From Lachnotalea glycerini (GTDB taxonomy: Bacteria; Bacillota; Clostridia; Lachnospirales; Lachnospiraceae): a stretch of 64,000 nt of DNA. The position numbers and the translations under genes are program-made. Below are positions 1 to 64,000 of this stretch, in pieces; position 1 is the first letter of the stretch; each line of letters starts with the position of its first letter. Where the stretch lies: contig NZ_QICS01000002.1 in assembly GCF_003201285.1 (NCBI RefSeq), positions 434,001 through 498,000 on the forward strand. The letters run 5' to 3'. Under the pieces are notes generated by a model. The model was not told the DNA's origin, ran no database searches, and was given only the letters and a program-made list of their open reading frames with translations.

Positions 1-513
1 ACAAATATAAAGCATATTTATTTTGTGGTTGAAAGACGAGATAAGCTTGAAATGCTTCGTAAACTGGCAAGCAGTATGAAACCAGAGAAAGCTATGATAT
101 TTGTCAATAAGCAGTCTGATATTGAGGAATTAACTCAAAAGCTTCAATACCATCATTATAATGCAGAATGCATTCATGGTGCCAATATAAAAAAGGATAG
201 AAAAAAGGTAATTGATGATTTTAAAAATAATCGTCTTCAATATCTTATCGCTACTGATATAGCTGCCAGAGGTCTGCATTTTGAAGGCGTAAGTGCAATT
301 TATCATATCAGTATTCCTGAAAATCAAAATGATTATCTTCATCGGGCTGGTCGGACTGGCAGAAATCAAGAACAAGGTCTGAGTGTTCTTATTGTAACAA
401 AACAAGAGCTTGTATTGATCAATAAATATAAGAAAGAGTTTGGAATTGAAATTGAACCTTATCAGATATACAAAGGAAAAATAGTGGCCTGCAATAAAGC
501 TAAATTACTATAA
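1..513 (+). CDS. DEAD-box RNA helicase, C-terminal part (5' end outside window)
   Basis: The reading frame is open from base 1 and stops at the TAA ending at 513, so only the RecA-like domain 2 of an ATP-dependent RNA helicase is present. Visible motifs are the IKHIYFV lead-in, AMIFVNK (motif IV), ATDIAARGLHF (motif V) and HRAGRTGR (motif VI, with the arginine finger). Little follows domain 2, so there is no long RNA-binding tail such as a DbpA domain. Family members unwind short RNA duplexes in ribosome assembly or mRNA decay; the specific role here is not decidable. An internal ATG at 25 exists but the homology clearly begins upstream of it. A PilZ gene follows after about 80 bp. Confidence 0.9.
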   Translation, partial: TNIKHIYFVVERRDKLEMLRKLASSMKPEKAMIFVNKQSDIEELTQKLQYHHYNAECIHGANIKKDRKKVIDDFKNNRLQYLIATDIAARGLHFEGVSAIYHISIPENQNDYLHRAGRTGRNQEQGLSVLIVTKQELVLINKYKKEFGIEIEPYQIYKGKIVACNKAKLL

Positions 514-595
514 TTAGAAAGTAAGACATGATATAATAACGTTAAATATCAAATACAGTACTATTGTAGGAGGGAAGAAAAGGAGAAGACCATTT

Positions 596-1267
596 ATGAA
601 ACTGGTTGATTTAGCAGAAAATACAAAATTGCAAATCGAAGTATCCTTTAAGGGTAGTAAGTTGTTTTATGAAACACAGGTTAAGCTTACAGCTCATGAA
701 GGGGTGTTTATTGCCCCGATTAGGCAGGATGATAAAATGATTGATTTTAACGCCGGAAATCTTATGATAAATGTCACTGCAGATATAGATGGAACGCAGC
801 CTATACTATGGAGAGAATGTACAATTAAAGCAGTGAAATACAAAAAAGAAGTATTTCATATGATTACATCAAAAAGGGGCGGCTTGCAGGTTAACAGAAG
901 AGGCAGATTTCGAATTGATATGGGATATACGGGAACTGCCCGGGTTGGATTTAATAAAGGAACTTTAAACGTAGTGGTACATGATATCAGCGGAAGCGGT
1001 TTTTCTTTTACAACGGAGAAAAATTTGGAAGACTTAAATGAAGAGGTACATATCGTTTTTATAGATACAGATAATGATACGAGGTTTAATTTGATAGGAA
1101 AACTTGTAAGAAAGCAGGAATGGAACAATAATAGATTTTTATATGGTTGCAAGTTTCAAAATATAAATAAAATGGTGGAATATTACATAGCCAAGAAGCA
1201 AAGAGAAATAATCTCTTTGAATTCTATTAACAAAAAGAATATTATTGAATTGAGAGATGAAAAATAA
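596..1267 (+). CDS. PilZ domain protein (YcgR-like, c-di-GMP receptor)
   Basis: A 223-residue soluble protein. The C-terminal half is a PilZ domain with the two c-di-GMP binding signatures: an arginine motif (NRRGRFR, residues 100-106) and DISGSG (130-135). The N-terminal 90 residues resemble the YcgR-type flagellar brake domain. Known relatives bind cyclic di-GMP and modulate motility or exopolysaccharide formation; the target here is unknown because no flagellar or pilus gene lies in the window. A GGAG-type ribosome binding site precedes the ATG. It is likely a single-gene unit between the helicase and the infC leader. Confidence 0.85.
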   Translation: MKLVDLAENTKLQIEVSFKGSKLFYETQVKLTAHEGVFIAPIRQDDKMIDFNAGNLMINVTADIDGTQPILWRECTIKAVKYKKEVFHMITSKRGGLQVNRRGRFRIDMGYTGTARVGFNKGTLNVVVHDISGSGFSFTTEKNLEDLNEEVHIVFIDTDNDTRFNLIGKLVRKQEWNNNRFLYGCKFQNINKMVEYYIAKKQREIISLNSINKKNIIELRDEK

Positions 1268-1277
1268 TATTATTCTA

Positions 1278-1306
1278 TTGACATAATTTTATAAGTATGT
1301 TAGAGT
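1278..1306 (+). promoter_or_regulatory. Promoter of infC-rpmI-rplT leader
   Basis: A TTGACA box (1278-1283) is followed after 17 bp by TAGAGT (1301-1306). Transcription would start near 1313, giving a leader of about 300 nt before infC. A second possible -10 (TATAAT, 1533-1538) lies nearer the gene but has only a weak -35. Confidence 0.5.
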
Positions 1307-1312
1307 ATTAGA

Positions 1313-1446
1313 TGTTGTGAAATAAAAGAAAGCAGAGTATCCGCTCTCACCTTAGCACTTGAGTGACTAATGGTTCATATTTGGAAATTAATGTTGTGTA
1401 TTAATGGATAATTAAGGTGGATAACTATGCAGTTATTCACTTTTTA
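1313..1446 (+). promoter_or_regulatory. infC operon leader (L20-leader-like) with attenuator hairpin
   Basis: The roughly 300-base gap upstream of infC is a structured leader. A first hairpin (TTAGCACT pairing with AGTGaCTAA, about 1351-1370) is followed by GTGGATAACT/AGTTATTCAC (1417-1440), a 10-bp stem with one wobble directly followed by five Ts, which is an intrinsic terminator well ahead of the gene. In Bacillus, L20 represses its own infC-rpmI-rplT operon by attenuation through such a leader. That this leader responds to L20 is inferred from position and structure. Confidence 0.6.
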
Positions 1447-1612
1447 TGTATACAAAGAGTCCTTTTAACGCATATAGGTATATTTGACTAAGGTTGCAAT
1501 AACTAGTTTGTTTTTCTATCAACAGCTGGTTGTATAATAAAAGCTTTATAATAAATAGAAACGTAAATGTCAACGGCATTTGTCTGTTGCAAATTCATGG
1601 AGGTGCACAGTT

Positions 1613-2119
1613 ATTAGCGAATTAATGATTAACGAACAGATCAGAGATAAGGAAATTCGTTTGATCGGGGAAGACGGAGAACAATTAGGAGTTATGTCAG
1701 CAAAGGATGCTCTAAAGCTGGCAAAGGAAGCAGAGCTTGATTTAGTCAAAATAGCGCCTACAGCAAAACCACCAGTATGCAAGATTATTGACTATGGTAA
1801 GTACAGATATGAATTAGCTAGAAAAGAAAAAGAAGCAAAAAAGAAACAAAAGACCATAGACATTAAGGAAGTACGTTTGTCTCCTAATATTGATGGAAAC
1901 GATTTAAAGACAAAAGTAAATGCAGCTAGAAAATTTATTGAAAAAGGTGACAAAGTAAAAGTGACCTTGCGTTTTAGAGGACGTGAAATGGCTCATATGA
2001 ATGCAAGCAGGCATATTTTGGATGATTTTGCAGAACAACTATCAGATATCGCGGTTGTTGAAAAGCCTGCTAAACTTGAGGGTAGAAGCATTATGATGTT
2101 CCTGACTGAAAAACGTTAA
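1613..2119 (+). CDS. infC: Translation initiation factor IF-3 (AUU start)
   Basis: IF-3 keeps the 30S subunit free and proofreads start codon choice. The protein shows MINEQIRDKEIRLIG at the N-terminus, KPPVCKIIDYGKYRYE in the middle and the C-domain RFRGREMAH. The reading frame reaches back to a TTG at 1580, but the strong Shine-Dalgarno GGAGGTG lies at 1599-1605, inside that extension, and places the start 7 bases downstream at ATT 1613. An AUU start is the classical infC feature and permits self-regulation, since IF-3 discriminates against it. From 1613 the product is 168 residues, normal for the family. It is the first gene of infC-rpmI-rplT. Confidence 0.93.
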   Translation: MSELMINEQIRDKEIRLIGEDGEQLGVMSAKDALKLAKEAELDLVKIAPTAKPPVCKIIDYGKYRYELARKEKEAKKKQKTIDIKEVRLSPNIDGNDLKTKVNAARKFIEKGDKVKVTLRFRGREMAHMNASRHILDDFAEQLSDIAVVEKPAKLEGRSIMMFLTEKR

Positions 2120-2207
2120 GATAGATATTTTTAAAGTAAAGAATTATCGTCACTTAGTGGCAATAAGATAGATAATTAATTATGACAATTATTAAGGAGG
2201 AAATATT

Positions 2208-2405
2208 ATGCCAAAAATAAAAACTAGTAGAGCAGCAGCTAAACGTTTCAAAAAAACAGGTACTGGAAAATTAAAAAGAATGAAAGCATACAAGAGTCAT
2301 ATTTTAACTAAAAAATCTCAAAAGAGAAAAAGAAATCTTAGAAAAGCTGTTATAACTGATGCTACTAATGTAAAAAATATGAAAAAAATCTTACCTTATT
2401 TATAG
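2208..2405 (+). CDS. rpmI: 50S ribosomal protein L35
   Basis: A 65-residue, very basic protein with the L35 signature ([20 protein letters not shown]) and the expected full family length. It is part of the large ribosomal subunit. It sits between infC and rplT in the conserved order, with an AAGGAGG ribosome binding site directly upstream, and is co-transcribed with both. Confidence 0.97.
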
Positions 2406-2437
2406 GATTTAAATAGAGTAAAGGAGGAAATCGACAA

Positions 2438-2794
2438 ATGGCAAGAATTAAAGGCGGAATGAACGCTAAGAAAAAGCATAATAGAGTATTAAAGCTAGCT
2501 AAAGGATATAGAGGAGCTAGATCAAAACAGTATAGAGTAGCTAAACAGTCAGTTATGAGAGCATTAACAAGCTCATATGCTGGAAGAAAGGAAAGAAAGA
2601 GACAATTCAGACAGTTATGGATTGCCAGAATCAATGCAGCAGCTAGAATCAACGGATTATCATACAGTAAATTTATGTATGGTTTAAAATTAGCTGGTGT
2701 TGAAATGAATAGAAAAATGCTATCCGATATGGCAATCAATGATGCTGAAGGTTTCGCAACCTTAGCAGAGCTTGCTAAATCAAAATTGGCTTAG
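2438..2794 (+). CDS. rplT: 50S ribosomal protein L20
   Basis: A 118-residue basic protein with the L20 hallmarks ([24 protein letters not shown] is partly visible at the start, and [11 protein letters not shown], residues about 66-76). It binds 23S rRNA early in assembly and in Bacillus also binds the infC leader to repress its own operon. It is the last gene of the operon, with an AGGAGG site upstream and a strong terminator downstream. Confidence 0.97.
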
Positions 2795-2807
2795 TGTAAA
2801 TTGGAGT

Positions 2808-2840
2808 CCTTGGAAACCTAGTGTTTTCAAGGGTTTTTTA
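2808..2840 (+). terminator. Terminator of infC-rpmI-rplT
   Basis: CCTTGGAAAC pairs with GTTTTCAAGG around a short loop and is followed by a run of Ts, just after the rplT stop. Confidence 0.85.
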
Positions 2841-2949
2841 TTTTCAAAATAGTATAAAAAAAGTAATTTTCGAGAGGTATGCATTGTTCATTATTTTTAG
2901 GAATCAGCAACTTTGCACGTTACCATAGAAAGGTCTCTTCTATCAATTT

Positions 2950-2991
2950 AAAAAGCACCCCAAATTGAAATCAATTTCAATTTAAGGCGCT
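2950..2991 (-). terminator. Terminator for the minus-strand secreted protein gene
   Basis: A perfect 10-bp stem (AAATTGAAAT / ATTTCAATTT) extends outward through partly paired GC bases. Read on the minus strand it is followed by a T run. It lies downstream of the minus gene ending at 3028. Confidence 0.7.
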
Positions 2992-3027
2992 GTTATCGTA
3001 ATAATCAACTTAGTTGTTAGCCTATTT

Positions 3028-3462
3028 TTAAACTATATATTTACCATAATAGCTAATAGTTGAATAGCCGGCGCTAACTGGCTTATCAACCCGGAAAATT
3101 ACTCTACATGTCTTATTTATTTTTTTCTTACTTTTGTTAAATATTACAGATCCCTTTGTTGTCGGATAACTGATATTGATTGTTACCGATTCAACATCAT
3201 TCCATATAAAACTATTTTTATCGTCTCTTTCCTGCAGAATAAAGGTTGCTTCCGTTATATTTCTTACCGTACTAGGCATAATTTCATAAGTACAGGTGAT
3301 TGCTCCTTTTTCACAATAAAATAAATCGCTTACTGAATCTGTATTATTGAATGAGCACTTTAAAACTGTACTCCACCATTTGCTGGTGGTTGCCGCTTGC
3401 GTTGTAAACGAATTTGCCATCAATAACATAATACACATAAAAACACTTATTAATTTCTTCAT
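3028..3462 (-). CDS. Small secreted protein of unknown function
   Basis: A 144-residue protein with a clear signal peptide (MKKLISVFMCIMLLMANSF, cleavage probably after TTQA) and a mature domain of about 120 residues rich in beta-strand-forming residues. Two Cys of the mature part (YCEKGAITC) are close together. No family was recognised. An AGGG-type ribosome binding site lies upstream. It is divergent from another small secreted protein at 3786; both are of similar size and architecture but not obviously homologous. The role could be extracellular or cell-wall associated. Confidence 0.65.
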   Translation of the reverse strand: MKKLISVFMCIMLLMANSFTTQAATTSKWWSTVLKCSFNNTDSVSDLFYCEKGAITCTYEIMPSTVRNITEATFILQERDDKNSFIWNDVESVTINISYPTTKGSVIFNKSKKKINKTCRVIFRVDKPVSAGYSTISYYGKYIV

Positions 3463-3785
3463 TTGTGTCCCTCCATTTTATAATCTGTTTTATAGTTGAT
3501 TTATTACATAAATATTTTAACGCTAGTATCTTTCAATGTAAAGTCACATAAAGTGACAACAAATTAATTGATTCACTGTCACACAATTTTTGTTCTACTT
3601 GGATATTCATTACAAGGCAATCTGTAAGGTCTTCTTCTATCGTATAATCTTCCTACTATCTTTTAAAACACGAACTTATCTTTAATGAATAAATATTATC
3701 AATTTTAAAAGTTGACTTATATAGACAAAATATATATACTGTAATTGAAACTAAAAATAGACGGAATTGAAAAGGGGGAAATCAA
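3463..3785. other. Divergent intergenic region with inverted repeat
   Basis: This gap of about 320 bp separates two divergent secreted-protein genes. It holds the inverted repeat GTCAC-N5-GTGAC (3543-3557), a further half-like element (CACTGTCACAC, about 3577-3587) and the plus-strand promoter listed separately. The repeat may be an operator; no regulator is adjacent. Confidence 0.4.
3712..3740 (+). promoter_or_regulatory. Promoter of the 3786 gene
   Basis: TTGACT (3712-3717) and TATACT (3735-3740) are separated by exactly 17 bp, about 45 bp before the ATG at 3786. Confidence 0.75.
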
Positions 3786-4202
3786 ATGAATAAAAAAGTG
3801 ACTCACTTTTGTATTGCATTATGCTTACTGTTTGTAATGTCAAGCTCTACAGTATTTGCCAAAGGTGCTGGGGAAGAAAGTTTCAGGTGGTATATTACGA
3901 ATAAGGACAGAATAGTACATAATGCAAGCTCAACAAGTAGTAATGCAGCTATAGATGGGAAGATTAGAATTAAACAAAACGACGATCCAGATGGAAAACC
4001 ATATATAATTGAGATATATGATATTCATATACAAAGCATCAAAGTTAACGCAAGTGAATATAATTATTTAGCAGAGTATTGGGATGATGATGACCAGAAT
4101 ACAATCGAGTTGTCTGTGGCAAGAGGTAATAAAGACGTAGGTTATATTCGTTTTCATGTGACTAACGATGGGAGATTATTAGTTACTCATCATAATTATT
4201 GA
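3786..4202 (+). CDS. Small secreted protein of unknown function
   Basis: A 138-residue protein with a typical Sec signal peptide (hydrophobic stretch FCIALCLLFVMSSSTVFA, residues about 8-25). The mature part is about 113 residues, acidic and predicted beta-rich, with no cysteine. No family was recognised. A GGGGG-containing ribosome binding site precedes the ATG and a consensus promoter lies upstream, so the gene is probably monocistronic. It is divergent from the other small secreted protein and ends at a shared bidirectional terminator. Confidence 0.65.
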   Translation: MNKKVTHFCIALCLLFVMSSSTVFAKGAGEESFRWYITNKDRIVHNASSTSSNAAIDGKIRIKQNDDPDGKPYIIEIYDIHIQSIKVNASEYNYLAEYWDDDDQNTIELSVARGNKDVGYIRFHVTNDGRLLVTHHNY

Positions 4203-4260
4203 TTTTAATTTAATCAATTATTTTTCGTATTATTATAAATATACTTTCATTTCATACATC

Positions 4261-4290
4261 AAAACCCCTTGAAGTTTTTCAAGGGGTTTT
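4261..4290. terminator. Bidirectional terminator
   Basis: AAAACCCCTTGAA and TTCAAGGGGTTTT form a 13-bp perfect stem around a short T-rich loop, with A and T runs on the two sides. It serves the convergent genes ending at 4202 (+) and 4337 (-). Confidence 0.9.
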
Positions 4291-4336
4291 GTCTTGGCAA
4301 AAAAAGCACAACCTTTTAATTTCATATAAAACCAAA

Positions 4337-4624
4337 TTAAGTCATAAAATTACCGAATTTTTTTACTTTAGGTGCCAAAGCATACATAAGAGTTTCTAAA
4401 TCCTTTTCATCCATGTCATTGATTTGTAAAAGGTCTTTTACTTCAGAAGCTGGTTTATCAAGAAATGCAAGAACAGCACTGGCTTCATAACCTTGTATAG
4501 GACTGGTTCCATTTTGAGAGCAGGTATAGTTGACGATGTCGTTCATTAATTTACGCTCCTTATCAATCCAATCTTTTTCCCGGTCTTGCATAAATGCTTT
4601 TTGTAGTTCTTTAATGGTATCCAT
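4337..4624 (-). CDS. Small cytoplasmic protein of unknown function
   Basis: A 95-residue, charged, mostly helical protein beginning MDTIKELQKAFMQDREKDW, without signal peptide or membrane segment. No conserved family was recognised. The ATG has a purine-rich GAAGGGAG upstream, though about 14 bases away. It is transcribed convergently with the secreted protein gene at 3786 and divergently from the AI-2E-type permease. Start and function are both uncertain; codon use looks like its neighbours. Confidence 0.55.
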   Translation of the reverse strand: MDTIKELQKAFMQDREKDWIDKERKLMNDIVNYTCSQNGTSPIQGYEASAVLAFLDKPASEVKDLLQINDMDEKDLETLMYALAPKVKKFGNFMT

Positions 4625-4895
4625 AAAAGTGTATCAACTCCCTTCTTTCACTATTAGTATATTTTGTCACTAAAAGTCAATTGTGTCAATATATAGAAAT
4701 ATATATTAATAAAAAAATAAATATATTTATAAAAAATTATTCTTTATTTTTAAAAATAAATGAAATAATTAAATAAGTTTGCATTTGGAATAATTTTGTA
4801 GTAATATCAAAATACTTTAATATACAAATCTATTAAGATTGAAAGTTTTACAAATGTAAGTATATTAAATCAAGCAGAGTATAGGAGGATATTAC

Positions 4896-6071
4896 ATGAA
4901 GATAGATAGAGATGAAAAGTTGTTTAAATATTGTGTCTATGCAACCTTAACAGCCTTATCAATTTATATCGCTATTTCTATTATGGGAAACATAGGAATT
5001 ATAATAAAAGGTGTAACTAAGATAATCGGAATTATTATGGCTTTATTAAAGCCCTTGCTAATTGGATTAATTATCGCTTATTTATTATATCCAGCTACCA
5101 GAAGCATAGAAAAATTTTTAGAAAGAAAAAGGTTCTTTAAGAAAAGTAATACCAGAAGAGTGTTTAGTATTGCACTGGTATATATTGCTATTATAGGAAT
5201 TGTAATTGCTATTTTATATGGTATTTATATTATGATTGGCGGTCAAGTTTCAAGAAATACAAGAATATCCAATATATTACTTTATATTACCGATTATATG
5301 AACAATAACCAATTCTCAACGCAGGCAATTGAAAGCAAGCTAGATAGCCTAAATATTCAATTACCTGAAAATATAAACAGTACCATAGCCAATGTATTGT
5401 CATCGCTGCAAGACTATATTATGTCAAGCATTGGCAATGTTGCTAATTCAATTATAACTTTTGCTAATAATATTTTATCCTTTTTCATATCTATCATATT
5501 AAGTGTATATTTGATAAAGGATATAGAGTACTTTAAAGAACTGTGGAATAAAATTTACTATTTTATATTCAGAAAGAGTAGAGTAGGAAAAGGCGTCAAA
5601 GAGTGTGGTGAAATTGTTAACAAAACATTTTCTAATTATATAAAGGGACAATTACTAGATGCATGTATCGTAGGGGGACTATCTGCAATTGCCCTTGCAG
5701 TTATTGGAGTAGATTATGCAATTGTAATCGGTATTATATCAGGAATCTGTAATATGATACCATATGTGGGTCCTATGGTTGGAACAGTTTTGGCAGCTGT
5801 TATGGGATTGTTAAGTGGAGAGCCAATTATGGTTTTATGGGCAGTCATTGCAATGTTGGTTGTGCAGCAGATAGATAATAATCTAATTGCACCTAAGATA
5901 GTTGGAGACAGCGTTGGTCTGCATCCTGTATTTACTATGATTGCTATTATAATTGGAGGTAATATCGGTGGGCTACTTGGAATGCTGGTTGCCGTTCCAC
6001 TTACCGCTTCAATTAAAATTTTGCTAGGCAAATGGTATAACCAATATGTAGATTATGAAAGAGAAGAATAG
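4896..6071 (+). CDS. AI-2E family transporter (YtvI/PerM-type membrane protein)
   Basis: A 391-residue integral membrane protein with about seven to eight hydrophobic segments and the family's diagnostic C-terminal block (GVDYAIVIGIISGICNMIPYVGPMVG, residues about 270-296, then QQIDNNLIAPKIVG). Members include autoinducer-2 exporter TqsA and Na+/H+ antiporter-like proteins, so the substrate cannot be assigned. A central extracellular loop (about residues 115-170) separates two membrane bundles. A TAGGAGG site precedes the ATG. The gene is preceded by a very AT-rich stretch and followed by a hairpin. Confidence 0.85.
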   Translation: MKIDRDEKLFKYCVYATLTALSIYIAISIMGNIGIIIKGVTKIIGIIMALLKPLLIGLIIAYLLYPATRSIEKFLERKRFFKKSNTRRVFSIALVYIAIIGIVIAILYGIYIMIGGQVSRNTRISNILLYITDYMNNNQFSTQAIESKLDSLNIQLPENINSTIANVLSSLQDYIMSSIGNVANSIITFANNILSFFISIILSVYLIKDIEYFKELWNKIYYFIFRKSRVGKGVKECGEIVNKTFSNYIKGQLLDACIVGGLSAIALAVIGVDYAIVIGIISGICNMIPYVGPMVGTVLAAVMGLLSGEPIMVLWAVIAMLVVQQIDNNLIAPKIVGDSVGLHPVFTMIAIIIGGNIGGLLGMLVAVPLTASIKILLGKWYNQYVDYEREE

Positions 6072-6085
6072 GTTGAAAGAAATGA

Positions 6086-6116
6086 GAGTGGTTCCTTTAG
6101 AATCACTCCTATTTCT
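6086..6116 (+). terminator. Terminator after the AI-2E family gene
   Basis: GAGTGGTTC pairs with GAATCACTC (6086-6108, one wobble) and is followed by a T-rich segment. Confidence 0.6.
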
Positions 6117-6202
6117 TTAAGGCATTTTCGTCATTGAGAATTAATCTTATATTTAAAAAATAAATTTAGGATCATACTTATATTTAAATAATAAATTAAG
6201 GA

Positions 6203-6231
6203 TTGACAAATTACTCTATCTTTTATATAAT
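6203..6231 (+). promoter_or_regulatory. Promoter of the tRNA-Leu pair
   Basis: TTGACA (6203-6208) and TATAAT (6226-6231) with a 17-bp spacer form a perfect consensus promoter. Just upstream, an AT-rich segment is directly repeated (TTATATTTAAA...AATAAATT, about 6149-6200), which could act as an UP element. Confidence 0.85.
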
Positions 6232-6304
6232 ACTAAATGTTCGATGCACAAATTAGAGAGTAATTCAATTCTTCTGTTTTGATGTATCAGAAACTGAAAA
6301 GCAG

Positions 6305-6389
6305 GCAGTTGTGGCGGAATTGGCATACGCGCTAGACTAAGGATCTAGTCTGGGATAACTGGGTACGGGTTCAAGTCCCGTCAACTGCA
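6305..6389 (+). tRNA. tRNA-Leu (anticodon AAG)
   Basis: The acceptor stem GCAGTTG/CAACTGC, D-arm GCG...CGC, anticodon stem CTAGA/TCTAG with loop CTAAGGA, long type II variable arm and T-arm ACGGG-TTCAAGT-CCCGT are all readable. The anticodon at loop positions 34-36 is AAG, after the expected U33. CCA is not encoded. An A34 leucine tRNA would read CUU/CUC and may need deamination to inosine. Confidence 0.93.
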
Positions 6390-6448
6390 TTAAAGTAAGA
6401 GGTCTTGTATGTATTTGCAAGACTTTCCTGCTTTTGTATAATGTATTT

Positions 6449-6532
6449 GCACAAGTGGCGGAATTGGCAGACGCGCAGGCTTCAGGTGCCTGTGGTAGCA
6501 ATATCGTGTGGGTTCAAGTCCCATCTTGTGCA
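6449..6532 (+). tRNA. tRNA-Leu (anticodon CAG)
   Basis: Acceptor GCACAAG/CTTGTGC, D-stem GCG/CGC, anticodon stem CAGGC/GCCTG with loop TTCAGGT, long variable arm, and T-arm GTGGG-TTCAAGT-CCCAT. The anticodon CAG decodes CUG. It is co-transcribed with the preceding tRNA-Leu, 59 bp away. Confidence 0.94.
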
Positions 6533-6536
6533 TAAA

Positions 6537-6566
6537 AGAGGGTGTAGTAATATGCTCTCTTTTTTT
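6537..6566 (+). terminator. Terminator of the tRNA unit
   Basis: AGAGGGTGTA pairs with TATGCTCTCT (some G-U pairs) around GTAA and is followed by seven Ts. Confidence 0.8.
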
Positions 6567-6674
6567 GAATCATAGAATATAACATAACGGTAACAACTAT
6601 TAATCATTGCTCGTATAGAAAGGTAAGTTATGTATCAACAAGAGCAGTATTGATTTTGAATAGAGGTGTGTAGG

Positions 6675-8438
6675 ATGAAGATAAGAGAATATATTAAAGA
6701 TAAGCCATTAATCTTTGATGGTGCAATGGGAACCTATTATAGTGAGCAGCAGGAAGGCAAATGTGAGCTTGCCAATATTAATAATCGTGAGCGTATTATA
6801 GAAATACATAGGAAATATATAGCAGCAGGCTGCGTTGCGATAAAAACGAATACCTTTGCAGCAAATACGATAAGTCTGGAAAAAGATCTAGAGTTAGTTA
6901 AAAGGGTGATTGCTGCAGGCGCACAAAATGCGATTCAAGCTACGGATGGCAGAGAAATTTTTATTTTTGGTGATATGGGACCGATTCCTTATGCAGGAGA
7001 AGGGGCAAGTCCATTATGCGAATATAAGGAAATTGTAGATGTTTTTATAGAAAATGGTATCAAGAACTTCTTGTTTGAGACATTGGGCAGTGATGAATAT
7101 TTGTCAGAATTATCCCAATACATTAAGAATAAAAATAAGGACAGCTTTATCATTACACAATTTGCAGTAACACCAGATGGTTTTACCAGAATCGGTTTAT
7201 CTGGAAAGAATATAGTTAAGAGAGTGGAAGAAATTGAAGAGATTGACGCAATTGGTTTTAATTGTGTATCTGGTGCACATCATTTGTACGAGTATATTAA
7301 GCAGTTTAAAACCGTGCAAAAATATATTTCTATTATGCCAAATGCGGGCTATCCAACGGTTAGAAATAACAGAACCATATTCGAAAACAGTTCAGATTAT
7401 TTTGCTGAAACGCTTTATAAGATGGCGCAGTTAGGTGTAAATATTCTAGGCGGTTGCTGTGGAACAACCCCTGAATATATGCGAAAAACTGTAGATCTGA
7501 TGACAGGTTTTAAAAAGCCGAGACGTATTGAGTATAAAAAGCAGGAAATAGAAGAGAATGCAGAAACGGACAAAGAAAACGGTTTGATAAAAAAAATCGG
7601 TTTGGGTCAAAAAATCATAGCGGTTGAATTAGACCCGCCCTCAAAAGCTGAAATAGCAGGCTTTATGGAGGGGGCAAAACGATTAAAATATAATGGAGTG
7701 GATGCAATCACGATTGCAGATTGCCCTCTGGCTAGGGCTAGAGTGGACAGCAGTTTGTTAGCATGTAAGTTAAAAAGAGAGCTTGATATAACGCCAATTC
7801 CACATATGACTTGCAGAGACAGAAACATTAATGCAACTAAGGCATTGCTTCTGGGACTGAGTATAGAAGGAGTTGAAAATGTTCTTGTTGTTACGGGAGA
7901 CCCCGTTCCTTCACCTATGCGTGATGAGATTAAAACAATATTCAATTTCAATTCTGCTATTCTTGCGAAGCATATCAGTGAATTGAATGAAACAGTGTTT
8001 GACGCTCCATTTGGTATTTCCGGAGCTTTAAATGTTAATTCCAGGAATTTTGATAGTCAACTAAAGCACGCGCAAAAAAAGATAGACAATGGAGTTTCTA
8101 TGTTATTTACACAGCCAATTCTAACTGAAGAAGCCTTTGAGAATCTAAAAAGAGCAAGAGAAGTATTATCGGCAAAGCTTTTTGGAGGAATTATTCCAAT
8201 TGTGAGCCATAGAAATGCCTGTTTTATGAACAATGAAATATCAGGAATTAAGGTATCACAAGAAATTATTAATCGCTATGAAGGAAAAACAAGAGAGGAA
8301 TCCAGTGAGCTTGCAGTGCAGATTTCTACAGACATAGCAGAAAAAATAAGCAATTATGTAGATGGTTACTATATTATTACCCCATTTAACCGAGTAGAAA
8401 TAGTTGAGAAAATAGTAAAGAAAATTAAATCCTTGTAG
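6675..8438 (+). CDS. Bifunctional homocysteine S-methyltransferase / methylenetetrahydrofolate reductase (YitJ-like)
   Basis: This 587-residue protein fuses two methionine-pathway enzymes. Residues 1 to about 285 are a homocysteine S-methyltransferase barrel with the zinc ligands GFNC (Cys197) and GGCCGT (Cys261, Cys262). Residues from about 310 to the end are a 5,10-methylene-THF reductase domain (AVELDPPSK, LVVTGDP, TQPILTEEAF). Known relatives are B. subtilis YitJ and the B12-independent or MetH-N-terminal-like proteins. ATG 6675 was chosen over GTG 6666 because AGAGGTG lies at 6662-6668. No SAM riboswitch was seen in the 100 bp upstream. It is convergent with, and one base from, the next gene. 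Confidence 0.9.
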   Translation: MKIREYIKDKPLIFDGAMGTYYSEQQEGKCELANINNRERIIEIHRKYIAAGCVAIKTNTFAANTISLEKDLELVKRVIAAGAQNAIQATDGREIFIFGDMGPIPYAGEGASPLCEYKEIVDVFIENGIKNFLFETLGSDEYLSELSQYIKNKNKDSFIITQFAVTPDGFTRIGLSGKNIVKRVEEIEEIDAIGFNCVSGAHHLYEYIKQFKTVQKYISIMPNAGYPTVRNNRTIFENSSDYFAETLYKMAQLGVNILGGCCGTTPEYMRKTVDLMTGFKKPRRIEYKKQEIEENAETDKENGLIKKIGLGQKIIAVELDPPSKAEIAGFMEGAKRLKYNGVDAITIADCPLARARVDSSLLACKLKRELDITPIPHMTCRDRNINATKALLLGLSIEGVENVLVVTGDPVPSPMRDEIKTIFNFNSAILAKHISELNETVFDAPFGISGALNVNSRNFDSQLKHAQKKIDNGVSMLFTQPILTEEAFENLKRAREVLSAKLFGGIIPIVSHRNACFMNNEISGIKVSQEIINRYEGKTREESSELAVQISTDIAEKISNYVDGYYIITPFNRVEIVEKIVKKIKSL

Positions 8439-8439
8439 T

Positions 8440-9117
8440 TTAATATGTTGTATTTATAGCAGCACCTAATGCCCTTAGCTGGTTAGGTGCTATTATTTTA
8501 TAGTAACCCTTTTCCTTAAGCAAATATCCATTGTCGCAGAAATTTCTCAGTGTTCTCAGCAGATGTCGATAGCTAGTTCCAAGAAGTTCGGAAAGAGCAG
8601 TCAGGTTTTCTGAAAAAATTAAATTATCAGAGGTATTCATAATGTAAGATGCCAAACGCTCCTCCAGAGGATACAAAAGATTATGGGAGTTAAACTGCCC
8701 TGTAATATCCAATTTATGTGAAAGATGGCTACAGGCGGCACGCAAGAATTTACGATCATCATAAAGCATATCATGGCACTTGCAAAGAGGAAGAAGAAGG
8801 CAGTAAACATCGCTTAAGGCTTGCACGTTTGTCTTGATATGAGAATGATTCACAAATTCAACATCTCCTATGATTTCAAAGCACTTATAAAAAGTATGCA
8901 AATAATGTTTGCCGTTTGATAATAAGGAATAAACTTTTGCTCTTCCTGAGATAAAAAAACAGATACAGGTAAGAGGATCACCATATTTAAAAATATGTTC
9001 GCCTTTCTTATAAAGTGTTAGCTCCAAAGGATATTCCCAATAATTAGTTAATACTTCTTCAATTGGATTTTCTTTTATTGTTTGATGCAACAATGTCTGA
9101 TCGGTTATTAATTCCAT
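8440..9117 (-). CDS. Crp/Fnr-family transcriptional regulator (YeiL-like)
   Basis: A 225-residue regulator with an N-terminal cyclic-nucleotide-binding fold (YKKGEHIFKYGDPLTCICFFISGRAKVY is partly visible, residues about 36-64) and a C-terminal winged helix (LTALSELLGTSYRHLLRTLRNF, about 169-190). Several cysteines (near residues 49-51 and 106-114) could respond to redox or bind an iron-sulfur cluster, but a clear Fnr Cys pattern is absent. It is divergent from a pair of small DMT transporters; a 12-bp palindrome between them is a likely operator. YeiL-like regulators beside such transporters are a common arrangement in Firmicutes. The effector is unknown. Confidence 0.82.
   Translation of the reverse strand: MELITDQTLLHQTIKENPIEEVLTNYWEYPLELTLYKKGEHIFKYGDPLTCICFFISGRAKVYSLLSNGKHYLHTFYKCFEIIGDVEFVNHSHIKTNVQALSDVYCLLLPLCKCHDMLYDDRKFLRAACSHLSHKLDITGQFNSHNLLYPLEERLASYIMNTSDNLIFSENLTALSELLGTSYRHLLRTLRNFCDNGYLLKEKGYYKIIAPNQLRALGAAINTTY
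8461..8498 (+). terminator. Plus-strand terminator-like hairpin inside the opposite gene
   Basis: AGCACCTAA (8461-8469) and TTAGGTGCT (8483-8491) pair and are followed by ATTATTTTA. It lies just after the plus-strand methyltransferase gene but within the C-terminal codons of the minus-strand regulator gene. Confidence 0.5.
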
Positions 9118-9149
9118 TATAAATTTCCTTTCTTGTTTTACTTATATAG

Positions 9150-9161
9150 TGACATATGTCA
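9150..9161. promoter_or_regulatory. Palindromic operator candidate TGACATATGTCA
   Basis: A perfect 12-bp dyad halfway between the divergent Crp/Fnr-type regulator and the DMT transporter pair. Half-site spacing resembles Crp/Fnr sites (TGA-N6-TCA), so autoregulation and control of the transporters are plausible. Confidence 0.5.
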
Positions 9162-9219
9162 TACTTCGATGCAAGAAAAAGTTTTATAATAATTCTTAGA
9201 AAGTATGGAGGAGACGAAA

Positions 9220-9642
9220 ATGGCAGTATTTTTATCAATATTAAGTGGAGTGTTACTATCGGTTATGATTGTAATGAATAGTGACTTGGCAATTTCAATG
9301 GGAGTATATTATGCAGTTGCCTTGATTCATTTCATTGGATTAATTGTAATCGTTATAATTGTGAGCCGTAAGAAATTAAGTATGAAATTTCATAATAATA
9401 TTCCTATTTACTGGTATGCCGGAGGTGCGATAGGCATACTTACTACTATATTTCAAAACATTACAGTTTCCAATTTGGGAGTATCCAAAACACTTGCATT
9501 AGCCTTATTTGGACAAAGTATAATTTCAATTATAATTGAGCATTATGGTTTTTTAGAAACACCAAAAAAGTTGCTTCAAAAAAAGCAGTTCATTGGAATC
9601 GGATTTATTTTGTGCGGAATTGTTGTAATGTTTCTATATTAG
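9220..9642 (+). CDS. Small DMT-family transporter, DUF606/YdcZ type (subunit 1)
   Basis: A 140-residue membrane protein with four to five hydrophobic segments, the DUF606 (YdcZ) half-size relative of drug/metabolite transporters. The reading frame opens at ATG 9205, but GGAGGAG at 9207-9213 is the ribosome binding site for ATG 9220, so the latter start was taken. It is followed 14 bp later by a paralogue of the same length; the two probably form a heterodimeric transporter with opposite topology, as in other small paired DMT proteins. The substrate is unknown. Expression is probably governed by the divergent Crp/Fnr-type regulator. Confidence 0.8.
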   Translation: MAVFLSILSGVLLSVMIVMNSDLAISMGVYYAVALIHFIGLIVIVIIVSRKKLSMKFHNNIPIYWYAGGAIGILTTIFQNITVSNLGVSKTLALALFGQSIISIIIEHYGFLETPKKLLQKKQFIGIGFILCGIVVMFLY

Positions 9643-9656
9643 AAAAGGAGATTATT

Positions 9657-10082
9657 ATGTATATTATTTTAGCAATTTTATCAGGAGTAACAATCGTCGT
9701 TAGCAGAATGACAAATGCTAAGCTTGGAAAAGAGTTGTCTGTTTACCAGAGCACGTTTTTTAACTATGTAATAGGATTTGCCGGGTCATTAATCGCAATT
9801 GCAATATTTAGAGAAAAACTTCTATTTACGCCAGAGGTGACAGGAATCAGATATTATGCTATGTTTTTTGGAGGTGCGATAGGCGTTGCGACAATTAGTA
9901 TATCCAATATTATTACTCCAAAAATATCTGCACTTTCATTAACCATCATTATTTTTGTGAGTCAGTTATTTTCAGGAGTAATCATTGACTATTTCCTTTA
10001 TGGAGGATTTTCCAAAGGAAAATTAATTGGCGGTATCTTAGTATTGATAGGATTGGTATATAATACAAAAGCACAAGCTTGA
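9657..10082 (+). CDS. Small DMT-family transporter, DUF606/YdcZ type (subunit 2)
   Basis: A 141-residue membrane protein, paralogous to the preceding gene (both share the LSGV near the N-terminus and GGAIG in the third segment). ATG 9657 was chosen because AAAAGGAG lies just upstream; the in-frame extension to 9612 overlaps the previous gene and lacks a binding site. Predicted to pair with the upstream protein in the cytoplasmic membrane. Substrate unknown. Confidence 0.8.
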   Translation: MYIILAILSGVTIVVSRMTNAKLGKELSVYQSTFFNYVIGFAGSLIAIAIFREKLLFTPEVTGIRYYAMFFGGAIGVATISISNIITPKISALSLTIIIFVSQLFSGVIIDYFLYGGFSKGKLIGGILVLIGLVYNTKAQA

Positions 10083-10150
10083 AAAAAGTAATGACCTGCT
10101 ATATAATAGATGAACAAGAAAGTAATGCAGTTGTACGATAGGAGGAAATT

Positions 10151-11041
10151 ATGAACATAAATGTATTAGCAGGACCAATCATTGGCAGTGTCATTGGATA
10201 TTTTACCAATTATATTGCAGTCAAAATGCTTTTTAGACCGTTAAAGCCGGTTAAAATTGGAAATTATACCTTGCCATTTACACCCGGGATCATTCCAAAA
10301 GGAAAGAAAAGATTAGCCAAAGCAATTGGTGGTGCAGTCGGTGGAACATTACTGACGGACGAGGCATTAAAGGCCGCACTTCTAACCGATGGGATGAAGG
10401 AAAAGGTTCAAACGGATGTAAAGGCCTTTTGGGAGAAGCAGAGAAAGAATGAAACAACAATTAAGGAAAAGGCTTTGCAGTATGTAAATGAAGGAGAATA
10501 TAATACTACACTTGAAAATGCAGAGAATTTAATCACCGATAAAATTGTGGAAAAGCTAAATGAAATGGATATTGGAGAAATCATTGCTAGAGAGTGCGTT
10601 AAGGGAATTAAACAGAAATTAAGCGGCTCTTTCTTGGGTATGATGGTGAATGATTCCTTAATTGAATCGATGACTGGACCGGTTATCGAGGCGATTAATG
10701 ATTATATCAATGAAAATGGACAAGTTATCGTTTATAGCAAGGTCAGTGAGGAAGGTGACAAGTTCTCCAAACTACAGATAAAAGATGCTTTAAAAATGCT
10801 GGAAACAGTAGATGTAGTGGAAATTTTTATGAAAAGCTATGAAAGCTTTGTAGAAAATGAGCTTGGAAAAGTAATTGCTAAAATTGACATTGCTTCCATT
10901 ATTGAGAATAAAATAGAAGAGATGGATGTTATGGAATTAGAAGAATTAATCCTTTCAGTAATGAAAAAGGAACTTGGAGCGGTTGTGAATTTAGGTGCTG
11001 TAATAGGATTTATACTTGGAATCATTAATATATTTTTTTAA
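10151..11041 (+). CDS. DUF445 family membrane protein (YheB-like)
   Basis: A 296-residue protein with a hydrophobic N-terminal segment and the diagnostic DUF445 block (GYFTNYIAVKMLFRP, residues about 17-31, then FTPGIIPKGKKRLAKAIG), a long charged helical middle and a hydrophobic C-terminus (LGAVIGFILGIINIFF). Both ends are predicted in the membrane. Function of the family is unknown; in Bacillus YheB lies near membrane-associated stress genes. A TAGGAGG site precedes the ATG. It could be co-transcribed with the DMT pair, 68 bp upstream. Confidence 0.82.
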   Translation: MNINVLAGPIIGSVIGYFTNYIAVKMLFRPLKPVKIGNYTLPFTPGIIPKGKKRLAKAIGGAVGGTLLTDEALKAALLTDGMKEKVQTDVKAFWEKQRKNETTIKEKALQYVNEGEYNTTLENAENLITDKIVEKLNEMDIGEIIARECVKGIKQKLSGSFLGMMVNDSLIESMTGPVIEAINDYINENGQVIVYSKVSEEGDKFSKLQIKDALKMLETVDVVEIFMKSYESFVENELGKVIAKIDIASIIENKIEEMDVMELEELILSVMKKELGAVVNLGAVIGFILGIINIFF

Positions 11042-11133
11042 TATTATCAAGGAAACCCATATTTCTATAAAAATACCATGAAGTTATGTTTTTGTTTCAT
11101 TGGAATCAAAACTTTTATATGTTAACAACAAGG

Positions 11134-11149
11134 TCTTTCCTAGGAAAGA
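11134..11149. repeat. 16-bp perfect palindrome
   Basis: TCTTTCCTAGGAAAGA is self-complementary over 16 bases and sits between the DUF445 gene and the convergent kinase gene. It could be part of a longer 3' RNA structure. Confidence 0.5.
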
Positions 11150-11151
11150 AC

Positions 11152-11216
11152 AAAGTATCTGTGGATATTTATATTTATTACTAATCCCTCAGTTATTGAG
11201 AAGTCACAGATACTTT
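11152..11216. terminator. Bidirectional terminator with long loop
   Basis: AAAGTATCTGTG (11152-11163) and CACAGATACTTT (11205-11216) pair perfectly over 12 bp. The loop of about 40 nt holds a small CTCA/TGAG hairpin. It lies between the convergent DUF445 and YesM-type kinase genes. Confidence 0.7.
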
Positions 11217-13046
11217 TTATTTGATAAATTTTTTTGCTGGAATTCGAATTTCTACCTCAGTTTCAACACAAGGGGTACTGCGATAGATTAGGCCATATTC
11301 TATATCATAAAAAAGTTGAAGACGTTTGTGTGTATTTGAAATACCAATGTTACTGCCACAAGTACTTTCAAGAGTACCGGTCAGAACGGATTTTAGTTTT
11401 TCTTCTGGTATCCCAACACCGTCGTCAGATATTACAAAAACCATAATATCATTCTCAAGCCATCCCATAATGACGATGTTACCTTCTTTTGATTCTTTGG
11501 CAAAAATCCCATGCTGAATACTGTTTTCTACAATAGGCTGGAAAACGAGTTTAGGTATTTCATAATCCAAAAGTTCGTCAGGAACATCGATTATAAAATG
11601 TATTTTATCCTGATAACGCATATTTTGCAGTTGAACATAGAGTGATACATGCTCTAACTCCTCTTTGACCGATACGGTTATATTTCCCCTATTCAGTGTT
11701 AATTTATAAAATTTAGACAGTGCTTGTACTGCAGCACAAACCTCATCTATTTTTCCCATTTTAGAAAGCCAGTTTATCATATCCAGTGTGTTATAAAGAA
11801 AGTGGGGATTAATTTGAGCCTGTAGAGCTTTAAATTCAGAAAGTCTCAAATCAGTAGAGGCTTTTACCTGTTGCTTTAACAGGTTATTAATCTCATCTGT
11901 CATGTAATTATAAGTATCTATTAAATCTCCAATCTCATCATGACCAGGTTTTAGTAACAGACGTTTTGGAGTACTTTTTCGAACCAATTTCATCTGATTG
12001 ATAATTGATTTAATTCGTTTAACAATGGAATTGGATAATAATAGTGCAATGAAGCACGCGAATGCAAGAAAAATCATGTAAGTGCCTATGAGTTGAAATA
12101 CAATGTCTCTTATTTGAATAATGGCGTTATTAGTTGGTATGACTGATACCATATACCAATCGGTATTAGGAATCTCCTTACAACCAGCATATACCTTTTC
12201 CCCGCCTAAGGTCATTGTAATAAATCTGTGGTTTTGGGTCAATTTGCTTTGAACGGTTTTGTAATCTAAAATATATTTTCCGGACAAAGATGAATTTGAT
12301 GTTGAAACAATGGAGTTTCTTTCATTAATCAAATAGGTTGAACTGTCACTGATGGATAGATCTTTTCCGAGAATAAAATCAATATTACTTTTGGAAAAGT
12401 ATACCACAACATATGCGGCAGGTGTTTCCATGTCATTTACATAATTCATTTTACGGATAATAGCGAGTTCTCCCAGATTTTCACATTCACTTGGGGTTAA
12501 GTAAAGACTTGGACATACCAGATATTTTTTTGAGGTACTTGAAAAGATACCATGCCAATATGATCCTTGTACTTTTGCTAGAGGCTCAAAAACCTGATAA
12601 GATGAATAAATGGGATTGTCATAAAGAGATTGAAAGCTTTCAGTTAAATATATTTTAATACCAGTAATGACAAATCCATCAACAGAGGAGTGTATAGAGC
12701 TCAAAAAAGAGGTAGTGTCTTTTACAAAATCATCTGAGCTTTCAAATGGTATATCATAGGATGCACTGTTAAGAATTTCAGAAAAGTAGGCATTCTCTAT
12801 AATGGATGTGGATGCATTGTTTACCTGAGCAATACAATTTTCAATATAATCAGCCGTTTGCTTTGAAAGATTTTGTTCTGATAATACCGTATTAGACAGT
12901 AGAATATCAGAAAGCTGAGTAAGTAAAATTGAAACGATCAGGATCGTAGGAGCGATAACTAGTATCAAATGAGAAAGGATAAATTTTGATTGGAGCTTCA
13001 TATCCTGTGTATAATATAAAACTATTTTTTTAACAAATTGAATCAT
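11217..13046 (-). CDS. Sensor histidine kinase, YesM family
   Basis: A 609-residue membrane kinase. It has a transmembrane segment at about residues 21-43, an extracellular dCache-type sensor (about 44-310), a second transmembrane segment (about 316-338), a HAMP domain, the His_kinase block QINPHFLYNT with the phosphorylated His415, and an HATPase domain (PIVENSIQHG, DDGVGIPEEKL). YesM kinases sense extracellular sugars or sugar-binding proteins. It is followed by a YesN-type response regulator gene (13086-14648), which it overlaps in operon sense (the regulator gene is upstream on this strand). The divergent ABC sugar operon is the probable target. Confidence 0.92.
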   Translation of the reverse strand: MIQFVKKIVLYYTQDMKLQSKFILSHLILVIAPTILIVSILLTQLSDILLSNTVLSEQNLSKQTADYIENCIAQVNNASTSIIENAYFSEILNSASYDIPFESSDDFVKDTTSFLSSIHSSVDGFVITGIKIYLTESFQSLYDNPIYSSYQVFEPLAKVQGSYWHGIFSSTSKKYLVCPSLYLTPSECENLGELAIIRKMNYVNDMETPAAYVVVYFSKSNIDFILGKDLSISDSSTYLINERNSIVSTSNSSLSGKYILDYKTVQSKLTQNHRFITMTLGGEKVYAGCKEIPNTDWYMVSVIPTNNAIIQIRDIVFQLIGTYMIFLAFACFIALLLSNSIVKRIKSIINQMKLVRKSTPKRLLLKPGHDEIGDLIDTYNYMTDEINNLLKQQVKASTDLRLSEFKALQAQINPHFLYNTLDMINWLSKMGKIDEVCAAVQALSKFYKLTLNRGNITVSVKEELEHVSLYVQLQNMRYQDKIHFIIDVPDELLDYEIPKLVFQPIVENSIQHGIFAKESKEGNIVIMGWLENDIMVFVISDDGVGIPEEKLKSVLTGTLESTCGSNIGISNTHKRLQLFYDIEYGLIYRSTPCVETEVEIRIPAKKFIK

Positions 13047-13085
13047 TAGTAATGTTCTCCTTTTATAGCAAGTATATTAAGCGTG

Positions 13086-14648
13086 TTAAAGCTTGCCGGC
13101 AAAATATTGTTCCCGAAATTCAGTCGGGGAATGTCCAATCAGTTTTTTAAAGGTTTTACCGAAATAATTGCCATCGTTGTAACCAACTTTAGCAGAAATG
13201 TCAGTAATTTTATATCTAGAGTCCATTAGCAGTTTCTTAGCTCTTTCAATACGATATTCTGTTAAGTATTGATTGAGAGTTTTACCTGTCTCGGTTTTAA
13301 ATATAGTACAGACATAGGATGAGGATAAAAAGACATACTCACTGATATCTTTAATCGAAAGATTTTCATTTTGATAGTTTTGGCTAATATACTCCTTGAT
13401 TAAAAAGACAGTGGAGTTATCACGATTGTCGTTTTCGAGGGATTTAAAGTAATTACTTATTTTGTCCTCCAGAATAGAATGAAGTTCAAGATAAGTAGAA
13501 CTTTTTGATATATAATCCAGTATTGTTTCTGTGCTGTCAGCAGAGATAGAGATGTGAAAACTATTTGCTTGAGCATTTAGTTCCAAGAACAATTTATAGT
13601 AAAAATCCTTTACTTGATTAACTAATAGAGTTCTATTATGGATTAAACTACCTTTTAAATATTTTAGAAGCTGTTGCACTTTCGTGTGATTTCGTTGTAA
13701 CAGAGCTTCTGAAAAATCAGAAATTATGTCAGAAGGTATGCTGCTGGTACTGATTATACTCTCTGGTTCATTATAAAGAATAGCATTATTGGCATAAAAA
13801 AATGAACTATGCATGAGAATAATAGCGGTATTATAGGATTCATATATTTTATCAATTGAATTAATCGTTTTACCGATGCTAATAAAGTGTACATAGTTAT
13901 CCTTTATTAACGATGAAAAACGTTCAGCCAATTTAATAAGGGTATTATGAACAGGTCTTTCGGAGAAAAATAAATGAACAATTATATATTCCTCTTGTTT
14001 TATTCCAAATATATAGTCGGTATGATTGGATTTAAAGGCGGTATCTAAGTTTGAAATCAAGTGATTGATTGATGGTTCTAAAAACGTAACATTGTCCTCT
14101 ATCAGTTTGATGATTAGTGTCGTGTAAGAGGTTATGTTTCTTAATGATATTCCTAATTGCTCGAAAGCTTTAGATTCATATAATATACTATCATGACTTG
14201 AATAAATCATTTTTAATGCTAGCTTTGACATGGTTTCATAACGATTATAATTAATAGAGTGCTTACTAAGGAGAAGTGATTTATGGTTAGCAATCGCCTC
14301 TCTTACAGATTCTTCGATTTCATGAGGATCGATAGGTTTTTCAACATAACTGATGGCCTTTAATTTAATTGCAGCCTTTAAATAGGCCTTATCAGAATAA
14401 CCACTCATAAAAATAATTGAGCATTCAGGCATGAATTCACGGATTTTTTTTGCCATCTCAACACCATCCATACGAGGCATACGAACATCACTAAGAATGA
14501 TTTCAGGTGAAATTTTCTTAGCCAGCTCTAGGCCATGATACCCATCATCTGCTTGGTAAATAGAATCAATACCTAAATTTTTCCAATCAATACTATGAAT
14601 CAAACCATTTCTTGTAAGTTCTTCATCATCTATGATTAAAAGATTCAT
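13086..14648 (-). CDS. Response regulator, YesN family (receiver + AraC HTH)
   Basis: A 520-residue regulator. The N-terminal receiver has DDEE and the phospho-acceptor Asp54 (ILSDVRMPRMDG), with Lys near residue 105 (EKPIDPHE). A middle region of about 280 residues is the usual YesN linker. The C-terminus is an AraC/XylS domain with two HTH motifs (LSIKDISEYVFLSSSYVCTIF and ITDISAKVGYNDGNYFGKTFKK, the latter partly shown). It is the first gene of a two-gene operon with the kinase and diverges from the rhamnose-type ABC operon, with 185 bp between. Confidence 0.92.
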   Translation of the reverse strand: MNLLIIDDEELTRNGLIHSIDWKNLGIDSIYQADDGYHGLELAKKISPEIILSDVRMPRMDGVEMAKKIREFMPECSIIFMSGYSDKAYLKAAIKLKAISYVEKPIDPHEIEESVREAIANHKSLLLSKHSINYNRYETMSKLALKMIYSSHDSILYESKAFEQLGISLRNITSYTTLIIKLIEDNVTFLEPSINHLISNLDTAFKSNHTDYIFGIKQEEYIIVHLFFSERPVHNTLIKLAERFSSLIKDNYVHFISIGKTINSIDKIYESYNTAIILMHSSFFYANNAILYNEPESIISTSSIPSDIISDFSEALLQRNHTKVQQLLKYLKGSLIHNRTLLVNQVKDFYYKLFLELNAQANSFHISISADSTETILDYISKSSTYLELHSILEDKISNYFKSLENDNRDNSTVFLIKEYISQNYQNENLSIKDISEYVFLSSSYVCTIFKTETGKTLNQYLTEYRIERAKKLLMDSRYKITDISAKVGYNDGNYFGKTFKKLIGHSPTEFREQYFAGKL

Positions 14649-14833
14649 ACCAGTATCTCCTTTAGTGCGTTGTTTTACTTATTGTACCAAATCCTAAAAA
14701 AAATACAAGGAAAAGAAAAAGTAACCAAAGAAATTACCCTGTTTTAAAAAATATTACGATAAAAAGTAAAAATTATGTATGATATGATAAGAAAAAGATG
14801 AAATAAATTATAGCTTGTGAAGGAGGAATCAGA

Positions 14834-16345
14834 ATGTCTGAGTATGTTCTAGAGCTAAAAGGAATTACAAAGATATTTCCAGGTGTAAAAGCACTAGATC
14901 ATGTGCATTTTCAATTAAAACCGGGTGAGATACATGCTTTGATGGGTGAAAACGGAGCTGGTAAATCTACATTCATCAAAGTTATTACAGGTGTACATAA
15001 AGCAGAAGAGGGTGAAATGTATTTTGACGGCAAGCAGGTATATTTCAAAGGTCCAAAGGATGCACAGGCAGCAGGGATTGCTGCGATATACCAACACGTG
15101 ACATCCTACCCACAGCTATCGGTGACAGAGAATATTTTTATGGGTCATGAAAAAGTACAAAAGGGCAGAATACAGTGGAAGGAAATGAACAAGGAAGCAG
15201 ATAAGCTGTTAATGCGGCTAAATGCTGATTTCAAAGCTACTGATGAAATGGGAACTCTTAGCGTTGCCCAGCAGCAAATGGTTGAAATTGCAAAGGCTTT
15301 ATCTATGAAAGCCAGAATTATTATTATGGATGAGCCAACTGCATCACTTACGAAAAGAGAATCAGAAGAATTATATAAGATTGCTGAAAAACTTAGAGAT
15401 GATGGAGCTTCCATCATATTTATATCACATAGGTTTGAAGACATGTATCGATTAGCAACGAAAGTTACGGTATTTAGAGATTCAAAATATATAGGAACCT
15501 ATGATGTGAACAATATTACAAATGATGATCTGATTACTGCAATGGTAGGAAGAGAAATTAATGACCTATTTCCAAAACCAGTAGTTAAGATTGGCGAAGA
15601 GATTCTTAAGGTGGAGAAATTAAGCCGCACCGGTTATTTTAAAGACGTTTCATTTGCTGTTAGAAAAGGAGAAATTCTTGGACTGACTGGTCTTGTTGGT
15701 GCAGGAAGAACAGAGGTTGTCCAGTGTATATTTGGAATTGAAGCTTATGACTCAGGGGTAATTTATATGAATGGCAAGCAGGTCAATATAAAAAAGCCCT
15801 TGGATGCAATGAAGTTGGGGATCGGATTATTGCCAGAGGATAGACAACTGCAAGGGTTAATTTTGGAATGGGGAATCGGAAGAAATATTACACTGCCAAT
15901 TATTAAGGAATTGGGTAAATACTCCTTGACAAATGAAAAGAAAGAAAGAGCCAAAGCAAAGGAATTAGCAGAAAGAGTTGATACGAAAGCAGTTACCTTG
16001 TTTGACAAAGCAAGTTCCTTATCAGGTGGAAATCAACAAAAAATTGTTGTTGCAAAGTTATTGGCATCTGACTTAAAGGTAATTATTTTGGATGAGCCAA
16101 CCAAAGGAGTTGATGTAGGTGCTAAGGCTGCAATTTATGATATTATGGGAGAGCTTGCAAAGCAAGGCTATGCAATTATTATGATTTCTTCTGAAATGCC
16201 GGAAATACTCGGTATGAGTGATCGGATTGTTGTCATGTGTGATGGCAGAGTAACAGGTGAATTAAAACGAGAGGAAGCAACACAAGAAGGAATTCTTGAA
16301 AAAGCAATGGCGAAAACGCAAAAGGTGGCACAAGCAACAGAGTGA
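14834..16345 (+). CDS. Sugar ABC transporter ATP-binding protein (RbsA/MglA type; probably rhamnose)
   Basis: A 503-residue protein with two ATPase domains. The first has the Walker A GENGAGKST (about residues 38-46), signature LSVAQQQMVEIAKAL and Walker B IIIMDEPTASL; the second has the degenerate Walker A GLVGAGRTE, signature LSGGNQQKIVVAKLL and LDEPTKGVD. This is the CUT2 family, importing pentoses, hexoses or 6-deoxyhexoses. Two permeases, a lipoprotein and rhamnose mutarotase follow, so L-rhamnose is the likely substrate. A GGAGG site precedes the ATG. Probable activator: the divergent YesMN system. Confidence 0.9.
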   Translation: MSEYVLELKGITKIFPGVKALDHVHFQLKPGEIHALMGENGAGKSTFIKVITGVHKAEEGEMYFDGKQVYFKGPKDAQAAGIAAIYQHVTSYPQLSVTENIFMGHEKVQKGRIQWKEMNKEADKLLMRLNADFKATDEMGTLSVAQQQMVEIAKALSMKARIIIMDEPTASLTKRESEELYKIAEKLRDDGASIIFISHRFEDMYRLATKVTVFRDSKYIGTYDVNNITNDDLITAMVGREINDLFPKPVVKIGEEILKVEKLSRTGYFKDVSFAVRKGEILGLTGLVGAGRTEVVQCIFGIEAYDSGVIYMNGKQVNIKKPLDAMKLGIGLLPEDRQLQGLILEWGIGRNITLPIIKELGKYSLTNEKKERAKAKELAERVDTKAVTLFDKASSLSGGNQQKIVVAKLLASDLKVIILDEPTKGVDVGAKAAIYDIMGELAKQGYAIIMISSEMPEILGMSDRIVVMCDGRVTGELKREEATQEGILEKAMAKTQKVAQATE

Positions 16346-16360
16346 GGTGAAAGAGAAGAG

Positions 16361-17365
16361 ATGCAGAAAAATAACTTCGATATTAAGAAATTAGCTAACT
16401 CTCGTGAAGTGAGTCTGGCAACGGTTTTACTAGTGCTATGTGCATTTATTTCATTTTGCAATGGTACTTTTATAACTCCAAAAAATTTAAACAACATGTT
16501 TGTAAATTATGCAATTTATATGATATTGGCACTCGGGATGATGTGTGTATTGATTATAGGAGAAATTGATATTTCCATTGGTTCGACAATTGCAATCTCC
16601 GGTATGTCGGCAGCATTAGTATTGAGAGAACATCAGAGTATGCCTACTATTGTGGTATTCATGATAGCTTTGGCAGTCGGAGCTTTCTGTGGATTTGTAA
16701 TTGGCTTGGTGATTGCAAAAGGAAGAGTTATTTCAATTATTGCGACACTGGGTTTTATGAATATCTTTCGAGGTTCTACCTATTTGCTGGCCAAAAATCA
16801 ATGGGTAGCTGCATACCAGATTACAGATAGTTTTAAGGGCTTTGCAATAGGAAAATATTTAACCTTTGGACTGATGAATAATATGATCTTTGTTGCTGGA
16901 GTGTGTTACATTGTTTTTTTCTATTTTTTAAAATACACAAGAACAGGCAGAAAAATATATGCAGTTGGATCAAATTCAGAGGCAGCGCAAGTAAGTGGTA
17001 TCAATATTGATAAAATTAGAATTATGGTATATATAATTATGGGAATGCTTTGTGGACTTTCCGGCGCATTATGGGTGTCAATTTATGCATCGGCTCAAGG
17101 CGATATGGCTACAGGGATTGAAATGGACATTATTGCTGCTTGTGTAATTGGTGGTGTCAGCTTAAATGGAGGAAGAGGAAATGTAATTGGTGTGTTACTT
17201 GGAGCACTAACCATCGCAGTATTAGGAAATGGTTTGCCATTAATTGGAGTATCTCAATTTTGGTTAGATGCAATAAAAGGATTGATTATTATTGTAGCTG
17301 TTATATTGAATGTGGTGATGCAAAGGTCAATTGATAAAAACAATCTTAAAAGGAGGGAAATCTAA
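16361..17365 (+). CDS. Sugar ABC transporter permease (RbsC type)
   Basis: A 334-residue CUT2 permease with about eight to ten membrane segments and the family's GEIDISIGSTIAISG motif near residue 70 and GGRGNVIG near residue 270. It starts 16 bp after the ATPase gene and is followed after 2 bp by a second, divergent permease, so the complex probably uses a heterodimeric channel as in the rhamnose transporter (RhaP/RhaQ). The start codon ATG has a GAGGTG-like site upstream. Confidence 0.88.
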   Translation: MQKNNFDIKKLANSREVSLATVLLVLCAFISFCNGTFITPKNLNNMFVNYAIYMILALGMMCVLIIGEIDISIGSTIAISGMSAALVLREHQSMPTIVVFMIALAVGAFCGFVIGLVIAKGRVISIIATLGFMNIFRGSTYLLAKNQWVAAYQITDSFKGFAIGKYLTFGLMNNMIFVAGVCYIVFFYFLKYTRTGRKIYAVGSNSEAAQVSGINIDKIRIMVYIIMGMLCGLSGALWVSIYASAQGDMATGIEMDIIAACVIGGVSLNGGRGNVIGVLLGALTIAVLGNGLPLIGVSQFWLDAIKGLIIIVAVILNVVMQRSIDKNNLKRREI

Positions 17366-17367
17366 TC

Positions 17368-18399
17368 ATGACAAAACAAAAAAGAGTTATTATTGCAGAG
17401 CTGGAATTTTCATGGAAGAAGTTTTTCCTCAAATGGGAATGGTTTTTAGTACTCATATTTATCGGAGTCAATATTTTAAATATTTGTGTATCACCAATTG
17501 ATAAAGGAACAAGATTGCCAATATATATGAGTCTGTCTGGCTTGTTTAATGCAACCTTGTCGTTTCTGGAAAAAGCATTTATTGCTTTACCAATGGCCTA
17601 TATTCTTGTACTTGGAGATATTGATATTTCGGTTGGTTCAACTGTAGCGCTTTCAGCAGTAATTATGGCAGAATCTTATAATAAACTGGGATTGCCTATG
17701 GGAATATGTGTTATCATTGCACTTTTGGTTGGAACCTTATGCGGTTTCATCAATGGTTTTATCCTAACAAAGTTTACTGAGCTTGCACCTATGATTGTTA
17801 CGCTAGGCACACAGATTTTATTTCGAGGTATTGCGACAATTATTCTAAAAGACCAGGCATCACAGGGACTCACTAATGTAGCATGGTTTAGTCAGTTATA
17901 TTGGGGGAAATTAGGGGCAGTTCCATATATATTTATCATATTTATCCTTTGTGCTATTATATTTGGATTTATCCTTCATAAAACAACATTTGGCAGGAGA
18001 TTATATGCGATTGGAAGCAATCGTATAGCTGCAGAATATGCGGGAATTCAAGTACAAAAAATTAGATGTATTGTATTTACCATTACAGGAACATTTTCAG
18101 CGGTAACTGCTATTTTTTTAGCATCTTGTATGGGAAGTGCAAGACCAAACATTGCATCAGGATATGAGCTGGATGCAATCTCAATGGTAGTACTTGGCGG
18201 AATTTCTACGGCAGGTGGAAAAGGAAACTTTGTAGGAGCTATTATAGCAATTTTTATCATTGGATTCTTAAGATATGGTTTGGGGCTGATTAATGTGTCA
18301 TCACAGGTAATGCTGGTAATCATCGGTGGATTGTTAATCGGTGCTGTCATGCTTCCGAATTTGAATATAAAGGGATTAGTTAAAAAGAAAACAGCTTAA
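17368..18399 (+). CDS. Sugar ABC transporter permease (second, RbsC type)
   Basis: A 343-residue CUT2 permease with the GDIDISVGSTVALS motif near residue 84 and GGISTAGGKGNFVG near residue 275. It pairs with the preceding permease; two different permeases are typical of rhamnose importers (RhaP and RhaQ) but not of ribose ones. It begins 2 bp after the first permease stop, with AAAGGAGG inside the end of that gene as binding site. Substrate is inferred from neighbours. Confidence 0.88.
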   Translation: MTKQKRVIIAELEFSWKKFFLKWEWFLVLIFIGVNILNICVSPIDKGTRLPIYMSLSGLFNATLSFLEKAFIALPMAYILVLGDIDISVGSTVALSAVIMAESYNKLGLPMGICVIIALLVGTLCGFINGFILTKFTELAPMIVTLGTQILFRGIATIILKDQASQGLTNVAWFSQLYWGKLGAVPYIFIIFILCAIIFGFILHKTTFGRRLYAIGSNRIAAEYAGIQVQKIRCIVFTITGTFSAVTAIFLASCMGSARPNIASGYELDAISMVVLGGISTAGGKGNFVGAIIAIFIIGFLRYGLGLINVSSQVMLVIIGGLLIGAVMLPNLNIKGLVKKKTA

Positions 18400-18517
18400 T
18401 ATTGATTAAAAAAAAGTTATAGAACAAGAAAATATGATATTCAGTTACTAACAGCTTAGCTGTTTGTATAAATCCATTCAAAATGGTTCACACCAAATTC
18501 TAAGGGAGGAAAAAAGA

Positions 18518-19648
18518 ATGAAGAAAAAATTACTTAGCGTATTACTTTGCGCAACTATGGTTTCAGCTATGTTAGCGGGCTGTGGCAGTTCAACAAGCTC
18601 AACAGATACTACAAAAGCTTCAACAACTGATACAGCACAAACGACTGAAACAAAAGGAGAGGTAACTGAAGCAGATACAAAAACAGATACCTCAGCTTCA
18701 GGGGATATTGGAACTTATGCAGTTATTGTAAAAAGTGCAGGAAATCCATACAGTTCAAAAGAAATTTCTGGTTTTAAGGAAGTAATAGAAGCACAGGGCG
18801 GAACCTGTATAACAAAAGAACCTGAATCTGCTTCTGCCGAAGCACAGATTACTATGATTAATGAATTAGTTGCACAACAAGTAGATTCAATAGCAATTGC
18901 GGCAAATGATAAGGATGCATTACAGCCAGCATTGACGGCTGCTAAGAATGCGGGTATTGTAGTTTCATCCTTTGATTCATCAACAAATGCTGAGAGTCGC
19001 GTTGTTCATGTAAATCAGGCAGGTACACAGATCATTGGTCAGACTTTAGTAGAAGCAGTCGCAGATATTACCGGTGGAGAAGGTCAGTTTGCAATCCTTT
19101 CTGCTACGAGTCAGGCAACCAACCAGAATGCATGGATAGAAGCCATGCAATCAGTTATGGAGGATACCCAATATGCAGGTTTGGAATTAGTAGATATTGT
19201 ATATGGTGATGATGAATATCAGAAATCCGTTGACCAGACACAAGCATTGTTATCCAATTATCCAAATTTGAAATGTATCTGTGCACCTACTACAGTGGGA
19301 ATTATGGCAGCGGCTAAAGTACTTCAAGATCAGGGCGTTGCAGATAAGATTAAATTAACAGGTCTTGGACTTCCTTCAGAAATGGCAGACTACATTGGTG
19401 ATGATGATACACATTCTTGTCCGTATATGTATTTATGGAATCCAATTGATATTGGAAGATTATCAGCATATACGTCTATTGCTTTAGTAAAAGGTGAAAT
19501 TACCGGCGCAGCAGGTGAGACATTTACAGCGGGAGATATGGGTGACTATGAGATTGTTCAAGCAGCGGACGGCGGAACAGAAATTATCCTTGGACCTCCA
19601 TTTAAATTCGACTCAAGTAACATTGAAGAATGGAAAGAAATTTATTAA
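18518..19648 (+). CDS. Sugar-binding lipoprotein (rhamnose-binding, RhaS type)
   Basis: A 376-residue periplasmic-binding-fold lipoprotein. The signal peptide ends at a lipobox (MLAGC, Cys near residue 22), followed by a Ser/Thr-rich linker and a Peripla_BP_4 domain (AVIVKSAGNPYSSKEISGF, with partial RhaS resemblance such as EAQGGTCITKEPESASAEAQ). ATG 18518 was chosen because AGGGAGGA is just upstream; the longer frame to 18464 lacks a site. It is the high-affinity receptor of the transporter encoded upstream. Rhamnose is the best guess, since the mutarotase follows. Confidence 0.87.
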   Translation: MKKKLLSVLLCATMVSAMLAGCGSSTSSTDTTKASTTDTAQTTETKGEVTEADTKTDTSASGDIGTYAVIVKSAGNPYSSKEISGFKEVIEAQGGTCITKEPESASAEAQITMINELVAQQVDSIAIAANDKDALQPALTAAKNAGIVVSSFDSSTNAESRVVHVNQAGTQIIGQTLVEAVADITGGEGQFAILSATSQATNQNAWIEAMQSVMEDTQYAGLELVDIVYGDDEYQKSVDQTQALLSNYPNLKCICAPTTVGIMAAAKVLQDQGVADKIKLTGLGLPSEMADYIGDDDTHSCPYMYLWNPIDIGRLSAYTSIALVKGEITGAAGETFTAGDMGDYEIVQAADGGTEIILGPPFKFDSSNIEEWKEIY

Positions 19649-19658
19649 ATAAATAATA

Positions 19659-19708
19659 AAAATGTGAAAGGTTGCGGTAGCTATGCTACTAGAATCTTTC
19701 ACATTTTT
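19659..19708 (+). terminator. Terminator between binding-protein and mutarotase genes
   Basis: AAAATGTGAAAG (19659-19670) pairs perfectly with CTTTCACATTTT (19696-19707), with an inner GTAGC/GCTAC hairpin and a T run. It may separate or attenuate expression of the mutarotase. Confidence 0.85.
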
Positions 19709-19737
19709 ATCAAATATTATAATTTATTGTTTTATAT

Positions 19738-19751
19738 TGTTGCGCGTAACA
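19738..19751. promoter_or_regulatory. Imperfect dyad upstream of rhaM
   Basis: TGTTGCGCGTAACA has complementary TGTT/AACA ends around CGCG, and lies about 65 bp before the mutarotase. It may be an operator; the matching regulator is unknown. Confidence 0.3.
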
Positions 19752-19816
19752 ATAGTTTGATCTATACTAAAGAAAGAATAATAATGCAAAATTTCCTAAT
19801 TAGGGGAGGAATAAAA

Positions 19817-20128
19817 ATGATTAGAGGCTTTAAAATGAAATTGTATGAAGGTCAGGAAAAAGAATATGAATATCGTCATAATCAGTTATGGCCAGAGATG
19901 ATCGATATGATACATGAATATGGTGGAAAAAACTATACAATTTTTTTAGACAAAGAGACATTGAATTTGTTTGGTTATATTGAAATAGAAGATGAAGAGC
20001 TCTGGAGTCAAGGTGCCGATACTGCTATTAATAGAAAATGGTGGGATTATATGGCAGATATTATGGAGACTAACCCTGACAACAGTCCAGTTGCAATAGA
20101 CTTAAAAACAGTGTTTCATCTTGATTAA
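19817..20128 (+). CDS. rhaM: L-rhamnose mutarotase
   Basis: A 103-residue protein, the normal family size (E. coli RhaM is 104). It interconverts alpha and beta L-rhamnose pyranose for the next enzyme. Diagnostic stretches are RGFKMKLYEGQEKEYEYRH, QLWPEM and the tryptophan-rich NRKWWDYMADIMETNPDNSP near the C-terminus. ATG 19817 was chosen since TAGGGGAGGA precedes it; the in-frame TTG extension to 19664 runs through the terminator upstream. Its presence next to the ABC genes is the strongest evidence that the transporter carries rhamnose. Confidence 0.92.
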   Translation: MIRGFKMKLYEGQEKEYEYRHNQLWPEMIDMIHEYGGKNYTIFLDKETLNLFGYIEIEDEELWSQGADTAINRKWWDYMADIMETNPDNSPVAIDLKTVFHLD

Positions 20129-20162
20129 ACGTCCATGATTAGACTTGGCTATCAATAACAGA

Positions 20163-20214
20163 AGATTTAATAAAAGTGAGTTTGTTATAGTGCACTTTTA
20201 TTGAATCTTTTTTT
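20163..20214 (+). terminator. Terminator after rhaM
   Basis: AGATTTAATAAAAGTG pairs with CACTTTTATTGAATCT (16 bp, one wobble) and is followed by seven Ts. Confidence 0.92.
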
Positions 20215-20441
20215 CTCTAGGATGCCCTGTTTTATAAAAGGTGAGAAAACAATAAATCATATAGAACTATGAATACTGTAAACAAAAGTCAACTTTTGTC
20301 GATTATATTAAATTTATTTCTAGGATAATCTTCTCCTCTCTTTCCATAGCGTTAAAAATAGATAAATGTGAAAAAAATATGAAAATTATCAAATATTGTA
20401 TTAAATACACATGTTTCGTTGAAATATGTAATAAATATTAA

Positions 20442-20470
20442 AAAAAAGTGCCCAGTATAGGGCTTTTTTA
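20442..20470 (+). terminator. Orphan terminator in the arcA upstream region
   Basis: AAAAAAGTGCCC-N6-GGGCTTTTTT has a GCCC/GGGC core extended by A/T pairs, but no annotated gene ends before it. It may terminate a small RNA or attenuate transcription toward arcA. Confidence 0.65.
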
Positions 20471-20810
20471 TAAAGGATGGGACAAATTTGAGAATTAATT
20501 GTGTATTATTTTGAAATTTCAATATAAAATTTTTTAAAGTCTAGAATTAATAAATTAAGCTAAAATAGTTTTTATACAATAAATCATGTATTATTTGGTC
20601 TTTTTTGACAAAAAAATAACTTATACATCTTAAAATTGCATAAATAAAATCCAAATTAATACAAAATAATTTAAACTTAAATTCATACATTTGTTTTAAA
20701 ATTTGAGTATTCTAAATTTACAGTAAAACAATTTGCAGAAACATAGAGAACTCTGTAAATGTTTTATATATAAAAATAAAAGTGAAATATTAAAAACGGA
20801 GGTAACTATT

Positions 20811-22043
20811 ATGTGTATTAATGTGAAAAGCGAAATAGCACCATTAAAAAAAGTGTTACTACACAGACCGGGTAAAGAGTTAGAGAACTTGACACCGGAC
20901 ACATTGGAAAGATTATTATTTGATGATATTCCTTTTTTACAAGTAGCACAGGAAGAGCATGACGAATTTGCTAAAGTACTTAGGGAGAACAATGTAGAAG
21001 TTGTTTATCTGGAGGATCTCGTTGCAGAGGTTCTTAATCAAAGTGACGAAATCAGAGATCAGTTTGTAAGACAATGGATTGAGGAAGCAGGCATTGCAAC
21101 AGGCAAATATCAGCAGAAAATTTTTGATTTTATGATGCGCTACAAAGATGATAACAAAGCCTTGGTTTTAAAAACAATGGAAGGCATTGTACTTCATGAA
21201 TTAAACTATGATAAGAATGATTCTTTAGTGGATTTAATGAGCACTAGTTCAAAGTTAGTGATTGATCCGATGCCAAATCTTTACTTTACGAGAGATCCTT
21301 TTGCAACAATAGGGTGTGGTGTGAGTTTAAATAAGATGTATTCTGTTACAAGAAACAGAGAAACAATTTATGGTGAATATATTTTTAAATATCATCCTGA
21401 TTATAAAGGACAGGTTGATAAGTATTTTGATCGATACAATCCGTTCCATATTGAAGGCGGAGATATTTTAAATATTAACGATAAAGTTTTGGCAATAGGA
21501 ATTTCACAACGAACAGAAGCGGATGCAATTGAAATGCTGGCAAAAACAGTTTTCCATGATCAAAAATCAACGATTAGAACGATTTTAGCTTTTGAAATTC
21601 CAAATACAAGAGCGTTTATGCATTTGGATACGGTATTTACACAGATAGATTATGATAAATTTACAGTTCATCCGGGTATTCTTGGTCCATTGGTTGTATA
21701 TGAAATAAAACCGGGCAAGAAAGATGGAGAAATTTTGGTGACTACGATAGAATCTGAGCTAGAAACATTATTGGCTAAATATTTAGGCTTAGAAAAAGTT
21801 ACATTGATTAAATGCGGCGGTGAAGACAGAATTGCAGCAGAAAGAGAGCAGTGGAACGATGGTTCCAATACGTTATGTATAGCACCTGGTGTAATTATTA
21901 CATATCAAAGAAACACGGTAACAAATGAATTGTTAAGAGAAAATGGTTTAAAAGTCATAGAAATACCAAGTGCCGAATTATCAAGAGGCAGAGGGGGCCC
22001 GCGTTGTATGAGTATGCCTTTGGTACGTGAAGATATTGCTTAA
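20811..22043 (+). CDS. arcA: Arginine deiminase
   Basis: A 410-residue enzyme converting arginine to citrulline and ammonia, first step of the arginine deiminase pathway. Visible hallmarks are KKVLLHRPGKELENLTP (N-terminus), LYFTRDPFATIG, HLDTVFT and the C-terminal GRGGPRCMSMPL with the catalytic Cys399. ATG 20811 is preceded by CGGAGGT; the reading frame extension to 20733 is unneeded. It heads the arcA-arcB-arcC operon, 34 bp from arcB. Confidence 0.96.
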   Translation: MCINVKSEIAPLKKVLLHRPGKELENLTPDTLERLLFDDIPFLQVAQEEHDEFAKVLRENNVEVVYLEDLVAEVLNQSDEIRDQFVRQWIEEAGIATGKYQQKIFDFMMRYKDDNKALVLKTMEGIVLHELNYDKNDSLVDLMSTSSKLVIDPMPNLYFTRDPFATIGCGVSLNKMYSVTRNRETIYGEYIFKYHPDYKGQVDKYFDRYNPFHIEGGDILNINDKVLAIGISQRTEADAIEMLAKTVFHDQKSTIRTILAFEIPNTRAFMHLDTVFTQIDYDKFTVHPGILGPLVVYEIKPGKKDGEILVTTIESELETLLAKYLGLEKVTLIKCGGEDRIAAEREQWNDGSNTLCIAPGVIITYQRNTVTNELLRENGLKVIEIPSAELSRGRGGPRCMSMPLVREDIA

Positions 22044-22077
22044 TAAAAATGAATGAAATGGAATAGGAGAAACAATC

Positions 22078-23070
22078 ATGGCAGTTAATTTAAGAGGAAA
22101 AAATTTTTTAAAATTATTAGATTTTACACCAAGTGAAATTCGTTATTTACTTGATTTGGCAATTAACTTCAAAGCTTTAAAAAGAACAAACACTCCGCAT
22201 AAATATCTTGAAGGAAAAAATATTGTATTGTTATTTGAAAAAACCAGTACGAGAACAAGATGCTCTTTTGAAGTAGCTGGTCTAGACCTTGGTATGGGCG
22301 TTACATATCTGGATCCAGGAAGTTCTCAGATGGGAAAAAAAGAAAGTACTGCAGATACTGCCCGTGTATTAGGCAGAATGTATGATGGTATTGAATACAG
22401 AGGTTACAGTCAGGAATTGGTAACTGAATTGGCAGAATATGCAAAGGTTCCAGTATGGAATGGATTAACAGATCAATTTCATCCGACACAAATGTTAGCA
22501 GACCTTCTAACCATTGAAGAAAAATTTGGACACTTAAAAGGTATTAATTTCACCTATATGGGTGATGCCAGAAATAACATGGGTAACTCTTTAATGGTTG
22601 CATGTGCGAAAATGGGTCTTAATTTCACAGCATGTGCACCGAAAGAATTATTCCCTGCTGAGGAATTAGTAGAAGAATGTAAAAAAATTGCTGCTGAAAA
22701 CGACTGCACCATCCGCTTAACAGAGGATGTTGAAGAAGGAACCAAGAATGCAGATGTTATATATACTGATATATGGGTATCTATGGGCGAGCCAGACGAG
22801 GCATGGAAGACTAGAATTAAGTTGTTAGGAAAATATCAGGTAAATAAAAAGGTTATGGATAATGCCAGCAAGTATGCTATCTTCATGCATTGCTTACCTT
22901 CTTTCCATGATACAAATACAACAATAGGACAAGATATTGCAAAAAAATTCGGCTTACCGGAAATGGAAGTTACAAATGAGGTATTTGAATCAGCTCAGTC
23001 AGTAGTATTTGATGAGGCTGAAAACAGAATGCATACGATAAAAGCAGTTGTTTATGCGACATTATGTTAG
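22078..23070 (+). CDS. arcB: Ornithine carbamoyltransferase (catabolic)
   Basis: A 330-residue OTCase. It shows the carbamoyl phosphate motif FEKTSTRTR (residues about 55-63), the HPTQ motif ([12 protein letters not shown]), [12 protein letters not shown] and the ornithine-binding HCLP ([10 protein letters not shown]). In this context it runs catabolically, splitting citrulline into ornithine and carbamoyl phosphate. Gene order arcA-arcB-arcC and gaps of 9 to 34 bp support one operon. By sequence alone it cannot be separated from biosynthetic argF. Confidence 0.95.
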
Positions 23071-23079
23071 GAGAAGACT

Positions 23080-24024
23080 ATGAAAGGTAAACGTATGGTT
23101 GTTGCACTTGGAGGTAATGCATTAGGCAATACTCCAGAGGAGCAATTGGAATTAGTAAAAGAAACTGCCACTACCATAGTAAATTTAGTTGCTCAGGGTC
23201 ATGAAATTATAGTAGGTCATGGAAATGGTCCTCAGATTGGTATGCTAAATACTGCATTGGAATATGCGGCTGTTCATGGAGCAAAAACTCCTTTTATGCC
23301 TTTCCCGGAATGTAATGCAATGACTCAAGGATATATTGGATATCATTTGCAACAGGCAGTCAGAGCAGAGCTTCAAAAAAGAGGAATCAAAAAATCTGTT
23401 GTTAGTGTTGTAACTCAGGTAGTAGTAGATAAAGATGATCCTGCGTTTTCACATCCGACAAAGCCCATCGGCGCTTTTTATACAAAAGAAGAAGCAGAAA
23501 AAATTGAAGCAGAAAAAGGCTTCATCTTTATGGAAGATGCGGGAAGAGGATATCGAAGAGTTGTGCCATCGCCTCTACCTCAAAAAATTGTTGAACTAGA
23601 TATCGTAGAAAAGATGATTGAAGACGGCTTTGTCGTTATTGCAACCGGCGGCGGCGGTGTTCCTGTTGTTGAGACAGAAGCAGGCTTAGAAGGCATTGCA
23701 GCAGTTATTGATAAAGACAAAACTTGTGCAAAACTGGCAGAAGATCTAAATGCAGATTGCTTATTAATACTTACTGCGGTAGACAGAGTATGCATTAATT
23801 TCAATAAGCCAAACCAGCAAGAATTAGCGGTTATCAATCAAGAAGAAGCTTATTCTTACATTAACGAAGGACAATTTGCGCCTGGAAGTATGTTACCGAA
23901 AGTAGAAGCTTGTCTACAATTTGTAGATAAAAATACAAAGCGTGAAGCAATTATAACTTCTCTTAAAATGGCAGGAAGCGCAGCTTTAGGAGAAACAGGA
24001 ACAAGAATAGTTAGTAATTTATAA
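23080..24024 (+). CDS. arcC: Carbamate kinase
   Basis: A 314-residue kinase of the amino-acid kinase fold that makes ATP from carbamoyl phosphate. It shows VVALGGNALG at the N-terminus, VGHGNGPQIG (about residues 46-55), the PTKPIGAFYT loop and VIATGGGGVPV (about 187-197). It completes the energy-yielding arc pathway. An AGGAGA site precedes the ATG, 9 bp after arcB. Confidence 0.96.
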   Translation: MKGKRMVVALGGNALGNTPEEQLELVKETATTIVNLVAQGHEIIVGHGNGPQIGMLNTALEYAAVHGAKTPFMPFPECNAMTQGYIGYHLQQAVRAELQKRGIKKSVVSVVTQVVVDKDDPAFSHPTKPIGAFYTKEEAEKIEAEKGFIFMEDAGRGYRRVVPSPLPQKIVELDIVEKMIEDGFVVIATGGGGVPVVETEAGLEGIAAVIDKDKTCAKLAEDLNADCLLILTAVDRVCINFNKPNQQELAVINQEEAYSYINEGQFAPGSMLPKVEACLQFVDKNTKREAIITSLKMAGSAALGETGTRIVSNL

Positions 24025-24083
24025 AGATATTATAATGAAACAAAAATCAATAATTCCCTTAAAAATAGAAAATATTTGAAATG

Positions 24084-24122
24084 TCCCGTCTTCGTGAAAC
24101 GTAACAATACCACAAGACGGGA
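24084..24122. repeat. Stem-loop after arcC without T run
   Basis: TCCCGTCTT (24084-24092) and AAGACGGGA (24114-24122) form a 9-bp GC-rich stem. No T tract follows on either strand, so it may be an mRNA-stabilising structure or a protein site rather than a terminator. Confidence 0.55.
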
Positions 24123-24198
24123 TAACGTTACATACGAGTGCATAAAACGATGAATATTTACCAATACACATTAAACTATGCATAAAGAAGGAGTTGCT

Positions 24199-25446
24199 AT
24201 GACGAAAGAGGTAGTAGAGGTTCAAACACAGTACTGTTCTAGTATAGATATTAAAAAAATATGTTCCTTTGATTATGAAATAATTGATGAGAAAACAAAC
24301 CCTTTATATCATCAAAGTCCGCGTTTTCTCTATATAAAAAAAGGAAAAGGAAAAATGATGGTAGATACTGAATTATATGAGCTAAAACCTGATTGTCTGT
24401 TATCCATCTTGCCATGGGACTGTACGGAAATTATTGAGGTGGAAGAGACACTTCAATATGAAATAATAAAATACAATTATGATATTGTAAGTAATATTTT
24501 AAAAGCAATAAATTATCAAGATGCTCAGGAAAAACCAATTTTAAAAAAGTTTGAAGAATCACCGGTCATTTTTGTGAGAGAGGAAATAAAGGAGGAAATA
24601 CTATATTTATTTGATAAATTGAAAAAGGAGGTTGGAGTAGAATCTTTGATGGAATTTCCCGAAACACAAAATTATAGGGAAATCTATATTGGCACATTGT
24701 TATCAGAATTAATTGTTTTGTTTTGCAGAGAGATTGATGGGCAGAGACAAGTACCCACGACTTTAGCAAGGCCAGATGATAAAAGAAGTCTTTTGCTTCG
24801 ATATATTTATATGCATTTAAGTGAAAAAATAACGCTGGATCGGATTTCAAAGCAATTTTATATGAGTAAATCCTCTATCAGCAAATATATCATGGATAAA
24901 ACGGGATTATCATTTAATGAACTGATTAATGAGATGAGAGTTACAAAAACTGTTAATTATCTGCTCTACACAGATTTTACATTAGAAGAGCTGGCACCGA
25001 TACTTGGATATGTTGATGCAGCACATATATCAAAAGTGTTTTTTTCAAAAATGGAGGATAAGATTGGTAATTATAGAAAAACATATCAAAAGGTTCTTAA
25101 TACAGCTCATGTACGGGAAAATAAACAAGATTACCAGATTATAAAATACATATCAGATAATTTTACAGAAGAAATAGCTGCTAGATCAGTTGCCGATCAA
25201 TTTCATATATCGCTGATTGAGCTGAATAAAATACTTGTGATACATCTGGAAAAAAATTTTTACGAATACCTTAACCTTCTTAGAATCAATAAAGCTTGTG
25301 AATTATTAATAGAGTCAGACATGTCAATTACAGATATTGCAATTGAGGTAGGATACAATACTGTTAAAACTTTCCGAAGAAATTTTGTACAGCTTAGACA
25401 TAAAACACCTGGAGATTTTAAGAAAAATACTCGTATTCAAGAATAG
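24199..25446 (+). CDS. AraC-family regulator with two tandem HTH domains
   Basis: A 415-residue regulator. The N-terminal half (about 190 residues) looks like an AraC cupin sensor. It is followed by two AraC-type DNA-binding domains: one at about 195-300 (ITLDRISKQFYMSKSSISKYI, then EELAPILGYVDAAHISKVF) and a second at about 315-412 (AARSVADQFHISLIELNKIL, then ITDIAIEVGYNTVKTFRRNF). Most AraC proteins have one. ATG 24199 was chosen for its AAGGAG site; the reading frame extends to 24178. It sits directly after arcC and likely controls the arc genes. The effector could be arginine, a guess. Confidence 0.85.
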   Translation: MTKEVVEVQTQYCSSIDIKKICSFDYEIIDEKTNPLYHQSPRFLYIKKGKGKMMVDTELYELKPDCLLSILPWDCTEIIEVEETLQYEIIKYNYDIVSNILKAINYQDAQEKPILKKFEESPVIFVREEIKEEILYLFDKLKKEVGVESLMEFPETQNYREIYIGTLLSELIVLFCREIDGQRQVPTTLARPDDKRSLLLRYIYMHLSEKITLDRISKQFYMSKSSISKYIMDKTGLSFNELINEMRVTKTVNYLLYTDFTLEELAPILGYVDAAHISKVFFSKMEDKIGNYRKTYQKVLNTAHVRENKQDYQIIKYISDNFTEEIAARSVADQFHISLIELNKILVIHLEKNFYEYLNLLRINKACELLIESDMSITDIAIEVGYNTVKTFRRNFVQLRHKTPGDFKKNTRIQE

Positions 25447-25472
25447 AAGCAGAAAGAAAGGCGAAAACAACC

Positions 25473-25820
25473 ATGACAAAAACTAAAAATGACAGTATTA
25501 TTACTTATAACGATTACATGAAATTAAATCTTAGAATTGGAAAAATTATTGAATGTGAAGAAGTTAAAAAATCAAAAAAATTACTCTGCTTTAAGGTACG
25601 TATAGGAAATAGAACAAGACAAATTTTATCCGGCATTAAAGGATATTATGAAATGGATGAATTGGTAGGAAAGCAGGTTCTGGTTTTGGAAAATATTCAA
25701 CCCGCTACAATGGCAGGAATGCAATCGGAAGGGGTTATCTTATCTGCGGAAGACAGTGAAGGGAATCTGGCGCTTTTGGTACCAGATAAAAATGTAGATA
25801 CAGGTGCCGAAGTATATTAG
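25473..25820 (+). CDS. tRNA-binding domain protein (MetRS C-terminal / CsaA-like)
   Basis: A 115-residue stand-alone OB-fold protein. It matches the tRNA-binding domain found at the C-terminus of methionyl-tRNA synthetase (LRIGKIIECEEVKKSKKLLC, then ENIQPATMAGMQSEGVILSA and ALLVPDKNVDTGAEVY). Relatives bind tRNA or act as CsaA-like chaperones. It lies between the AraC regulator and ArgR, with short gaps, so is probably part of the arc cluster. Why such a protein is here is unclear. Confidence 0.85.
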   Translation: MTKTKNDSIITYNDYMKLNLRIGKIIECEEVKKSKKLLCFKVRIGNRTRQILSGIKGYYEMDELVGKQVLVLENIQPATMAGMQSEGVILSAEDSEGNLALLVPDKNVDTGAEVY

Positions 25821-25883
25821 AAAAGTCTTTGTCTTAAATGGCTGAATGGATAAAGTGAATCGATAAGAGAGGATAAATAATCT

Positions 25884-26360
25884 ATGATATATATAAGAAA
25901 CAATGATAATATAAAAGAAGAGAGACAAAAAATTATATTAGAATTAATTAAAACAAATTCTGTATGCACACAAGAGGAACTGAGAGATTTATTGATTGAC
26001 AAAGGTTATGAAACAACTCAAGCAACTGTATCAAGGGATATCAGGCAACTAAATCTTGTAAAGGCTGTCGGACCGAATGGAGAATACTGTTACAGAAGAG
26101 GGAAACAGTCAGATCAGTATTATATGTCTCACAAATTTTACTCGATTTTTATGGCTGCAGTAAAAGAAGTGTCTTATGCAGGAAATCTTGTAGTTATAAA
26201 ATGTGAATCAGGAATGGCGAATCCTGTCTGTGTCATTTTGGATAGTTTCGAATGGCGTGACATTTTAGGAACAATTGCAGGAAACGATACAATATTAATT
26301 GTTGCAAAGGACGCAGAGTCTGCAGGAAATATGTCAAAGCAGTTTAAAAATATGATGTAA
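25884..26360 (+). CDS. argR: ArgR-family arginine repressor paralogue
   Basis: A 158-residue regulator with an N-terminal winged helix (TQEELRDLLIDKGYETTQAT, then VSRDIRQLNLVK) and a C-terminal hexamerisation and arginine-binding domain (GTIAGNDTI). In E. coli ArgR and B. subtilis AhrC the binding motif reads AGDDT or CGDDT; here the first Asp is Asn. The placement in the arc cluster suggests control of arginine catabolism, as with ArcR/AhrC paralogues. The start ATG 25884 has a weak purine-rich upstream (AGAGAGGA, 25867-25874), and an internal start is not excluded. Confidence 0.88.
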   Translation: MIYIRNNDNIKEERQKIILELIKTNSVCTQEELRDLLIDKGYETTQATVSRDIRQLNLVKAVGPNGEYCYRRGKQSDQYYMSHKFYSIFMAAVKEVSYAGNLVVIKCESGMANPVCVILDSFEWRDILGTIAGNDTILIVAKDAESAGNMSKQFKNMM

Positions 26361-26384
26361 TTAAAATATCAGATAAAATAAATG

Positions 26385-26408
26385 AGAGGATTCGCTTTCG
26401 AATCCTCT
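26385..26408. terminator. Bidirectional terminator between argR and pyrI
   Basis: AGAGGATTCG pairs with CGAATCCTCT around a short loop. A-rich sequence on the left and T-rich sequence on the right allow use by both convergent genes. Confidence 0.85.
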
Positions 26409-26419
26409 ATGGTCTATTT

Positions 26420-26842
26420 TTATTTTGCTGCTTTTTCCTCACAATAATAACAGCGATAAATTCCTTTTTCCTTGTCTGCTAATGTAAAAATATGTTCTAA
26501 TTCTTGTTCAATAGATGTAATACAGCGTGGATTCTTACATTTTATTATGCTATGAATCTCATTTGGTAAATCCAATTTCTTTTTTTCTAAAATTTTATTG
26601 TCTTTAATGATATTAACTGTTATGTTCGTATCAATATATCCAAGCAAATCCAGATTTAAATCAAACACATCATTAATTTTAATAATATCTTTTAATCCCA
26701 TAACCTGACTTTTTACATTTTTAATAATAGCAACACTGCTGCTTACATGATCTAAATTTAGTTGGTGGTAAATTTCCATGGCCTTTCCAGCCTTGATATG
26801 GTCTAATACAATTCCGTTTTCAATACTATCAACCTTTAACAT
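26420..26842 (-). CDS. pyrI: Aspartate carbamoyltransferase regulatory chain
   Basis: A 140-residue regulatory subunit of ATCase that binds nucleotides and holds a structural zinc. The four zinc ligands are visible as CKNPRC (residues about 104-109) and CYYC near the C-terminus. The N-terminal part shows the allosteric domain (VDSIENGIVLDHIKAGKA). It follows pyrB by 10 bp with an AGGAGG site. The enzyme commits carbamoyl phosphate to pyrimidines; nearby arc genes produce the same metabolite. Confidence 0.95.
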   Translation of the reverse strand: MLKVDSIENGIVLDHIKAGKAMEIYHQLNLDHVSSSVAIIKNVKSQVMGLKDIIKINDVFDLNLDLLGYIDTNITVNIIKDNKILEKKKLDLPNEIHSIIKCKNPRCITSIEQELEHIFTLADKEKGIYRCYYCEEKAAK

Positions 26843-26852
26843 GGTAATCCTC

Positions 26853-27767
26853 CTATTTTAAATTTAACAGTTTTAGCATTAATGCCATTCTTACAAATTT
26901 ACCGTATTCAACTTGTTCAAAATACTTTGCCCTTGGATCATGATCTACTTCAGTGGAAATTTCGTTCACCCTTGGGAGGGGGTGCAGTATGGATAAATCT
27001 TCTTTTGCGTGATTTAATTTTTGCAGGTTTAAGATATAGCTGTCCTTTAAGCGAATATAATCAGCCTCATTAAAAAAACGTTCTCTCTGTACTCGCGTCA
27101 TATATAAAACATCTAAGTCAGCAATACTGTTTTCTAAGTCAGTTGTTTCCACAAAAGGAATATTATTTTTTTGTAACACTTCTTCACGTATATAGCTTGG
27201 AATTTTTAGTTCGTCAGGAGAAATTAAAATGATTTTGATATTATCATAGCGAGATAGTGCTTTGATAAGAGAATGAACAGTACGTCCAAATTTTAAATCG
27301 CCGCAAAAGCCAACGGTAAGAGAATGGAGTCGATGTTTGATTTCATAGATGGTTAATAAATCAGTTAGAGTTTGTGTTGGATGATTATGTCCGCCATCGC
27401 CTGCGTTGATAACTGGAATATTTACATGTAAAGAAGCTACTTTAGATGAACCTTCCTTGGGATGTCTCATTGCTATAATGTCTGCATATTTTTCAATCGT
27501 TCTTGCGGTGTCTGCAACACTCTCTCCTTTCGCGGCGGAACTTGAATCAGCGGAAGAAAAACCAATAACACTGCCTCCAAGCTCTAGCATAGCGGCTTCA
27601 AAACTTAAACGAGTTCTGGTGCTTGGTTCAAAAAACAAGGTGGCAAGCTTTTTACCTCTACAGATAGAAGAATAAGTCTCACGATTCGCAATAATATCTT
27701 CGGATAATTTTAAGATATCATCAATCTCTTTTACACTTAAGTCCATTGGGTCAATTAGATGCTTCAT
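26853..27767 (-). CDS. pyrB: Aspartate carbamoyltransferase catalytic chain
   Basis: A 304-residue catalytic chain with the carbamoyl phosphate motif [15 protein letters not shown] (about residues 47-61), the HPTQTL motif ([12 protein letters not shown]) and the HPLPRVNEI motif near residue 265. First step of pyrimidine synthesis. It is the first gene of pyrBI and diverges from the arginine/ornithine antiporter gene. No PyrR-type attenuator hairpin was seen upstream. Confidence 0.96.
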
Positions 27768-28208
27768 AGGGCAAACAATCCTTTCTTGTATGAAATATAA
27801 GTCTTATTTAAATAAGACTGGACAAATTTTTTCTATTATAACTAGAAAAATGTATAATGTCAACAAAAAAATAAAATAAAATTGTTAGATATATATAATA
27901 ACAAATATTAAAAGGGAAAAAAATTGGCGTATGTATTGTAAAAAATGAATAAATAAATTAAAAAACATAACATATTTTATACATCTTATAAATGAATAAA
28001 ATTAATTTAATTATCTTTGTGATGAAAGATATAAGCATAAATATTCAATGTCGTGTATAGAGAAAAATATTAATATTCGACAAAACGCGGCTTATATATA
28101 CAAAAAAATTTCTTTTTTCCGTCAGTCAAAAAAAAATGATTTTTATTATGATTAATAGTGATAAAAGGTTCTAAAAAAAAAGAATATATTGTAGGAGGAG
28201 AAAAGAAT
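27768..28208. promoter_or_regulatory. Divergent pyrB / arcD control region with ArgR-like half-boxes
   Basis: About 440 bp, extremely AT-rich. Two copies of AATGAATAAA (27944-27953 and 27991-28000), 47 bp apart, resemble one half of Bacillus/clostridial ARG boxes; the second halves are poor. Several poly-A and poly-T tracts occur. Promoter boxes for either gene were not assigned with confidence. Confidence 0.4.
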
Positions 28209-29630
28209 ATGCCAGAAGAAACTAAAAAATTAGGGGTTGGTGCGCTGGTTGCCTTGGTTGTCAGTTCTTCAATCGGTAGTGGTATTTTTGGAATACCTAC
28301 AGATATGGCGGGAACTTCCAGTCCGGGAGCAGCAATTATAGCATGGATTGTTGTTGGAATCGGTGCGCTTCTATTATGTCTGTGTTTTACAAATTTAATT
28401 GCGAAAAGACCTGATTTGAGTGGTGTATTTAGTTATGCAGAGGCAGGGTTTGGACCATTTGGTGGATTTATCAGTGGCTGGGGATATTGGCTTTCTGCAT
28501 GGTTAGGAAACGTTGCGTTTGCTACGATGATGATGAGTGCTGTTGCGTATTTTATTCCAGCTTTTGGAACAGGACAGAATATATTGTCAATCATAGTTGC
28601 CAGCATCGTGCTTTGGTTCATGTGCTTCATTGTCAATAAAGGAGTCGAAAGTGCGGCAATATTAAATGTAATTGTTACGGTTTGTAAATTAGTACCGCTG
28701 TTTTTATTTAATGTGATTGCTATTATAGCTTTCAAAGCAGAAATTTTTACTGCAGATTTTTGGGGAACTGTATCAGGTAATTTTGAACTGACAGATGTAT
28801 TTGGCCAGATTCAAAACAGTATGATGGTACTTATGTGGGTGTTTGTTGGTATAGAAGGTGCTGCAATGCTGGCGGATCGTGCTAAAACAAAAGCTGTTGC
28901 TGCAAAGTCTACTGTAATCGGATTAGTTTTATTGCTGGTAGTATATACTTTAACATCTCTGCTACCTTATGGCTTAATGACTAGAGATGAAATCGTGAAA
29001 TTAGGACAACCTTCTTTGGGCTATATATTAGCAGATGTTGTTGGACCATGGGGGGCAGCATTGATTAATTTAGGATTAATTATATCAATATTTGGCTGTT
29101 GGTTATCGTGGACTATGCTTCCTGCAGAAACTACATTATTAATGGCAAAAAGAAATCTTCTTCCAAAGAAATTTGGAGAAGTAAATGAGGCTAATTCACC
29201 AACGTATTCATTAGTCTTTATGACTATATTAACGCAGATATTTATTTTTACACTACTATTTACTGAAAAAGCATATAACTTTGCATATTCATTATGTACT
29301 GCAGCCATATTTGTATCTTGGATTATGGTAGCTATGTATCAAGTGAAATATTCTTATCAGCATCGGAAAGAAAAAGGAGAATCATTACAATTAGTAATTG
29401 GGCTTATCACATGTATTTTCTACGGTTGGGCAATTTATGCCAGTGGTTTTGAATACTTTTTGCTTTGTTTTACAGCTTACATATTAGGTATCTTCTTCTA
29501 CTATCAGGCCAGAAAAGAAATTAATGAAGAAAAGGTATTTAATTTTAAGGAATTATTTACAGCAGGTGTTATCAATTTTGGAGCATGTATAGCTATTTAT
29601 CTTTTAGTAACTGGTAAGATTGTTGTTTAA
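28209..29630 (+). CDS. arcD: Arginine/ornithine antiporter, APC superfamily (ArcD type)
   Basis: A 473-residue integral membrane protein of about 12 membrane segments. The APC substrate motif VVSSSIGSGIFGIPTDMA lies near residue 16, and residues about 212-221 (VFVGIEGAAM) form the broken-helix region typical of basic amino acid antiporters. It is expected to exchange arginine for ornithine, feeding the arc pathway. ATG 28209 was chosen for its GGAGGAG site; the frame extends to 28158. It is separated from the other arc genes by pyrBI on the other strand. Substrate assignment rests on family and context. Confidence 0.88.
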   Translation: MPEETKKLGVGALVALVVSSSIGSGIFGIPTDMAGTSSPGAAIIAWIVVGIGALLLCLCFTNLIAKRPDLSGVFSYAEAGFGPFGGFISGWGYWLSAWLGNVAFATMMMSAVAYFIPAFGTGQNILSIIVASIVLWFMCFIVNKGVESAAILNVIVTVCKLVPLFLFNVIAIIAFKAEIFTADFWGTVSGNFELTDVFGQIQNSMMVLMWVFVGIEGAAMLADRAKTKAVAAKSTVIGLVLLLVVYTLTSLLPYGLMTRDEIVKLGQPSLGYILADVVGPWGAALINLGLIISIFGCWLSWTMLPAETTLLMAKRNLLPKKFGEVNEANSPTYSLVFMTILTQIFIFTLLFTEKAYNFAYSLCTAAIFVSWIMVAMYQVKYSYQHRKEKGESLQLVIGLITCIFYGWAIYASGFEYFLLCFTAYILGIFFYYQARKEINEEKVFNFKELFTAGVINFGACIAIYLLVTGKIVV

Positions 29631-29675
29631 AAAAGGAATTAAGTATAGAGATTTTTAGGTATTTAAAAATAAGGA

Positions 29676-29705
29676 TTGACAAAGTAAAATTTAATATGAT
29701 ATAAC
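29676..29705 (+). promoter_or_regulatory. Promoter of the first tryptophan T-box unit
   Basis: TTGACA (29676-29681) and TATAAC (29700-29705) with an 18-bp spacer. Transcription would start near 29712. Confidence 0.75.
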
Positions 29706-29711
29706 ATAACT

Positions 29712-29969
29712 ATCATATTAAAAACCGTTGAGAAAGAATAGTAGATTTTAAATGACATTACAGAGAGTCGCAGGTGGTGGAATGCGATATGAAATTTTCA
29801 ATTGAATGGGCTTTCGAGGGCAACCTGAAATAATAGTAGGCGTTGACGGGAGGATGCACCTGTTACAAAGGCATAGCATATGTTAGTATGTTAGTAAAGA
29901 GGACATTAGTCAATTTGAGTGGTACCGCGGATATATCCGTCTCAAGCAATAGCTTGAGGCGGTTTTTTT
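29712..29969 (+). promoter_or_regulatory. T-box leader (specifier TGG) upstream of the Trp ABC operon
   Basis: This leader shows the T-box sequence TGGTACCGCGG (29920-29930), followed by a terminator CCGTCTCAAGC/GCTTGAGGCGG (29937-29962) with a T run. The stem I features AGAGAG and GGTGG are near 29762-29780. The specifier is read as TGG at 29807-29809 in the context GAA-TGG-G, meaning uncharged tRNA-Trp would promote readthrough. This fits the transporter genes that follow. Confidence 0.88.
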
Positions 29970-29972
29970 AAT

Positions 29973-30004
29973 ATCATGGGAAATGACTTCGAATTTCCTA
30001 TGAT
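29973..30004. repeat. Inverted repeat after the first T-box terminator
   Basis: ATCATGGGAAAT (29974-29985) pairs with ATTTCCTATGAT (29993-30004), with one wobble. It directly precedes the first copy of the dispersed 40-bp repeat. Confidence 0.5.
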
Positions 30005-30024
30005 ATAATAGGCACTCCGTGAAG

Positions 30025-30064
30025 AATGCGCACGAATGTAAGCGGAAGATGTCACTATGTGTCT
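30025..30064 (+). repeat. Dispersed 40-bp repeat, copy 1
   Basis: The element begins AATGCGCACGAATGTAAGCG and contains GTCACT. A second copy with about 90 percent identity by eye lies at 60896-60934. Both follow an inverted repeat. It is not part of a recognised gene. Confidence 0.6.
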
Positions 30065-30148
30065 AAAATGCGTACTTTGTGGATTAGATATGGTTTTAAA
30101 TCACTTTGGTGTGCGAGTGTAATAGAAAAGAGGAAAAAGGAGAATATT

Positions 30149-31192
30149 ATGAAAAAGTTAAACAAAGCAGCTGCCTTGCTTTTAACAGCAGTCTTGTCAT
30201 TTACAATGGTAACTGGATGTAGCAGTAATAAGGAAACAAAGAATTCAGAGACTTCAGTTGAAAATACTGATAATACCTCTTACACAATTGGAATTGGACA
30301 ATTTGCGCAGCATGCATCGTTAGATAATTGTCGTGAGGGATTTATTGAAGGGCTCAAAGAAGCCGGAATTGAAGAAGGTAAGAATCTTACCATTCTTTCT
30401 GATAATGCAAACGCAGATACAGGGACGGCAGCACAGATTGCAGATAATTATGTGTCAAATAAGGTTGATTTGATCTGTGCAATTGCAACGCCTATGGCAC
30501 AAAGTGCATATGGGGCAGCTAAGGATACCGATATCCCGGTAGTTTATACAGCCATTACAGATCCGGTTGCAGCAGAGCTTGCAAATGCAGATAAAACATC
30601 AACAGGTAATATTACAGGAACTAGCGATAAATTACCAATTAAACAACAGTTGGATATGATAAGAAAAATGCTTCCACAAGCAAAAACAATTGGAATTATG
30701 TACACAACAAGTGAAATCAATTCAGTGGCAGCGGTTGAGGAATACAAAAAATTAGCTGGTGAATACGGTTTTGAAATTGTAGAAAGTGCAATCGCAACCG
30801 GAGCAGATATTCCGTTAGCAGCACAAGATTTGGCAGGTAAAGTGGATTGTATTAATAATTTAACAGATAATACAGTAGTAAGTGCTTTACCAGTTATTTT
30901 AGCAGAAGCAAACAGCAATAATGTTCCCGTTTTCGGAAGTGAAATTGAACAGGTTAAAATAGGATGTCTGGCTACGGTAGGACTGGACTATTTTACACTT
31001 GGGAAGCAAACAGGGGCTATGGCGGCTAAAATTTTAAAGGGAGAAGCAAAGGCTTCGGAGATGCCGTTTGAAGTAATTGAGGAAGGAAGCTTTTATGCAA
31101 ATACTGCAGTTGCAGAAGCACTGAAAATTGAAATACCAAAAGAATTATCAGATAAAGCGGTTGAGACATTTACAACTATAGAAGAAAACTAA
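30149..31192 (+). CDS. trpX: Tryptophan ABC transporter substrate-binding lipoprotein (TrpX type)
   Basis: A 347-residue lipoprotein of the ABC_sub_bind (DUF534) family. The signal peptide ends at the lipobox MVTGC (Cys near residue 22). The mature part begins YTIGIGQFAQHASLDNCREG and contains AAQIADNYVSNKVDLICAIATP. The Trp T-box leader upstream and the permease and ATPase genes downstream match the TrpXYZ importer of streptococci. ATG 30149 was chosen for its AAAAAGGAG site; the longer frame to 30026 reads through the dispersed repeat. Confidence 0.88.
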   Translation: MKKLNKAAALLLTAVLSFTMVTGCSSNKETKNSETSVENTDNTSYTIGIGQFAQHASLDNCREGFIEGLKEAGIEEGKNLTILSDNANADTGTAAQIADNYVSNKVDLICAIATPMAQSAYGAAKDTDIPVVYTAITDPVAAELANADKTSTGNITGTSDKLPIKQQLDMIRKMLPQAKTIGIMYTTSEINSVAAVEEYKKLAGEYGFEIVESAIATGADIPLAAQDLAGKVDCINNLTDNTVVSALPVILAEANSNNVPVFGSEIEQVKIGCLATVGLDYFTLGKQTGAMAAKILKGEAKASEMPFEVIEEGSFYANTAVAEALKIEIPKELSDKAVETFTTIEEN

Positions 31193-31220
31193 GCGATGGA
31201 GCTTTAAAGGAGCGTGTAGA

Positions 31221-32099
31221 ATGCTAAATAGTATTTTGATACAGGGATTCATATTTGCCATTATGTCATTGGGAGTTTACATCACTTATAAAATTCTGGA
31301 TTTTCCTGATTTATCGGTTGATGGAACCTTTCCACTGGGAGCGGCAATTACGGCAATTCTGATAGTAAAGGGTGTGAATCCATATATTACTTTACTTGTG
31401 TCTTTCTTAGGCGGAACCATTGCAGGCATGATTACAGGCATCATACATGTAAAATTAAAGGTAAGAGATTTGTTGGCAGGAATCATTATGATGACTGCAT
31501 TATACTCTATTAATTTGAGAATAGCTGGAAAAGCAAATGTAGCCTTTACAACTAAGGACACTATTTTTACAAAATCAATATTCAGAGAACTTTTACGAGG
31601 AGTGAGTGGAAAAACAATTACTCTAATTGTTCTGGTCATGATTGTTCTGCTTCTAAAAATCGTAATAGACTTTTATTTAAAAACACGGGCAGGATATTTA
31701 TTAAGAGCAGTGGGAGATAATAAAACCCTAGTAACCACATTGGGTAAGGACATCGGACTTGTGAAAATTATTGGTTTAAGCCTTGCAAACGGTCTTGCTG
31801 CTTTGGCAGGTTGCATTTATGCACAGGAAGAAAGATATTTTGATATCAGTATGGGAACCGGAATGGTAGTAATTGGCTTGGCAAGTGTAATTATTGGTAT
31901 CAATGTGTTTGAGCGCTTTGACAAAATAAAGCCGACTACCGCAGTGATTGCTGGTACGATTCTATATAAGGCATGTTGGGCATTGGCAATCAAAAAGGGA
32001 CTCAGTGCGAACGATTTAAAGCTTGTAACTGCTGTATTGTTCCTGATTATTTTGGTATTGACACAGGAGAAGAAAAGGAAGGTGAATAAAAATGCTTGA
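31221..32099 (+). CDS. trpY: Tryptophan ABC transporter permease (TrpY type)
   Basis: A 292-residue permease of the branched-chain amino acid/CUT2-like class with about eight membrane segments (ILIQGFIFAIMSLGVYITYKI at the start, and SVDGTFPLGAAITA). It follows trpX by 28 bp with a GGAG site and overlaps the ATPase gene by 8 bp. It forms the membrane channel of the tryptophan importer. The substrate is inferred from the T-box and neighbours. Confidence 0.87.
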   Translation: MLNSILIQGFIFAIMSLGVYITYKILDFPDLSVDGTFPLGAAITAILIVKGVNPYITLLVSFLGGTIAGMITGIIHVKLKVRDLLAGIIMMTALYSINLRIAGKANVAFTTKDTIFTKSIFRELLRGVSGKTITLIVLVMIVLLLKIVIDFYLKTRAGYLLRAVGDNKTLVTTLGKDIGLVKIIGLSLANGLAALAGCIYAQEERYFDISMGTGMVVIGLASVIIGINVFERFDKIKPTTAVIAGTILYKACWALAIKKGLSANDLKLVTAVLFLIILVLTQEKKRKVNKNA

Positions 32100-32865
32100 A
32101 TTGAAAAGCATAAGTAAATATTATAATCCCGGAACGGTGAACGAAACCTGCCTTTTTGATCAGTTTAGTATGAAAATTGGGGATGAGGAGTTTGTATCTG
32201 TAGTAGGAAGTAATGGATCAGGAAAGACCTCTATGCTGAATATTATTTGCGGCAGCATACCGATTGAACAAGGACAGATTATTCTGGATGATAAAGATAT
32301 TTCTAATTTAAAGGAATATAAAAGACAGCAGATTATAGGAAGAGTATATCAAAATCCAGCAATGGGTACCTGCCCTAATATGACCATACTTGAGAATATG
32401 TCACTGGCAGATAATAAGGGGAAACCCTTTAATCTGAAGCTTGGAACGAATAAAAAGCGTATTGATTTTTATAGAGAAAGTTTAAGAGAATTAAATTTAG
32501 GCTTAGAGGATAAGCTGGAGGTTAAGGTAGGGTCTTTGTCCGGAGGGCAGCGTCAGGCAATGGCACTTTTAATGTCTACACTTACTTCGATTCGGTTTTT
32601 AATTCTGGATGAACATACTGCGGCACTAGACCCAAAAACTGCTGAAATTATTATGGAGCTTACAGATAAAATAGTTAAAGAAAAAAGACTCACAACAATT
32701 ATGGTAACGCATAATTTAAGATATGCAGCAGAGTACGGAAACCGTTTAATCATGATGCACCAGGGTGAAGCGATTGTTGATAAGGCAGGGAAAGATAAGA
32801 CAGAGATTAAGATGGAAAGCATCTTAGAAAAATTCAACCAGATTAGTATTGAATGTGGGAATTAA
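32092..32865 (+). CDS. trpZ: Tryptophan ABC transporter ATPase (TrpZ type)
   Basis: A 257-residue ATPase with Walker A GSNGSGKTS (about residues 39-47), Q-loop, signature SLSGGQRQAMALLM and Walker B FLILDEHTAALDP. The start ATG lies inside the end of trpY (8-bp overlap), which indicates translational coupling. Completes the trpX-trpY-trpZ set. No terminator was visible between it and the second T-box. Confidence 0.88.
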   Translation: MLELKSISKYYNPGTVNETCLFDQFSMKIGDEEFVSVVGSNGSGKTSMLNIICGSIPIEQGQIILDDKDISNLKEYKRQQIIGRVYQNPAMGTCPNMTILENMSLADNKGKPFNLKLGTNKKRIDFYRESLRELNLGLEDKLEVKVGSLSGGQRQAMALLMSTLTSIRFLILDEHTAALDPKTAEIIMELTDKIVKEKRLTTIMVTHNLRYAAEYGNRLIMMHQGEAIVDKAGKDKTEIKMESILEKFNQISIECGN

Positions 32866-32954
32866 ATAGGAAATTAGTACGTTCATATGCTTTCAAAAAA
32901 ACGCGTAACAAGTTAATAAAAATTATATAAATAAATTAAAAAATCATTTGTATC

Positions 32955-32983
32955 TTGACACAACTAAATTGCTGTGCTAGGAT
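32955..32983 (+). promoter_or_regulatory. Promoter of the tryptophan biosynthesis T-box unit
   Basis: TTGACA (32955-32960) and TAGGAT (32978-32983) are spaced 17 bp, with an extended -10 TGC. Transcription starts near 32990. Confidence 0.8.
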
Positions 32984-32989
32984 GTGAAT

Positions 32990-33392
32990 AAATATAAAAA
33001 ATCGATGATCAAAGAGAGTACTTATGGAAGGTACATTACAGAGAACTGGGATTGGTGAGAACCAGAATGGAGAACCATAAGGAATGGGTTTGCTAGATGC
33101 AAGGTGAAAGAAATTCAAGTAGCTGCAGCCGTGACCTCACGTTATAGAGGAATAATATCGAAGCGAAGCTTCCGTATTGTAAATGAGTCAGGTATGAATT
33201 GGTGGCAGATATATTATCCGATTGGAGAATATGTCTTTTTTTTATAGAAAAGACTCCTTTATTAACATATTAAAGTAGGGTAATTCTATAGAAAAACTAT
33301 GTTTTTAAAACAGCCAATTTTAAACTTGAGAAAATGGGTGGTACCACGTAAACACGTCCCTGTTACTAGATAATAGTAGCAGGGATTTTTTT
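32990..33392 (+). promoter_or_regulatory. T-box leader (specifier TGG) of the trp biosynthesis operon
   Basis: A roughly 400-nt leader with T-box motif TGGTACCACG (33339-33348), terminator TCCCTGTTACTA/TAGTAGCAGGGA (33357-33385) and a run of seven Ts. Stem I elements (ACAGAGAAC, GGTGAGAACC) lie near 33040-33062. The specifier is read as TGG (33085-33087) in GAA-TGG-G, homologous to the first T-box. It is longer than usual because of a T-rich insertion near 33230-33290. Confidence 0.88.
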
Positions 33393-33405
33393 ATTCATGA
33401 CAAGT

Positions 33406-33423
33406 GAAACGATTTATCGTTTC
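33406..33423. repeat. Inverted repeat at the trpE ribosome binding region
   Basis: GAAACGAT-TT-ATCGTTTC, an 8-bp perfect stem, lies between the T-box terminator and the trpE binding site (AGGAGG at 33433). It could affect trpE translation. Confidence 0.45.
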
Positions 33424-33445
33424 AACTGGGTTAGGAGGAGACAAA

Positions 33446-34855
33446 ATGAAACGAATCTTTAGAGCATATAAGAAAACAGTGAGCATTGTTAATGAAACGG
33501 CGGTTGGCATATTTGAGGGACTGGCCGAAAGGAACATAGGGTTTTTATTAGAGAGCTATGATAAAAATAATGGTAGGTACACCTTTTTTGGAGTAGAACC
33601 AGAAGAGCTTATTACCTCACGAGGAAATAATTTAGTAATTAAAAGCAAGGACGGCAGTGAGAGGATATTAAAAGGAAATCCAGTTGAGCAGCTTAAGAGA
33701 TACTACTCCGAATTTGAAATAAGAACAGAAGGATGTGAATTAGCTTTTACAGGTGGTTTGGTAGGAAGTTTGGGTTATGACTTTATAAGATATACAGAGG
33801 AATTACCAGATGAGAATGAAGATGAAATAGGAATTGAAACAATACAGTTTATGCTGGCTACAACATTTATTGTCATAGACCATGTTGCAGAAACTCTCAC
33901 GGCTGTGGTATTGGAAAAAGATAGTGAAGAAGGAAAGCGAAAGGGGAAAAAAAAGGCCGAGAATTTGATTCAGACAGCCGTTTCTAATATGGTAATCAAA
34001 GAAAACAATTTTGTTCATGATGGAATTATTATTCATAAATCCGATTCCTTAAAGCAGTACAGCAATAAAGTAGAAAAAATTAAGCATTATATTAGAGAAG
34101 GACATATTTTTCAAACGGTGCTTTCACAGAGATGGACGATAGAGACAAGACAAACAGGTTTTGAACTATATAAGGAATTGAGATTATTGAATCCATCGCC
34201 ATATTTATATTATTTTAAGTTTGAGGATTTTGAAATGATTGGAAGTTCACCAGAGATGCTGGTTAAGCAGGTAGATAATAAGGTTTATACCTGTCCGATA
34301 GCAGGAAGCAGAAGAAGGGGGAAGGATGAAAAGGAAGATGAGCAATTAAAACAAGAGCTTTTAAAGGATGAGAAGGAAAGAGCCGAGCACGTTATGCTGG
34401 TAGACCTTGCAAGAAACGATATGGGCAGAATCGCAGAATTTGGAAGTGTCAAGGTTACACAGTTTATGGAAGTTCAAAATTATTCTCATGTTATGCACAT
34501 TGTATCACTTGTGGAGGGAAGAAAGAAGGGAGAGTATCATCCAGTTGATTTAATATCTTCTTTTTTACCGGCAGGAACCTTAAGTGGTGCACCAAAAATA
34601 AGAGCGATGGAAATTATTGATGAATTAGAAGAAGTAAAAAGAGGCTTATATGGTGGAGCAACGGGCTATTTTGATTTTAACGGCAATATGGATTTTTGCA
34701 TTACCATTCGAACCATGATTAAAAAGAATAACAAAGTATATTTGCAGGCGGGAGCAGGAATTGTTGCTGATTCTGTTCCAGAGAGTGAATATGAGGAATG
34801 CTGCAATAAAGTAATGGCACTTGCTAAAACGTTGGTTGAGGAGGAGAAGCTATGA
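33446..34855 (+). CDS. trpE: Anthranilate synthase component I
   Basis: A 469-residue chorismate-binding enzyme that makes anthranilate from chorismate and ammonia supplied by TrpG. The C-terminal domain shows [49 protein letters not shown] and [12 protein letters not shown]. The N-terminal domain carries the tryptophan feedback site, seen as [16 protein letters not shown] near residue 35. ATG 33446 was taken for TTAGGAGGAG upstream; the frame extends to GTG 33404. It overlaps trpG by 4 bp. Confidence 0.95.
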
Positions 34856-35421
34856 TACTTTTAATTGATAACTATGATTCATTTACTTTCAACTTGTATC
34901 AATATTTAGGAATTTTTGCAGAGGACATCAGGGTGGTAAGAAATGATAAAATAACCATTGAGGAAATAAAAGCTTTAAATCCTGATAAAATATTAATTTC
35001 TCCCGGTCCAAAGAGTCCGAAAGAGGCGGGGATTTGTTTGGAAGTAATTCGATACTTTTATGATAAAAAGCCAATTCTTGGAATATGCCTTGGACATCAA
35101 TGCATTGGAGAAGCACTAGGAGGAACGGTAGGTTATGCAAAGGAGCTATTTCATGGAAAACAATCAGTGATTGAGCATGATAAAACAAGCATATTTACTG
35201 GAATCGATACACCGATTCAGGTTGCGAGATACCATTCTCTTGCAGTACAATCAGAGGATTTGCCGGACTGTTTAAAAGTATTGGCAACAACTAAGGATGG
35301 AGAAATTATGGCAATGAAGCATAGAAAATTTCCTGTAATAGGACTTCAGTTTCATCCGGAATCCATCTATACCGAACATGGGAAGCGGTTAATTGAGAAT
35401 TTTGTAAACGGCATTATATAA
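34852..35421 (+). CDS. trpG: Anthranilate synthase component II (glutamine amidotransferase)
   Basis: A 189-residue class I glutamine amidotransferase. The catalytic Cys is in GICLGHQCIGE (about residues 77-87), and the His-Glu pair is in QFHPESIYTEHG near the C-terminus. It supplies ammonia to TrpE. There is no fused anthranilate phosphoribosyltransferase domain. The ATGA overlap with trpE suggests translational coupling, and trpC follows after 10 bp. Confidence 0.95.
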   Translation: MILLIDNYDSFTFNLYQYLGIFAEDIRVVRNDKITIEEIKALNPDKILISPGPKSPKEAGICLEVIRYFYDKKPILGICLGHQCIGEALGGTVGYAKELFHGKQSVIEHDKTSIFTGIDTPIQVARYHSLAVQSEDLPDCLKVLATTKDGEIMAMKHRKFPVIGLQFHPESIYTEHGKRLIENFVNGII

Positions 35422-35431
35422 GGAGGTAATT

Positions 35432-36211
35432 ATGATTTTAGATGATATTGTTGCATATAAAAAAAAGCGTCTAGCAAAGAGCAAACGAAAAATCAGTGAG
35501 GATGAAATGCGTTTACTTGCGGCATCTAGTGATAGAAACTCAATTAGCTTTTACGATGCATTGGCAAAACCCGGACTTTCTATCATAGGAGAATTTAAAA
35601 AAGCGTCGCCGAGTATGGGAATTATTAACAGTAAAATAGAGCTTATAGACAGAATTGATCAATACAATGAGGCGGTAGATGCCATTTCCTGCTTAACAGA
35701 GGAGGATCATTTTAATGGAAATATCGAATATTTAAAAAAAATCCGTGGAATGTCATATTTACCAATTCTGCGAAAGGACTTTATTATTGATGAATATCAA
35801 ATATATGAAGCCAAAATAATCGGTGCCGATGCGATTCTTTTAATTGCGGCAATTCTGAATGATGAAACAATGAAGCAATTCTATGATTTAGCCTATCGGT
35901 TAGGTATGGATGTGTTAGTTGAGGTGCACGATGAGGAAGAAATGAAACGTGCTCTTAATTTAAACTCCAGAATAATTGGAGTGAATAATAGAAATTTAAA
36001 GGATTTTACAATTAGCCTAGAGACGACAAAACGTTTATCTGAAATGCTTCATTCCGAAATTGTTTTTGTGTCGGAAAGTGGTGTGACGACAGAAGAGGAC
36101 ATTGAGTTTTTAAAAAGCTGTAAGGTAAATGCCCTGTTAATCGGTAGAGCCTTTATGGAATCTGAAAATCCAAAGGAGTTGGCGAATAAGTGGAAAGATC
36201 TATTTCATTAA
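35432..36211 (+). CDS. trpC: Indole-3-glycerol phosphate synthase
   Basis: A 259-residue TIM-barrel enzyme. Visible hallmarks are [13 protein letters not shown] (about residues 50-62), [28 protein letters not shown] and FVSESGV. It makes indole-3-glycerol phosphate from CdRP. It directly follows trpG, where trpD would normally sit. The trpF part of the next gene starts 12 bp after the stop. Confidence 0.95.
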
Positions 36212-36222
36212 GAGGAGGTTAT

Positions 36223-38037
36223 ATGGGTACAAAGATAAAGATTTGCGGAATAACAAGACCAAAGGAAGTTACTATGTTGATAGAAAATCAGGTGGATTTC
36301 GCAGGAATGGTCATGTTTTATCCTAAAAGCAAAAGAAATAATTCTATTGAAAATGCAAAGATTTTATTAAAAAAGCTATCGATATCTTCGATACAAACGG
36401 TTGCTGTCACAGTCAGTCCGACAATAGAACAGGTGATGGAAATACAGGCTTTGGGTTTTGATTATATTCAGATACACAATATACTTTCAAAGGAAGTCCT
36501 AAAAGAAATAAGACTTCCAATATTAAAAGCGTTTCATATAAGCGATTTAGGAGATTATGAAAATTATCAAAGCTGTTCTAAGGTATTTGGCTATGTATTT
36601 GACAGTGCGATTCCGGGTAGCGGCGAAACCTTTGATTGGTCAATACTTGATCATATACCAAGAGACAGAAAGCTTTTTATCCTTGCAGGAGGTCTGAATA
36701 AAGACAACGTAGAAAAGGCAGTCAGGCAATTAAGACCGGATATCATAGATGTCTGTACCGGAGTGGAAGGAGAGAATGGAAAGGATGCCTTAAAGATAAA
36801 AGAACTTGTAAATAAAGTAAATCAATGGAATGAGAAGGAGAGGAAGACAGAGATGGAGAAATATTATTATGGCAGTTTTGGTGGAAGATATGTACCAGAA
36901 TCATTAATCAATACGTTGGATGAACTGGAGGCTGCCTTTGAGGAGGCAATGAACGATACTAAATTTAAGGAAGAGCTTGATTACTATTTGAAAGAATATG
37001 TGGGCAGAGAGACACCTCTATATTTGGCAGAAAGAATTTCAGCAAAATATGGAACAAAAATTTATTTAAAAAGAGAGGATTTAAATCATACAGGTGCACA
37101 TAAAATCAATAATGTTATTGGCCAAATCTTGTTGGCAAAACGTATGGGAAAGAAAAAAGTGATTGCTGAAACAGGTGCTGGACAGCATGGTGTTGCAACG
37201 GCAACAGGAGCTGCATTATTTAATATGGAATGTACGGTTTATATGGGAGAAGAGGATATTAAGCGTCAGGCACTGAATGTATTTCGTATGGAAATGCTTG
37301 GGGCAAAGGTGGTTAGTGTAACATCAGGAAGCAATACGCTAAAGGATGCGACCAATGAAGCGATACGCACATGGGCTAAAACAGCAGAAGACACTTTTTA
37401 TGTCATAGGCTCGGCAGTAGGACCGTATCCATATCCAAAGATAGTGAAAGAATTCCAAAGCATTATAAGTAAAGAAGCAAAGGCGCAGTTTTTACAAAAG
37501 GAGGGCAGATTGCCTGATACGGTCATTGCCTGTGTAGGAGGGGGTTCTAACTCGATTGGAATGTTTGCCAATTTTATTGAGGATAAAGAAGTAGAGTTAA
37601 TTGGAGTAGAGGCAGCCGGACTGGGAGTTGAAACCGGAAAGCATGCCAGTGCAATGGCACTTGGAAAGCCAGGAACCTTGCATGGAATGCGTTCCTATTT
37701 ATTACAGGATGAGAATGGAAACGTAGAGCTTGCACATTCCATATCAGCAGGACTTGATTATCCGGGAGTAGGACCAGAGCATGCGTATTTGCGAGATACC
37801 AAAAGAGTGGAATATGTATCTATAAAGGATAATGAGGCGATGGATGCACTAAAGGAGCTATGTGAACTAGAGGGTATTATACCGGCAATAGAGAGTGCAC
37901 ACGCTCTTGCCTATGCCTTTAAAAAAGCATCCGTTATGAATAAAGAACAGGCAATGATTGTATGTTTATCAGGACGTGGAGATAAGGATGTAAATACTGT
38001 TTCAGATTATTTCAGTGGCAAAGGCTACTTAAATTAG
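36223..38037 (+). CDS. trpFB: Phosphoribosylanthranilate isomerase - tryptophan synthase beta fusion (TrpFB)
   Basis: One 604-residue reading frame. Residues 1 to about 205 are PRA isomerase (IKICGITRP with catalytic Cys8, FILAGGLN-type block, IDVCTGVEG). Residues 211 to the end are tryptophan synthase beta ([13 protein letters not shown], the PLP lysine in [36 protein letters not shown]). The linker is short and charged ([12 protein letters not shown]). An ATG at 36853 is preceded by AAGGAGAGG, so TrpB could also be made separately. ATG 36223 was chosen for AGAGGAGG upstream; the frame extends to 36190. Confidence 0.93.
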
Positions 38038-38049
38038 GAGGGGATAAAA

Positions 38050-38835
38050 ATGAATCGAATTGAAAAAAGATTACAAGAGTTGAAAATAGAAAATAAAAAG
38101 GCGCTGATTACTTATATGACAGCAGGACTTCCGTCTTTACAAGGAACAAAAGACATCATTTTGGCACAGGATGAGGCCGGATGTGACGTGATTGAGCTCG
38201 GGGTACCGTTTTCCGATCCGGTTGCCGACGGACCGGTGATTCAGGACGCTTCTTTTAAGGCAATTCAATTAGGTGTCAATTTAAAAAAAGTTTTTACAAT
38301 TGTAGAAAATGTTAGAAAAGAATCTCAGATACCGATTGTTTTAATGCTTTATTACAATACTATTTTGTATTATGGAGTAAAAGCCTTTGTAGAACGGTGT
38401 ATCGGGGTTGGAGTGGACGGTTTGATTATACCTGATTTGCCTTTTGAAGAGCAGGGAGAAATCAATGAATTTTTAGGCAAAGAGGAGGCTCCGATTCTGA
38501 TTCAATTGGTGTCACCTGTTTCAAAAAACCGAATACCTAAAATTTTAGAGCATGCACGAGGATTTGTTTACTGTGTTTCCTCTATGGGAGTAACCGGTCA
38601 GGATGCTTCTTTTCATAAGAATATTATAGATTATTTAAAGCAGGTAAAAAATGAATCTAGAATCCCTGTCATGATGGGATTTGGAATTCGTACTGCCAAA
38701 GATGTAGAACCAATGAAGCACATAATAGACGGAGTCATTGTAGGATCATATTTTATTCAATTAATGGAAGAAAATGATTATCAAATTGATAAAATCAAAG
38801 AGTATTGCAAGAGCTTTAAAAAGCAGTTGAATTAG
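38050..38835 (+). CDS. trpA: Tryptophan synthase alpha chain
   Basis: A 261-residue TIM-barrel enzyme that cleaves indole glycerol phosphate. The catalytic residues lie in IELGVPFSDPVADGPVIQ (Glu and Asp region, about residues 50-67) and DGLIIPDLPFEEQ; phosphate binding is in GFGIRTAKDV. It is the last gene of the operon, 12 bp after trpFB, with AGGAGGGG upstream and a terminator downstream. Confidence 0.95.
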   Translation: MNRIEKRLQELKIENKKALITYMTAGLPSLQGTKDIILAQDEAGCDVIELGVPFSDPVADGPVIQDASFKAIQLGVNLKKVFTIVENVRKESQIPIVLMLYYNTILYYGVKAFVERCIGVGVDGLIIPDLPFEEQGEINEFLGKEEAPILIQLVSPVSKNRIPKILEHARGFVYCVSSMGVTGQDASFHKNIIDYLKQVKNESRIPVMMGFGIRTAKDVEPMKHIIDGVIVGSYFIQLMEENDYQIDKIKEYCKSFKKQLN

Positions 38836-38844
38836 AGAAAAAAG

Positions 38845-38880
38845 TCCGGACAAAAAAATGATAATTTTGTCTGGATTTTT
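38845..38880 (+). terminator. Terminator of the trp operon
   Basis: TCCGGACAAAA pairs with TTTTGTCTGGA (one wobble) and is followed by five Ts. Confidence 0.88.
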
Positions 38881-39057
38881 AAGTTTGTTTTCTAAAAAAA
38901 TATTTAAAAATATTGGAAAGAGAAATAAAGTATAAGTTTTATTTATCTACAAATACTTCATAAGAGTGTCTTTATCAGTAATACGTTTTGAATAAAATCG
39001 GTTCCATGAATCGTAATCATAATTTAAACAATAGATACAAAATAGGAGAGATACAAA

Positions 39058-40683
39058 TTGAAAAGGATCATTTATTATAATGCCCAAATTATAACAATGG
39101 AAGAGAGTCAACCAAATGCAGAGGCAGTTTTAATTGAAGAGGGAAGAATCAAAGCGGTTGGATCAAATCAAGATATTCTTTCATTCAAAGAAGAGGATAC
39201 ATTCATAATAGATTTAGAGCAAAAAACAATATTGCCCGGATTTATTGATTCTCATTCCCATATTAGTTCTATTGCGTTTCATATGTTAATGGTAAATGTA
39301 GGGCCAAGTCAATGCAAATCAGTTGAAGACATTGTTGAGGTTTTAAAGCAGGCATATCAGGAAGAAAAACCTAAAAAGGCAGAGTGGCTGATTGGTAGAG
39401 ACTATGACAATACGTTATTAGAAGGAAGCAGACATCCAACCAAATATGATTTAAATAAAATAAGTACATCAGTGCCTATTATCATATTCCATGCATCTGG
39501 ACATTGTGCGGTATTAAACTCACCTGCTTTGAAAGAGTTTGGTTATGCAGGAAAAGAATTTAAAGTACCAAGTGGTGGGATGGTAGAACTCAGAAACGGC
39601 GATACGACAGGATTAATTAAAGAGAATGCGCTGTTTGAAAAAGATAGAATACCATATCCATCTCTCGAAAAAATAATACATTCATTAAAGAAAGCAGTAA
39701 ATGAATACGTTTCTTATGGAATTACAACAGCACAGGATGCCAAAACAGGAAAATTAGAGTATATTTTGTTGAAAAATCTGTCAGAAATGCAACTTTTAGA
39801 TATTGATATTATATCTTATGTGACAAAGGAAGCCGCATCTAAATATTGGTCAAGCCTATCCAATCCATTAACGAATTATAAGAGCCATTATCGGATTGGA
39901 GGATATAAAATATTAATAGATGGGGCACCACATCTAAAAACGGCGTGGTTAAGTGAACCTTATTATATCGTTCCAACGGGGAAAGTGAAAAACTACAGAG
40001 GGTTTCCAAATTCTACCGATGAAGAAGTATTTAGAGAATGCAAAAGTTGTATAAACAATAATTGGCAAATAAATGCACATTGTAATGGAGACGCTGCATG
40101 CGATCAGTTTATTAATGCCTATAAAAGGGCTTTAAAGGAAACTCAAAGTCAAGCCAAGCTTCGACCTGTTATTGTTCATGCACAGATTATAAGAGATGAT
40201 CAGCTAGACGAAATGAAAAAAATTGGTATGATACCAACCTTTTTTCTGGATCATATTTATTATGGAGGGGATTACCATTATGAATCTGTACTTGGTGCAA
40301 AGCGAGCGATGAGAATGAGTCCACTGAAATCTGCGATGGAGAGAAAAATGGTATTTACGATGCATCAGGATGCCCCTGTTATTCCGCCAAATGTTTTATT
40401 CTCAGTGCATAATGCAGTCAATCGTATCACTCAAAATGGAAGAATTTTGGGAGAGGAGCAAAGAATTTCAGTAGAAGAAGCATTAAAAGCAGTTACTACT
40501 TATGCTGCTTATCAGATATTTGAGGAGGAATCAAAAGGCAGCATCAAGCCGGGAAAGCTTGCTGACTTAGTAATATTGAATGAAAATCCAACGAAAATTG
40601 AAAAAGATAAAATTAAAGACATACAGATCATAGAAACAATAAAGGAAGGGGTTACGGTTTATAAGAAAGATTGCAAAGATTAA
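39058..40683 (+). CDS. Amidohydrolase (YtcJ-like metal-dependent hydrolase)
   Basis: A 541-residue amidohydrolase_3 family protein. The metal-binding HSH is in GFIDSHSHISS (about residues 61-71), a second His is in AHCNGDAA, another in VHAQII, and the Asp is in MHQDAPV. Relatives hydrolyse varied amide or ester bonds; the substrate is unknown. It starts with TTG at 39058, since AGGAGA lies at 39042-39047 and no better ATG follows nearby. It seems monocistronic. Confidence 0.82.
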   Translation: MKRIIYYNAQIITMEESQPNAEAVLIEEGRIKAVGSNQDILSFKEEDTFIIDLEQKTILPGFIDSHSHISSIAFHMLMVNVGPSQCKSVEDIVEVLKQAYQEEKPKKAEWLIGRDYDNTLLEGSRHPTKYDLNKISTSVPIIIFHASGHCAVLNSPALKEFGYAGKEFKVPSGGMVELRNGDTTGLIKENALFEKDRIPYPSLEKIIHSLKKAVNEYVSYGITTAQDAKTGKLEYILLKNLSEMQLLDIDIISYVTKEAASKYWSSLSNPLTNYKSHYRIGGYKILIDGAPHLKTAWLSEPYYIVPTGKVKNYRGFPNSTDEEVFRECKSCINNNWQINAHCNGDAACDQFINAYKRALKETQSQAKLRPVIVHAQIIRDDQLDEMKKIGMIPTFFLDHIYYGGDYHYESVLGAKRAMRMSPLKSAMERKMVFTMHQDAPVIPPNVLFSVHNAVNRITQNGRILGEEQRISVEEALKAVTTYAAYQIFEEESKGSIKPGKLADLVILNENPTKIEKDKIKDIQIIETIKEGVTVYKKDCKD

Positions 40684-40821
40684 ATTCTGCCAAACGGCTT
40701 TGTTCAATAAATGCTAGTTTTTATCCACTAAAACACAAGAAAGAGAAAATTAGCAATGCTATAATTGACTGGTAAATTAATATTCAAATTTAAGAAATAT
40801 AGCAAGAAAAAGGAGAACAAA

Positions 40822-41460
40822 ATGAAAATAGCTCTAATTAATGAAAACAGTCAAGCGGCTAAGAATGAAATGATTTTCTCTACGTTAAAGAAAGTTACTG
40901 AGCCAATGGGACATAAAACATTTAATTATGGAATGTATAGTGCAGAGGATAAAAATCAGTTAACCTACGTCCAAAACGGTATTTTGGCAGCCATTCTTTT
41001 AAATTCAGGTGCAGCCGATTACGTTATAACAGGATGCGGCACGGGTGAAGGAGCAATGCTAGCTTGCAATTCATTCCCAGGAGTCATTTGCGGTCATGTG
41101 GTTGATCCGTCAGATGCATATATGTTTGCACAAATCAATGATGGGAATGCCATTGCGATTCCTTTTGCTAAGGGATTTGGATGGGGAGCAGAATTAAATC
41201 TTCAATATATCTTCGAAAAGTTATTTGAAGGAGAAAGCGGACAAGGTTATCCAAAGGAAAGAGTCGTACCGGAGCAAAGAAACAAGAAAATTCTTGATGA
41301 AGTTAGAAAGGTATCTTTAAAGGATTTAATCACAACCTTAAAGAGCATTGATCAGGATTTGGTTAAAGGTGCAGTTGCAGGAGATAAATTTAAGGAGCTT
41401 TTCTTTGCAAATTGTAAGAATGCAGAATTTGCAGCTTTTGTAAAAGAGCTTTTATCATAA
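40822..41460 (+). CDS. RpiB/LacA/LacB family sugar-phosphate isomerase
   Basis: A 212-residue protein with the RpiB fold (MKIALINENSQAAKN at the start, then YVITGCGTGEGAML, with the Cys corresponding to the catalytic Cys region of LacAB/RpiB). It has a C-terminal extension of about 60 residues beyond classical RpiB (about 150). It may isomerise a pentose or hexose phosphate; substrate unknown. ATG 40822 was chosen for its AAAGGAGA site. It lies 3 kb from the microcompartment locus, but no shared control element was seen. Confidence 0.8.
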   Translation: MKIALINENSQAAKNEMIFSTLKKVTEPMGHKTFNYGMYSAEDKNQLTYVQNGILAAILLNSGAADYVITGCGTGEGAMLACNSFPGVICGHVVDPSDAYMFAQINDGNAIAIPFAKGFGWGAELNLQYIFEKLFEGESGQGYPKERVVPEQRNKKILDEVRKVSLKDLITTLKSIDQDLVKGAVAGDKFKELFFANCKNAEFAAFVKELLS

Positions 41461-41473
41461 TAACATATGAATA

Positions 41474-41541
41474 GGCGCAGCATTATCCGGTAAAATCAAG
41501 AATATGAATGTTACATTTTACTGGCTTATGCTGTGCCATTT
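41474..41541 (+). terminator. Long imperfect hairpin, probable terminator
   Basis: GGCGCAGCATTATCCGGTAA (41474 onward) pairs with the complementary segment ending GGCTTATGCTGTGCC (41523-41537), with several mismatches, followed by ATTTTGATTT. It lies between the convergent isomerase and glycosyltransferase genes. Confidence 0.5.
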
Positions 41542-41573
41542 TGATTTGTGGTAGTTTTATAAAATTCAGTTTT

Positions 41574-42743
41574 TTACTTCACTATAAACTGTTCAAACAA
41601 ATTAATCCAGCGTTCACATATCCTATCCCAAGACAATTCAACCTCTTGAGCTAAGTGCAAGGATTTATCAGATAGTGTTTTAAGGTACTCCCTGTCATTA
41701 TATACATTGGATAATAGTTTTGCCAGATGCTTTGTATCTATAATGTTTTCTGTACTGCTCCTATCCAGATCGATTAATAAGCCGGATTGATACCATATCT
41801 CTTTGCAAGCTGTATGATTGGGTACGATTTGTGCAGCTCCTGTGGCTGCATGTTCTAACGAAACAAGTCCCCATCCTTCTCCGCTTGAAGTATTAATTCC
41901 TATATCACAAGCATTGTAAATAATGTTTAACTGCTCATCATTTATCTCATCGTTATGTGTTTCAAATTTGCTCAATATAATTCTATCTTCTATACCAAGT
42001 TTCTTAATATAACTTATCAGATCTACCCCACAATCATTATCATCAATTTGTAAATACAGATAAATATGTTTAGGCTTATTTCTAACAAAAAGTGAAAAAC
42101 TCATTAATGTAAGATCAAGTCGTTTTCTAGGGGTATTTCTGTTACCATTTAATATAATAAAAGAATCATACATATCCTTTTTATCTGGAAATAATATCTG
42201 TCTTGCTCTTTTCTTTCCGCCTACTATAGGATAAAATTTAGTTGAATCTACTCCATGTGGAATAATTTCAATCTGCGGCATTACAACATTCTTATGATTG
42301 TAACCTGCCAAATTCCATTCCTGAAGAAATAGTTGCATTCCATAATGTGTATAGAAGATTATATGTGATAAATTTTTTAGTTTATAAGCTCGATCTACAT
42401 AAGGTGAATTTTCATCTACCGGACAATAAAGGACCACCTTATTTGCATAGCCAAGTCTTTTAAAGTTATTATAATGCACATCATATAACCAATAATCATG
42501 ACACATGAAGATAACGTTCGGTTTGTACTTTTCAATTAATACAGGAACCTGCTTTGCACCAAATATATCACCTAGCTCTTTATTTGTTTCAATAACATAA
42601 AGTTCTGACTTAACTTGTGTATATAAGTTATATGCAAAATAAACAATCTTAAATTTTCGAGATAAATAGACTGCTATAGTTTTTAACACTCTGGCAAACC
42701 CTGTTTTTCCTCCTTGTCCTATTATCAAAATATCACAATCCAT
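41574..42743 (-). CDS. Glycosyltransferase, family 4 (GT-B fold)
   Basis: A 389-residue protein with the GT4 domain in the C-terminal half: HGVDSTKFYPI (about residues 171-181), NRNTPRKRLDLTL and the nucleotide-sugar block SSGEGWGLVSLEHAATGA (about 288-305). No signal or membrane segment was seen. The donor and acceptor are unknown. It forms a two-gene unit with the upstream unknown protein (24 bp gap), suggesting that that protein might be glycosylated or act in the same surface-sugar process, as an inference. Confidence 0.85.
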   Translation of the reverse strand: MDCDILIIGQGGKTGFARVLKTIAVYLSRKFKIVYFAYNLYTQVKSELYVIETNKELGDIFGAKQVPVLIEKYKPNVIFMCHDYWLYDVHYNNFKRLGYANKVVLYCPVDENSPYVDRAYKLKNLSHIIFYTHYGMQLFLQEWNLAGYNHKNVVMPQIEIIPHGVDSTKFYPIVGGKKRARQILFPDKKDMYDSFIILNGNRNTPRKRLDLTLMSFSLFVRNKPKHIYLYLQIDDNDCGVDLISYIKKLGIEDRIILSKFETHNDEINDEQLNIIYNACDIGINTSSGEGWGLVSLEHAATGAAQIVPNHTACKEIWYQSGLLIDLDRSSTENIIDTKHLAKLLSNVYNDREYLKTLSDKSLHLAQEVELSWDRICERWINLFEQFIVK

Positions 42744-42767
42744 AAGTAGATACTTTCGGGATTTATC

Positions 42768-43352
42768 TTATATTGTAGTTTGATAGGTTGATTGTATTGG
42801 CATATTCCAAGCACTAGATTTTTGAAACTCTTCAAAGCCTTGTTTCGCTCCATAGCCAAAACGTCCAATTAACATGTAGTTTACCGGAGAAACCATCCAG
42901 TACTTATCATTGCTCATTTGGCTGCCTGGATCACAATGCGTTTCCCAATACTCTAGTCCATCAGAGGCTCCAACTGTAGTTAAAAATTTATACATAGAAG
43001 GGGTTGGCGGTATATTATTGCCTGCTCCAAACGAGCATAGAATTAAAAGATATCCTAAAACAGCATAATGACTGCTTATAATTTCCTGAAACATAATATC
43101 GTACATATTGATATAGTTTTTATACCAGCTAATTGAATTTGTACTTAGATTAAAATAATTATTATAAAGGATATTGGGATAAATGTTTAATTTTGGGTCT
43201 TCCATAATAACCGCCTGATATCCAACCGGAGACGATGGAGGTGCTATAGGTGATTCTATCATACTCCCATTGATAGAAATTGAAGGTGGAATCGGTACAG
43301 CTTTAATAGGATAGTCTGTTACTTGAGATTGCGTTTTTATAGTGATAATCAA
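42768..43352 (-). CDS. Unknown protein, possible ILEI-like fold
   Basis: A 194-residue protein without signal peptide or membrane helix. Its N-terminal 45 residues are rich in Pro, Ser and Ile (AVPIPPSISINGSM). The middle (VLGYLLILCSFGAGNNIPPT) and C-terminal (MVSPVNYMLIGRFGYGAKQG) segments faintly resemble ILEI/PANDER-type domains, but I cannot confirm this. It starts with TTG at 43352 because AGGAGG precedes it by 6 bases and no ATG fits. It lies in a unit with a glycosyltransferase. Confidence 0.65.
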   Translation of the reverse strand: MIITIKTQSQVTDYPIKAVPIPPSISINGSMIESPIAPPSSPVGYQAVIMEDPKLNIYPNILYNNYFNLSTNSISWYKNYINMYDIMFQEIISSHYAVLGYLLILCSFGAGNNIPPTPSMYKFLTTVGASDGLEYWETHCDPGSQMSNDKYWMVSPVNYMLIGRFGYGAKQGFEEFQKSSAWNMPIQSTYQTTI

Positions 43353-43533
43353 AATTTTCCTCCTGATAAAAAATTTTTATACATATATGTTATACAACTC
43401 AAGGTTAAAAGGTTCTAGGTTATTCAAAATTCGCAAACTGCTTCTTGTAATACATATTCTTACATCAAGCAGAAATACTCTTTTAATATTTTACGTATCT
43501 TTTATATGTTCTAAAACAAGATTTTAATTATAT

Positions 43534-43550
43534 TTGTTTTATGTTGTTTT
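43534..43550. promoter_or_regulatory. Candidate DeoR operator (TTGTTTT direct repeat), BMC side
   Basis: TTGTTTT-N3-TTGTTTT, the same arrangement as at 52867-52883 ahead of the deoR gene. Likely recognised by the locus DeoR regulator. Confidence 0.45.
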
Positions 43551-43684
43551 GCTTTGAAAGATTAAATGCTTTTTATTCTGCCAGATATCATCTAATATGA
43601 AAGTCTTATCTGATCAAGACAAATCTATTGAATTTTCAAGTCCTATAAACAATATAAAAGAAAGAAAAAAACTTGTAAAACATG

Positions 43685-43713
43685 TTGCTTTTTAATTAAA
43701 TTAGTGATAAAAT
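43685..43713 (+). promoter_or_regulatory. Promoter of the BMC operon
   Basis: TTGCTT (43685-43690) and TAAAAT (43708-43713) with 17-bp spacer and an extended -10 (TGA), about 57 bp before the aldolase ATG. Confidence 0.65.
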
Positions 43714-43770
43714 TAAATAAAGTCAAAATAAAACAACACAAACACACATGTTTAAGGAGGATTTTTAAAA

Positions 43771-44574
43771 ATGGCTAATGAATATGAAATCAAAAAACAA
43801 ATTTGTGATATTGGTAAAAGAATATATGATAGAAATATGGTGGCGGCAAATGACGGTAACATTTCTGTAAAATTAAATGATCATGAATTTCTTTGCACAC
43901 CAACCGGTGTATCAAAAGGATTTATGACTCCGGAATATATCTGCAAAGTAGATGAAAATGGAAATTGTCTTCAGGCTAATGGAAATTTCAGACCATCATC
44001 AGAAATTAAAATGCATATGAGAGTTTACAAATGCAGACCAGATGTAGGAGCAGTAGTACATGCTCATCCAACCTTTGCAACATCATTTGCAATTGCAGGA
44101 ATTCCATTAACTCAGCCAATTATGCCTGAGGCAGTTATCGCACTAGGATGTGTTCCAATTGCTGAGTACGGTACACCATCTACGATGGAGATTCCGGATA
44201 ATGTAGAAAAATACTTACCTTATTACGATGCAGTATTATTAGAAAGCCACGGAGCATTAACTTGGAGTGTTGACCTTTTAGCTGCTTATCATAAAATGGA
44301 ATCTGTTGAATTTTATGCTGAATTATTATACAAATCAAGACAGCTTGGCGGACCAAAGGAATTTGACAAAGAGCAAATTCAAAAATTATATGAAATCAGA
44401 AGACAAATGGGCTTACCAGGAAAGCATCCGGCAGATATGTGTGCAGAATTAGGTGGACAATGCGGTGGTGGCTGTCATTCATGTACAAGCACAAAAACAT
44501 CAGAAGTATCCTCAACAGATATTGAGAAAATTGTTGCAGAAGTAACAAAGAAGATTTTAACTCAAATGAAATAA
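43771..44574 (+). CDS. fucA: Class II aldolase, L-fuculose/L-rhamnulose-1-phosphate type, BMC-targeted
   Basis: A 267-residue zinc aldolase. It splits fuculose- or rhamnulose-1-phosphate into DHAP and L-lactaldehyde. Zinc ligands His97, His99 (VVHAHP) and His160 (ESHG), and Glu78 (SSEIKMH), are visible. Beyond the usual FucA length of about 215, there is a Cys/Gly-rich linker (GGQCGGGCHSCTS) and a final amphipathic helix (STDIEKIVAEVTKKILTQMK) that looks like an encapsulation peptide. It is the first gene of the BMC operon, with AAGGAGG upstream. Confidence 0.9.
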   Translation: MANEYEIKKQICDIGKRIYDRNMVAANDGNISVKLNDHEFLCTPTGVSKGFMTPEYICKVDENGNCLQANGNFRPSSEIKMHMRVYKCRPDVGAVVHAHPTFATSFAIAGIPLTQPIMPEAVIALGCVPIAEYGTPSTMEIPDNVEKYLPYYDAVLLESHGALTWSVDLLAAYHKMESVEFYAELLYKSRQLGGPKEFDKEQIQKLYEIRRQMGLPGKHPADMCAELGGQCGGGCHSCTSTKTSEVSSTDIEKIVAEVTKKILTQMK

Positions 44575-44583
44575 TAGAATCTG

Positions 44584-44617
44584 GGCTTTAACTGTAGTTT
44601 TAGTACAGTCAAAGCTG
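44584..44617 (+). repeat. Intercistronic stem-loop between aldolase and aldehyde dehydrogenase
   Basis: GGCTTTAACTGTA pairs with TACAGTCAAAGCT (few mismatches) and no T run follows, so it is more likely an RNA-processing or stability element than a terminator. Confidence 0.5.
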
Positions 44618-44632
44618 TAGGAGGTGCATAAA

Positions 44633-46057
44633 GTGTCAATCAGCGAACAAGAAATACAAGATATGGTTCAAAATGTTTTGCAAAATATGAGTAAAGGTGA
44701 GAACCCTTCTATTCATAAGACCGAAACAAAGCCAAAGAAATTAATGGGAATTTTTGAAAACATAGAAGATGCAATTGCTGCTGCAAAAGCAGCGCAAAAA
44801 GAAATACAGCCAATGCCGCTGGAATTCAGAGAAAAAATTATTGCCAATATACGTAAGAAAACACTTGAAAATGCAAAGTTATTTGCAGAACTTGGAGTAA
44901 AAGAAACCGGTATGGGCAATATCGGACATAAGATACTAAAGCATCAATTAGTTGCAGAAAAAACACCTGGAACTGAAGATCTTACCACAATAGCATGGTC
45001 TGGAGACAGAGGCTTAACACTCATTGAGCAGGGACCATATGGTGTTATTGGAGCGGTGTGCCCATCTACCAATCCGACCGAGACGATAATTTGTAATTCA
45101 ATCGGAATGTTGGCGGCAGGAAACTCCGTTGTATTCGCTCCACATCCATCAGCCAAGAATGTTTCCAATCTTGCAATTGATATGGTAAACAGGGCAAGCA
45201 CTGAAGTGGGAGGACCACAAAATCTGGTGGTCGCAGTAGAAGAGCCTGCCATGGAAGTCAGTAAAATTATTTTTGGACATAAGGACATCTCACTATTGGT
45301 AGCAACAGGAGGTCCAGGTGTGGTTACATCTGTTCTTTCCTCGGGAAAAAGAGCAATGGGAGCAGGAGCAGGAAATCCACCGGTACTTGTGGATGAAACG
45401 GCAAATATACCAAAAGCAGCCGAGGACATTGTAAACGGAGCAACCTTTGACAATAATTTACCATGTATCGCAGAAAAAGAAGTAGTAGCAGTAAAATCAA
45501 TAGCAGATGAATTAATGTATTACATGGAACAAGCAGGCTGCTATCATGCAAATGAAGAAGAAGTTGCTAATTTAATTTCAGCGATATTCATTGAGAAAAA
45601 TGGCAAAAAGATGTTAAACAGACAGTGCGTGGGACGTAGCGCAAAGATGCTTTTAAATAAAATAGGAGTAACAGTTGGTGATGAAATTCGCTGTATCATT
45701 TTTAAGGGTGAAAAAACACATCCATTGATTGCAGAAGAGCTTATGATGCCAATACTTGGAATTGTAGAAGTAAGGGATATAGACGAAGGAATTGAGGTTA
45801 GTGTGGAACTAGAACAGGGAAACAGACACTCTGCCCATATGCACTCAACAAATGTAAATAATCTGACCAAATTTGGTAAAGCTATCGATACGGCAATCTT
45901 TGTTAAAAACGGACCTTCTTATGCTGCACTTGGATTTGGTGGAGAAGGTTATGCAACCTTTACAATAGCAAGCCGAACCGGAGAAGGTTTGACATCGGCT
46001 AAAAATTTTACGAAAAGCAGAAGATGTGTAATGTGTGATGCATTAAGTATTCGATAA
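44633..46057 (+). CDS. pduP: CoA-acylating aldehyde dehydrogenase (PduP type), BMC-targeted
   Basis: A 474-residue NAD+-dependent enzyme oxidising propionaldehyde or lactaldehyde to the acyl-CoA. The catalytic Cys is in FDNNLPCIAEKEVV (about residue 276). The N-terminal amphipathic helix EQEIQDMVQNVLQNM (about residues 4-18) is an encapsulation peptide, joined by a linker to the ALDH domain. GTG 44633 was chosen for AGGAGG at 44619-44624; an in-frame GTG at 44624 lies inside that site. It follows the aldolase directly. Confidence 0.92.
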   Translation: MSISEQEIQDMVQNVLQNMSKGENPSIHKTETKPKKLMGIFENIEDAIAAAKAAQKEIQPMPLEFREKIIANIRKKTLENAKLFAELGVKETGMGNIGHKILKHQLVAEKTPGTEDLTTIAWSGDRGLTLIEQGPYGVIGAVCPSTNPTETIICNSIGMLAAGNSVVFAPHPSAKNVSNLAIDMVNRASTEVGGPQNLVVAVEEPAMEVSKIIFGHKDISLLVATGGPGVVTSVLSSGKRAMGAGAGNPPVLVDETANIPKAAEDIVNGATFDNNLPCIAEKEVVAVKSIADELMYYMEQAGCYHANEEEVANLISAIFIEKNGKKMLNRQCVGRSAKMLLNKIGVTVGDEIRCIIFKGEKTHPLIAEELMMPILGIVEVRDIDEGIEVSVELEQGNRHSAHMHSTNVNNLTKFGKAIDTAIFVKNGPSYAALGFGGEGYATFTIASRTGEGLTSAKNFTKSRRCVMCDALSIR

Positions 46058-46071
46058 GGAGAGTGATATAA

Positions 46072-47265
46072 GTGGAAATGAATATAGAAGAAATCGTAAA
46101 ACAAGTACTTGAAGAAATGCAAGGTACTGGCATCGCAGCAGAACCAAAGGCAGCCGGTAGTATTCCAAAGACTTCAAAAGCAGCGATGCTTACTGCATTA
46201 GAGCATTATGAGATAAAAGAATTTCCAATTCCAGAGCTTGGAGATGACGATATTTTAGTAAAAGTGGAAGGCTGTGGTGTTTGCGGTACAGATGCACATG
46301 AATTTAAAAGAGATCCATTTGGTTTGATTCCTTTGGTATTAGGACATGAAGGAACTGGAGAAATTGTGAAAATGGGTAAAAACGTGAAAAAGGACAGTGC
46401 CGGAAAATCATTGGCAATTGGGGACAAGGTTGTTACTTGTATGATTTTTAAGGATAACCCAGACATTACAATGTTTGATTTAAACAAACAAAATGTAGGC
46501 GGAGCCGATGTATATGGTCTACTGCCAGATGATGATATTCACTTGAACGGATGGTTTGCAGATTACTTGGTGGTAAGAGGAGGCTCTACCATTTTCAATG
46601 TAAGTGATTTGGATTTGGATTCCAGAATCTTAATTGAGCCATGTGCCGTTTTAATTCATGCAGTGGAAAGAGCAAAAACAACAGGAATCTTAAGATTTAA
46701 CAGCAGGGTAGTTGTTCAGGGCTGCGGTCCGATTGGTCTTATTTGTATTGCAATCTTAAAGACTATGGGTGTACACAATATCGTAGCAGTTGACGGAGAA
46801 CAAAAGAGACTGGATTTTGCAAAGGAACTTGGTGCATCTGCAACGGTTAATTTCAAAGACTATAAAGGAATTGAAGCATTAACTGATGGAGTTGAGAATG
46901 CATTCGGTGGATATCTGGCAGATTTTGCTTTCCAATGTACAGGATCACCAGTGGCGCATTCCAATATATATAAATTTATCAGAAATGGTGGCGGTCTTTG
47001 TGAATTAGGTTTCTTTATCAATGGTGGAGATGCGACCATTAATCCTCACTTTGACATCTGCTCAAAGGAAATAACAACAGTAGGTTCTTGGGTTTATACC
47101 TTAAGAGATTATGCTACAACCTTTGACTTCCTAAAAAGCGCAAAATCGATAGGACTTCCAATTGGAAAACTGATTACCCATAAGTTTCCTTTAAATCAGA
47201 TTAATGAAGCACATATTACCAACTTAAAAATGGAAGGCTTGAAAATTGCTATCGTAAATGAATAG
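46072..47265 (+). CDS. Zinc-type alcohol dehydrogenase, BMC-targeted
   Basis: A 397-residue medium-chain dehydrogenase. It has the zinc motif GCGVCGTDAHEFKR and GHEGTGE, and the NAD motif GCGPIGLICIAILK (about residues 220-233). An N-terminal helix MNIEEIVKQVLEEMQ (about 3-17) looks like an encapsulation peptide, followed by a flexible linker. It should reduce aldehydes (lactaldehyde or propionaldehyde) to alcohols and recycle NADH. This is not the iron-type FucO or PduQ seen in other BMCs. The start is GTG 46072; ATG 46078 is possible. Confidence 0.85.
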   Translation: MEMNIEEIVKQVLEEMQGTGIAAEPKAAGSIPKTSKAAMLTALEHYEIKEFPIPELGDDDILVKVEGCGVCGTDAHEFKRDPFGLIPLVLGHEGTGEIVKMGKNVKKDSAGKSLAIGDKVVTCMIFKDNPDITMFDLNKQNVGGADVYGLLPDDDIHLNGWFADYLVVRGGSTIFNVSDLDLDSRILIEPCAVLIHAVERAKTTGILRFNSRVVVQGCGPIGLICIAILKTMGVHNIVAVDGEQKRLDFAKELGASATVNFKDYKGIEALTDGVENAFGGYLADFAFQCTGSPVAHSNIYKFIRNGGGLCELGFFINGGDATINPHFDICSKEITTVGSWVYTLRDYATTFDFLKSAKSIGLPIGKLITHKFPLNQINEAHITNLKMEGLKIAIVNE

Positions 47266-47276
47266 GAGAAAAGGCT

Positions 47277-47582
47277 ATGAATGAAGCAGTTGGTTTAATA
47301 GAGGTATTTGGTTGTGTTGCCGCCTTTGTGGCGGTAGATGCGGCTTGTAAGGCAGGCAATGTGCGGATAGAGGCGTTGGATAAAAATAAGCCGGCGAATG
47401 CAGATTCATTACCAGTACCACTGGTAATGTGTGTTAAGATGAGAGGAAGCGTTTCGGATGTAAGGGCGGCAATGGATGCGGCCGAAGAAGCGGCAAACAG
47501 TGTAACTGGTGTAGTATCAAAGCATATGATAGCGGCACCTGACCAGAATACGGAAAAAATGCTAAATATTAGTGCATTATAA
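47277..47582 (+). CDS. BMC-H shell protein (single BMC domain, variant)
   Basis: A 101-residue shell protein with one BMC domain (AVGLIEVFGCVAAFVAVDAAC at the start, about 10 residues longer than PduA due to a loop NKPANADSLPVP). The hexamer forms shell facets. Its pore-loop region (residues about 37-45) differs from the GSG of the PduA-like paralogues, so permeability may differ. It lies 12 bp after the alcohol dehydrogenase gene. Confidence 0.88.
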   Translation: MNEAVGLIEVFGCVAAFVAVDAACKAGNVRIEALDKNKPANADSLPVPLVMCVKMRGSVSDVRAAMDAAEEAANSVTGVVSKHMIAAPDQNTEKMLNISAL

Positions 47583-47656
47583 AACAAGTGCGTTTTGATT
47601 AAAAATATGTTAGAATAAAAATAGTTAGTAGGTACAACCTTAAGGAGGATTAAGTT

Positions 47657-47935
47657 ATGACACAGGAAGCATTAGGTATGATAGAAACCAGAGGATTAGT
47701 AGCAGCAATTGAAGCATCTGATGCAATGGTAAAAGCAGCAGATGTTCAGTTAATCGGTACAGAAAAAATTGGTTCAGGACTTGTCAGCGTAATGGTACGT
47801 GGTGACGTAGGTGCAGTGAAAGCAGCTACAGAGGTTGGAGCACAAGCGGCTGCAAGACTTGGAGAATTAGTGGCAGTTCATGTAATCCCAAGACCACATG
47901 TTGACGTAGAAAAAATATTACCTGTAATTAAATAG
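47657..47935 (+). CDS. pduA: BMC-H shell protein, PduA/PduJ-like
   Basis: A 92-residue canonical facet protein ([20 protein letters not shown], then [20 protein letters not shown]). The GSG pore motif at about residues 37-41 forms a small polar pore typical for substrate entry. Its sequence is nearly the same as the BMC domain of the 48272 gene (residues 51-139), suggesting a duplication. AAGGAGG precedes the ATG. Probably the most abundant shell component. Confidence 0.93.
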
Positions 47936-47944
47936 GGTTCGTTT

Positions 47945-48238
47945 ATGAAATCGTTAGGGTTAATTGAATTACCTAATTTCACAGATGCAATTCAGGCATT
48001 GGATGTAATGCTTAAGACAGCAGATGTCAAATTTCTTACTTGGGAAAAGAAATTAGGAGGCAGACTGGTAACTGTTATTGTTCAAGGCGATGTATCTGCG
48101 GTAACTGAGGCAGTGGAAAGCGCAAAAAAAAGTGCAGTAGGAAATATTGTTGCGTCAGCAATCATTGCAAATCCGCATGATGAAACGAAGAAGCTTGTGG
48201 ATGCAAGTGCCAAAAAGTATAAGAATGCCCTTGAATAA
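47945..48238 (+). CDS. BMC-H shell protein, PduK-like or divergent
   Basis: A 97-residue BMC-domain protein (SLGLIELPNFTDAIQALDVML, then WEKKLGGRLVTVIVQGDVSAV). The pore loop LGGR differs from GSG. It has a lysine-rich C-terminal tail (ASAKKYKNALE). Minor facet component, perhaps interacting with core enzymes. The ATG has only a weak upstream site (GGGTT), so translation may be coupled to the previous gene, 9 bp away. Confidence 0.85.
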   Translation: MKSLGLIELPNFTDAIQALDVMLKTADVKFLTWEKKLGGRLVTVIVQGDVSAVTEAVESAKKSAVGNIVASAIIANPHDETKKLVDASAKKYKNALE

Positions 48239-48271
48239 CAAATACAGGTAATTCAGAATGAGGTATTAGAT

Positions 48272-48691
48272 ATGACCGAAGAATTAAAGAACAAAACAAA
48301 TTATATAGCAATGCAAAAAGAAATAGATAAAAATAAAAAAAAGGTATCAAGTAAAAGTGTTTCCAAAACACAGCCAGTAAAGGAACAAGTAATCATTAAG
48401 GAGGAAAAAAGGATGGAACTTCAAGCATTAGGAATGATAGAAACAAGAGGTTTGGTTGCTTCAATTGAGGCAGCAGATGCTATGTTAAAAGCAGCAAATG
48501 TAGTTTTAGTGGGAACAGAGAAGATAGGCTCAGGACTTGTAAGTGTAATGGTACGAGGCGATGTTGGAGCAGTAAAAGCAGCAGTAGAAGCCGGTTCAGC
48601 AACAGCAGCAAAATTAGGCGAGGTAATTGCAGTTCATGTTATTCCAAGACCACATAGTGACGTAGAAAAAATTCTTCCACAGGTAAAATAA
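48272..48691 (+). CDS. BMC-H shell protein with possible Lys-rich N-terminal extension
   Basis: A PduA-like BMC domain (residues 48-139) preceded in frame by a 47-residue lysine/serine-rich tail. Two starts are possible. ATG 48272 has GAGGT 7 bases upstream; ATG 48413 has AAGGAGG upstream and gives a standard 92-residue PduA. Both forms may be made, which would give a minor tailed variant. The tail may anchor cargo or neighbours. It is very similar to the 47657 protein. Confidence 0.85.
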
Positions 48692-48704
48692 GAATAATGT
48701 AAAA

Positions 48705-48745
48705 TTCTGACGTGCCTGATTTATATATGTTGGGCACAGTCAGAA
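48705..48745 (+). repeat. Intercistronic stem-loop ahead of pduL
   Basis: TTCTGAC (48705-48711) pairs with GTCAGAA (48739-48745), and TGCC with GGCA inside. No T run follows, so it resembles the hairpin after the aldolase gene. Confidence 0.5.
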
Positions 48746-48796
48746 GCTTTATGACTACCATTATGTGCGTACAGACCCGCACCGTTGGAGGTACAC

Positions 48797-49438
48797 ATGC
48801 AGGAACAATTAGTTCAAGAAATAACCAGGCTGGTTATTGCACAGCTTGACAATACAAAGGTTATAGAATCAGAATATATGGTTCCTATTGGTATATCAGC
48901 ACGTCACGTGCATTTGACCAGGGAACATATTGATATTTTATTTGGTAAAGATTATCAGTTAAATAAAAAAAAGGTATTAATGGGAGGCCAATATGCGGCA
49001 CAGGAATGTGTCACCTTGGTCGGAACAAAGCTTAGAGCAATAGAGAATGTTAGAATATTAGGACCCGAAAGAAAAGTTTCACAGGTTGAAGTGTCCCAAA
49101 CAGATGCCATTCGTTTGGGAATCAAAGCACCAATCAGGGAATCGGGCAATATAAAAGGCTCAGCACCAATCGCAATGGTTGGTCCGTTGGGGGCTGTTTA
49201 TTTGGATGAAGGATGTATTGTTGCAAAACGTCACATTCATATGTCACCAGAAGATGCGAAACAGTTTGGTGTGGTTGACAATCAGATTGTTAATGTTAAA
49301 GTTGGCAATGGCAGAGGGGGCATTTTTGAAGGTGTTCAAATTAGAGTAGATCAATCATTTACATTGGAGATGCATATTGACACAGATGAAGCAAATGGTT
49401 TAGGTGTAGGTAAAGAGGGGAGAATCCTGATTAAGTAA
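48797..49438 (+). CDS. pduL: Phosphotransacylase PduL, BMC-targeted
   Basis: A 213-residue enzyme that swaps CoA for phosphate on the acyl group. The conserved His-x-His motifs are in ISARHVHLT (His37, His39) and KRHIHMSPEDA (about residues 141-151), which bind zinc. The N-terminal amphipathic helix (QEQLVQEITRLVIAQL) is an encapsulation peptide. ATG 48797 was chosen because GGAGGT lies at 48787-48792, inside the longer frame from 48785. It returns CoA inside the shell and yields acyl-phosphate for ATP. Confidence 0.93.
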   Translation: MQEQLVQEITRLVIAQLDNTKVIESEYMVPIGISARHVHLTREHIDILFGKDYQLNKKKVLMGGQYAAQECVTLVGTKLRAIENVRILGPERKVSQVEVSQTDAIRLGIKAPIRESGNIKGSAPIAMVGPLGAVYLDEGCIVAKRHIHMSPEDAKQFGVVDNQIVNVKVGNGRGGIFEGVQIRVDQSFTLEMHIDTDEANGLGVGKEGRILIK

Positions 49439-49452
49439 TTTAGGAGGTATTT

Positions 49453-49728
49453 ATGATTATAGGGAAGGTAGTTGGTACAGTAATTTGTACCAGAAAAAAT
49501 AGTAATCTGGTAGGAAGTAAATTCTTAATAGTTGATCCAATGGAGAAAATGAACGCAAATAGCAGAATCGTAGCAGTGGATAATGTAGGAGCCGGTATAC
49601 ATGATATTGTGTTGGTTGCTATGGGAAGTTCTGCTAGAATAGGTTGTGAGGATTTAAATGCACCTGTTGATGCGTGTGTAGTCGGCATCGTGGATGATCC
49701 GCAAAAAATTGTAATAGTAGAAGAATAA
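49453..49728 (+). CDS. BMC vertex protein, EutN/CcmL family (BMC-P)
   Basis: A 91-residue pentamer-forming protein that caps shell vertices. It begins MIIGKVVGTVICTRKNSNLV and contains KFLIVDPM and AVDNVGAGIHDIVLVAMGSSAR, the family core. AGGAGG lies upstream. A closed shell needs a vertex protein, so its presence together with facet genes supports an intact compartment. Confidence 0.92.
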   Translation: MIIGKVVGTVICTRKNSNLVGSKFLIVDPMEKMNANSRIVAVDNVGAGIHDIVLVAMGSSARIGCEDLNAPVDACVVGIVDDPQKIVIVEE

Positions 49729-49786
49729 GTAACGAATTGGTCAGCCGACCATAAAGCTACGAAAGGATAAGGTTTAGGTGAGCTGA

Positions 49787-51115
49787 ATGGATATGTTAGA
49801 AATGAAGAAGGCTTTATTCGAGGGTGGCATTGTAGGAGCTGGTGGAGCAGGATTTCCTACTTATGCAAAGCTTTCGGATCAGGCAGAGACGATTATATTA
49901 AACTGTGCTGAATGCGAACCTTTAATTAAGGTTGACAGACAGTTGATGATTGACTACGTCGATGAAGTACTTTTTGGCATGCAGATGCTGGTAGATACAT
50001 TAGGAGCCAAAGAAGGAATTATTGCCATTAAGAAGTCGTATGTCACTTCCATACAGGCAGTTAATAGCCGTATTGCTAATTATAAAAGTTTAAAGCTTCA
50101 TATTCTGCCTGATATTTACCCGGCAGGTGATGAAGTTATTTTGATATATGAGACAACGAAAAAGGTAGTGCCGCAAGGTAAGATTCCTATTTTAGTTGGC
50201 TGTGTGGTAGTGAACGTTGAAACAGTCCTTAATATCTATAGAAAAATTACAAAGGATGAAAATGTTACAACAAAATTTATTACGGTTGCAGGATTGGTTA
50301 AAAATCCAATTACGGTAGAAGTACCAGTTGGTATTATGGTGAAGGATTTAATTGACCTGGCAGGTGGTTTTACAACAGAAGATTATGTTATGATTATGGG
50401 CGGACCAATGACGGGTAAAATATGTTCTGCACCTGACATAGTGACTAAAACGACAAAGGCTATTTTAGTATTACCACCTACATGTCCACCAATCACAATG
50501 AGAAAGAGTACTACCAGAAACAACTTACGAGCTGCAATGTCAGCCTGTTCACAGTGTTCCATGTGTACAAGCCTATGTCCAAGAAATTTACTCGGTTCAG
50601 CAATTAAACCACATGAATTTATGCGGGCAATCGCTAATGGAATTACATATAATGTAGAACCTTTTATTAATTCTTTCTTTTGCGTATCCTGTGGACTTTG
50701 TGAAATGTATTCTTGTCATCAAGGGTTATCGCCTCGAAGACTACTGGATGAATATAAGAACGGACTCAGGGCAAAGGGAGTAAAGCCACCGGATAAACCC
50801 AATAAACCAACTAATGAACTAAGAGAGGAACGTAAGGTTCCTGAACATAGACTCATAAATCGCTTGGGATTAGCAAAATTTGATCTTGCAGCACCTATGG
50901 CTAAGTGTGAAATGAATATCAAGGAAGTAAAATTATTACTTCGTCAGTGTATAGGAGCACCATGCAGTGCGAGTGTTAAAGTAGGAGATAAAGTGTCTCA
51001 GGGTCAGGTGGTAGGAAAACCGCCCGAAGGAGCTTTGGGTGTTATATTACACGCAAGCTTGACTGGTACTGTAACAGCAGTGAATGACAGTTTTATCACT
51101 ATAAGTAAACAATAG
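49787..51115 (+). CDS. pduS: PduS/RnfC-like iron-sulfur flavoprotein
   Basis: A 442-residue RnfC-family electron carrier. The N-terminal glycine-rich GGAGFPTYAKL (about residues 20-30) is the NADH/flavin-binding motif. Two [4Fe-4S] clusters are coordinated by CSQCSMCTSLCP (about residues 252-263) and CVSCGLCEMYSC (about 297-308). A C-terminal barrel-sandwich domain follows. In Pdu compartments it supports cobalamin reduction; here, without a B12 enzyme in the window, it may move electrons across the shell to reoxidise NADH. The start ATG 49787 has only a weak upstream site. Confidence 0.9.
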   Translation: MDMLEMKKALFEGGIVGAGGAGFPTYAKLSDQAETIILNCAECEPLIKVDRQLMIDYVDEVLFGMQMLVDTLGAKEGIIAIKKSYVTSIQAVNSRIANYKSLKLHILPDIYPAGDEVILIYETTKKVVPQGKIPILVGCVVVNVETVLNIYRKITKDENVTTKFITVAGLVKNPITVEVPVGIMVKDLIDLAGGFTTEDYVMIMGGPMTGKICSAPDIVTKTTKAILVLPPTCPPITMRKSTTRNNLRAAMSACSQCSMCTSLCPRNLLGSAIKPHEFMRAIANGITYNVEPFINSFFCVSCGLCEMYSCHQGLSPRRLLDEYKNGLRAKGVKPPDKPNKPTNELREERKVPEHRLINRLGLAKFDLAAPMAKCEMNIKEVKLLLRQCIGAPCSASVKVGDKVSQGQVVGKPPEGALGVILHASLTGTVTAVNDSFITISKQ

Positions 51116-51179
51116 TAAACTGAGGTAACATTCAGTACCCACTGATAAAATATTTCAGTCATAATGGAGATGAGTAAAG

Positions 51180-51728
51180 ATGAATAAGGCAATTGGAATG
51201 GTAGAATATAAAACGGTTTCCACAGGTATTAAGGCAGCTGACCGGATTGTGAAAACAGCAGAGGTTGAGTTAATTCAGGCTCAGACAGTATGTCCGGGTA
51301 AATTTATAATATTATTCAGCGGTGATTTAAGTGCAGTTCGAGTGGCAGTCGATGCGGTACAAAAAGAGTATCCGGAGAGTTTAATCGACAGCTTTGTGCT
51401 TGGTAATCCTCATGAGTCTATTTTCAAGGCACTTACCTGTACCTCGGAGATAGAAGAGGTATCTGCACTTGGAGTGATTGAAACCTTTACAGGTGCATCG
51501 GCTATAGTCGCTGCGGATCATGCAGCTAAGACAGCACAGGTTGATATATTTGAGATTCGTGTATGCAGAGGTATGTGTGGAAAATCTTATGTACTTCTGA
51601 CAGGGAGCGTTGCATCGGTAACAGAAGCAGTAGAGTCTTCTGTTGCTTTAATCAGAGAAGAAGGAATGATTCTTGATTTTGCAATTATTCCAAGTCCATC
51701 AAAAGATTTTGTAAAAACTTTAATATAG
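51180..51728 (+). CDS. pduT: BMC-T shell protein, PduT-like (tandem BMC domains)
   Basis: A 182-residue trimer-forming protein with two BMC domains (about residues 1-90 and 93-182). Cys38 in QTVCPGK matches the position where PduT binds a [4Fe-4S] cluster in its central pore. With PduS next door it could form an electron conduit through the shell. It is the last gene of the BMC operon, followed by a strong terminator. Confidence 0.9.
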   Translation: MNKAIGMVEYKTVSTGIKAADRIVKTAEVELIQAQTVCPGKFIILFSGDLSAVRVAVDAVQKEYPESLIDSFVLGNPHESIFKALTCTSEIEEVSALGVIETFTGASAIVAADHAAKTAQVDIFEIRVCRGMCGKSYVLLTGSVASVTEAVESSVALIREEGMILDFAIIPSPSKDFVKTLI

Positions 51729-51767
51729 AAAAAATTATCAAAATATGGTATAATATAGTTTGCGAAT

Positions 51768-51805
51768 AAAAAGCGATAAGAATCAACATTCTTTATCGCC
51801 TTTTT
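51768..51805 (+). terminator. Terminator of the BMC operon
   Basis: AAAAAGCGATAAGAAT pairs with ATTCTTTATCGCCTTTTT, with near-perfect complementarity and a T run. Confidence 0.9.
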
Positions 51806-51854
51806 GTTATAATTGAAAATGATGTATTTTGTTAACTGAAAGGGAGTGTAAAAT

Positions 51855-52757
51855 TTGATTATTAAGAAACGTTATGTGGAGGAAAATGAATCGGGGGCAT
51901 ATTTTACTGCTTATTTATTAGAGGATTCTAAGGAACTACTTCCGGGTAAGAAACGCCCGGTGGTTGTAATTGCTCCGGGAGGGGGATATTTATTTACATC
52001 GGATCGAGAGGCAGAGCCAATTGCTATGAAATTTTTATCACTTGGTTATCATGCAGTTATTCTTCGATATACAACGGGTAATATTGAGGAAGGGAGAATA
52101 GGAGTGGGCAAGCAGGCATTGAAGGAGCTTGCACAAACCATATACTATTTAAGACAGAAATCTGATTTATGGTATCTGGATAAGGACAAAATTGCAGTTT
52201 GTGGATTTTCAGCAGGAGCTCACTTGGCAGCCAATTTAGGGGTGCATTGGAACAATAAAGAATTAATAGATTCTTTAAAAACAAAAGAGAAAAGAGCAGA
52301 AGATATTAAACCGAATGCGTTGATTTTAGGCTATCCTCTTTTAGATTATGAAGTAATGTTACATAAAGCAAAGCTGGAAGCAGAAAATGAAGAACTAAAG
52401 GGTAACTTTGAATTTATAAAAATTGCCAATAAGGCTTTGACAGGAACAGTTGATCTAACAGAGGATATTATTAAGGAATATAGTCCCAAATTTTGGGTGT
52501 CCAAGCATACACCACCAACTTTTTTGTGGCATACAGCTACGGACAACCTCGTTTTTGCAGAGAATTCTTTAAACTTTGCATTGGAATTGGCCAAACACAA
52601 GGTACCATATGAGCTTCATGTATTTCAGAATGGAGGGCACGGCTTAGCACTTGCAAATGAAATAACGGCTAATTCGAAAGAACAAATAAATGAGGATTGT
52701 GAAGTTTGGTTTGATTTAGCTGCTAATTGGCTAAAGAAACACATTCCGTTGTCATAA
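51855..52757 (+). CDS. Alpha/beta hydrolase (BD-FAE/esterase-like)
   Basis: A 300-residue cytoplasmic alpha/beta-hydrolase. The oxyanion-hole motif APGGGYLFTS (about residues 40-49), nucleophile motif GFSAGAH (about residue 118), an Asp in WHTATDNLV and a His in NGGHGLAL make a full triad. Relatives include acetyl-esterases and feruloyl esterases of the BD-FAE type. Substrate unknown; deacetylating plant sugars is a possible role in this setting. The start is TTG 51855 with AAGGGAG upstream. Confidence 0.82.
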   Translation: MIIKKRYVEENESGAYFTAYLLEDSKELLPGKKRPVVVIAPGGGYLFTSDREAEPIAMKFLSLGYHAVILRYTTGNIEEGRIGVGKQALKELAQTIYYLRQKSDLWYLDKDKIAVCGFSAGAHLAANLGVHWNNKELIDSLKTKEKRAEDIKPNALILGYPLLDYEVMLHKAKLEAENEELKGNFEFIKIANKALTGTVDLTEDIIKEYSPKFWVSKHTPPTFLWHTATDNLVFAENSLNFALELAKHKVPYELHVFQNGGHGLALANEITANSKEQINEDCEVWFDLAANWLKKHIPLS

Positions 52758-52768
52758 TAGAAAATATT

Positions 52769-52816
52769 GCAGTATGATAAAACACTTAAAGTATCAATTT
52801 ATCATGCTGCTTTTAT
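52769..52816 (+). terminator. Terminator after the hydrolase gene
   Basis: GCAGTATGATAAA pairs with TTTATCATGCTGC (one wobble) and is followed by TTTTATTT. Confidence 0.85.
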
Positions 52817-52866
52817 TTAGCTTATCAATTATTATAATTAGTATGTAGTTTTAATTTTATATATTG

Positions 52867-52883
52867 TTGTTTTGTATTGTTTT
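52867..52883. promoter_or_regulatory. Candidate DeoR operator (TTGTTTT direct repeat), deoR side
   Basis: TTGTTTT-GTA-TTGTTTT repeats the arrangement found at 43534-43550 before the BMC operon. An ACAACAAACAAACA tract (52908-52921) overlaps the promoter, resembling the tract ahead of the aldolase gene. Confidence 0.45.
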
Positions 52884-52906
52884 TGATAAAAAATATACAA
52901 AAATAC

Positions 52907-52935
52907 TACAACAAACAAACATATTGTGGTATAAT
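52907..52935 (+). promoter_or_regulatory. Promoter of deoR-rhaB
   Basis: TATAAT at 52930-52935 has an extended -10 (TGG), with a weak -35 (TACAAC, 52907-52912) 17 bp upstream that overlaps the candidate operator tract. Confidence 0.55.
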
Positions 52936-53017
52936 ACTAAAAAGTAATGTAATGATCGTATTAGTAAGTAGCAAATCGGACTGTGAATATCCGTTTTGCT
53001 GAATTGGAGGTGAATGA

Positions 53018-53779
53018 ATGTTAGCAATAGAAAGAAAGAATGAAATTCTTGCTATTTTGCAGAAAGAACAAAGGGTGTTAGTAGCAGAGTTAAGTCAAAA
53101 ATACAATGTAACAGAAGAAACGATTCGTCGTGATTTAGAAAAGCTAGAGAAAGAGGGTTTTGTTAAAAAGACCTATGGAGGAGCAGTTTTAAACAGTAAT
53201 ACAAATCTGGATCTTCCTTTAAGAATAAGAGAGAAAACGAATAAAAAGGAAAAGCAGATAATTGCTAAAATAGTTGCTGAGCTAATAGAAGAAGGGGAAA
53301 CAATTATGCTTGATTCTTCTTCAACCTCATTAATGGTTGCGAAAAATTTGAAACAAATAAGGAAACTAACTGTAATTACAAATTCTGTAGAAGTACTGAT
53401 TGAATTTGCAGGAAACAAAGGAATTAATGTAATTTCAACAGGAGGTATGCTTCGTGAGTCTTCTCTATCGTTAGTAGGAAAAACAGCAGAACGGACTTTG
53501 ATGAATTTTAATGTGGATAAGGCTGTTATTTCTTGTAAAGGTATTGATTTGGACAAAGGTATTACAGAGTCAAACGAGAGTGAGGCAGAAATAAAAAGTA
53601 TTATGAGAAAATGCGCCAAAACTACTATTTTGGCAATTGATAATAGTAAATTTGATAATATATCATTTATTAAGGTGGGTGATTTAAATAAAAATGATAT
53701 TGTAATCACAGATAAGATGTTGCAAGACAAATGGAATCAATATTTTGAAGAGAGAGAAATTAAAGTAATTGCAGAATAA
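53018..53779 (+). CDS. DeoR-family transcriptional regulator
   Basis: A 253-residue repressor. The N-terminal winged helix (VAELSQKYNVTEETIRRDLE, about residues 22-41) is followed by a DeoR sugar-phosphate-sensing domain (MLDSSSTSLMVAKNL, KAVISCKGIDLDKGITESNE). Members sense sugar phosphates such as rhamnulose-1-phosphate or fuculose-1-phosphate. It is co-transcribed with rhamnulokinase 18 bp downstream. Shared TTGTTTT repeats suggest it controls both its own unit and the BMC operon. Confidence 0.9.
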   Translation: MLAIERKNEILAILQKEQRVLVAELSQKYNVTEETIRRDLEKLEKEGFVKKTYGGAVLNSNTNLDLPLRIREKTNKKEKQIIAKIVAELIEEGETIMLDSSSTSLMVAKNLKQIRKLTVITNSVEVLIEFAGNKGINVISTGGMLRESSLSLVGKTAERTLMNFNVDKAVISCKGIDLDKGITESNESEAEIKSIMRKCAKTTILAIDNSKFDNISFIKVGDLNKNDIVITDKMLQDKWNQYFEEREIKVIAE

Positions 53780-53797
53780 TTTAAAAGGAGAAGATGT

Positions 53798-55222
53798 ATG
53801 AGTTCACCAATATATAATCTGGCTTTTGATTTTGGAGCATCAAGCGGAAGGCTTATTTTAAGTAAATTTGACGGGAGAAAAATTGAATTAGAGGAGATAC
53901 ATAGGTTCACAAATAATCCTGTTCGAGTAGGAAAAAATATTTATTGGGATACCTTTCGGTTATATCATGAGCTAAAAGTTGGATTAAAAAAGGCAGCAGC
54001 CAAGAAACTAAATATTACGAGCTTAGCAATTGACACATGGGGAGTTGACTATGGATTTATAGACAAAGAGGGTAATTTAATTGGCAATCCTGTGAATTAT
54101 CGCGATGATAGAACCATTGGTGTGATAGATGAAATTGATAAAATTGTACCGCTTAAGGAAGTTTATGCATCTACCGGTATTCAGTTTATGAATTTTAATA
54201 CACTTTTTCAGTTCTATGCTGATAAAAAAATGCGTCCTTCTGTTTATGAAAATGCGTATAAATTTTTAGCAATGCCAGATTTGTTTAATTATTTTTTGAC
54301 AGGTAAAATGTTTAATGAATATACCATTGCAAGTACAGGACAGTTGTTGGATGCAAAAAAGAGATTTTGGGATATTGATTTACTTAAAAGACTGGGACTG
54401 AAAACTGATTTGTTTTGTGAGTTGATTAAGCCGGGTACTATTGTTGGTGATTTAATTGATGAGGTGGCAAAAGAAACAGGTATTGAGAGTGTTAAAGTTA
54501 TTGCAGTAGGAAGCCATGATACGGCTTCTGCTGTAGCGGGAACCCCTTTTGAGGAAGAAAATGCGGCATTTTTAAGCTGTGGAACCTGGTCACTACTTGG
54601 AATGGAGATTGACGAACCAGTTCTTAACGAGGAATCCTATCAGTATAATTATACCAATGAAGGTGGTGTAGAGGGCAAAATAAGACTGCTTAAGAATATA
54701 AATGGTCTATGGATTATGCAAAACCTGCGTAAAGATTGGTGTGAATTTGAAGGAGAAGTTTCATTTCCTGATATTATTAAGGCTTCGCGTGAAGCAAAGA
54801 GAAAGGACTTTATCATTGATCCAAATGACCAGAGATTTTCAGCTCCGTACAGTATGATGAAAGAAGTAATTTCTTATTGCGAAGAGCATTCACAGGGAAC
54901 ACCTCAAGGCCTTGGAGAAATTGCTATGGCAATTTACAATGGTTTAACACATGAATATAAGAATGCCGTAGCAAAGCTTGAAGTAATAACTGGTAAAACA
55001 ATACCTTGTATTAATATGGTTGGTGGTGGAATTCAAGATCAACTTTTATGTGAATTAACTGCGAATGCAACTGGGAAAAAAGTAATAGCAGGGCCAATTG
55101 AGGGATCTGTTCTTGGGAATATAGTAATGCAACTTAAGGCCATAGGAGTAATTGAATCTTTAGACGAAGGACGTAAAATAATCAAAGATTCTTTTGAACA
55201 AAAGGTTCATCTTCCAATGTAA
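53798..55222 (+). CDS. rhaB: Rhamnulokinase
   Basis: A 474-residue FGGY-type kinase that phosphorylates L-rhamnulose. Family-specific stretches are NLAFDFGASSGRLI (N-terminal phosphate site), DTWGVDYGFID, NYRDDRT and SCGTWSLLG. Fuculokinase has a different pattern at these sites, so rhamnulokinase is favoured. The product is the substrate of the aldolase in the BMC operon. AAAGGAGA precedes the ATG. Confidence 0.9.
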   Translation: MSSPIYNLAFDFGASSGRLILSKFDGRKIELEEIHRFTNNPVRVGKNIYWDTFRLYHELKVGLKKAAAKKLNITSLAIDTWGVDYGFIDKEGNLIGNPVNYRDDRTIGVIDEIDKIVPLKEVYASTGIQFMNFNTLFQFYADKKMRPSVYENAYKFLAMPDLFNYFLTGKMFNEYTIASTGQLLDAKKRFWDIDLLKRLGLKTDLFCELIKPGTIVGDLIDEVAKETGIESVKVIAVGSHDTASAVAGTPFEEENAAFLSCGTWSLLGMEIDEPVLNEESYQYNYTNEGGVEGKIRLLKNINGLWIMQNLRKDWCEFEGEVSFPDIIKASREAKRKDFIIDPNDQRFSAPYSMMKEVISYCEEHSQGTPQGLGEIAMAIYNGLTHEYKNAVAKLEVITGKTIPCINMVGGGIQDQLLCELTANATGKKVIAGPIEGSVLGNIVMQLKAIGVIESLDEGRKIIKDSFEQKVHLPM

Positions 55223-55286
55223 GAAAATATGAAAATTTGTCAAGTAAAAAATATAATTAAGTTAAAAATAAGTATATAAAACATAT

Positions 55287-55330
55287 AAAAGGTCATGCCA
55301 CAATATATATAATGTAGCATGACCTTTTTT
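55287..55330. terminator. Bidirectional terminator between rhaB and the TetR gene
   Basis: AAAAGGTCATGC pairs with GCATGACCTTTT, with T runs available on both strands. It separates the convergent rhaB and tetR-type genes. Confidence 0.88.
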
Positions 55331-55370
55331 GTGTTGATAAAATCTTAAAAGCAATTTGTATTGATTATAA

Positions 55371-55985
55371 TTATGATTCATCTTCAGGCTTTTGGTGAGA
55401 TTTTATGATATTGCGTATGGTATCATACAAATGTGGTTTCAATACGGAAATTTCAACAGGTTCATTATATAGAATTGAACTATAGCAGGTAGAACCCACT
55501 AATTCTAGAATGAGAAAGAGCATTATTTCAGGCTCAATGAATACACATTTGGAGTTTTCAATCATATTTAAGTATATTTCGTAAAAATTAACATCTGAGT
55601 CAAGAGCTGGATTAATAAGTGCCTTTTTAAATACACCCCAGCTCAAATTCTTTGATAAAAAAGTCAGTAAAGATTTATTCTTATTCAGTTCATCAATCAC
55701 ATAATCTACAATGAAAATGATACTATCATCAAATTTTTCTATTTTATTTGCAAGAACAGCATTATGTGCTTTGGAAAAAAGCTGACTGGATTTATGAGAT
55801 ATAAGCTTATTTCTAATATCATATTTATCTTTGAAATAAAGATAAAAGGTTCCTTTGGCAACTCCGGCGTTTTTCACTATGTCTGAAATAGTAGTTTTAT
55901 TGATTCCTTGTGTAATAAATAAGTCAAAGGCTGTGTTTAGGAGGGAATCTTTTTTTTGTTTTTTGTTTAGATCTAATTTTCCCAT
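55371..55985 (-). CDS. TetR-family transcriptional regulator
   Basis: A 204-residue regulator. The N-terminal HTH is typical (INKTTISDIVKNAGVAKGTF, about residues 29-48, then YLYFKDKYDIRNKL). The C-terminal ligand domain is unassigned. It is divergent from the MMPL exporter operon, and three matching dyads around the exporter promoter are its likely operators. It begins with ATG at 55985. Ligands of such systems are often lipids or cationic drugs. Confidence 0.88.
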   Translation of the reverse strand: MGKLDLNKKQKKDSLLNTAFDLFITQGINKTTISDIVKNAGVAKGTFYLYFKDKYDIRNKLISHKSSQLFSKAHNAVLANKIEKFDDSIIFIVDYVIDELNKNKSLLTFLSKNLSWGVFKKALINPALDSDVNFYEIYLNMIENSKCVFIEPEIMLFLILELVGSTCYSSILYNEPVEISVLKPHLYDTIRNIIKSHQKPEDES

Positions 55986-56019
55986 GGATAAATCCTTTCA
56001 AATACTGTTTTTCGTTATG

Positions 56020-56094
56020 AATGAAATTTCCTCATTAACTTATCGGTAAAAACAAATACTCGCGTTGCTCGTGCTTGTTTTTCTTCCGATAAGT
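56020..56094. repeat. 75-bp hairpin repeat, copy 1
   Basis: The first of two near-identical 75-bp copies (one mismatch). Each starts AATGAAATTTCCTCATTAAC and contains a long inverted repeat: ACTTATCGG...AAAACAA pairs with TTGTTTT...CCGATAAGT. Located between the TetR gene and the exporter operon. Confidence 0.9.
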
Positions 56095-56099
56095 GAAAA

Positions 56100-56124
56100 C
56101 TATCAGGGAAAAAACTTCTGATAG
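56100..56124. repeat. Small hairpin between the two 75-bp repeats
   Basis: CTATCAG (56100-56106) pairs with CTGATAG (56118-56124), so the segment between the two repeats is also self-complementary. Confidence 0.6.
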
Positions 56125-56131
56125 ATTCGGA

Positions 56132-56206
56132 AATGAAATTTCCTCATTAACTTATCGGTAAAAACAAATACTCGCGTTGTTCGTGCTTGTTTTTCTTCCG
56201 ATAAGT
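56132..56206. repeat. 75-bp hairpin repeat, copy 2
   Basis: Second copy, 112 bp after the first, differing at one position in the loop (GTTGCTCG becomes GTTGTTCG). It has the same stem, so both copies would fold alike. A very recent duplication, or selection for identity, is implied. Confidence 0.9.
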
Positions 56207-56224
56207 TATATTATAGGTAGAAAA

Positions 56225-56240
56225 ATGACCAAAAGTCAAT
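56225..56240. promoter_or_regulatory. TetR operator candidate 1
   Basis: ATGACCAAAAGTCAAT, matching the other two sites at 12 or more of 16 positions. Confidence 0.55.
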
Positions 56241-56309
56241 AGATAATTTTTAAAAATATATCTTATATGTAAAAAAGTGATGATTCAGTGAAATATTAAA
56301 AAAAATTAT

Positions 56310-56325
56310 ATTGACTATTGGTCAT
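56310..56325. promoter_or_regulatory. TetR operator candidate 2 (over the -35)
   Basis: On the minus strand it reads ATGACCAATAGTCAAT. It overlaps the -35 box of the exporter promoter. Confidence 0.6.
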
Positions 56326-56339
56326 TATGGTAGTATAAA
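56311..56339 (+). promoter_or_regulatory. Promoter of the MMPL exporter operon
   Basis: TTGACT (56311-56316) and TATAAA (56334-56339) are separated by 17 bp. Operator candidates overlap and flank it. Confidence 0.7.
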
Positions 56340-56355
56340 TGTAATAAAGAAATAA

Positions 56356-56371
56356 ATGACCGATAGTCATT
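56356..56371. promoter_or_regulatory. TetR operator candidate 3
   Basis: ATGACCGATAGTCATT, an imperfect dyad downstream of the -10 box, in the transcribed leader. Confidence 0.6.
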
Positions 56372-56431
56372 TAAACAATAGAAAAGTTCGTTTATCGTTC
56401 TTTCTACATAAAAAAGAGGAGTGAGAGTTAT

Positions 56432-58531
56432 ATGATTAGATTTGGTAAAAAAGTTGTAAAGTTTAGAATTCCAATTTTCGTAATAAGTCTTTTATTGTTG
56501 ATACCTTCTGCAATTGGTTACATCAATACAGGAATAAATTATGATTTGCTTTCATACTTGCCAAAGGATATTGAAACAATGAAAGGGCAGGATATCTTAG
56601 TGGATGAATTTGGAACCGGTGCCTTTTCCTTTTTGATAGTTGAAGACAAGGATATGAAAGAAGTCTCAGCAATTAAGGCGCAGGTAGAACAGGTAGAGCA
56701 CGTAGAAAAAGTTCTATGGTATGACTCTTTATCTGACATTTCAGTTCCAATCAATATTTTGCCATCTAAGGTAAAGGATGCATTTAATTCAGAAAATACA
56801 ACTTTGATGGCGATTATATTCGATGGTACAACTTCAGCAGAGGGAACAATGGCAGCAATTGAGAATATTAGATCTATTTTGGATGATCAGAGCTACTTAA
56901 GTGGAATGTCACCAGTTGTAACAGATACGAAATTCTTATCGGAAACGGAAACGCCAATTTATGTTTTAATAGCAGCCGTGCTTTCCAGTATTGTTCTTTC
57001 ATTAACAATGGATTCCTTTTTGGTTCCAGTACTGTTCATGCTAAGTATCGGAATGTCAATTGTTTACAATTTAGGTAGTAATGTGATTTTTGGAGAAATA
57101 TCATATATTACGCAAGCGTTGGTTGCAGTATTGCAGTTGGGAGTAACAATGGACTATGCAATATTTTTGTGGCACAGCTATGAGGAGCAGCAGGAGCGAT
57201 TTGACGGTGATAAAAATAGGGCTATGGCACATGCAATATCAAGTACAATCTCTTCAGTAGTTGGCAGCTCTGTAACCACAATAGCAGGTTTCCTGGCATT
57301 GTGTTTCATGAGCTTTACCTTAGGCTTAGACCTTGGTCTTGTTATGGCAAAGGGAGTCGTTTTTGGAGTTATTGCCTGTGTTACGCTTTTACCCTCACTA
57401 ATACTTATTTTTGACAAGGCAATTGAAAAAACAAGACATAAAGCGTTAATTCCAGAATTTAACGGACTTTCTGAATTTGTTATAAAGCACTACAAATTAT
57501 TTGCACTAATTTTTGTGGTTGTTATGATACCCGCAGCATACGGAAACAGTAGAACTCCGGTTTATTACAACATTTCAGATACGCTTCCAGACACACTGGA
57601 TAGTGTAAAAGCTAATAAAAAGCTGGAAGAAAATTATAGTATGAATTCTACACATATGGTTCTTATCAGCAGCTCAGTAGATTCCAAGCAGATACGTGCG
57701 ATGGTCAAAGAAATGGAAGCGGTAGACGGAGTAGAATGGGTACTCAGTACAGAATCCTTGTTTGGTCCTGCAATACCGGAAAGCATGATACCAGATGATT
57801 TAAAGGATGAACTTAAAAATGAGAATTATCAAGTTATGCTTGTAAGTTCACAATATAAGGTGGCTTCAGATGAAGTGAATAATCAATGTACCGAGCTAAA
57901 TACCATTATTAAAAATTATGATTCAGGTGGAATGCTAGTTGGTGAGGCACCATGTACCAAGGATTTGATTACTATTACAGATAAAGATTTCAAGACAGTT
58001 AGTGTTGTATCAATCGGAGCTATTTTTCTTATTATAGCAATTGTATTCAAGTCAGCATCATTGCCTTTTATATTAGTAGCAGTAATTGAATTTGCAATAT
58101 TTATTAATATGGGTATACCATATTATACCAATACAACACTACCATTTATCGCATCCGTTGTAATTGGAACAATTCAGCTGGGAGCAACCGTCGATTATGC
58201 CATATTAATGACGACGAGATATCAAAAAGAAAGAGCAAGCGGAAAGTCAAAAAAAGAGGCGGTAACAATTGCTCATAGTACATCGGTTAAATCAGTTATT
58301 GGCAGTGCATTAAGCTTTTTTGCAGCAACCTTTGGGGTAGGATTATATTCTACAATAGACATGATTAGTTCACTTTGTTCATTAATGTCTCGAGGAGCAA
58401 TTATAAGTATGTTTGTGGTTATCTTTATTCTGCCAACAATGTATATGATATTTGATAAAGTAATCTGTGCAACAAGCATTGGATTTAAAAGAAAAGACAA
58501 CGGCACAAGTGATATAGCAGTGAATCAATAA
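56432..58531 (+). CDS. MMPL/RND-family exporter
   Basis: A 699-residue integral membrane protein with two repeats of the RND/MMPL fold. Each has one helix, an extracellular loop domain of about 120-140 residues and five further helices. Membrane-embedded acidic motifs are GVTMDYAIFLWHSYEEQ (about residues 237-253) and GATVDYAILMTTRYQKE, the proton-relay sites. Members export lipids or drugs. It is the first gene of a two-gene operon with a heptad-repeat exported protein and is under the divergent TetR regulator. GAGGAG precedes the ATG. Confidence 0.88.
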   Translation: MIRFGKKVVKFRIPIFVISLLLLIPSAIGYINTGINYDLLSYLPKDIETMKGQDILVDEFGTGAFSFLIVEDKDMKEVSAIKAQVEQVEHVEKVLWYDSLSDISVPINILPSKVKDAFNSENTTLMAIIFDGTTSAEGTMAAIENIRSILDDQSYLSGMSPVVTDTKFLSETETPIYVLIAAVLSSIVLSLTMDSFLVPVLFMLSIGMSIVYNLGSNVIFGEISYITQALVAVLQLGVTMDYAIFLWHSYEEQQERFDGDKNRAMAHAISSTISSVVGSSVTTIAGFLALCFMSFTLGLDLGLVMAKGVVFGVIACVTLLPSLILIFDKAIEKTRHKALIPEFNGLSEFVIKHYKLFALIFVVVMIPAAYGNSRTPVYYNISDTLPDTLDSVKANKKLEENYSMNSTHMVLISSSVDSKQIRAMVKEMEAVDGVEWVLSTESLFGPAIPESMIPDDLKDELKNENYQVMLVSSQYKVASDEVNNQCTELNTIIKNYDSGGMLVGEAPCTKDLITITDKDFKTVSVVSIGAIFLIIAIVFKSASLPFILVAVIEFAIFINMGIPYYTNTTLPFIASVVIGTIQLGATVDYAILMTTRYQKERASGKSKKEAVTIAHSTSVKSVIGSALSFFAATFGVGLYSTIDMISSLCSLMSRGAIISMFVVIFILPTMYMIFDKVICATSIGFKRKDNGTSDIAVNQ

Positions 58532-58545
58532 GGGAGGAAAACAAC

Positions 58546-60744
58546 ATGAATATGAATAAAAAAGTAGTTAAATTAACAGTAGCAGCAACGGCAATAACAG
58601 TTACAGCAGCAAGCTGTCTAATCAGTGTAAATGCTTCAAAAGCAAAATCAAATGAAGAAAAAGAAAAAAATGATGCAGTAGAAGCAAATGCAAAAACAAG
58701 TGAAAGCGCGGCCGACAAAGCAGATAATACAGTAGTAAATACTGTGGAAAAGGTTGCAGGAACCACACAGGCAGATGCAGATAAAAGCGAAACAGTATAT
58801 ATAACTTCCGATGCAAATGGAAATACCAAAAGTGTAATTGTAAGTGACTGGCTAAAAAATACAAATAAAGAGGGTGCAATTGCAGATGTAACAAACCTTA
58901 CGAATATCGAAAATGTGAAAGGCTATGAAACCTATACAACAAACAGTGATGGGACTATTACATGGGCTAGCACAGGAGACGATATTTATTATCAAGGTGA
59001 AACTACAAAGGAATTACCTGTTACAATGAAAGCAACCTATTATTTGGATGGTCAGGAAATATCACCGGCTGATTTGACAGGAAAGAGTGGTAAAGTAAAA
59101 ATTCGCTTTGATTATACAAACAATTCAGTTAATAAAGTTTTGATTGGTGACGAAGAGGCAAATATTTACACACCATTTACTATGATAACAGGTATGATTT
59201 TACCGTCAGAGAATTTCTCTAATGTAGAGGTATCAAGCGGTAAAATAATTTCGGATGGAAAAAATGAAATCGTAGTTGGCTATGCAATGCCTGGACTTGA
59301 GGAAAGCTTAGATTTGGCGGACAAAGATATTGATTTTAGTATGCCTGATTATTTTGAGGTTAGTGCTGATGTCACTGATTTTTCACTTGCTATGACAGCA
59401 ACTGTGGCAACAGCAGATGTTCTTTCGGATTTTGACATTAACGGAGTAGAAGATTTTGATGAGCTAGAGGATTCGATGAAAGATTTAACGGATGCATCAA
59501 AGAAATTGGTAGATGGAACTTCTGATTTAGCCGATGGAGTTACAACCTTAAAGGACGGTACAACTACATTACGAGATGGAGTTGAAACCTTAGATGGAAA
59601 ATCAGGAGAATTGGTTGACGGTATGAGTACTTTAGCAAATGGTGCAAGTGAATTAAATGAAGGTACCGACAAGCTTGCCCAGGGAAGTGATAATCTAGAG
59701 GCAGGAGCAAAGAAGCTTGATGAAAGTACGCAGACCTTAGTTGATGGTTTAAATCAAACAAAGGAAGGAGCTGATACTTTAGTATCTAGCTACTCAGCGG
59801 CAGTTGATGGTTCAAGTCAGCTTGCGGCAGGACTTGAATCATTAAATAACGGGGCAAGTCAGCTACAAAGTGGTGTAAGTAGTATGGGGGACAGTCTTTC
59901 TGCTTCCATAGCAGAATATTCTGCAAAGATTCAAGAAGCAGAAGCAGGAATCAGTGGAGCAGAAGCAGCAAAAAGTGATTTACAGACACAGGAGGCACAG
60001 CTCATTGATGGAATTAAAGCAACAGCAGCAGCCAGTGGAGACACTTCAGCGTTAGAGGAAAATCTGGCACAGGTACAGGCAGGTATAGCACAGTATGATG
60101 CAGGAATTACGAATGCTTATAATTTGAAGGGGCAGGCAGAAGGTGCAGTGGCGGCATTGTCACAGATACAAAGTCAGATGGCAAGCTCTGGTTTATCCGA
60201 CGGAGTGGCAGCATTAGCAAGTGGTTCAGGAGATTTATTAACAGGAGCCAATAGTTTGTCCACAGGAATCGATCAATTATATGCCGGAACACAATCATTA
60301 CAGACAGCACTTGATAGTCTTTCAGAGGGTGGAGCAAAATTAAAGAGCGGAACCAGCTCACTATATGGTGGTGCATCCGAATTAAATTCAGGAGTAAGTA
60401 AGATTGATGCGGCAACCGGTAAATTAGCTTCCGGAACAGCAACCTTATATGATGGTGGCATAGCATATACAGATGGTGTATCTAAGTTAAAGGATGGAGG
60501 AGTGGAATTAGATAATGGAGTTACGAAATTAAAAGACGGCGTTACAGACTTAAAGGATGGTATGACCAAATTTGATGATGAAGGAATCAATAAATTGTCA
60601 GATGCATTTGATGGAGATATCAAGCCATTAAAAGATAGGATTAATGCTGTAAAAGACGCAGGAGACAACTATAAAATTTTCTCTGATGTAAAAGAGAATA
60701 CATCAAGCAGTGTTAAATTTATATTTACTACAGACGGAATATAA
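58546..60744 (+). CDS. Exported heptad-repeat protein (YhgE/Pip-like partner of the MMPL exporter)
   Basis: A 732-residue protein. After a signal peptide (hydrophobic, about residues 5-30) come an acidic alanine-rich linker (about 31-75), a beta domain (about 75-290) and a long repeat region (about 310-700). The repeats are seven-residue units of L-x-x-G type (LADGVTTLKDGTTTLRDG, and later LASGSGDLLTGANSL), predicted helical. No C-terminal membrane segment was seen. Such proteins are encoded beside MMPL exporters in Firmicutes and may act as extracellular adaptors. Cys near residue 25 could be a weak lipobox. AGGGAGGA precedes the ATG. Confidence 0.85.
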   Translation: MNMNKKVVKLTVAATAITVTAASCLISVNASKAKSNEEKEKNDAVEANAKTSESAADKADNTVVNTVEKVAGTTQADADKSETVYITSDANGNTKSVIVSDWLKNTNKEGAIADVTNLTNIENVKGYETYTTNSDGTITWASTGDDIYYQGETTKELPVTMKATYYLDGQEISPADLTGKSGKVKIRFDYTNNSVNKVLIGDEEANIYTPFTMITGMILPSENFSNVEVSSGKIISDGKNEIVVGYAMPGLEESLDLADKDIDFSMPDYFEVSADVTDFSLAMTATVATADVLSDFDINGVEDFDELEDSMKDLTDASKKLVDGTSDLADGVTTLKDGTTTLRDGVETLDGKSGELVDGMSTLANGASELNEGTDKLAQGSDNLEAGAKKLDESTQTLVDGLNQTKEGADTLVSSYSAAVDGSSQLAAGLESLNNGASQLQSGVSSMGDSLSASIAEYSAKIQEAEAGISGAEAAKSDLQTQEAQLIDGIKATAAASGDTSALEENLAQVQAGIAQYDAGITNAYNLKGQAEGAVAALSQIQSQMASSGLSDGVAALASGSGDLLTGANSLSTGIDQLYAGTQSLQTALDSLSEGGAKLKSGTSSLYGGASELNSGVSKIDAATGKLASGTATLYDGGIAYTDGVSKLKDGGVELDNGVTKLKDGVTDLKDGMTKFDDEGINKLSDAFDGDIKPLKDRINAVKDAGDNYKIFSDVKENTSSSVKFIFTTDGI

Positions 60745-60785
60745 GAAAAGATATCGTTTAGTATTTGTGAAAGTATTGAAAAAGG

Positions 60786-60830
60786 AGCTTTTGCTCCATA
60801 GCAAAGTGTGCTATGGAGCAAAAGCTTTTT
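60786..60830 (+). terminator. Strong terminator after the exporter operon
   Basis: AGCTTTTGCTCCATAGCA and TGCTATGGAGCAAAAGCT form an 18-bp perfect stem, followed by a T run. Confidence 0.93.
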
Positions 60831-60895
60831 GCATTTCATAAGAAAGACCTTGTTGGTAACGTTAAAAAGCTTTGATTCTTATGAAATAAAAACAC

Positions 60896-60934
60896 AATGC
60901 GCACGAATGCAAGAGGAAATGTCACTGCGTGACA
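60896..60934 (+). repeat. Dispersed 40-bp repeat, copy 2
   Basis: AATGCGCACGAATGCAAGAG then GAAATGTCACTGCGTGAC, closely matching 30025-30064. GTCAC-TGC-GTGAC here is a small hairpin. The local base composition is richer in GC than the surroundings. Confidence 0.6.
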
Positions 60935-61154
60935 GCATTCGGCGCGGCAAAGCGGTCAAGTCCCTCATGAGTAGGGAATAGGGAGCTGATGCGGACTTGT
61001 CCGTTATTTTGCTTTATAGCAAAGACCTTGATATTGACTAGAGTACTTTCCTGTTATACATATAACAGAATATATATGCAATATTTAAATAAATATATAT
61101 AATTAATAAAATATTATTAAAAGACAGATAAAATAAAAATAATACCTATATTTA

Positions 61155-61183
61155 TTGACAATTAAAGAAAATTATATTATTAT
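61155..61183 (+). promoter_or_regulatory. Promoter of the mannanase gene
   Basis: TTGACA (61155-61160) and TATTAT (61178-61183) with a 17-bp spacer, about 70 bp before the start codon. Confidence 0.75.
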
Positions 61184-61251
61184 TAATTTTACACAAGAGG
61201 CAATGCCTTTTGCTATTGCATTGTACAATTAAGAATGGGGGAAAGTAAATA

Positions 61252-63297
61252 ATGAGAAAATATTTACAAAATGCAGTTGTTTTTGCATTAACTGCTTCTA
61301 TGGCAGGAATGCCAATTAGTGTTAATGCCGAAGCAGAAACGCCAGGGGAGATTCAAAATAATGCGGTTCAATCAACCACAAAACAAGCAGATGAAAATTC
61401 TCTATATCACATTGAAGCAGAAGATGCCAATATGTCAGGTGATGTGACGACGGCTACTCAAAGAGCTGGCTACAGCGGAACGGGTTATGCTACTGGTTTT
61501 ACACAAAATGACGGAAATTCATGGTCTTATGAGCTTGATATTCCTAAATCAGGGCATTATACATTCGTTGTAAGGGCAGCTTCTGACAGTTATAAAGAGA
61601 ATTACCTACTGATTGATGGAAAACAGATTGGTACAATTTATAGCGATAGCGATGGTGCTTGGCATGATACAACAATGGAAAGCATTTGGCTTGATGAGGG
61701 AACCGCGACTATTTCGATAGGGGAGTCATGGGGCTGGTTTGATCTAGACTATATTATAGTAGAAGAAGGCTCAGGTACAGATGATTCTGTATATTCCTCT
61801 GCTACATCTACTTTAGTGAATGAAAATTCGAACAAAAGAACCGTAGAGATTATGGAGTATTTAAAAAGTATATATGGCAAAAAAACCTTGTCAGGACAAT
61901 CTTGTACACTTAATAAAAGTACTGAGATTGAAGCAATTCATCAATTAACAGGGAAATATCCTGCAATACGTATGCTGGATTTTATCTTCTGTGATCCTGC
62001 CAGTGAATATCAGTCTTCTGAGGAAGTGAATCTGGCACTGGAATGGGACAAAATGGGAGGAATTACTACGTTTCAATGGCATTGGCATGCACCAAAAGGA
62101 GGTGCTGCATTCTATACCAAAGAAACTACATTCGATTTATCAAAGGCTGTAACGGATCTTGATATTAGTCAGATGTCCTTAGAAGAAATTAAGTCCTTAT
62201 ATCAGGAAGGAACGATTTCAGAGGAGTGCTATTTACTAGTTCGAGATATTGATGTCATTTCAGGTTATTTGGACAAGTTACAACAAGCAGATGTGACCGT
62301 ACTATGGCGACCTCTTCATGAAGCAAGTGGCGGATGGTTTTGGTGGGGTGCCCAGGGTCCAGATTCTTACAAGTGGCTATACAAATTAATGTTTGAACGT
62401 CAGACGAACTATCATAAATTAAACAATTTAATTTGGATATGGAACGGACAAGATCAAGATTGGTATCCGGGAGATGAATATTGTGACATTGTAGGAACAG
62501 ATATCTATGCAGAAAAACAATCCTATAGCGTCTTACCTGACCAATTCATGAAAACAGTCAATTACTCTGATGGGACTAAGATGGCTGCACTTAGCGAAAA
62601 TGGCGTAATGATGGATCCAGATATGATGGTAAGGGATAATACTTATTGGTTGTATTTTGCAGTATGGTATGGTGATTTTCTTTTGAACTCCACTGGGCAG
62701 GTAGGAGATACCTATACAGAAAGTACTATGGTCAACAAAGTTTATAATAGCGACGCAGTAATTACGTTAGATGAACTTCCAGATTTTGAAAAAAGTGAAC
62801 AGGAATCACACGAAGATCCAACACCAGAAGAGCCAACTGACGTAACACTTACAATCAAAAATACTGGTAATTTAGAAAACTCTACCAATACAATTACAAA
62901 TTCATTTCAAATCAATCACGTCGGTGGAGAAGACCTTGATTTATCAAAGTTAATGTTACGTTATTATTATACAAAAGAGGGAATATCCCCTGAGACATTT
63001 TATTGCGATAGTGCAGCACTAATTGCAAACAAAGATCCATGGTATGTTTCTTATACTGGAAAAGTGACAGGAGAGTATGTATCGATCGATAAAGAAGATA
63101 GCGGTGCCAATAACTATTTAGAAATTAAATTTAATTCCACAGATAAATTAATGGAGGGCGCAACGTTATCCATTGGAACGAGAACATACAAAAACGACTG
63201 GAGCTTATATGACCAATTAAATGATTATTCTTATCAAAAGGATGAACATATTACGATCTATTACGATGGACAATTGATACTTGGTACTGAACCGTAA
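61252..63297 (+). CDS. Secreted beta-mannanase, CBM35-GH26-CBM3
   Basis: A 681-residue extracellular enzyme. After a signal peptide (residues 1 to about 26) come a CBM35 domain (about 52-172, IEAEDANMSG, GWFDLDYIIVE), a GH26 catalytic domain (about 190-505) and a CBM3-type cellulose-binding domain (about 530-681, LRYYYTKEG, NNYLEIKF). The acid/base Glu357 is in WRPLHEASGGW and the nucleophile Glu449 in ALSENGVMM. No dockerin is present, so it is a free enzyme. GGGGGAA lies upstream of the ATG. It hydrolyses mannan in plant cell walls. Confidence 0.93.
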   Translation: MRKYLQNAVVFALTASMAGMPISVNAEAETPGEIQNNAVQSTTKQADENSLYHIEAEDANMSGDVTTATQRAGYSGTGYATGFTQNDGNSWSYELDIPKSGHYTFVVRAASDSYKENYLLIDGKQIGTIYSDSDGAWHDTTMESIWLDEGTATISIGESWGWFDLDYIIVEEGSGTDDSVYSSATSTLVNENSNKRTVEIMEYLKSIYGKKTLSGQSCTLNKSTEIEAIHQLTGKYPAIRMLDFIFCDPASEYQSSEEVNLALEWDKMGGITTFQWHWHAPKGGAAFYTKETTFDLSKAVTDLDISQMSLEEIKSLYQEGTISEECYLLVRDIDVISGYLDKLQQADVTVLWRPLHEASGGWFWWGAQGPDSYKWLYKLMFERQTNYHKLNNLIWIWNGQDQDWYPGDEYCDIVGTDIYAEKQSYSVLPDQFMKTVNYSDGTKMAALSENGVMMDPDMMVRDNTYWLYFAVWYGDFLLNSTGQVGDTYTESTMVNKVYNSDAVITLDELPDFEKSEQESHEDPTPEEPTDVTLTIKNTGNLENSTNTITNSFQINHVGGEDLDLSKLMLRYYYTKEGISPETFYCDSAALIANKDPWYVSYTGKVTGEYVSIDKEDSGANNYLEIKFNSTDKLMEGATLSIGTRTYKNDWSLYDQLNDYSYQKDEHITIYYDGQLILGTEP

Positions 63298-63351
63298 AAT
63301 TAAGATATTATTCTAAAAGCTTTAGTTACAAAAGAGGGAAAAGGGGATTCT

Positions 63352-64000
63352 ATGAAATATAAGAAATTAAAAAAAAGTATAATTTGTGCACTTGCTTTAT
63401 CACTGACGTTTAATATGGGTTTTACTACACAGCTACAAGCAGCTACGGAAGCAACAGATGATGTATCAGATGAAGAAACTTTTAATTACGCAAAAGCCTT
63501 TCAATTATCGATGTATTTCTATGATGCAAATAAGTGTGGCCCTGGAGTAAACGATGGTGCACTTTCATGGCGTGGGGATTGTCATTTGGAAGATCAATCC
63601 ATTCCATTAACACCTGTTGAAAAAGATGGAAAGGGCACAAATTTATCAGAAAATTTTATTGAAGAAAATATAGAAGCATTAGATCCAGATGGAGATGGAT
63701 GCGTTAATTTAAGTGGTGGATTTCACGATGCGGGAGATCATGTAAAATTTGGATTGCCCCAAAGTTATTCTGGTTCTACGTTAGGCTGGGGGTTTTATGA
63801 ATTTCGAGATGCCTATGTCAAAGTAGGCGAGCAAGAGCACATTGAGGAGATTTTAAGATGGTTTAATGATTATTTTATCCGATGCACCTTTCGGGATGCA
63901 GAGGGGAAAGTAGTTGCATTTGCTTATCAGGTAGGTGATGGAACAACGGATCATACTTATTGGGGATCACCGGAACTGCAAACAACAAGCAGACCAGCGT
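63352..64000 (+). CDS. GH9 endoglucanase, N-terminal part (3' end outside window)
   Basis: The open frame from ATG 63352 has no stop before the window end, 216 codons. A signal peptide (about residues 1-31, KKSIICALALSLTFNMGF) is followed by the GH9 domain: NYAKAFQLSMYFYDANKCGP and the conserved catalytic-Asp block GGFHDAGDHVKFGLPQS (about residues 123-139). C-terminal modules cannot be seen. It follows the mannanase by 54 bp and has GAGGGAAAAGGGGA upstream, so the two are likely co-expressed. Confidence 0.92.
   Translation, partial: MKYKKLKKSIICALALSLTFNMGFTTQLQAATEATDDVSDEETFNYAKAFQLSMYFYDANKCGPGVNDGALSWRGDCHLEDQSIPLTPVEKDGKGTNLSENFIEENIEALDPDGDGCVNLSGGFHDAGDHVKFGLPQSYSGSTLGWGFYEFRDAYVKVGEQEHIEEILRWFNDYFIRCTFRDAEGKVVAFAYQVGDGTTDHTYWGSPELQTTSRPA

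Follow-up and report, generated by a model that had tools for sequence, protein, structure and literature searches.

According to the relevant passage of a 2024 paper, fusions of TrpF with TrpB are rare but present in bacteria and archaea, and TrpGD and trpAB fusions are also known (PMC11237513); the passage concerns the same fused pair as the gene described here and makes no mention of an internal start or of a junction analysis. The trpC-trpF fusion of E. coli (passages of PMC2395257 and PMC4755613) is, like TrpGD and trpAB, a fusion of pathway genes with partners that differ from those considered below. The 709-residue alpha-beta chain of PDB entry 7a20 has its beta part at the C-terminal end (residues 301-695), as does the present fusion, and again the partner differs. 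The same domain order is found in the family model NF010376 (PRK13803, bifunctional phosphoribosylanthranilate isomerase/tryptophan synthase subunit beta). The fused gene covers that whole model (residues 3-598 against model positions 5-596 of 600) at 730.3 bits, below the cut-off of 819, which is passed in none of 392 genomes of the order, 391 of the class, 398 of the phylum, 29 of the genus designated g153, or a set of two; the gene is a TrpF-TrpB fusion and is not a member of the NF010376 equivalog. In the aspartokinase II gene (lysC) of Bacillus subtilis, an in-frame internal start yields the C-terminal part by itself, as a free subunit of an alpha2-beta2 enzyme. The fusion considered here is likewise one gene with an internal start, for an unrelated enzyme, and its free product is a predicted one. 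No start within a TrpF-TrpB fusion was found in the listed titles and opening lines of abstracts by literature queries that never combined the two terms.

The fusion architecture is thus already known; what is added here is a series of states of the internal start, beginning with a gene in a 64,000-nucleotide stretch of Lachnotalea glycerini DNA (the window). The reading that we consider likely is that this gene is a real fusion, unshared by its congeners and of indel origin, with a 604-residue TrpF-TrpB protein and a predicted 394-residue TrpB as its products, the free form being optional.

TrpF and TrpB in a single frame

The fused gene (Table 1) is one open frame of 604 codons, from its first ATG to a TAG at 38035-38037, with no internal stop. 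Its N-terminal part belongs to TrpF by its match to PF00697 (PRAI; 118.9 bits against a cut-off of 22.7). The Pfam PALP domain occupies residues 261-584 (152.7 bits, cut-off 35) and the TrpB model TIGR00263 residues 215-596, the latter at 631.6 bits against a cut-off of 392.45, which establishes membership of TrpB. Read from the translation, the TrpB part contains HTGAHKINN, which carries the PLP lysine, and the TrpB motifs AETGAGQHG and GGGSN. KICGITR and FDSAIPG, read from the translation of the TrpF part, are candidate sites of the catalytic Cys and Asp of TrpF, which are C7 and D126 in the T. maritima enzyme. In an AlphaFold2 model built on a 52-row alignment (mean pLDDT 92.3, pTM 0.69), both domains are folded well, the last TrpF helix extends to residue 213, and confidence drops to 75 and 59 within residues 201-220. 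None of the 52 PDB sequences matched is matched over both domains. The fusion is the sole PRAI match in its genome by profile search and the sole TrpB match (TIGR00263 at E 1e-10); the search for a second trpF or trpB in the genome found none, its one additional hit being to a different PLP enzyme and weak (30%). TrpF and TrpB joined in one frame by a short linker, as the earlier note had described them, are confirmed, and so is the preserved TrpB start.

Table 1. Features of the fused gene and of the surrounding trp operon (positions in the window).
Feature	Positions	Strand	Basis or remark
trpE	33446..34855	+	TIGR00564, 539.5 bits; start ATG 33446 proposed, with a Shine-Dalgarno sequence there
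trpG	34852..35421	+	TIGR00566, 226.1 bits
trpC	35432..36211	+	NF001377, 307.9 bits
trpF-trpB fusion gene	36223..38037	+	Single frame; PRAI and PALP/TIGR00263
TrpF (PRA isomerase) domain	36223..36822	+	Conserved part to about residue 197-200; PF00697 at residues 6-197
Linker codons	36823..36852	+	Length and frame vary among three congeners; low AlphaFold2 confidence at residues 201-220
TGA in frame +2	36831..36833	+	Directly 5' of the Shine-Dalgarno sequence
Internal Shine-Dalgarno sequence AAGGAGAGG	36835..36843	+	-11.9 kcal/mol
TrpB part with its own ATG	36853..38037	+	394 residues if made alone; aligned with congener trpB starts
trpA	38050..38835	+	TIGR00262, 250.5 bits

The operon reads trpE, trpG, trpC, trpF-trpB, trpA. 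A trpD gene is absent from it (33404-38835) and from the trp operons of both congeners, and sits elsewhere in all three genomes (loci L009 and L208; G000:C16, about 36266-37237). Upstream of trpE lies an ABC transporter (30026-32865), probably a tryptophan importer, which is preceded by a T-box leader (29719-29947, 116.7 bits). Further downstream, a block common to the window and both congeners (about 43771-55216) looks like a putative microcompartment locus, with a presumed class II aldolase-like gene at 43771 and a pair of short genes that resemble each other near 47639 and 48269.

The start of TrpB inside the fused frame

The internal Shine-Dalgarno (SD) sequence stands nine bases 5' of the TrpB ATG, which is codon 211 of the fused frame. 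Its strength, taken as the duplex energy with a chosen 16S tail (the anti-SD), comes close to the -12.2 to -13.2 kcal/mol of the five other trp starts, and is attained by 12 of the first starts of the 47 window ORFs of at least 150 residues. The internal ATGs of these same 47 ORFs served as controls: none of the 404 other in-frame ATGs is as strong (nine reach -9.3 kcal/mol), nor are more than 3 of 718 out-of-frame ATGs (21 reach -9.3), and random draws of codons for the TrpF part match -11.9 kcal/mol in 0.9% of cases. The site is also the most open of the six trp starts, with an opening cost of 2.0 kcal/mol versus 4.4-8.7 at the other five, a median of 9.7 (minimum 3.9) for 42 further in-frame ATGs within the trp ORFs, and a median of 4.7 at 137 separate trpB starts of relatives. 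Since no comparable in-frame ATG exists among the 404 and no trp start is more open, the combination of SD and ATG is not due to chance, which bears out the earlier note on the presence of a ribosome-binding site ahead of TrpB. ATG 36853 looks like a working start by prediction, TrpB is probably still made alone, as that note had supposed, and the formation of both products in the window organism is the most likely outcome on present sequence data.

Recurrence of the fusion and the fate of the buried start

Similar genes were sought in four overlapping genome sets, drawn from the family (397 genomes), the order (392), the class (391) and the phylum (398). Counts of fused genomes are lower bounds, taken among the matches listed, which are incomplete, or at a strict threshold. 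Twenty regions were picked from the family-level matches for closer inspection; 196 loci were scored, of which 177 were kept; the other 19 were set aside because TrpB was incomplete or missing or because TrpF did not immediately precede it. At least 18 distinct genomes of the first survey have TrpF and TrpB in one frame, nine of the fused species belonging to the single genus g153; with all of g153 added, the number of intact fusions is at least 35. Outside g153 there are nine: the window, L039 (Candidatus Colinaster scatohippi), L041 (a Lachnospira MAG of low coverage), G045, G392, G613, G651, G526 and G1328. In the last of these (L180 1477-4080, minus strand) TrpC, TrpF and TrpB form one frame of 867 residues; its sole congener compared, G1491, has a 408-residue TrpB frame. 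On a quick TrpB tree of 154 rows (four short TrpB rows omitted, duplicates merged) the distribution of the fused state needs 10 changes, while 200 shuffles gave at least 15. The fusion is the sole PRAI match in 16 of the 16 fused genomes tested (two MAG records aside), and 15 of the 16 have no second TrpB above the family cut-off, the exception being G526; G651 and G613 have distant TrpB relatives below it.

All nine fused genes outside g153 keep the ATG with an SD of -9.3 kcal/mol or stronger, and five of the nine (G526, G392, G613, G1328 and G045) stand far apart on the tree, at 0.42 to 1.13 changes per column from their closest neighbour. Not all of the sites are open: the opening cost in the eight other than the window's is 3.2 to 10.2 kcal/mol, and across all 12 fusions scored besides the window's it is 2.5 to 10.2 kcal/mol.

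In g153 the start has fared differently. The join is found in 27 of the 29 genomes (G1480 and G1482 have separate genes) and the joined frame is intact in 26. In G1471 (L225 1549-3195, plus strand, on one contig) the TrpF frame is broken near its N-terminus. In G1486 (L226 823-3273, minus strand), one of the 26, one frame of 816 residues runs through TrpF, TrpB and TrpA with the end of TrpB missing, the product of either a deletion or an assembly error. At the position of the TrpB start, the 27 joined rows have ATG in 3, GTG in 11 and neither in 13. At E 1e-100 the fusion model finds a single match in every one of the 29 genomes. Since the genus's two lone TrpBs score 1e-191 and 1e-195 on that model, a lone g153 TrpB would pass the threshold, and no second TrpB of that type is seen. 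A search with TIGR00263 in five of the 13 start-less genomes also found no second TrpB. The next gene is trpA in all 27 joined rows, 105 bases on in G1471 and fused in G1486.

The absence of a TrpB start codon in 13 of 27 rows, together with the lack of a second TrpB match and the adjacency of trpA, makes free TrpB seem optional, and the fused form of TrpB appears to suffice. The suggestion that free TrpB might be needed for the usual alpha2-beta2 complex is correspondingly weakened. The weakening is itself tempered by an in-frame ATG 20 codons 5' of the TrpB motif in 12 of the 13 start-less rows, which could give an extended TrpB; in the remaining row, G1472 (L222), neither ATG nor GTG nor TTG occurs within 24 codons. 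That upstream ATG is mostly the weaker site (SD -4.0 to -9.2, opening cost 4.1 to 13.1 kcal/mol), and is located inside the last TrpF helix. Of the 14 rows that have a start, 12 carry it as well, with an SD of -1.5 to -8.6 and, in a single case, a distance of 23 codons.

The notion that the internal site is under selection, with two products made so that TrpB exceeds TrpF or mixed tetramers with TrpA form, goes beyond the reading given at the outset, and we consider it less likely than not. Conservation of ATG and SD in 9 of 9 fusions outside g153, in part across the long distances just noted, speaks for it. So does the company that the start keeps within g153: all 14 rows that have a start codon carry a strong SD, against 3 of the 13 that lack one. 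In 10 intact rows of one clade, from 10 species, the valine at the start position is always GTG, a codon that accounts for 68 of the 434 valine codons in these species; three of 33 invariant valine columns keep one codon, and the start position is the single one in which that codon is GTG. A row of the other clade, L217, has valine GTA at the start position and a weak SD. Against selection stand the absence of the start codon from nearly half of the joined rows, the 7 changes that the start codon makes on the g153 tree, and the confinement of the GTG rows to one clade. Well-supported branches of the tree provide 4 independent pairs, in which the SD agrees with the start codon in 2.8 on average and is never opposite; the test on these pairs gives a median p of 0.25, the pairs being too few to reach 0.05. 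The association of start and SD in g153 is therefore a hint, not significant; the pattern is compatible with joint retention of start codon and SD in some of the g153 species and is not proof of it. A wider proposal is that selection maintains the engulfed ribosome-binding site in the majority of TrpF-TrpB fusions, where it would set the TrpB:TrpF ratio and give mixed tetramers, and that start codon (GTG or ATG) and SD have been retained together in half of the g153 species and have degenerated together in most of the rest. This too is doubtful; if true, g153 would amount to a natural experiment in gene fusion.

Elongating ribosomes can mask internal initiation sites. A site masked in this way might be a dead relic, with ribosomes reading through the fused frame and no appreciable amount of TrpB produced by itself, and the absence of the site from 13 of 27 g153 rows would agree with that; we think this unlikely for the window gene, because the SD, the ATG and the openness of its internal site match those of the operon's other starts.

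Origin of the join

The genus is represented by two further genomes, G001 and G002 (Konateibacter massiliensis and Candidatus Galacturonibacter soehngenii). In both, trpF and trpB are separate genes, one or two bases apart: the trpF stop is TGA in G001, ending one base before the trpB ATG, and TAA in G002, ending two bases before it. Aligned with the fusion, the congener TrpFs reach 36825 (G001) or 36837 (G002). AGGAA, seven bases and ATG are in place in all three genomes with the spacing unchanged. The two congener trpF frames are the two frames other than that of TrpB, and neither is used by the window; from either layout the join therefore required bases to be gained or lost in a number not divisible by three. 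The stop codons of these relatives, which the earlier note had proposed to survey, thus do not support its account of a lost trpF stop; simple stop loss as the sole route is rejected, and the fusion probably arose by a length change (indel). A closer, unsampled ancestor may have had its stop in the TrpB frame and lost it later. The trpF gene is in the trpB frame in 2 of 44 separate pairs of one locus set, many of which share one ancestral overlap, and in 69 of 137 pairs of a wider set, which is biased in that many of its loci were chosen as full-length profile matches.

On the indel reading, a trpF tail that varies in length and frame among congeners would have drifted by indel into the trpB frame and past its stop. 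The ribosome-binding site of trpB would have been left in place, still starting some free TrpB, so that the fused gene would give a 604-residue TrpF-TrpB together with a 394-residue TrpB. Either form could serve as the beta subunit with TrpA; that the free one may be optional follows from the related fusions that have no TrpB start codon.

An assembly or sequencing error is very improbable as the source of the join: the TGA in frame +2 just before the SD means that a one-base indel would mimic a fusion from the standard layout of trpF, stop, SD and trpB, both congeners have separate genes, and the species is represented by one genome, so that the fusion rests on one assembly, but 21 other window genes over about 25 kb align to congeners without frame breaks, which makes a sequencing indel unlikely, and the same kind of fusion recurs across the TrpB tree and is intact in 26 genomes of g153. 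(Of 60 congener ORFs, antisense frames among them, the comparison matched 52 with at least 55% identity; two of the 52 also match a neighbouring paralogue.)

With the gene taken as a real fusion, its interest lies in the junction. It is easy to suppose that once two genes have fused, the second is no longer expressed on its own. In the present case one junction can be compared in three states, with the genes separate (the congeners), fused with the start kept (the window), and fused with the start altered or gone (g153). Set side by side, these states allow a test of whether a complex must retain one of its subunits in free form; in the case of tryptophan synthase, they suggest that it need not.
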